A stretch of DNA of 23,949 nucleotides, taken from positions 1 through 23,949 of the IMG/VR virus record IMGVR_UViG_3300020183_000460; one strand, 5' to 3'. A model generated the notes under the pieces. The model was not told the DNA's origin. It saw nothing but the letters and a program-made list of their open reading frames with translations, and did not search any database. The position numbers and the translations under genes were made by a program. Shown here one piece after another: positions 1 through 23,949 of the stretch. Source of the stretch: a virus. The stretch's first letter is position 1. The number at the start of each line of letters is the position of its first letter.

Positions 1-1754
1 AAGAGAAGATCGCACAACAGCTTGAGGGATTTAGCTCCGTAGTTCAAGCAGGCAAACGTATGGGCCTGCAGGTAAACGAAATCATCCAGTCTATGCAGAG
101 TATGTATGGTGGAAGATTCGGAGAAGAGCTTGCAAATGCCGCTGGACGGGAATTCCATCAAATGCGTAGAAACTTCACGGGGTCTGTAGACCAAAGTACC
201 GAAGACTTCTTGCGAGCCGAAGCGCAACGAAAAGCCGGCGCTGACATGATGCAGCAAGTGGAGCGGGCTGTTCAAATTGGTAGATTTGCTGGGCAAGATG
301 CCCGAGGTTCTATAGCTGTGCTGCAGACTGCTAGTCAGCTAGCACAAGACCTAGGCATAGGTGGCGGGGCAGGCATAGCTATGGGCACTGCGGCAATGTC
401 AAGAGTCGCCCTATCTAGGACCATGGGCACTCCGATGACTATGGATCAAGCCTTGGCGTTGTCTCGCGACGTGGCAGCCAAGGGAATGGAGAATCCGTCT
501 GTGCAGGCATTTGCATCCCTCCAGCTTGCGATAAACGCCGGCGTGGTTTCGGAGCAAGAAGCTCAAGGTTTCTTAAACGACTTCAGAGCAGGCAAGGACA
601 TCGATCCTGGTGCCGTAAATCAACTGCTGGCAAGCAAGCAGGGAATCAATCTTGCGGCATTTACCGGTAGGGAGGCGGTAGCTTCAGGCATGGCATTAGA
701 AGGTGTCATGACTGATGTTAATAGGTTCTTTGCGCAGAATGAAAAGGTTAGTGTAACCGGAGCCGTAAAACGAGCATTCCAAGAGCAAGGAGTTGACGCC
801 GAAGGAATGGTCAAGGACATGACGTCTAAAGGTGCAGCTGAACTGCAGAAGGCGTTTGGCATGACCAATGAGCAGATTGCAAACATGGACTTTACTCAGT
901 TTACTGCTGCATTCAACAAGATGGGCAGTCAGGCAGATCGAATAGCCTTGTTGGATACCTTGACTCAGTCTGGCGCCATAACCGCCGATCAGAAAAACGC
1001 CATCATGTCTAACCTGGGGGAAAGAATAGGTAGATTCGGGTTGGCCTCTGACAAGGGTACGATGCGAACCGCAGCTATTCGTCAAGCAGAAGAAGCAGAG
1101 CGAGCCTTGCACGGCGGTATGACGACAATGGAGATTACGGCCACCGCTATTGCCGAGAATCAACGCGCCTTGAATGAAGCCTTTAAGCCCACGGCGGGAA
1201 TGCAAGACGATCTTAAAGAAGGGCTAAGCAAGATTAGAGAAGCTAAGATTGAGGAAAAGAAGAAGGGGGGTCTAAATGACGCAGAGGCTGCAGCTGCCGT
1301 AGATGCGGACGGATATACCTTTGTAGAACTTATACAGGCGTCATCGAAAATTACCGCTCCGGGCATGCAAGAGGCCGTAACAAAAGAACTAGGAAAAATA
1401 GAAACAGAGCTTGAGCAAGCCACTCAATCTGGCGACACGGCTCGCATGGAAATTCTACAACGCCGCAAGGATGATATGGCTGCGTACCAGGATATTCTTT
1501 TGGAGCAAGACCCGATAAAAAGAGCTAAAATGGTAGAAGAGCTAAAAGCTAAAGTCGAGGAAGACATCATTGAGCAAAACAAAGCCGAAAGAGAAAAGAA
1601 GACCGAGCAGCAGAAACAAACCGACGAGGCTCAAAAAGCGACGGTTTCCAGTGCCAAAACACTTACAGATTTGCTTGCACTACTTGTATCTATAGCAGAA
1701 AAACTGGGTGTGAGTGTAGACGCCCTTAAGAGCCTTAACGAAAAGATTGAATAA
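1..1754 (+). CDS. probable tail tape-measure protein, C-terminal part (5' end outside window)
   Basis: The frame is open from base 3, 19 codons before the first ATG at 60, so that ATG is internal and the gene begins upstream of the window. The visible 584 residues are almost all helix-forming (Ala, Glu, Gln, Lys), with no enzymatic motif. A Gly/Ala-rich, mildly hydrophobic stretch lies about 100-135 residues in. The last ~200 residues are strongly charged and coiled-coil-like (for example EEDIIEQNKAEREKKTEQQK), ending in a short amphipathic helix LTDLLALLVSIAEKLG. A long helical protein immediately upstream of hub and baseplate genes is the usual position and character of a tape measure, which sets tail length and fills the tube lumen. 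The call rests on position and composition. Another elongated virion protein is possible. Confidence 0.55.
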   Translation, partial: EKIAQQLEGFSSVVQAGKRMGLQVNEIIQSMQSMYGGRFGEELANAAGREFHQMRRNFTGSVDQSTEDFLRAEAQRKAGADMMQQVERAVQIGRFAGQDARGSIAVLQTASQLAQDLGIGGGAGIAMGTAAMSRVALSRTMGTPMTMDQALALSRDVAAKGMENPSVQAFASLQLAINAGVVSEQEAQGFLNDFRAGKDIDPGAVNQLLASKQGINLAAFTGREAVASGMALEGVMTDVNRFFAQNEKVSVTGAVKRAFQEQGVDAEGMVKDMTSKGAAELQKAFGMTNEQIANMDFTQFTAAFNKMGSQADRIALLDTLTQSGAITADQKNAIMSNLGERIGRFGLASDKGTMRTAAIRQAEEAERALHGGMTTMEITATAIAENQRALNEAFKPTAGMQDDLKEGLSKIREAKIEEKKKGGLNDAEAAAAVDADGYTFVELIQASSKITAPGMQEAVTKELGKIETELEQATQSGDTARMEILQRRKDDMAAYQDILLEQDPIKRAKMVEELKAKVEEDIIEQNKAEREKKTEQQKQTDEAQKATVSSAKTLTDLLALLVSIAEKLGVSVDALKSLNEKIE

Positions 1755-2260
1755 TGCCAGATCTATTTCCACGTTCAACAGGTGCAGTCGTAAGAATCGA
1801 AGGGGCAACCCCTGGGCAGATGGCCAGCATTGAACTTACTGGCGGTTCTGCTCTAGGCCCACCAGAGTCTCTAGTAGGCGGAAATGCTAATATTCTTATA
1901 TCTTCAATTGCTGTAAGTCAGCAAACTCGCATTGCTTACTTTAGCACTCTAGGTCAAGCTCTTTATATCTACCCCCTTGGAAACGAGATGTCCAAAGCAA
2001 TTGTAAGTGGCCTGGCTCTGCCTGCGTCTGTATGTGGTGGGGGCGCCAGAGACTACACTGCAGCCGAGAAGATCATCGATTTCTACAACAGGAATAAAGC
2101 TTCAAACTTTAGTGCCGCTATAGACCCCGTTATCCTTAGTTTGCCGCCGGTGACTCTAAAGGGCTTTATTGAAGGCATGACCTTAGAGATTGGCAGCGGG
2201 GCGGCTGACTTCGGCTTTGCTAGGTTCAGCATTACAATGTCAATTATTCCTAAGGATTAG
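1754..2260 (+). CDS. unidentified tail/baseplate protein, 168 aa
   Basis: I do not recognise this protein by sequence. Its ATG overlaps the upstream stop by one base (TAATG), so it is translationally coupled to the tape-measure-like gene. It is mostly beta-type with a single helix near residues 102-112. The C-terminal strand pair (GFIEGMTLEIGSGAADFGFA, then FSITMSIIPKD) resembles the closing strands of tube-like or tube-adaptor proteins, in which hydrophobic strands alternate with short turns. Its place between tape measure and hub would suit a tube-end or hub-adaptor protein. That role is inferred from gene order only. Confidence 0.4.
   Translation: MPDLFPRSTGAVVRIEGATPGQMASIELTGGSALGPPESLVGGNANILISSIAVSQQTRIAYFSTLGQALYIYPLGNEMSKAIVSGLALPASVCGGGARDYTAAEKIIDFYNRNKASNFSAAIDPVILSLPPVTLKGFIEGMTLEIGSGAADFGFARFSITMSIIPKD
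2252..2256 (+). promoter_or_regulatory. Shine-Dalgarno site fixing the start at 2262
   Basis: AAGGA lies 5 bases before the ATG at 2262 and straddles the end of the preceding gene. It supports starting the next protein at 2262 rather than at the in-frame upstream start at 2190, which would overlap the previous gene by 71 bases. Confidence 0.6.
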
Positions 2261-2261
2261 T

Positions 2262-2999
2262 ATGCTATTTTTCTCAAGCACAAATCCTATTCCTGTAGAC
2301 GCCCCCTTTGCAAGAATGCTGGCAGGGCGTTTTGATTTACCGTTTGTGCCTGGCGTTCCCCCTATTTCAAATAACTCTACAAAAGCTGCCACTCCGGAAA
2401 TAGTTCAAGCGGCGCAAGTTCTCGGTCTTGACTCTGATGATCCTGAGTTTGTAGCTCGTAGAGTGCGACACCTGGCTCAGATTCTTAGGTCTAGTCGATT
2501 TGCTGCTAGGGTGAATTGGAGATCGTATTTAGAGCAGCTGGACAACGCTGCGCCTATTTTCGACGAACCAGATAGACTTACTGTTGAATTCATTACACCT
2601 ACCCTTACCTATAATCTTTTAAAGACAGGCGAGCCCGATCCGCATAGAAATTTCTGGAGAGTGTCGGTAGATGGGGTATACCCAAACTTGAAATTTAGTG
2701 TTAACGGTAGCCTACAGGCTCAATTCAGTTCAACCATGAGCAATACAGCGGTAGGAACTTCTGGATACTCAGTAAGCTTTAAATGTTCTGCAGGTACTGG
2801 GGACTCTGTTTCATTGGTTGGCTATATTAGAACTCCATACTCCGGAGACTGCATGCCGATCTATAACGCTATAAAAACTAAGTCTGACTTAGTCATTGCA
2901 CTGACGTATAACAATTCTGAGTATGCGGATACGATTACTCAAGGGGTGGCAATCGAGGATGCAATTGCTGCCTTCATCCTTGCGGTGAATGATTTCTGA
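2262..2999 (+). CDS. unidentified tail/baseplate protein, 245 aa
   Basis: I do not recognise this protein. The ATG at 2262 is preferred over the longer in-frame start at 2190 because it follows the previous stop by one base and has a good ribosome site. The N-terminal ~90 residues contain a helical, Arg-rich section (VARRVRHLAQILRSSRFAAR). The rest is beta-rich, with many Ser/Thr/Asn residues, and a short helix closes the protein. It sits between the 168-aa tail protein and the hub-like protein and overlaps the latter's ATG by one base (TGATG). A tail-tip or hub-associated structural role is likely from context. No spike, lysozyme or LysM signature is visible. Confidence 0.4.
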   Translation: MLFFSSTNPIPVDAPFARMLAGRFDLPFVPGVPPISNNSTKAATPEIVQAAQVLGLDSDDPEFVARRVRHLAQILRSSRFAARVNWRSYLEQLDNAAPIFDEPDRLTVEFITPTLTYNLLKTGEPDPHRNFWRVSVDGVYPNLKFSVNGSLQAQFSSTMSNTAVGTSGYSVSFKCSAGTGDSVSLVGYIRTPYSGDCMPIYNAIKTKSDLVIALTYNNSEYADTITQGVAIEDAIAAFILAVNDF

Positions 3000-4609
3000 T
3001 GGCTAGCAATGCAATTGATAAGGCGCACGCTGCATACAAAATATCTGTTGACTTAGTTGTCAACGGGAAGACTGTGCCTGTTGTAGATGCGGTAGTCGAG
3101 TTCGTACTTAATCAGATACCGATTGCCAGAGTTGTAGTGCCTTCCGGTGTTACTTTTAATTCCAACGCCAGCGGAGGATCTCAGCTTTTAGACCCACAAG
3201 ATCTTACAGGTAGGAAGCCTGCTCAATTAAAAGTAAAAGGTGTGGGTAAGCCACACCCTACCGGATCAAAAGCAACCCCTACTGCAGGTGTAGATACAGT
3301 ACTTTTTGACGGATATGTACTTTCAAGTTCAGCAGACTTCAGCACAACTGGGGTGGCTACAACTGTTGTGCTTGTGCACTGGATGTACGATCTTGATTTG
3401 GCGTCGTTTGCCTGTGGCGACTTTGACAAGAATGCTCCGGACTCCTGGTTTACTTTGCAGGATTCCTCCTTGCCTGCCAAAGAGCACGCTCAGCCTACTT
3501 ATATAGGCGAGGGCTCTGTAGTTGCTGACACTCAATACGTAACTAGCGATTGGTTTGAAGACATCATTAAACCTGCCGCTAGCTACAAAGCCAGCCAGCC
3601 TTTGAGTCGATTTAGGAGTAAAGCACCCTCTAATAATGCAGCAGCAGTTACTGCTTTAGGCAAACTTACCTCTAAAGGCAAACTAAAATTAAACTCAAAG
3701 GCAGCAAGTGCTTTAGCTTTAGGCCCATCTACTCTAGTCACTCATGCCATTAATGAAATGGTCGGTACTGTCATCTTCACTGGCACAGGCGGCAGTACAA
3801 TTTTTGAGAAGCTGGTAACCCTAACCTCTGCATTTGGCGCCGTAATTGCCCCCAGAGTAGACGAGTGCTTGGTCATGTCCTACAACCCGCTAGGACCAGT
3901 GGATGTTGAAATACCAGACTCTGAATGCGACTTTGGCGGAGGTTCTGCTAACCCAGCATTACTGCCGATGGGCGCAATTATGTATGGTGGCGGTATTAGT
4001 TCATCTATCGTAAACATAGATAAAAGCATTATTGAAGATAACTTCATAGGCCAGTATGTAGCTCCTCTGCAGGGCAAAGTAGATGGCGGACCGTTTATTG
4101 TGTTTCCTACCCCTGACTACCTAAGCAGCATTCATACAAGCCAAGCTCCAGATGGTCAGTTTAAATCTAAGGTGGGAATAGTTCCTGCTACCAGTCCTAC
4201 ACCTCCAAAAGCCAATAACACGCAGCACTCTATACCTAAGGGATTTGCAGACGAAATTGCAAAGTCTCACTATTTTTCTAAGGTGTTTGCTGCCAAGACC
4301 CAAGATGTGCTTTGCGGTTTCCGGCTAGACGTCGCTCCTGGAGACTGCGTTAAGATATATAGAGCTGAAGGATCAGCATCTGGCGCTAACGTATCTGGCT
4401 TGGCTAAAAACTGGGTAAAGCGGGGCATAGTTGAATCAGTAACTTATACGCTCTCTGCTTCTAGCAGTAAGATAATGACGTCGTATAGACTGCGACATTT
4501 AATGGAAAAACAAGATATAGATATGTTTGGAATATCTGATAAGGGAGAAGAGGCGGCTTTGTTTCAAAACAAACCAAGCAATACTGAATCTCCGCTCAAA
4601 AAAGTGTAA
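2999..4609 (+). CDS. baseplate hub-like protein (gp27 / late-control-D-like), 536 aa
   Basis: The N-terminus (VDLVVNGKTVPVVDAVVEFV, then LNQIPIARVVVPSG) has the pattern of tail-hub proteins: a strand, 'NG', then 'lNqiP.A.v'. This is followed by a segment with DGYVLSSSADFSTTGV and a long beta region near residues 100-130, as in the first hub barrel. The C-terminus (LDVAPGDCVKIY, then GIVESVTYTLSASSSKIMTS) resembles the second hub barrel, in which a position-dependent offset is followed by coordinate-like strands. In P2/Mu-type and T4-type phages such a protein forms the ring that joins the tube to the central spike. Its position after the tape measure and before gp25/J genes matches that role. 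The middle Ser/Ala/Lys-rich part (about residues 195-250) looks like an inserted linker. Identification is by remembered pattern and synteny, not by alignment. Confidence 0.55.
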   Translation: MASNAIDKAHAAYKISVDLVVNGKTVPVVDAVVEFVLNQIPIARVVVPSGVTFNSNASGGSQLLDPQDLTGRKPAQLKVKGVGKPHPTGSKATPTAGVDTVLFDGYVLSSSADFSTTGVATTVVLVHWMYDLDLASFACGDFDKNAPDSWFTLQDSSLPAKEHAQPTYIGEGSVVADTQYVTSDWFEDIIKPAASYKASQPLSRFRSKAPSNNAAAVTALGKLTSKGKLKLNSKAASALALGPSTLVTHAINEMVGTVIFTGTGGSTIFEKLVTLTSAFGAVIAPRVDECLVMSYNPLGPVDVEIPDSECDFGGGSANPALLPMGAIMYGGGISSSIVNIDKSIIEDNFIGQYVAPLQGKVDGGPFIVFPTPDYLSSIHTSQAPDGQFKSKVGIVPATSPTPPKANNTQHSIPKGFADEIAKSHYFSKVFAAKTQDVLCGFRLDVAPGDCVKIYRAEGSASGANVSGLAKNWVKRGIVESVTYTLSASSSKIMTSYRLRHLMEKQDIDMFGISDKGEEAALFQNKPSNTESPLKKV

Positions 4610-4618
4610 AATAGCAAT

Positions 4619-5368
4619 ATGGATCCTGTACCAATTAAAAAACTATCTCTGGATGATATGTATGCGACTTGGGCTAAAACCCAGGATAGCAGCCAGATGC
4701 AGGCGATGTTGGATCAGCTGAATCCCGATATCGATAAGGCTGTTTACGCCTACTCAGGATTGAATGCAGGGCCGGCCGTAAAAACCAGAGCCAAGCTGCT
4801 GGCAGCCAAAGCCATAAAAAAATATACCCCCAACTCCGGCTCTTCGTTGCGCAGTTGGATCTATACTCAGCTGCAGCCTCTAAACAGATACTCCCGGGAG
4901 CTAACCCCTTCCCCAGTTCCAGAGCGAGCGTATCAGCAGATAAGCGCTCTCAAGAAATTTGAAGCGGATTTTTATGAGAACAAGGGTAGGGTTCCCAGCG
5001 ATGGAGAGCTATCTGACTTGACTGGTATGTCTATACGGCAGCTGAATAAAGTCCGCGGTATGGACAAAAGAGTCTTCAGCGAAAGCTCCACCGCCTTTAC
5101 TGGCGAGAATCCAGTGACCTCCCAGGAAATTACAGTAGCTAAGAATCCGGGATTTCAGAAAGACGTCCTGGACACCATGTACAGTTCCTTTACGCCGCAG
5201 GAACAGGTCATCATGGAGCATAAGCTGGGCTACAATGGTAAGAAGATAATGAGCAATAACGACATTGCCAAGAGGCTAAGAATCAGCCCAGGCAGAGTCA
5301 GCCAGCTCACTACAACAATCGCCGCACGACTGGATGAATACGCCCAGCTCAGCAGGAGGGGCCAGTGA
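4619..5368 (+). CDS. sigma-70-family RNA polymerase sigma factor, 249 aa
   Basis: Sigma factors direct RNA polymerase to promoters, and phage versions usually switch on late genes. Residues ~50-95 resemble region 2, ending in GSSLRSWIYTQLQPLNRYSR, with the basic/aromatic pattern of the helix that melts DNA. Residues ~100-148 match region 3 (KGRVPSDGELSDLTGMSIRQ). Residues ~181-243 match region 4: FTPQEQVIMEHKLGY, then the helix-turn-helix NNDIAKRLRISPGRVSQL. The length suits a small group 3/4 or FliA-like factor. The acidic region 1 of housekeeping factors is absent. No clear Shine-Dalgarno precedes the ATG at 4619, so translation may be weak compared with the structural neighbours. The gene lies inside the baseplate operon, which is unusual. 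Sigma ancestry is fairly sure. Whether it acts on host RNA polymerase or is a repurposed structural protein cannot be told. Confidence 0.8.
   Translation: MDPVPIKKLSLDDMYATWAKTQDSSQMQAMLDQLNPDIDKAVYAYSGLNAGPAVKTRAKLLAAKAIKKYTPNSGSSLRSWIYTQLQPLNRYSRELTPSPVPERAYQQISALKKFEADFYENKGRVPSDGELSDLTGMSIRQLNKVRGMDKRVFSESSTAFTGENPVTSQEITVAKNPGFQKDVLDTMYSSFTPQEQVIMEHKLGYNGKKIMSNNDIAKRLRISPGRVSQLTTTIAARLDEYAQLSRRGQ
5353..5360 (+). promoter_or_regulatory. strong Shine-Dalgarno before a GTG start
   Basis: CAGGAGGG lies 4-9 bases before the GTG at 5365, inside the end of the sigma gene. It is the strongest ribosome site in this part of the window and justifies the GTG start, whose TG also forms part of the upstream TGA stop. 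Confidence 0.7.
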
Positions 5369-5778
5369 ATTCAGTAACTCAAAAAGTATTTGACGCTCTG
5401 AAAGAGGCAACCAAGAATTCAGCCAATGGCGGTGGGGTGCTTGGGTCTGGCGCATTTAGACTTCTATGGGAGCCCAAGGAGTTTAATAACAACTTTGAAG
5501 AGCTGGCAACTCGCTTCAATAGAAACGAACTTGCACAGCAGTTTATATCGACGGTTAGCCAAAAGTTTAAAGCATTTGATGCTATGAAGCAGCAAGTGCA
5601 GCATGACTTAATAGCAGCTGCGCACAGAGATATGGCGTTTCGCTACTCAGGCCGAATTCACAGAATACTAGATGAGGCGGGTCGTCGTAAAAACATTCAG
5701 ACGGATAAGTCTGGGCTATTAGCCAACATGCAGGACAACGTAGAGAAGTTCTTAGCTGTTGAGGAGGCGCAAAGCTAA
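5365..5778 (+). CDS. unidentified small helical protein, 137 aa
   Basis: I do not recognise this protein. It begins at a GTG overlapping the sigma-factor stop by four bases, with a strong ribosome site. It is predicted mostly helical, with a Gly-rich turn near residues 22-28 (GGGVLGSGAF) and a charged middle (HRDMAFRYSGRIHRILDEAG). There is no membrane segment or signal peptide. Because it is coupled to both the sigma gene upstream and the gp25-like gene downstream (TAATG), it may be a baseplate assembly protein or a partner of the sigma factor. Neither is shown by sequence. Confidence 0.45.
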   Translation: MNSVTQKVFDALKEATKNSANGGGVLGSGAFRLLWEPKEFNNNFEELATRFNRNELAQQFISTVSQKFKAFDAMKQQVQHDLIAAAHRDMAFRYSGRIHRILDEAGRRKNIQTDKSGLLANMQDNVEKFLAVEEAQS

Positions 5779-6233
5779 TGGCCGTCAGCCAGTCATATCT
5801 TGGCAAGATCTCTGATATATGCGTACTGGAGACTCCCGCTTATGGCGGCCTGGGCCCAGTCAACGTTACGATATCTAACTCAGGATCTGTTATTGCAGGC
5901 CCGTATAAGGTTGCACAAAAGTTCTTTAAGTTCCTGATGACAGAGCAGGGGTCTGTGCCCAGTGAGCCTACGTACGGGACAAGATTTGTATCTAACTTAT
6001 TTAGCGGACAGATACACACTGCCTTAGCTTTGTCGTTTGCATTCTATGCGGAAAAAGACGACATCTTAAACTATATTAAAAGTTCTGTACTTGAGCCTAC
6101 ACCGGATGAGGCTCTGCTTGACGTCCAGCTGGAAGGCCTTACGGTTACCTTGGATTCGGCGGTTATGTCTTTCCGGTTCTCGTTTAAGGACTCTTCAGTA
6201 ATCCTGGTACCTGTAACCATTTCAACGGTGTAA
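5778..6233 (+). CDS. gp25-like baseplate wedge protein, 151 aa
   Basis: The gp25/GpW-type wedge protein is the conserved core of contractile-tail baseplates and nucleates sheath attachment. The diagnostic stretch is at residues ~45-72: VAQKFFKFLMTEQGSVPSEP followed by TYGTRF. It matches the family pattern in which a helix is followed by 'L.T..G...P.YG.R'. The length of 151 residues is typical of the family. It is followed one base later by a baseplate J-like protein, the standard gp25-J order. The ribosome site GAGGAGG lies at 5761-5767. The C-terminal half is beta-rich and less conserved. Confidence 0.8.
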   Translation: MAVSQSYLGKISDICVLETPAYGGLGPVNVTISNSGSVIAGPYKVAQKFFKFLMTEQGSVPSEPTYGTRFVSNLFSGQIHTALALSFAFYAEKDDILNYIKSSVLEPTPDEALLDVQLEGLTVTLDSAVMSFRFSFKDSSVILVPVTISTV

Positions 6234-6234
6234 T

Positions 6235-8001
6235 ATGGAAACCCCTCTAGCTAATCATTCCCCTGATGCTGTCTTCTCAAAAGAGGAGCAGATCATCGCA
6301 TTTGTAAAGGCAGCCTACCCCACCATTGACCTCTCTGCAGGCACAGTGCTTCGGGACTTGGTTGTAAAACTATATGCCCATCTTGAAACGCGAATACAAG
6401 AGCAGATTGATTTGGCTCTTATCTCTAGCAGTCTGCTTGAAATTAGCAGAAGTCCTAATGATGTAGACGATACTCAAGTAGAACGAGTATTGTCCAACTT
6501 CAATGTAAGTCGTGCAGAAGGATCTACAGCTAACGGAATAGTAAGACTTTTCTTTTCGTCGGCTAACTCAACTGTAATTACGCCGGATATGCGTTTTACT
6601 TTGGGCGGTTTACTATTCCGCCCAGCAGGATCCTACGTTCTTGTTTCTGAGGCTAATTACACCGGAGCCTCCAATCAACGCATCTTAGAAGCGTCCGGAT
6701 CTTTGTTCACAGCAACTATTGATTTAATTGCTATAGATTCAGGTTCTTCTGGGAATATTCGAGCAACAACAACAGTTACAGGCGTCACTCCAACTATTTC
6801 CACGCTGGTGTCTGCAAAGGCTGATTCTGATTTTACAGGTGGAGCAGACGCTGACGACAACGTTGCTCTACTTGCCAAAGCCAAAGCTGGCGTTATGGGC
6901 AAAGTATTCGGAGGCAGAGATCACATCAAAGCTAAAATTAAAGCTGAATTCTCTGGAGTCAAAGATGTAGGCGTAGTGGGCTTCCTAGACCCAGAGATGA
7001 CCCGGGACCTGGTAGATGGCGTTCACATTGGTGGCAGGGTGGATTTATTTGTAAAGACTGCAGCTTACCCCTCCCGTATACAGGAGAGGGTTGCGGCTCA
7101 AATGATTTCTTACGACGTAGCCAATCAAGAGGCTTTGTTTGAAATCGTGCTGCCGACCTCTAAAGCCGCCGGCATGTATTCCGTGGAAAGTATCAAGTCC
7201 AATCTTACTCAACAGGCAGGACTTGAACTTGTATCCGATATCAGAACCCTGGACGGCAATACTCGACACCTAGTTCCAAACATAGAGTCTGCTGCCTTTA
7301 CGGCCTATCAAAAAGCAACTATTAGATTCTTGGTTCCATATCCGCAGATCAAGGAAGCGGCAACCGCTCAAGCCTTAGTCATTATAGAAACAGGTTCAGA
7401 GTTAAATCAAAATTCTTGGCTGCCTTTTGAGTATGTAGAGACGTCTACTAGTGCCCCCTATCCCACAGCTCCTTATGGGCCTGCTAGTATCTTTTTAAAT
7501 CAAAATGAAGGAGTGGTGGATTTCTTCTATTTCTACATTGAGTACCTCAAGATGCCAAACATCGTTGAGATACAAAACTACGTAGACTCTGCTGCAGAAC
7601 GAAGTTTGAGCGCTGACATGCTGGTACACGCCCCTATCCCGGGAATGTGCAGTCTTGAAATGCGCTTAATTAAACCAGCAGGAGCGCAAGATCCAGACAT
7701 CAATGCTCTCAAGGCAGCTTTAGTCTCTAAGTTCAATTCTTTTGAAATGAGTAAATCCATTCCTGCCAGCGCTCTTATACACACAGCCTATCAGAACATA
7801 CCAGAAGGTTACGTGATAGATCTGCCCGTACACCTCTATGGTGTAGTCATAGGTCCCAAGCTGGAAAAGGACATCATCTACTCTTCAGATGCCCTTAAAC
7901 CCCCTAAGATGCCTCTGCGCGGCTTAACGCAAAATACCTTGGCATTCTTCCTTGAGTCTGCTCTTATTGACATCTCCATCGTGGAGTGCTCTACCTCATG
8001 A
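6235..8001 (+). CDS. baseplate J/gp6-like wedge protein, 588 aa
   Basis: J/gp6 proteins form the ring of the baseplate wedges. Family hallmarks are visible in order. They are an N-terminal helical part with AGTVLRDLVVKLYAHLETRI (residues ~35-54), a beta domain with SGSSGNIRATTTVTGV (~169-184), then DFTGGADADDNVALLAKAKA (~199-218) followed by the Gly-Gly at ~226-227. That 'TGGAD' and 'GG' spacing is typical of the family. At 588 residues it is larger than P2/Mu J proteins (about 300 residues) and closer to T4 gp6, so a more elaborate baseplate is likely. Its ATGA junction with the next gene shows tight coupling. Confidence 0.82.
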   Translation: METPLANHSPDAVFSKEEQIIAFVKAAYPTIDLSAGTVLRDLVVKLYAHLETRIQEQIDLALISSSLLEISRSPNDVDDTQVERVLSNFNVSRAEGSTANGIVRLFFSSANSTVITPDMRFTLGGLLFRPAGSYVLVSEANYTGASNQRILEASGSLFTATIDLIAIDSGSSGNIRATTTVTGVTPTISTLVSAKADSDFTGGADADDNVALLAKAKAGVMGKVFGGRDHIKAKIKAEFSGVKDVGVVGFLDPEMTRDLVDGVHIGGRVDLFVKTAAYPSRIQERVAAQMISYDVANQEALFEIVLPTSKAAGMYSVESIKSNLTQQAGLELVSDIRTLDGNTRHLVPNIESAAFTAYQKATIRFLVPYPQIKEAATAQALVIIETGSELNQNSWLPFEYVETSTSAPYPTAPYGPASIFLNQNEGVVDFFYFYIEYLKMPNIVEIQNYVDSAAERSLSADMLVHAPIPGMCSLEMRLIKPAGAQDPDINALKAALVSKFNSFEMSKSIPASALIHTAYQNIPEGYVIDLPVHLYGVVIGPKLEKDIIYSSDALKPPKMPLRGLTQNTLAFFLESALIDISIVECSTS

Positions 8002-9170
8002 CAAAGCTGTACGCCAAACGGCTTTTAAACTTACTGGGCTCGTTCTGGAGCCGGCTATTTGGCAATGGTGCTCTACTGCGTCAGCTTGTCAGGGGACAGC
8101 TTGTAACACATGAGCAGTCGGAGCAAAACGTCAGTGATCTGGTTAAGTCTGTAGGCAATCAGGAAATTCCCGCAGGACGCACTACTAGTTGGACTAAATT
8201 TGTTTTTAGCTATTACAATCAAACAAAAATTGAGCATGGGGATCCTAATAAGAAGTATGGACCTTATCCAATAATTTACAGTTACGGTCAACTAAATACC
8301 GACGTTATAACTTACGACCTGCCAGAAGAGTTACTGTCTATCCCATTTTTATATGACAATATAGCGCAGCCTACAAAAGTGCTTACCGAAAATATAGATT
8401 ATAAAATTGAAGACAATAAACTCTATTTTAGAACTCCCCTTAGACTAGATGGAAAAGAAACTGTTTTCTACGCTAGAAATGTTGTAAAAGAAGCAGGATT
8501 TACTACTAGTAGACTAGGTTACGCTTTAGGCGTAGCTCTATCGGACGAGGTGTATTCTGTTGTCCCATTTAAGCATCTTTGGAGACTAGGATCATACGGT
8601 CCCAACTACTTAGATATGCTGACTATGTTAGGCTCTTGCGCTAACTCCCCAGTCACACAAAATGACGAGCAGGTTGAGTTAGTTTACGCAGATGGGCCCA
8701 CTACAGTTGTGGTTACTGATAAGGCAGGATACGCTGCCCCTACAGCTAAAATAAACGCACTTAAAGTAGGGCAAGCCATTCCACAAGGCACATCTTTAAC
8801 CAGCAGCCTACAGATCATCCACGATAAAGATGTTTATGTAACGGAAGCTATACCGGCCCCTTACAGAGATCGTAAGACCTTTAAGTACGGTAAAGAGCTA
8901 GCAATCGCTAGTTCTATGGTTATTATCAAGGCAGATATTCAGGGTCCTGCAGCTGCTGCACTTAAAGTTTTTAGGCAAACACTACCTGTTGACGTAAAAG
9001 TCTTAATATTTACCAACATTAATATAGCGGAGCCTATACTTGCAGGCACCGCTTTTGGCTTTGACTGCAAAGCCTCATATAGCATCATTACTCCAGCTCT
9101 TGCTATAAACGAAAGCCAGGTTTCTGTTAAAGCCACTTCCCGGGTAAAATACTCCACCTACGGATATTAA
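7998..9170 (+). CDS. unidentified probable baseplate protein, 390 aa
   Basis: The ATG at 7998 overlaps the J-like stop (ATGA), with GGAG at 7983-7986. An in-frame GTG at 7986 overlaps that ribosome site and is less likely to be the start. The protein has a helical N-terminus (LYAKRLLNLLGSFWSRLFGN), then a beta-rich body with many Tyr residues. It lacks an enzymatic motif. In P2-like operons the next gene after J is I, and in T4 the partner of gp6 is gp7. Position suggests this is the corresponding wedge or fibre-attachment protein, but sequence alone does not confirm it. Confidence 0.45.
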   Translation: MTKLYAKRLLNLLGSFWSRLFGNGALLRQLVRGQLVTHEQSEQNVSDLVKSVGNQEIPAGRTTSWTKFVFSYYNQTKIEHGDPNKKYGPYPIIYSYGQLNTDVITYDLPEELLSIPFLYDNIAQPTKVLTENIDYKIEDNKLYFRTPLRLDGKETVFYARNVVKEAGFTTSRLGYALGVALSDEVYSVVPFKHLWRLGSYGPNYLDMLTMLGSCANSPVTQNDEQVELVYADGPTTVVVTDKAGYAAPTAKINALKVGQAIPQGTSLTSSLQIIHDKDVYVTEAIPAPYRDRKTFKYGKELAIASSMVIIKADIQGPAAAALKVFRQTLPVDVKVLIFTNINIAEPILAGTAFGFDCKASYSIITPALAINESQVSVKATSRVKYSTYGY

Positions 9171-9172
9171 TA

Positions 9173-9676
9173 ATGGTCACAACATTCACAGCAGAACTCC
9201 CCTTAGGAATTGCCAAAGCCGTTGCCGAGCAACCGCATAAAATGTACTTATACTTAGAGTACACAAATACGGTTGGCCATATTCCAACTACATATACAAC
9301 TGCTGCTGCTATTCCTAATTTTTCAAATCCTAAAGACTACTATAAGCAGTTATCAAATAAAAACTACCTGAGAGTCCAAGCCATTAGAGATCCAAATATA
9401 GTCTCGTCTGTAGCAGGCAGCGTATACACAACGTCTACTAACTTCTTTGGACAATCTAGCGGCACTTCAGCTGGGCAGTTGGCTGGAGAACCTTTTGGCA
9501 CAAACTCTATCTGCTACGGGGCAGCACTCGTGCTGGCCGTAGATGAGAGCGAACCTAGTTCCGATGTTGTCTTGGCTAGAGCTTACTTTACCGCAGCTGG
9601 AGAGCGCCTTACCAAAACCGCTAGCTCTGAATTGTTCGTAACCTTCCCACTCACCGTAAGCGTAACGGCACCATAA
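9173..9676 (+). CDS. unidentified structural protein, 167 aa
   Basis: I do not recognise this protein. It starts two bases after the preceding stop (TAATAATGG). It is beta-rich with Thr/Ser/Ala bias, has no membrane segment and contains a single cysteine. A Ser/Gly-rich loop is visible (FFGQSSGTSAGQLAGEPFG). It lies between a probable wedge component and a large fibre-like protein, so a baseplate-fibre connector is plausible. Confidence 0.4.
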   Translation: MVTTFTAELPLGIAKAVAEQPHKMYLYLEYTNTVGHIPTTYTTAAAIPNFSNPKDYYKQLSNKNYLRVQAIRDPNIVSSVAGSVYTTSTNFFGQSSGTSAGQLAGEPFGTNSICYGAALVLAVDESEPSSDVVLARAYFTAAGERLTKTASSELFVTFPLTVSVTAP

Positions 9677-9680
9677 TCCT

Positions 9681-11882
9681 ATGAGCTCCATTCAACCCTG
9701 GCAAAGCGTAATTGAGACGATTAAAAACGGTGAGCCCATCACCGCTGAGGTGGCCAATCGCGCTATTGCTCAGCTGTCTTATCGCACCCAGCACCTCAAG
9801 GATCGCCAGGATGCACAAAGTCTGGCAGCTGCGATCTTCATATCCGGCGCTCCATTTACAGACGACGTAAAGACCGGACATGCGGTTTACTTCAATCCGG
9901 TATCTGCAAAATTTGCTCCAGCTTATGCTGACATGGAGTACAAGGATGGCTATCTGCAAGCCTCAGAAGCTTCTACGGTTGCCGGTATCGTCGTATACAA
10001 GGATACCGCTAACTCCGGCGTCATCGTAGTAGAAGGCTTGGTTAATCCTTCTCTCTACACAGCTATCGACTGCACCGGCGAATCTATCGTCTCTAATCTT
10101 CTTTTAAATCCTGCAGATCGTGGAGTGTTGTATCTGGCCTCAGGGTCTGCAACTGCCGGCTCTCTGACACCTAAGCCCGGCTTACTAAATATCCCTATTT
10201 GCACTCTGCTTGACGATACGCACCTTTTGGTTCGTCCGCCAATCACTTCGCCTTTGGATACTCAGGCTCTTCGCTTTCAATTGACTGCAAGGCCTGCCAC
10301 GCCAGAGCTTATTCTACAGCGCGTCTTTGGTGGAGCAGTAGAAAACTTCCCGGTTCCTGGCGCCGCTTCTGCCCTAACAGTAGGCACTACAGTTCAGCTG
10401 TACAGCCACTCTTATGCAACTCCTGACACTGTAGGAGACATCTACCTTACTGGCGAGGTGCACTCGCTCACCTCAAATGAGTTGCGCCTAGTAGACGTTG
10501 TACTGACTAAGTATGGAATTCAGCAACTTAATGCAAACAGTGCAGACTACGATTTAGTATTTAAAGCTGCTGCGGGCATAGGCCTTGCCGTAAAAGTACC
10601 CAATACCGGCACGGGGTATAGAATTAGCTACGGCGCAAACAGCTCAACAGCAGCTACCATTACATCCTACATCTCTCCGATTGACGCTACTTCGCCTAAC
10701 GTAGGATATTTAATTAAGGGTCAATACGTAGACTCAACTCTACCGGGTTGGATGCCAGCTACATCTCAGTACTTCCCAGACTCTATCATTCCTCCAACCG
10801 CAAAGTATGGCTATAACTTTGCGGCAGATAAAGTTCTACATCAACTATTTCCAGAAACAGTAGTTGGTGCGTATGTCGTATCTAAGAACGGCATAGCCCT
10901 ACCAGACACAACTGTCAAAGCCGGCAGTAACGGCATTTGGTGGGCCGATTCGTTCCTGACAGTACCGTGGAATAAGGTTGGCACTAAGCATGTGTTGCCA
11001 GACACCAACATAAAGTTTGGCGATTGGTCTCTAAACGACGCTAGTCAAATCGTACCTCCTGTTGATCTCACCTTGGTGTACACAAAGCTGGTAAGCGGTG
11101 GCATCAAGGTTGTAACTAGCTTAGAGACACCTGCAGATTCGCCAATTACAATTACAGATCCAGACGGCAGACCTGCAACAAACGGCCCACTGATTATCAA
11201 GGCAGGCTTTACAGTCACCGATGCTTCTAATACAGAGCCTGGATCTCTGGTCGTCAAGGACATTACCAACTTCACGATGAAGCGTGGCCGTGTGGTGGAG
11301 AAGCTCATCGCAGGTACAAACATAAGTCTCAACTCCACATTTGCCGGAGGTCAAGGCGAAGTGACAGTTGGGGTGGTGGGTCTTGACGGTAAGCTGGAAG
11401 GGCAGCCGGATATCTTGACAATTGATGATGTCCTTATTGAGAAGGACTCGGCAACAAATGTCTTCTATTCTTCAATGCCGCCCGCTAAAAACTCGTCAAT
11501 TCTTGGCAAGGTAGATATTCCTGCTTATCTAGACGGTAACTACAAGTTAAATCTTGTTATTACATTCTTGGCGCTGCATGCTTCTGGCGCCTCAGCTATG
11601 CCTAACTTAGAGCTTAGCTGGGTAAACATGAAGCCACCACCGACTGCGCAAAAGTACAATCTAACAAACTCTACTCATGTTACGAGTGGCGCAATTTCTG
11701 GGGGATTGCCAATCCTAACTGGAACGGCAATACCTAAAGACTACTTTATTAAAACCGTAGAGCTGGACACCGCATACGCAGGAGGCGAGATCTTCTTCCG
11801 GCTTGCTCGATCGTCATCGGACGCCTACACCGGTAAGGTAGGAATTCTTTCTCTGCGGTATAGATTTATAAAGTTTACTTAA
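9681..11882 (+). CDS. large fibre-like / baseplate appendage protein, 733 aa
   Basis: The N-terminus (IKNGEPITAEVANRAIAQLS, then YRTQHLKDRQDA) matches a recurring fibre attachment helix in which 'nGepv.A...NR...L..Rt..Lk.r.d' anchors a fibre to the baseplate. The body is a long series of beta segments with few cysteines. Around residues 540-565 there is LIAGTNISLNSTFAGGQGEV, a fibre-type turn-strand motif also seen in the next five proteins. The C-terminal ~130 residues form a separate beta domain. Probable role: a receptor-binding or baseplate-periphery fibre. No lyase, lysozyme or pectate-lyase-type active site is evident. Fibre-type architecture is fairly likely. The exact role is unknown. 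Confidence 0.5.
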   Translation: MSSIQPWQSVIETIKNGEPITAEVANRAIAQLSYRTQHLKDRQDAQSLAAAIFISGAPFTDDVKTGHAVYFNPVSAKFAPAYADMEYKDGYLQASEASTVAGIVVYKDTANSGVIVVEGLVNPSLYTAIDCTGESIVSNLLLNPADRGVLYLASGSATAGSLTPKPGLLNIPICTLLDDTHLLVRPPITSPLDTQALRFQLTARPATPELILQRVFGGAVENFPVPGAASALTVGTTVQLYSHSYATPDTVGDIYLTGEVHSLTSNELRLVDVVLTKYGIQQLNANSADYDLVFKAAAGIGLAVKVPNTGTGYRISYGANSSTAATITSYISPIDATSPNVGYLIKGQYVDSTLPGWMPATSQYFPDSIIPPTAKYGYNFAADKVLHQLFPETVVGAYVVSKNGIALPDTTVKAGSNGIWWADSFLTVPWNKVGTKHVLPDTNIKFGDWSLNDASQIVPPVDLTLVYTKLVSGGIKVVTSLETPADSPITITDPDGRPATNGPLIIKAGFTVTDASNTEPGSLVVKDITNFTMKRGRVVEKLIAGTNISLNSTFAGGQGEVTVGVVGLDGKLEGQPDILTIDDVLIEKDSATNVFYSSMPPAKNSSILGKVDIPAYLDGNYKLNLVITFLALHASGASAMPNLELSWVNMKPPPTAQKYNLTNSTHVTSGAISGGLPILTGTAIPKDYFIKTVELDTAYAGGEIFFRLARSSSDAYTGKVGILSLRYRFIKFT

Positions 11883-11891
11883 AATTGATAT

Positions 11892-11926
11892 AAGCCAGGC
11901 GTTCAGTAAACTAGGCTTCCTGGCTT
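11892..11926 (+). repeat. perfect 8-bp inverted repeat (RNA hairpin) in the only operon gap
   Basis: AAGCCAGG at 11892-11899 and CCTGGCTT at 11919-11926 are exact reverse complements separated by 19 bases. They fill most of the 53-base gap between the 733-aa fibre gene and the paralogous appendage genes. No T-run follows, so it is not a classical intrinsic terminator. The ribosome site GGAG at 11927-11930 begins directly after the stem, so the hairpin could affect translation of the next gene, RNA processing or transcript stability. Confidence 0.6.
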
Positions 11927-11935
11927 GGAGGCTTT

Positions 11936-12898
11936 ATGTCTGCAATAATTGGAACTGAATGGCTAAACTCAAACTCACTAAGAAACTATCCTCTTAGTCA
12001 GCTAGCGACACAACAAGCCAACAACTCCTCGTTTGAAATGCCAAACGAGTTGTTTGTTGATATGAAGTTAGCGGTACCCTATATAGCTGGACTTAAACCT
12101 GCCGGCTTCTATATCAGCTCTATTACGGTCTACCCTCAAGGCTTTGTCTTTGAGTTGGGATACGACGGAGAGTTCCAGGCTCCGAGTATTGCCGTATCCT
12201 CTCCTGTGGCATTTGCGGGGTTTACGCAAAATACCTCAGTGACGATTAAGGGTATCTCCTCCAGCTCTATCTACGATTTTTCTCAAATCTCCGGCGTGGC
12301 GGTTATCGGAGACGTAACAAAACTACAAGGTGCCGTAGGCACTCTTACTTTTAATCTAGCGGGCTCTCGGCTAGAGTCAACGGTTGTCAGCTTTGGGCTT
12401 AAGAGAATTAGTGGAATTAGAGTTGTCAACTCCGGATTTACTACACCAGTTCTATCGGGCCAGATCTCGCTACAAAGCGGGTCGAATCACAGTATTGCAG
12501 TTACTTCCTCGCCTGAGTACAGCTCTTTACGGTTTAATGCTGTAGACGGAGGGGGCCTGGCAGAAACTTGCGACTGCAACGATATTGAACTGAGCCCCTG
12601 TATTCGAACAATAAACGGCATACAAGGTGATGCCCAGGGGAACATTGCTATTGTCGGCGGAGACTGTGTCTCTGTTGTAACAAGCAGCGACGGTATCAGC
12701 ATATCGGATACTTGCGCAAAGCCTTGCTGTGGTTGTAACGAGTTGCAGGTTGTCGTAACTGATACTGAAAACCTGAATGATCGACTTACAGAGCTTGCTT
12801 TGCAAATCACGCAATTAGCCTCATCTGTAGCCAATCTACAGAACGTATGTCTTAGCTCTTCTACTGACCCAACTAGCTGCGCGCAGGATCCAGGTTGA
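11936..12898 (+). CDS. appendage protein of the tandem family, member 1, 320 aa
   Basis: This is the shortest clear statement of the family architecture. Residues 8-19 (EWLNSNSLRNYP) form the N-terminal signature, part of a ~70-residue domain shared with the genes at 14804, 16351 and 17186. Residues 100-205 are beta-rich. Residues 212-260 contain CDCNDIELSPCIRTINGIQG then GNIAIVGGDCVSVVTS, a fibre-type 'ING...GNI.I' motif. CAKPCCGC follows at 260-267, and a heptad-like coiled coil occupies ~276-304 (LNDRLTELALQITQLASSVA), ending in a Cys-containing tail. The layout suggests a baseplate-anchored short fibre that trimerises through its C-terminus, with cysteines binding metal or forming disulfides. 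Function is inferred from module order. I know of no exact match. Confidence 0.5.
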   Translation: MSAIIGTEWLNSNSLRNYPLSQLATQQANNSSFEMPNELFVDMKLAVPYIAGLKPAGFYISSITVYPQGFVFELGYDGEFQAPSIAVSSPVAFAGFTQNTSVTIKGISSSSIYDFSQISGVAVIGDVTKLQGAVGTLTFNLAGSRLESTVVSFGLKRISGIRVVNSGFTTPVLSGQISLQSGSNHSIAVTSSPEYSSLRFNAVDGGGLAETCDCNDIELSPCIRTINGIQGDAQGNIAIVGGDCVSVVTSSDGISISDTCAKPCCGCNELQVVVTDTENLNDRLTELALQITQLASSVANLQNVCLSSSTDPTSCAQDPG

Positions 12899-12899
12899 T

Positions 12900-14795
12900 A
12901 TGGCACTACGTAAATACGCTGCAGGCTTTCTTGAGGAGTGCGAGTCTAATGGCTTGCCGTTTTTAACAACGGCAGCTAATGGCAATCCTCCTATTATTGC
13001 TTTTAAAGTATTTGGTTCATTCAGCCCCAGCATGGCTTATCTGGAGCACGTAACTATTACGTCAACTTTAGGGGCAGGGCCTAGACTAAAGTGCAATGTA
13101 ATAACTGGATCTGGTCCTTTATTTACAAGACAAAACTTTGAGACCGCCACCTCAACCACAGGTGGCTCGTATTCGTCTACGGCTAGATTCTACATAACCG
13201 AAGAGTCCGTAGGCGGATATACCCACGGTCTGTTAGCGGATACGCAAAAGGGCGTTTACATAACCTATGTAATTTTAGAGGACGTGGGATTCGACTCCTA
13301 TCCTATTAGCACATACTCTCTTGCTCCATTCTGCCTAGAGCCAGAGCTTGGAGCTGTAGCGGTAGATGTAAACAATAATCTCTTACCTACTAAGCCTATC
13401 TGGATTACCGAAGGCTACAACTACGCTTTAGACTACTCTGCAGAAGATCCTGCAAGTGTGTCTTTTGCTGTAAGTCCCGGCGCTGGAGCAGGACTAGTGC
13501 CCTGCAACGATGCCATAGAGCCTGACGATGTCATTAGACGTATTAACGGACAAGAGGCAAACGACAAGGGGGAGTACGGATTTCAGGCTGAGTCTGCGGA
13601 CTGCATAACGGTAGATAGCCGATATCTGCCAAACGGCCCAGAAATTGCCGTAAACGCACACTGCGCCCCTTGCTGTCGTTGTCAAGATTACAAAGACACC
13701 TCAGAGTACATCAAAGGTGTAGCGCTGCTGTACTACAAAGCAGTAAAGAAACTTAAAGCACTTATCGCAGAGTACAACAGCGTATCCCAGCAGTTTAAGA
13801 ATAGAGCAGCCTGTTGCCCTACCTTCGGTTCGTTTACGCCGCGGTTCAGAATGTGGCCTCAGCAGAATTTTAAGCTTCAGATCCAGGCTATGGCGGAAAA
13901 CAACACCGGACACACCATCCGAGCGTTAAGCATGAAACTAAAGCATGCTGTTACGTCGGCAAACGACATGTCCGCTACTGATGAAAACGGCAACGTATAC
14001 ACCGTTCAAAGGGATCAACCTCTCGCCGTCATTCCGATTTCAGAAGCTTCGTATCTATACTATAAAAATTTAAACCCAACATCAAAGGGATTACAGTTTA
14101 GCATAGAGTCACAAGGTGTAGTTGAAACCAATGTAAATCTAGTAACGTTGCAGGGATTGTCTTCTTGCCAGCCAGAGCAGCCTACGGATATTCCTTCTTG
14201 TACTGGTTATCTGATGATGACTTCAGGCGTAGTCATCGTAGACCCTATCTTTAGAAAAATTGTTAATCTTAATGGAAGTCCTGGCTCCGTAAACATCAAC
14301 CTTACTTTTACTTACTACGGCAGTTCTCCAAGTCCAGCAGAATCTCCCTGCGGCGCAGCACAAAATAGAATCATTGCTGAAAACGTAATTAAACAAGTAG
14401 CGATGCCCCCAAATAAGAAGTCAGTAAATCCCTGCCCTCCGGCAACCGGATCTTATGTGACTGTAGGATCAGATAGAAGCCTGGCTATCAAGTTCTCAGA
14501 TGCAGTTCACGGGGTAGGGTCTCTCACGTTAATTTATAGAACTTTTGCAGACAATACTTGGACTACCGCCTCAAGCACCTCTATTGACCTGGATCTTACT
14601 GGTCAGTTTGAGGCGCCGCTGGGCAGTATTCCTGCCCAATACACTGGTGCAGTGCAGGTTGTAGTAAAGTACACCCCTCCTGCGGCAGGAGAACCGGGAG
14701 CATTTGTAACTAAGTGCAAGGCTGTTGATGCGTCGGACGACGAAGTCGATATTCCAGCAGAAGGTTTTGAGACTGCAGCAACCTTGCTGCTATAA
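12900..14795 (+). CDS. appendage protein of the tandem family, member 2 (divergent N-terminus), 631 aa
   Basis: It shares the Cys/ING module with the previous protein but has a different N-terminus. Residues 202-222 contain PCNDAIEPDD, then VIRRINGQEANDKGEYGF, and residues ~233-261 contain DCITV and CAPCCRC. The order is the same as in the 320-aa protein (CND, ING, DC, CCxC). A helical segment (~265-302, YYKAVKKLKALIAEYNSVSQ) follows, then a second Cys pair (ACCP, ~304-307) and about 320 residues of beta-rich sequence. The N-terminal NxxRxYP signature is missing. Probably an appendage protein with an extended distal part. It is coupled to its neighbours with 1-8 base gaps. Confidence 0.48.
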   Translation: MALRKYAAGFLEECESNGLPFLTTAANGNPPIIAFKVFGSFSPSMAYLEHVTITSTLGAGPRLKCNVITGSGPLFTRQNFETATSTTGGSYSSTARFYITEESVGGYTHGLLADTQKGVYITYVILEDVGFDSYPISTYSLAPFCLEPELGAVAVDVNNNLLPTKPIWITEGYNYALDYSAEDPASVSFAVSPGAGAGLVPCNDAIEPDDVIRRINGQEANDKGEYGFQAESADCITVDSRYLPNGPEIAVNAHCAPCCRCQDYKDTSEYIKGVALLYYKAVKKLKALIAEYNSVSQQFKNRAACCPTFGSFTPRFRMWPQQNFKLQIQAMAENNTGHTIRALSMKLKHAVTSANDMSATDENGNVYTVQRDQPLAVIPISEASYLYYKNLNPTSKGLQFSIESQGVVETNVNLVTLQGLSSCQPEQPTDIPSCTGYLMMTSGVVIVDPIFRKIVNLNGSPGSVNINLTFTYYGSSPSPAESPCGAAQNRIIAENVIKQVAMPPNKKSVNPCPPATGSYVTVGSDRSLAIKFSDAVHGVGSLTLIYRTFADNTWTTASSTSIDLDLTGQFEAPLGSIPAQYTGAVQVVVKYTPPAAGEPGAFVTKCKAVDASDDEVDIPAEGFETAATLLL

Positions 14796-14803
14796 GGAAT
14801 GCC

Positions 14804-16354
14804 ATGAAAGTAGTTAGCAGAGATTTTCTTAACGACAACGAGTACCGCTCATATCCGGTAGACGATAGAGCTACATTTGAGCCTTACTCTAATACAGATG
14901 TATCGGCTGTAAATTCTTTGCTATCTGATATTAAGTTAATTCTGCCGGGGTCTATTGCTGCATGTGCGTTTATTGCCAGCGTTAAAGTGACTAATGCACT
15001 CGTCACTTTAACAATTATGGGATCTCAGGCGCATCCATTCTCGCCAAATACTCCAGCGGCAACACTTACCAATGAGCAATACTCAGTATTAGGTGCATTT
15101 GTTTTAGCTACAGTGCAGGTACGCCGTAGTTCTAGCCTGCCAGGATCTGTAGTTGAGATTCAATCCGATGTGCCTGGTGTAGGCGGTTGGGTTGTATTTG
15201 GATCTGGAATTCTTAACCCGGGGTCTTGGTCTTTCTCCGGGCCTCAGGCTTCAATGATTTCAGATCAATGCGTAACTCGCTACGAATACGGCGGCGTTAC
15301 TAGCATCGGCCGTCTTAACTTTAATACGGCAGTAGACGGACAAGTTCAACTAGTAGGGCAAAACGGAATTGAAGTGGTGCCTGATGACAAGGGCCTTGCT
15401 ATTCAATTTAGCGGGACTAAAGGGGAGATACGGCAAAGCCTGCAATCCTATCTTGGACAATGCGGGGGCAGACCGGAATCAAATACCTGTGCATTTACGG
15501 CTATTAAAACCATTAATGGATTAGTGCCTCAAGGACAGGATAGAGAACTGGTAATCGTATTGGATAAACCCTTATACGCTACATATGAGGGATCCGGAGA
15601 TAAGGAAATTGTTGTCGTCTCCTCTGATCTAGAGTTGTCTGCCTTCTGCAAGGGTCGCATCGATATACCTGAAAGCTGCAACACTGCTCAAGGATTTACA
15701 GAATTTACAACCAGAGCCTACACGGTAACTCCCACAAGAGTAGCTTTAAGTCCCAATACAAAACTTACATTTGAAATTATTGTAAATGGCTTAGTGCAGT
15801 CTTACAGATTTACCTACACGCAACAGCATCCTACTCGCGAAGCTATAGCAGTATTTACCAGCAACACCCCCATAGTCGCATTTGGTGAGACGTTGTTGTA
15901 CCTACATGTGGATGAGGTTTTGTCTGAGTGGCAGCTCTACGACAATGCAGGTCCAAGCCTTGTAGGGTTTGGTCCGATTGCTACTAACCTTCGTAGCGAA
16001 TCAGATATTGTCTATCAGGGCTCGCAATACCACATGACCTTAGGGCCAACGACAATTTATGATCAACTGGGAATCACTCAACTCATTGTTGGTATTCAGG
16101 CTCCAGATAGTTTTGAAGAAGCCGGAACTTATATACGTAAAAGCTACGGTAGATATGAGCATATATCTAACCCTGGTTATTACGTTGAAATTCAGGGAGC
16201 CCCTAATGACGTATGGGCAGTTAACAACAATGGGCTATTGCTAGCAGCAGGTACTTTAGACAACGACGGTAGAGGCGTGCAAACTCAAACTTACGTTAGA
16301 TCAAACGGCGAATCTGCTATTAGATCTATAGTCATACTAGGAGTTACTTCGTGA
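14804..16354 (+). CDS. appendage protein of the tandem family, member 3, 516 aa
   Basis: The N-terminus has the family signature DFLNDNEYRSYPVDD (residues 7-21), followed by SDIKLILPGS (41-50), which aligns with VDMKLAVPYI of the 320-aa protein. The beta/turn motif occurs at ~180-203 (DGQVQLVGQNGIEVVPDDKG), and a second ING motif at 238-240 is flanked by cysteines (GQCGG, NTCAF). The C-terminal ~250 residues are beta-rich and not recognised. A good ribosome site (AAGGA) lies just before the ATG, and the end overlaps the next gene as GTGA. Probably an adhesion or decoration fibre attached through its N-terminal domain. Confidence 0.48.
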   Translation: MKVVSRDFLNDNEYRSYPVDDRATFEPYSNTDVSAVNSLLSDIKLILPGSIAACAFIASVKVTNALVTLTIMGSQAHPFSPNTPAATLTNEQYSVLGAFVLATVQVRRSSSLPGSVVEIQSDVPGVGGWVVFGSGILNPGSWSFSGPQASMISDQCVTRYEYGGVTSIGRLNFNTAVDGQVQLVGQNGIEVVPDDKGLAIQFSGTKGEIRQSLQSYLGQCGGRPESNTCAFTAIKTINGLVPQGQDRELVIVLDKPLYATYEGSGDKEIVVVSSDLELSAFCKGRIDIPESCNTAQGFTEFTTRAYTVTPTRVALSPNTKLTFEIIVNGLVQSYRFTYTQQHPTREAIAVFTSNTPIVAFGETLLYLHVDEVLSEWQLYDNAGPSLVGFGPIATNLRSESDIVYQGSQYHMTLGPTTIYDQLGITQLIVGIQAPDSFEEAGTYIRKSYGRYEHISNPGYYVEIQGAPNDVWAVNNNGLLLAAGTLDNDGRGVQTQTYVRSNGESAIRSIVILGVTS

Positions 16355-17184
16355 ACCCTATCCCCCATTTAGAGTGGCGTAATCTTAACTCTAATAGAAA
16401 CTATCCGTTTATGGATAGCAGCAGCCTTATTTTTGATGGTGGATTTATCCCGCAGAGCTGGATAGTAGATGCTCGCATTTACGCACGGGGAAACTACTCT
16501 GAGGGACAACCTTGCTACATCAGCAAGATGGTAAGAACAAATACACTGGTTGCCCTTGAGGTATCTGCAAGCTCTGGATTTGTTTTGGGCGAGGCTGTAA
16601 TTAAGTTCGGAGAAACAAAAGACATAATTTCTATCTTCGACGGCAGTGTCCTAGCCGGATGTCTAGTGATAGACCCCGCCAGAAGCTCACTGCTGCAATC
16701 TGTAGACGAAGGCGAATACTCTTTGACGGCAGACTCTGCTACGTTTCTACCTGCTGTCTGTGAATACCTGCCTGAGACGCAAGTTCAATCTATTAATAGT
16801 AAATCTGCAAATGTGATGCTTACAGGTAATGAGGGAATTAAAGTAGAAAGCCTTAATGGTACTACTATTAAAATTAGTATCTTAGGCGACCCCCACTTTA
16901 CTAGATACGAGTGCGTAGTAAATGCCGACTCTGCTCCAGCGGAAGTATTAGATCTAAACGGAGTGTTTCTTAAAAATCTAACAATCGTACACTACGTTAA
17001 ATCTGCAGCGGGAGCATTGCTGGGACCTTTTGTAAGCAAGCTAAAACAAAAGCCGGACGGCTCTGTTGTACTGGCTCTCAAGACAAAAGAGTTTGAAGCG
17101 GGTAGCTCTGAGCCAGACATGCGTCCGGCCTTTAGAATAACCACCGAAGGTAATTCTCTTATATTTAGTATGGCAGGCGGATGA
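16351..17184 (+). CDS. appendage protein of the tandem family, member 4, 277 aa
   Basis: A GTG start overlaps the previous stop (GTGA), supported by TAGGAG upstream. Residues 8-22 (EWRNLNSNRNYPFMD) give the clearest copy of the N-terminal signature. IVDARIYARG (38-47) and a Tyr-Ile strand align with the other members. The beta/turn motif is at ~147-178 (SINSKSANVMLTGNEGIKVE, then TIKISILG). The remaining 100 residues are a small beta domain. Only a few cysteines are present, and the CCxC element of members 1 and 2 is absent. Probably a short appendage with its own distal domain. Confidence 0.48.
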   Translation: MNPIPHLEWRNLNSNRNYPFMDSSSLIFDGGFIPQSWIVDARIYARGNYSEGQPCYISKMVRTNTLVALEVSASSGFVLGEAVIKFGETKDIISIFDGSVLAGCLVIDPARSSLLQSVDEGEYSLTADSATFLPAVCEYLPETQVQSINSKSANVMLTGNEGIKVESLNGTTIKISILGDPHFTRYECVVNADSAPAEVLDLNGVFLKNLTIVHYVKSAAGALLGPFVSKLKQKPDGSVVLALKTKEFEAGSSEPDMRPAFRITTEGNSLIFSMAGG

Positions 17185-17185
17185 C

Positions 17186-18103
17186 ATGTATACTGCATTT
17201 AATCAAATAGCCTATCCGTTAGTCGACTTCAGCTCTGGCTCTACTGAGCAAGTTCAGGCTCTGCGTTCTGTTTTAGTAGACTTTAAGATATATGTAGCAG
17301 GAGACAGTTTTTCTGCTGTGCCTAAAGTCACATTGGTGTCGCTACATAAAGCAACAACGCAACCGTTAAAGCTATTCCTAGAACTTAAGGTAGATAGCAT
17401 CTTGCTAGGCTCTACGATTCTTACTGTGGCTAACGACTCTTATGCTACACAAGAGTTCGTACGGTATTACTTTGACTCAGAGGACTGGCCTGTAGTATCG
17501 GGATACAAAGTCGAAGGGTATATTTGTTTAAGCAACGCTCAGACTCTTTTTCAAACTTTTGCAGCAGAGCAACCTGTTGCTATAAATGTTGCCTTTGAGC
17601 CAAGCACAGTAGTGGTTTTAAGTAACCATAGAGTGCATCAAATTACCTGTAGGTCTGCCAAGCCGCTCTTACAGCAAACGCCTAGCTCCAGATACGGCGA
17701 AGAATCTTTTCCCGTTATGGGGGACGTTAAGTTAGTAGCAGGAAATAACTGCACTATATCTGTACTTCCCGCTACAAAGACAATCATTGTTGGGGCACAG
17801 CAAGGAGCTAACGACTCTGGCGATGAGCTGTGCGGAGTCTGGGCTGGGAAAGTAATTGAAAAAGACATTCTCTGTGATGAGGCAATTTACAGCATTTCTG
17901 GCGTAGACCCTGATAGCAATGGAAACGTTGACATTAAAGCCGAAACCCCGCTAGCTGTAAGTTCTTTTACAGAGACAGAGCTGGAACAAGTAGCTCCTGC
18001 GTTTATACCTGTTGTAAGTCAGTTTCCAGATATAATACGCTTTATCTACGTAGGTCTACCTCAGTCGGCCGGTAATGCTAGCGTGTTTAATTGTGACACT
18101 TAA
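17186..18103 (+). CDS. appendage protein of the tandem family, member 5, 305 aa
   Basis: It begins one base after the preceding stop. The signature is eroded but recognisable: FNQIAYPLVDF at residues 5-15, then SVLVDFKIYVAGD (28-40), which align with the NYP and VDMKL regions of the other members. The beta/turn motif is at ~179-203 (GDVKLVAGNNCTISVLPATK). A second fibre motif is at 236-250 (SISGVDPDSNGNVDI), which fits the common 'vnGv.Pd..GNv.i' fibre pattern. Cysteines are spread through the second half. Likely a further short appendage or adhesion protein of the same assembly. Confidence 0.48.
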   Translation: MYTAFNQIAYPLVDFSSGSTEQVQALRSVLVDFKIYVAGDSFSAVPKVTLVSLHKATTQPLKLFLELKVDSILLGSTILTVANDSYATQEFVRYYFDSEDWPVVSGYKVEGYICLSNAQTLFQTFAAEQPVAINVAFEPSTVVVLSNHRVHQITCRSAKPLLQQTPSSRYGEESFPVMGDVKLVAGNNCTISVLPATKTIIVGAQQGANDSGDELCGVWAGKVIEKDILCDEAIYSISGVDPDSNGNVDIKAETPLAVSSFTETELEQVAPAFIPVVSQFPDIIRFIYVGLPQSAGNASVFNCDT

Positions 18104-18111
18104 GGAGCGCC

Positions 18112-19281
18112 ATGAGTCTAGATCGATGTATTCCTATCCCGCCCGTAACTGGTCCAGGTTGCATTCCACCTACGGGGACCGCAAACTGCAATACTACGCA
18201 GATACCTACAGGTATATGTCCGCCGCCTATTGATCCAGGTCCTGAAGATCCTAAATGCGTTAATGATAACGCACGACGGCCGTGGCCAACACCGCCCCCT
18301 GCTGAAATTGGGTGTAACCCTGTAAGCCTGCAAATAACAAACGAGCCTACTGAAGAGGACGATCCGGACCAAACAATTAGACTTGAAGGCTCGGTTACCT
18401 ATATCTCTGGAGATGCGTGTTTACCTCAAGTAAATCTTAATCTTGTGGTGCCCCCTAGCATTGCTTCTGGTGGGGGCTCTCCGAGTTTAAGCGGATTTGG
18501 ATATACACAATACGGCGGTTGTGTTCGAGTAGGCCCTGTTCAAGACGCAAAGTACGCTACTCCCCAAGACTTTTTTAGCAACGAGCCAGGCGCTGCCGCT
18601 TTTGTAACTAAGACTATACCGCAGATGAACCAGCTTGGAAATTGCGACGAGTTGTGCCAAGCTCGATCTAAGTTTGGCTCTCAAGTTGCAAAATTTAATT
18701 TAATAGGTCCAATACTTGCAGAGATAACGGGATTTTATCCCGCGAAATTCTCTGGCGTCGATGGCGACATTTTTGCCACCGGATGGCAATATAGCTGGAC
18801 AAGATCTGTATGTGTCATCGCCTCAAATATGTGCCAGCCTTTATGTAATATATCGTCTTGGTCTGATTACGACGTAGGCATTGAATACAGCGAGGCTTGG
18901 AATATCAAAGAAAACGTATACGGTTATACCTTTGGCGGCTTTCCTGGATTCCTAACTCCAGGCATAAATCTTCAAAATCAAGTACGAGCGGGATTTAAAC
19001 CTGTACCTATCATGCTTGGTACTCAAGTACTTATTTATGGATTTGTGCCCTGGGGTGTAACCCCTCCGACAACAAACCCTAACACCGGGGAAACTGTACC
19101 TGGAAGCCCCGAAGCCTGCGAATGCCCTATAGTCTGGTTCTTTAGTGAGCAAGTCGCATTTGATGGAGAGTGCAAAGAAGAAGATACCGGTACTGCCGGA
19201 CTAACCTCTATGCTGCCGCAGAGAAACATAACTTCAGCAGGAATGTTCTTCGGATCGCCGGAAAATGCCAATCGAGTTTAA
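18112..19281 (+). CDS. Pro/Cys-rich structural protein, 389 aa
   Basis: I do not recognise this protein. The first ~70 residues are Pro- and Cys-rich and probably unstructured (for example RCIPIPPVTGPGCIPPTGTA). The rest is beta-rich with Trp and Tyr, such as FATGWQYSWTRSVCVIASNM. There are 16 cysteines in 389 residues, several paired as CxxxC or CxC. A ribosome site (AAGGAG) lies just before the ATG. It follows the appendage family and precedes a fibre-domain protein, so a distal fibre or virion-surface protein is the best guess. The last 17 bases overlap the next gene in another frame. Confidence 0.4.
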   Translation: MSLDRCIPIPPVTGPGCIPPTGTANCNTTQIPTGICPPPIDPGPEDPKCVNDNARRPWPTPPPAEIGCNPVSLQITNEPTEEDDPDQTIRLEGSVTYISGDACLPQVNLNLVVPPSIASGGGSPSLSGFGYTQYGGCVRVGPVQDAKYATPQDFFSNEPGAAAFVTKTIPQMNQLGNCDELCQARSKFGSQVAKFNLIGPILAEITGFYPAKFSGVDGDIFATGWQYSWTRSVCVIASNMCQPLCNISSWSDYDVGIEYSEAWNIKENVYGYTFGGFPGFLTPGINLQNQVRAGFKPVPIMLGTQVLIYGFVPWGVTPPTTNPNTGETVPGSPEACECPIVWFFSEQVAFDGECKEEDTGTAGLTSMLPQRNITSAGMFFGSPENANRV

Positions 19282-19543
19282 CACAGTAATCCACAGGTAC
19301 TCTATTCAGTCTGGCGTAACACCTACGGCAGCTGAGTTATACCCTGGCGAACTGGCTTTAAACTTAGCTGATAACAAACTATTTACTTTAAATTTTGCAG
19401 GCACCGTAATTGATTTGACGGCAATTAACTCTCAGTTTACTCTAACCGGATCCCTTAATGGAGACTTATTAGTATATAACTCCACAACAGGCAGATACGA
19501 AGCCACTAGGGCAAAAGATGTATTAGACGGAGGATCGTACTAA
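19265..19543 (+). CDS. stand-alone fibre N-terminal-type domain, 92 aa
   Basis: Residues ~10-51 (HRYSIQSGVTPTAAELYPGE, then LALNLADNKLFTLNFAGTV) match a very common phage fibre attachment module in which 'PTa..L..GELAlN.aDgklyt....G.vv.l' forms a small beta domain. It is normally followed by a long fibre shaft, but here the protein ends after 92 residues. The gene lies wholly inside or next to neighbouring genes, overlapping the upstream one by 17 bases and the downstream one by one base (TAATG). Possible roles are an adaptor that plugs a fibre socket, or a remnant of a longer fibre. The domain match is fairly secure. Confidence 0.6.
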   Translation: MPIEFNTVIHRYSIQSGVTPTAAELYPGELALNLADNKLFTLNFAGTVIDLTAINSQFTLTGSLNGDLLVYNSTTGRYEATRAKDVLDGGSY

Positions 19544-19944
19544 TGAGCAATTTAACTACAAACTTTATAACTTCCGTAGTGCGAGAGTCTAATCAAGATC
19601 CGTACTATCGAGTACAAATAACCACAGGTATTATGGGCACCTCCTCGGTGGCAGATGGAAATCTGCTGCTCATCAAAAGAAAGAAAACTCTAGATGGAGA
19701 GGTAGATGTGTTCTACGGAATAGCTAAAGCCGTAGACTTTGCCACATTTAGAAAAGCATCGCCTAATGTTGGGCAAGACTTTTACAGAGCGCACACTTGG
19801 AATCTTGTTTTCTACAACCAGGAGACTCTTAACTCGGCTTTAGAGCTTATGAAGAGTCAGATTGATATTTTGGCTGAAGGCTTATCTATCCTTACTAAAT
19901 ACACTAATCAACGTTCAGAAAGCCACATCTCCCCATCCTTTTAA
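19543..19944 (+). CDS. unidentified protein, 133 aa
   Basis: I do not recognise this protein. The ATG overlaps the upstream stop (TAATG). It appears as a beta-rich first half (YYRVQITTGIMGTSSV) and a helical second half (TLNSALELMKSQIDILAEGL). No motif, membrane segment or cysteine is present, which sets it apart from the Cys-rich neighbours. By position it may be an assembly factor or a minor virion protein. Confidence 0.4.
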   Translation: MSNLTTNFITSVVRESNQDPYYRVQITTGIMGTSSVADGNLLLIKRKKTLDGEVDVFYGIAKAVDFATFRKASPNVGQDFYRAHTWNLVFYNQETLNSALELMKSQIDILAEGLSILTKYTNQRSESHISPSF

Positions 19945-19952
19945 GGTTTACT

Positions 19953-20237
19953 ATGAAAAAGTTTGCAATGACGTATGCCACGGTTCACGGCCTACTCAAC
20001 AACGCAGAGGTGCGAGCAATCAGCCCTGCCATTAAAGCCGCCTACGACTCCATAGAGGCAAGCACTGCAGGCCAGGGGTGTTCTGCCTGCGCTAAGAAGA
20101 AGAAGGCTAACGAAGCTATTACTCAGCTAATCTCGCAACTCCAAGGTGCATCAGACTTAGAGTTAGATAGAATTAAAAAAGCATTAGGGGTAGAGACATT
20201 GGTGTTCTCGCACGGCCTTAGTTTTACAGAGAGATAA
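19953..20237 (+). CDS. small CxxC-containing helical protein, 94 aa
   Basis: I do not recognise this protein. Helices flank a short metal-binding-like segment, GQGCSACAKKKKANEA (residues ~41-56), with one CxxC followed by four lysines. Only two cysteines exist, so a complete four-Cys zinc site would need a partner or dimer. A TAATG junction couples it to the extremely Cys-rich protein that follows, suggesting the two may work together. That is inference. Confidence 0.4.
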   Translation: MKKFAMTYATVHGLLNNAEVRAISPAIKAAYDSIEASTAGQGCSACAKKKKANEAITQLISQLQGASDLELDRIKKALGVETLVFSHGLSFTER

Positions 20238-21283
20238 TGGGCAGCTATAACCCGGCAATTCCGTGCTGCTGTAATGAAGAAGACTCGGCAAGTCTCAAAC
20301 TATGCTGCTTGAGTGTTACTCTGCAAAGAGAATGCCGAACAGCAATTATAGATGAGGGGGAATGTACGTCATTGCCGGGACCTCCCCAAATCATAGAGTA
20401 CACTAAAAATTATAGAGCTGGAGCCGTGTCCGAGGAAGAGTGTACCTGTGCGCTATGGCAACCTGGAGCGTTTGAAACCATAAATCAAGACGGCACTGAA
20501 TTTGGTATTGAAGATCGGCTTATTAGCTGCGAGGCCACATTTTACCCAGAGATACCGTGTTCATCAGGTGGCTTTGGCGGCAATCAATGTGTCCTTACAC
20601 CGGAAGACGAAGACGCTCAAAAAGCGTGTAGCGGCGGAGACACCATATGCACTAATTGGGTGTGTGCACCCTGTGGGCCTGTAAGGGATGGCTGTACATT
20701 AAACGGCCCCTGCACCGGCATTCCGTATTGTGAGCCTAAACCTTGCTGCGAGCCGCCTCCAGTGCGATTGTGTTGTTGTAGGGTTATAGAAGATGGGTGT
20801 ATTACTAGTGTATCCTGCACAGTCTGCGAAGAAGAAACTAGCGAAGGTAGCGGTGATACTTGGAACATATGCTCGTTTATTGGTAACTGCGAACAGTGCG
20901 ATTTAGATCAAAATGTTCTTATAGTTAGTCCTTGCGATAGGAGTTGCGCGCCGCCGCACTTGGACACCGATCCGGCCGTAACTTGCTGCAGAGACTGCGT
21001 AACCTACTATCAGGACCCGTCGACCGGCGAGATACTCGAAGCCTGCGCCATTGCTAAATGCATAACTCCTCCTCCGTGCAACCCCGTCCCCAACCTCCCG
21101 CTGTGCTCTTGCGATCCTCCGCGCGTTGAACCTAGCGACTGTCTTCAAATTACACCTAGATATGGAACTATTTATAATTCTGCTGAAAATAATCTTATGT
21201 CCGGGATGATATATGATCCCAAGACAAATACGTACAAGCAGAATCGTCTATTCTTATTTGGCTACGGCTACGATAAACTATGA
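20237..21283 (+). CDS. extremely cysteine-rich protein, 348 aa (41 Cys)
   Basis: I count 41 cysteines in 348 residues (about 12%), spread over residues 10-305 and grouped as CC, CCC and CxC (AIPCCCNEED, LKLCCLSV, VRLCCCRV, TVTCCRDCVT read approximately). Pro and Glu/Asp are also common. The last ~45 residues lack cysteine and end in an aromatic segment FLFGYGYDKL. No signal peptide or membrane segment is seen. Such density implies metal binding or extensive disulfides that could form only after lysis. The gene is coupled by TAATG upstream and ATGA downstream to a glycosyltransferase. It may be a rigid virion-surface or fibre-tip protein. Function unknown; the reading frame is secure. Confidence 0.5.
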   Translation: MGSYNPAIPCCCNEEDSASLKLCCLSVTLQRECRTAIIDEGECTSLPGPPQIIEYTKNYRAGAVSEEECTCALWQPGAFETINQDGTEFGIEDRLISCEATFYPEIPCSSGGFGGNQCVLTPEDEDAQKACSGGDTICTNWVCAPCGPVRDGCTLNGPCTGIPYCEPKPCCEPPPVRLCCCRVIEDGCITSVSCTVCEEETSEGSGDTWNICSFIGNCEQCDLDQNVLIVSPCDRSCAPPHLDTDPAVTCCRDCVTYYQDPSTGEILEACAIAKCITPPPCNPVPNLPLCSCDPPRVEPSDCLQITPRYGTIYNSAENNLMSGMIYDPKTNTYKQNRLFLFGYGYDKL

Positions 21284-22194
21284 AAGCAATCCACTCTTTT
21301 AGATCAGACAAGCTTGGCCCATATCTTGAGATGGTCGGAGGTCCAGAGCTGATAAAGCCGGCCATTTATATTATGGCATTATCTGCTGCAACAATACGCA
21401 AACAGCACAAAGACTTTTTGTTTATTACCGATAGGCTGGGCAAAGAGTTAGCAGAAGCCTGCAAGCTGCCGTATACAGAAGTTCAATGCGTTGGAGAGTC
21501 ATTTGATTCTCATCCGTCTTTTTGGGTGCATAGCAAGGTGCACGCCTACTCAACCATACACGAACCGTTTATCCACTACGACACAGACTTCTTTCTTTGG
21601 GACGCCTTACCGGCAAATTTTTTAGCTAACGACGTAGTGGCTTTTCACTCGGAAACTTTTGCCTGGGATAAGTACGAAGAGTACAATAAAAATTTACTTA
21701 ACGCGGGATTTACCTTACCGCCATTTATGCAAACTTATTGGACTAGCCGAATGCCTATAAATATGGCGCTGTTTGGCGGCAATAACTGGAAAGCAATAAA
21801 CGAATACGGCAATACCCTGCAGCAGTTTATTGAAGACAATCACGGATTTAACTACGCTACGGACGATCAAAGAGTTACTTTAGGGAAAAGCATTGCTTTG
21901 ATTGAGCAGCTTTGGGTTTCATACATTATTCAAGATAAGTTGAAAGTGCCGATTGCTCAACTGCTTACAGAACGTAATGTCTTAGAGGGATCTGGAGATG
22001 CGAAGGTTACGCACTTACACGGCTTTAAGCAGGAAGCAATGAAATCTGGTAGGACTCAAGAACTCTTGTTTAAACTAGAAGCTAAGTTGCGGGAAGTTAA
22101 CCCTGAGATATATTCTGCGGTCCGTAAGTTCGTAACTTCCGGCGTAGATATTGATGCTATGGTTTTGGAGGCAGCAAATGGTCAGAATTCCTAA
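21280..22194 (+). CDS. GT-A-type glycosyltransferase, 304 aa
   Basis: The protein has the layout of nucleotide-sugar glycosyltransferases. EPFIHYDTDFFLWDALP at residues 95-111 carries the DxD (DTD, 101-103) that binds metal and UDP-sugar. INMALFGGNN at 160-169 resembles the acceptor/loop segment 'N.glfGGn'. IEQLW at 208-212 and THLHGFK at 244-250 fit the late catalytic Glu and the metal-binding His ('H..G.K'). There is no signal peptide or membrane segment, so it acts in the cytoplasm. The family looks GT8- or GT32-like in logic, but I cannot assign the number. An ATGA junction joins it to the Cys-rich virion-type protein, suggesting it glycosylates a virion protein. Modification of host polysaccharide is an alternative. 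Confidence 0.68.
   Translation: MKAIHSFRSDKLGPYLEMVGGPELIKPAIYIMALSAATIRKQHKDFLFITDRLGKELAEACKLPYTEVQCVGESFDSHPSFWVHSKVHAYSTIHEPFIHYDTDFFLWDALPANFLANDVVAFHSETFAWDKYEEYNKNLLNAGFTLPPFMQTYWTSRMPINMALFGGNNWKAINEYGNTLQQFIEDNHGFNYATDDQRVTLGKSIALIEQLWVSYIIQDKLKVPIAQLLTERNVLEGSGDAKVTHLHGFKQEAMKSGRTQELLFKLEAKLREVNPEIYSAVRKFVTSGVDIDAMVLEAANGQNS
22167..22171 (+). promoter_or_regulatory. Shine-Dalgarno site fixing the start at 22178
   Basis: GGAGG lies six bases before the ATG at 22178, within the end of the glycosyltransferase gene. It favours this ATG over the in-frame TTG at 22151. Confidence 0.65.
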
Positions 22195-22444
22195 AGATAA
22201 AAAACATGAACTTACGCAAGAGGGTCTCCGTGTCTTTGTGGAAGGTCCGGCGCAAATGGCGCTCACTTCACCTGAAGCTCAAAGGCTTGTTTATAATTAT
22301 GTAAAAGAGGCAGGCCTTGCAGGCTACGGTATGAATAAGTTTGTACCGGCAGATAGCAACACTAGCCCAGGAGATCCCTATCCATATAAGGGTTACTGGT
22401 TGATGCTTTCCAATCAATGGAATCAAAAGTCTGTTAATCTATGA
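22178..22444 (+). CDS. unidentified small protein, 88 aa
   Basis: I do not recognise this protein. The ATG at 22178 is chosen because of the ribosome site GGAGG. The gene overlaps the glycosyltransferase by 17 bases and the next gene by four bases (ATGA). A helical centre (SPEAQRLVYNYVKEAGLAGY) is followed by a Pro/Gly/Tyr-rich C-terminus. No known motif is visible. Confidence 0.4.
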   Translation: MVRIPKDKKHELTQEGLRVFVEGPAQMALTSPEAQRLVYNYVKEAGLAGYGMNKFVPADSNTSPGDPYPYKGYWLMLSNQWNQKSVNL

Positions 22445-22731
22445 GCACGTTATCAAAATCCGAAGAAAAGTTATTTATTAAAAAGCAAGACTGGGAGCCA
22501 AAGCTGCTACCTATCTGCGAAGCTTTAAAACTATCTGGATTTGATGTTGCTACAATTGCGGACATTATGACTCAATTACAATTAGAAATAGAAATACCTA
22601 AGAAGTTTTCTATTGTCAACAATCGGTATTTGGTGCATCGCCACGGCTTAGTATATGATTTACTAAAGGCTCAAGCGCTACCCGAAGAACCTAACGAACC
22701 TAAGAGAATGGCAGTAATCTTTTGGCTGTGA
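22441..22731 (+). CDS. unidentified small protein, 96 aa
   Basis: I do not recognise this protein. It starts with an ATGA overlap. It is mainly helical and charged, with the pattern KLLPICEALKLSGFDVATIA at residues ~21-40, which could form a short helix-turn-helix-like bend. No other DNA-binding feature is present. It ends seven bases before the HExxH gene. Confidence 0.4.
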   Translation: MSTLSKSEEKLFIKKQDWEPKLLPICEALKLSGFDVATIADIMTQLQLEIEIPKKFSIVNNRYLVHRHGLVYDLLKAQALPEEPNEPKRMAVIFWL

Positions 22732-22737
22732 GGCACC

Positions 22738-23037
22738 ATGCATATAAAACTGCGCAACAATACGTGGAAGCTGGTTAAGACTGACCTAGGCTCAAGCGTA
22801 AGGGGCGAGATAGATCCTCCCTCGTATATCAACAAAAGCATTAAGTTGTCTTCCCGGTTGCGCAAACAGGGCGAGATACTAGAGGTCTTTTTACACGAGT
22901 GTCTACATGGATGCTTTTGGGATCTAGACGAAGAGGTTATTGATAAAGCCGCCTACGATATTTCCAAAGCCTTGTATAAACTTGGTGCCAGGATAGAGAT
23001 AGATAAACTCAAAACAAAAAGATCTAAGCCTAAATAA
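22738..23037 (+). CDS. mini zinc-metallopeptidase-like protein with HExxH, 99 aa
   Basis: Residues 49-69 contain EVFLHECLHGCFWDLDEEVI. HECLH (53-57) is an HExxH zinc-binding motif, in which two His residues bind zinc and Glu acts as base. A third ligand could be E65, E66 or D69, the usual separation for IrrE/SprT-like peptidases. A beta-rich N-terminal part of ~45 residues precedes the motif. A charged, Lys-rich tail follows. At 99 residues it is close to the minimum for this fold, so it may lack part of a normal catalytic domain. Possible roles are head-protein maturation or cleavage of a host repressor. Context does not choose between them. Confidence 0.6.
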   Translation: MHIKLRNNTWKLVKTDLGSSVRGEIDPPSYINKSIKLSSRLRKQGEILEVFLHECLHGCFWDLDEEVIDKAAYDISKALYKLGARIEIDKLKTKRSKPK

Positions 23038-23041
23038 GCCA

Positions 23042-23069
23042 AGGACATACGATGGATATTTGATATACT
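23042..23069 (+). promoter_or_regulatory. sigma-70-like promoter, candidate small-RNA promoter
   Basis: AGGACA at 23042-23047 (4 of 6 matches to TTGACA) and TATACT at 23064-23069 (5 of 6 matches to TATAAT) are separated by 16 bases. The site lies directly after the last rightward gene. The predicted start near 23076 coincides with the first base of the outer stem of the candidate small RNA. Chance occurrence is possible. Confidence 0.35.
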
Positions 23070-23075
23070 GACTAC

Positions 23076-23175
23076 TGTAGGCCGCGTCAGAGAACAGTAT
23101 TGGGGAGGCGTTCTTCCCGCTCAGGACAAGTCTACAAATAGCAAAACCCAGGGTTTCGGCCCTGGGTTTTGTTTT
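23076..23175 (+). ncRNA. candidate ~100-nt structured small RNA ending in an intrinsic terminator
   Basis: The 159-base gap between convergent genes is otherwise non-coding. TGTAGGC (23076-23082) can pair with GTCTACA (23130-23136), a 7-bp outer stem with one G-U pair. Inside it, GGGAGG (23103-23108) pairs with CTTCCC (23113-23118) around a CGTT loop. GTC (23086-23088) can pair with GAC (23125-23127). An alternative 5-bp stem, ACTGT (23074-23078) with ACAGT (23094-23098), would compete with the outer stem. A strong terminator follows. It is not a tRNA: no T-loop and too short. It could also simply be the 3' untranslated end of the operon. Confidence 0.35.
23142..23175 (+). terminator. Rho-independent terminator, probably bidirectional
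   Basis: CAAAACCCAGGG (23142-23153) and CCCTGGGTTTTG (23160-23171) form a perfect 12-bp stem around the loop TTTCGG, followed by TTTT. The same stem contains an A-run on its left arm, so the opposite strand also ends in a T-run, which suits two convergent transcripts. It closes the rightward operon (or the candidate small RNA) and probably also the leftward gene. Confidence 0.9.
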
Positions 23176-23196
23176 AGCACTATTCAGTTGTGCGTA

Positions 23197-23949
23197 TTAA
23201 TTCATTAATCCTTTTCTGATAAGCTGGCGTTGGAAATCTCTTGCAAGTTGCGCCTTGAGGCTAGGGTCGCTAAATAGTTCAACGTCGCCTAGATCCGCAC
23301 CCACAGGAAGGTCTTCCATTAGATCTTCAATCTCTTTATTCTTTCTTGCTCTGCTGCCATAGCCGTAGAGCAGCCCGCCTAGGCCACCCGCTGCACCGCC
23401 TATAAGGGCGCCTATAGGGGCGTTCTTTTCCAGGAGAGCTCCAACCCCTGCTCCACCGCCGGCGCCTAGCAGAGCGCCCATTAGCCCGGTTCCTAGCCCT
23501 GCCCAGGCAGGACTGGAGAGCTGACTGGAGATAGGATCTGCCTCCGTTGGAAGCAACATAGGAAACATTTGAGCTTTAGCGACGTCTACTTCAGCCTGCT
23601 CTGCAGGGGTAAAGTATCGTTTGCAACCAAAGCCGGGGGTGCACTTAATGGGAACATCTACGATACTCTCTGAGGCAAGAGAGTTAGCTTTCTTTGCGGA
23701 TTCTTTTTTCTTGTTGCCCCAGTTGTCTGCGCCAACTTGTCGGCATTTAGTCAAAGCACCTGATGCATAAGCGGAAGGCCAAACGTCGTATCTGGCCTTG
23801 ACTTTGCGAGTGCAGGCATCTTCTTTTTTGTCCTCTTCGCTCTTTTTACCCCAAGAGTCGCCTTTGCCCTTTTCCTTGCAGGCTCCGGGAGTTGGGCGAC
23901 AGGCCGGATACTTCTTGCGGCTTTCTCCTTCAGATCTTCCACAAGCCTT
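23197..23949 (-). CDS. Cys/Lys-rich repeat protein with glycine-zipper membrane segment (5' end outside window)
   Basis: The leftward frame stays open from the TAA at 23197-23199 to the window edge (250 residues). An apparent TTG start at 23754 is therefore internal. The N-terminal part has Cys/Lys-rich repeats: ACKEKGKGDSWGKKSEED (visible residues ~23-40), then ACTRKVKARYDVWPSAYASG (~45-64) and TKCRQVGADNWGNKKKES (~67-84). The WPSAYASGA element is one I remember from many aquatic phage and large-virus proteins. Residues ~148-198 form a glycine-zipper, two-helix membrane hairpin (GLMGALLGAGGGAGVGALLE and PIGALIGGAAGGLGGLLYGY). A charged helical tail follows. Such layouts suit internal virion proteins that enter the host membrane. 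That role is inferred. Confidence 0.6.
   Translation of the reverse strand, partial: KACGRSEGESRKKYPACRPTPGACKEKGKGDSWGKKSEEDKKEDACTRKVKARYDVWPSAYASGALTKCRQVGADNWGNKKKESAKKANSLASESIVDVPIKCTPGFGCKRYFTPAEQAEVDVAKAQMFPMLLPTEADPISSQLSSPAWAGLGTGLMGALLGAGGGAGVGALLEKNAPIGALIGGAAGGLGGLLYGYGSRARKNKEIEDLMEDLPVGADLGDVELFSDPSLKAQLARDFQRQLIRKGLMN

Follow-up and report, generated by a model that had tools for sequence, protein, structure and literature searches.

Five consecutive genes in the stretch of viral DNA analysed here (23,949 nucleotides, hereafter the window) are, on the evidence of their sequences, paralogues from one ancestor. Each of them probably took a permanent position of its own in a single virion structure. 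The most likely site is the periphery of a contractile-tail baseplate, with the host-attachment parts mounted there. The five ORFs span positions 11936-18103, all on the + strand, with an intergenic spacing of -4 to +8 bp from the ORF coordinates. They are numbered here as slots 1 to 5, and their features are as follows.

11936..12898, + strand: slot 1, 320 aa (p320), consisting in order of an N-terminal beta domain (about residues 1-150), hairpin 1, hairpin 2, the Cys motif C..PCCGC and a C-terminal helix (268-309); from orthologue alignment, profile comparison and AF2, with an orthologue at each uncut locus
12458..12541, + strand: hairpin 1 of slot 1, residues 175-202, GQISLQSGSNHSIAV...RFNA; from the alignment and from AF2 strands 185-192 and 195-202, which are of low confidence there
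12608..12736, + strand: hairpin 2 and Cys motif of slot 1, residues 225-267, INGIQGDAQGNIAIVGGDCVSVV...CAKPCCGC; from the alignment
12900..14795, + strand: slot 2, 631 aa (p631), with a diverged N-terminal domain, hairpins, a C..PCCRC motif and a long distal part; from alignment and profile comparison
13542..13682, + strand: hairpin 2 and Cys motif of slot 2, residues 215-261; from the alignment
14804..16354, + strand: slot 3, 516 aa (p516), common module (about residues 1-250) plus distal part; from alignment and profile comparison
15554..16351, + strand: distal part of slot 3, about residues 251-516; from distal-part comparisons
16351..17184, + strand: slot 4, 277 aa, common module plus a short distal part; from alignment, profile comparison and structure prediction (residues 10-145 confident)
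16804..16881, + strand: hairpin 1 of slot 4, residues 152-177; from alignment and structure prediction
17186..18103, + strand: slot 5, 305 aa, common module with both hairpins and almost no distal part; from alignment and profile comparison

The module common to the five genes covers about 200-250 residues and comprises the N-terminal beta domain followed by one or two beta-hairpin motifs. Plain blastp within the window links p320 to p516 (E 4e-5 over 296 aa) and to p631 (E 6e-6). The pairwise HMM-HMM comparison proposed in the initial annotation, run with hhalign on orthologue alignments, connected every slot with every other, ten pairs in all (probability 86-99.7, E 5e-6 to 2e-25, 88-270 columns), while 45 control comparisons with nine other protein families from the same window all stayed at a probability of 3 or less. 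Chance similarity is ruled out by these control families and by reversed decoys, the best of which reached E 0.065. Circularity of the iterative profiles was countered by running the slot profiles on loci outside the building set, plus slot-4 and slot-5 scans.

The N-terminal signature originally noticed in four of the genes extends to all five, since the 631-aa protein of slot 2 also carries the domain: its GFLEECESNGLPF aligns with FLTSNLQIAYPF of the orthologues. Confining the similarity to some 75 N-terminal residues was too narrow, given the extent of the homology. A motif of about 25 residues had also been described in all five proteins. The hairpins are indeed common, but the motif as drawn merges two successive ones, hairpin 2 of genes 1 and 2 having been matched to hairpin 1 of genes 3-5. 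In the corrected register, hairpin 1 reads, from gene 1 to gene 5, GQISLQSGSNHSIAV, KPIWITEGYNYALDY, GQVQLVGQNGIEV, SANVMLTGNEGIKV and GDVKLVAGNNCTIS. Hairpin 2 reads INGIQGDAQGNIAIVGGDCVSVV in gene 1, INGQEANDKGEYGFQAESADCITV in gene 2, INGLVPQG..ELVIVL in gene 3 and ISGVDPDSNGNVDIKAETPLAV in gene 5; in gene 4 it is not evident in the window copy but is present in copies from other genomes. In the models of slots 1 and 4, the two slots for which structures were predicted, the N-terminal domains have the same order of helix and strands.

The initial annotation could place this pattern in no described family, and within the tests made against Pfam, PHROGs, NCBIfam and the structure libraries this holds. 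Among the members tested, the first three gave no convincing family for the common module; the best PHROGs trace is that of one slot-1 member with phrog_9992 (baseplate assembly protein), at E 0.0055. No tblastn match in isolated phages was obtained with p320, p516 or slot 1 of loci L014, L102 and L084. A Foldseek search of the PDB with the slot 1 model gave nothing significant, only weak C2-domain-like matches, and the slot 4 model found no match in BFVD. A second look at the models by VIA reached at best Z 5, inside the tool's stated noise. By sequence, the PDB likewise returned nothing significant, the slot 1 helix resembling coiled coils only. Neither model matched gp10-like XD domains significantly by Foldseek or VIA, and the T4 flower fold appeared neither in the fold searches with these two models nor in the PDB sequence search.

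The same array is found on related uncultured phage contigs of up to 235 kb. In a slot-1 scan, each of the 43 contigs with an intact array had five copies, neither more nor fewer, side by side and in a constant order; this count depends on slot detection by conserved patterns, so that very divergent arrays could differ. The slot-4 scan gave the same order in 58 of 62 loci and the slot-5 scan in 43 of 46, the remainder being cut by the contig end or the fetched flank. Loci L089, L090 and L092, which diverge most, also have five copies, slots 3 and 4 being assigned there by position. Locus L088 seemed at first to hold four members, the fifth lying below threshold until it was confirmed at E 3e-10. 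Slot 1 alone falls into 81 clusters at 95% identity and 26 at 50%, and on 30 contigs of 106-235 kb the matches listed lie together at a single place on each contig. One contig (L102) was binned with a Methylococcales MAG, which is too weak for naming a host.

On 100-235 kb contigs from many metagenomes, the slot sequences have diverged to about 25-30% identity, with number and order kept. Such constancy implies strictly divided roles within a single structure. In a tree of the copies, slots 1, 3 and 4 form one clade each (95-96), and five label changes suffice in total versus 61 in shuffles. Because the copies cluster by position and not by genome, the duplications must be older than this phage group; a recent duplication is ruled out by the grouping. 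Repeated duplication as such, already proposed in the initial annotation, is borne out by blastp, profile-profile comparison and the tree.

The placement at the baseplate draws on the genes around the array, of which the following are relevant.

5778..6233, + strand: W/gp25-like baseplate gene, a weak match (phrog_43, E 0.03), with a profile match to the phages Arash and D181 and conserved upstream context
6235..8001, + strand: J/gp6-like baseplate wedge gene (phrog_6, E 1e-15), conserved upstream context
7986..9170, + strand: 394-aa gene (p394) at the gpI position, with a profile match to Arash gp14 and to D181 and conserved upstream context
9681..11882, + strand: 733-aa protein (p733), not a family member, immediately 5' of slot 1 in 40/43 genomes
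19265..19543, + strand: short protein with an N-terminus of long-tail-fibre type (phrog_1699, E 3e-10), one gene past the downstream neighbour of the array

The order W-J-p394-(p167)-p733-slots 1 to 5 is co-linear in about 40 genomes, with gaps mostly of a few bases, in agreement with the appendage setting suggested at the outset. The array shares its operon with wedge genes of J/gp6-like and W/gp25-like type, which mark the operon as one of contractile-tail (myovirus) type. It is from this genomic position that we infer the virion location of the five proteins. Some genomes carry fibre-type genes between slots 1 and 2, with collagen-like repeats in L067 and a LamG-type protein in L061. Among isolates, Salmonella phage Arash and Vibrio phage D181 come closest in terminase and baseplate genes. 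Both keep the order of the sigma-factor-like, W-like, J-like and gpI-position genes; neither record yielded a member of the five-gene family. Arash is a myovirus, and its W-J-p394 core proteins have been found in particles (PMC10585845). This support is soft because the 116 particle proteins reported include enzymes (PMC10585845).

Beyond the common module the slots differ. Slots 2-4 have variable distal parts (the whole slot 3 protein measures 219-1228 aa in other genomes), and slots 1 and 5 have almost none. An all-against-all comparison of distal parts yields hundreds of matching pairs within slots; those between slots nearly all concern the Cys motif of slots 1 and 2, an exception being slot 3 of L080, which matches slot 2 of L080. 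Among near relatives, distal identities broadly follow core identities. The outer parts thus appear, from these comparisons, to be inherited within each slot without exchange between slots, and the outer-domain swapping of the initial annotation is not supported. Its flexible multi-fibre array likewise gives way to an old set, five in number and fixed in order. Binding-type modules occur in slot 2 or 3 (ConA/LamG lectin, FGE-sulfatase, Ig, beta-propeller), each recognised in one genome only; along with these, Pfam found no spike domain on slot 2-5 members.

Phage receptor-binding gene sets are usually short-lived and variable. Five separate fibres or spikes on one anchoring system, each homotrimeric and directed at a different target, with outer parts that turn over with host range in the manner of Ackermannviridae, would account for the common N-terminal module, the variable distal length in slots 2-4, the binding-type modules in single genomes and the fibre-type genes nearby, in L067 and L061 even inside the array. 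We nevertheless consider this unlikely: slots 1 and 5 have almost no outer domain, no outer part has passed between slots, and the number and order are constant in uncut loci, whereas receptor-binding sets usually vary in number. Somewhat less probable again is a structural role elsewhere in the virion (neck, tail tip hub, head decoration) or a role as assembly factors, the genes just happening to sit in the baseplate operon. The want of a fold match and the reliance on genomic position leave room for this, but the array follows wedge genes in about 40 genomes, and slots 2 and 3 bear binding-type modules. A recent tandem duplication combined with the outer-domain swapping first proposed would fit distal parts that are unlike in length and type between slots; it is highly improbable in view of the clustering by slot across highly diverged genomes and of distal matches that stay within slots, apart almost solely from the Cys motif of slots 1 and 2.

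Because loss, gain or rearrangement of a member is seen at no uncut locus, the five proteins probably form one obligatory hetero-assembly, and their exact number and constant order suggest a five-part attachment structure not described previously. In such an assembly the N-terminal beta domain would dock onto the baseplate or a neighbouring paralogue, while oligomerisation may fall to the hairpins and to the helix of slot 1; as there is no significant fold match, these two roles are guesses. Slots 2-4 would project the parts contacting the host surface, slots 1 and 5 being mainly structural. A more specific version is put forward tentatively, short of calling it probable: the five would make one obligatory arm per baseplate wedge, an architecture unseen in studied phages, produced by ancient duplications of a beta domain whose fold has no known relatives and then frozen in count and order. 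The array also provides a five-gene marker for recognising this uncultured phage group, and a family for annotation that is absent from Pfam, NCBIfam and PHROGs.

The baseplate pins and short tail fibres of T4 (gp10, gp11, gp12) attach to the wedge. They are diverged baseplate-periphery proteins thought to stem from one primordial fold (PMC3004832). The present genes are likewise diverged paralogues encoded beside wedge genes, but there are five instead of three. In T4 the common fold is the C-terminal flower motif, which only structures reveal; here it is the N-terminal half that is common, and sequence profiles detect it, so that one can test directly on sequences how a complex baseplate evolved through duplication. 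In the Alcyoneusvirus phages RaK2 and phiK64-1, many adjacent tail-fibre genes encode one adsorption apparatus (PMC10253068); this has ten proteins, seven of them depolymerases, and the abstract describes no single paralogous set of five. In Ackermannviridae (CBA120, S117), a cluster of adjacent genes encodes the tailspikes TSP1-4, whose N-terminal assembly domains are conserved, whose C-termini differ and which join in one branched complex (PMC8825819, PMC11414711, PMC8432352). The likeness to our array lies in adjacent genes with a conserved N-terminal part and differing C-termini. The Ackermannviridae set, however, has at most four members, with gp10-like XD domains in TSP2 and TSP4 only; some genera lack a member, and receptor modules recombine. 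Here the module is in all five proteins and slots 1 and 5 are without an outer domain; number and order are fixed, and the uncut loci examined show neither variable member number nor exchange of outer modules between members. A hetero-assembly at the baseplate periphery is the most likely reading for the five proteins; in kind it would compare with gp10/gp11/gp12 of T4 or the tailspikes of Ackermannviridae, though with more members and a fixed number.

In the window, a viral record of 23,949 bases, a single long + strand operon carries tape-measure-like, sigma-factor-like, W/gp25-like, J/gp6-like wedge and further structural genes, followed by five adjacent paralogous genes (slots 1 to 5) at 11936-18103, spaced by -4 to +8 bp:

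4619-5368, +, sigma-factor-like gene (phrog_351, E 2e-11)
start 5778, +, W/gp25-like gene (weak match)
start 6235, +, J/gp6-like wedge gene (phrog_6, E 1e-15)
11936-12898, +, slot 1 (p320, 320 aa)
12900-14795, +, slot 2 (p631)
14804-16354, +, slot 3 (p516)
16351-17184, +, slot 4 (277 aa)
17186-18103, +, slot 5 (305 aa)
19265-19543, 92-aa protein with a long-tail-fibre N-terminus but no distal part (phrog_1699, E 3e-10); L009, a related locus, has a 144-aa version

Within the window, blastp links p320 to p516 (E 4e-5, 296 aa) and to p631 (E 6e-6). When relatives from IMG/VR were gathered into one alignment per slot (A6, A10, A7, A8, A9), hhalign connected all ten slot pairs (probability 86-99.7, E 5e-6 or better), while nine other window protein families, used as a control, never exceeded a probability of 3 against the slots. 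This bears out the kinship of the five proteins that the initial annotation had read from the sequence. A p320-seeded profile collects the members of 17 loci at E about 1e-31, against 0.1 for the next ORF, a gap that is not independent since the profile was trained by its own members.

The slot proteins all open with a W.N.N..R.YPF-type motif, followed by a beta domain of ~150 residues and a first hairpin (G.V.L..G.N); a second hairpin (ING..PD..GNI.I.g) follows in most members. The shared N-terminus had been ascribed to four of the genes. It holds for those four but is not limited to them, as the 631-aa slot 2 protein has the domain too. Slots 1 and 2 carry an extra Cys motif (C..PCCGC / C.PCC.C), and slot 1 a C-terminal helix of ~40 residues. 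Modelled with AlphaFold2, slot 1 (mean pLDDT 66.6) and slot 4 (mean 71.8; residues 10-145 mostly about 90) have the same order of elements in the N-terminal domain, one helix plus eight to nine strands. No convincing library structure match was found for either model.

The number and order of the genes appear to be fixed. Profiles for each slot, made from 17 genomes or fewer, recovered the order 1-2-3-4-5 in 31 of 37 loci that had not gone into them, although some of these are near copies of one another and one (L078) is the very contig of L014, a training-set member. The remaining six comprise cut loci (L085, L100, L101), very divergent ones that have five copies each, slots 3 and 4 being ambiguous by profile (L089, L090, L092), and L088. 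Once near copies were removed, five members were present in 42 of 43 contigs at the first threshold; the 43rd is L088, whose slot 4 is short, was missed at that threshold and was later matched at E 3e-10. Because all these loci had been found through slot 1, two further scans were run from slots 4 and 5. They gave the same order in 58/62 and 43/46 loci, respectively, every exception being truncated, either at the end of the contig or at the limit of the flank that was fetched; L131 is among them because its slot 1 is some 5 kb further upstream. Clustered by slot-1 identity, the 159 loci fall into 81 groups at 95%, 54 at 70% and 26 at 50%. Searching 30 whole contigs (106-235 kb) with a mixed-slot profile gave four to six matches in each; among the matches listed, one cluster per contig holds them all, and six matches reflect one gene hit in two pieces.

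Upstream of slot 1, most of the 43 genomes keep the order W-like, J-like, p394 (gpI position), p167, p733 (p733 in 40/43, J in 39/43). Gaps inside the array are mostly of a few bases, the exceptions being inserted HNH-type, TnpB-like, collagen-like or LamG-type genes. TnpB-like and HNH-type genes lie between members of an undisturbed array at L014:8762-9811, L061:19949-20491 and L064:10946-11416 and 16011-16577. Between slots 1 and 2, L067:11460-16092 holds collagen-like repeat, radical-SAM-like and glycosyltransferase-like genes, named by eye from the sequence.

A tree was built from 100 members belonging to 20 genomes. It places slots 1, 3 and 4 in one clade each (SH-aLRT 95-96), while slots 2 and 5 are broken up solely by the window group and by L081 with its long branch. 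The slot labels require five changes, against a minimum of four and 61 in shuffles. The copies thus group by slot, and the duplications are therefore older than the divergence of these phages.

The outer parts differ in length from slot to slot. Beyond the matched core, they are almost absent in slots 1 and 5 (median 20 and 19 aa), always present in slot 2 (139-591 aa) and variable in slots 3 (2 to 984 aa) and 4 (6 to 702 aa). Comparison of distal parts yields hundreds of matches within slots; between different slots, almost every match is the Cys motif that slots 1 and 2 have in common, so the outer parts are inherited with the slot; the swapping of outer domains proposed in the initial annotation is not supported. 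Recognisable modules are inserted in single genomes only: a beta-propeller in one slot 3, an FGE-sulfatase domain in slot 3 of L065, ConA/LamG in slot 2 of L061 and Ig repeats in slot 2 of L088. The slot 2 protein of L009 has an N-terminal extension of ~373 aa (10941-12059; also in L008 and L011) without a Pfam match, whose GDSGSP stretch is reminiscent of chymotrypsin-like proteases. At L100:663-9008, the slot 2 protein runs to about 2,780 aa, most of which matches no family.

Slots 1 and 2 contain 10 and 16 cysteines. The proteins at 18112-19281 (16 in 389 aa) and 20237-21283 (41 in 348 aa, 11.8%) are both very rich in cysteine. A possible counterpart is the disulfide-linked tail of phage Milano (PMC10811340).

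The closest isolates by terminase and baseplate genes are Salmonella phage Arash and Vibrio phage D181. Both share the sigma-W-J-p394 part with the array phages, the sigma-factor-like gene occupying the same place within the tail operon, but the five-gene array was found in neither. Arash is a myovirus, and its particles were found to contain gp10 and gp12-gp14 along with many enzymes; the sigma-factor-like protein of Arash is among the particle proteins (PMC10585845).

That all five genes are kept in one order despite great divergence argues for mutual dependence of their products. The main alternatives are that the proteins form separate fibres or belong to another part of the virion. We consider it rather probable that the five paralogues instead occupy five different places in one baseplate-periphery structure and depend on one another there; they would dock through the shared beta domain, and slots 2-4 would carry the parts that point outward. 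A literature search limited to open-licence papers found no earlier description of such an array. It resembles in kind, with no membership claimed, two known systems: the three proteins gp10, gp11 and gp12 at the periphery of the T4 baseplate, which go back to a single primordial fold (PMC3004832), and the clustered tailspikes of Ackermannviridae (PMC8825819, PMC11414711, PMC8432352). Unlike these, it has five members, all with the shared N-terminal module, in fixed number and without exchange of outer parts.
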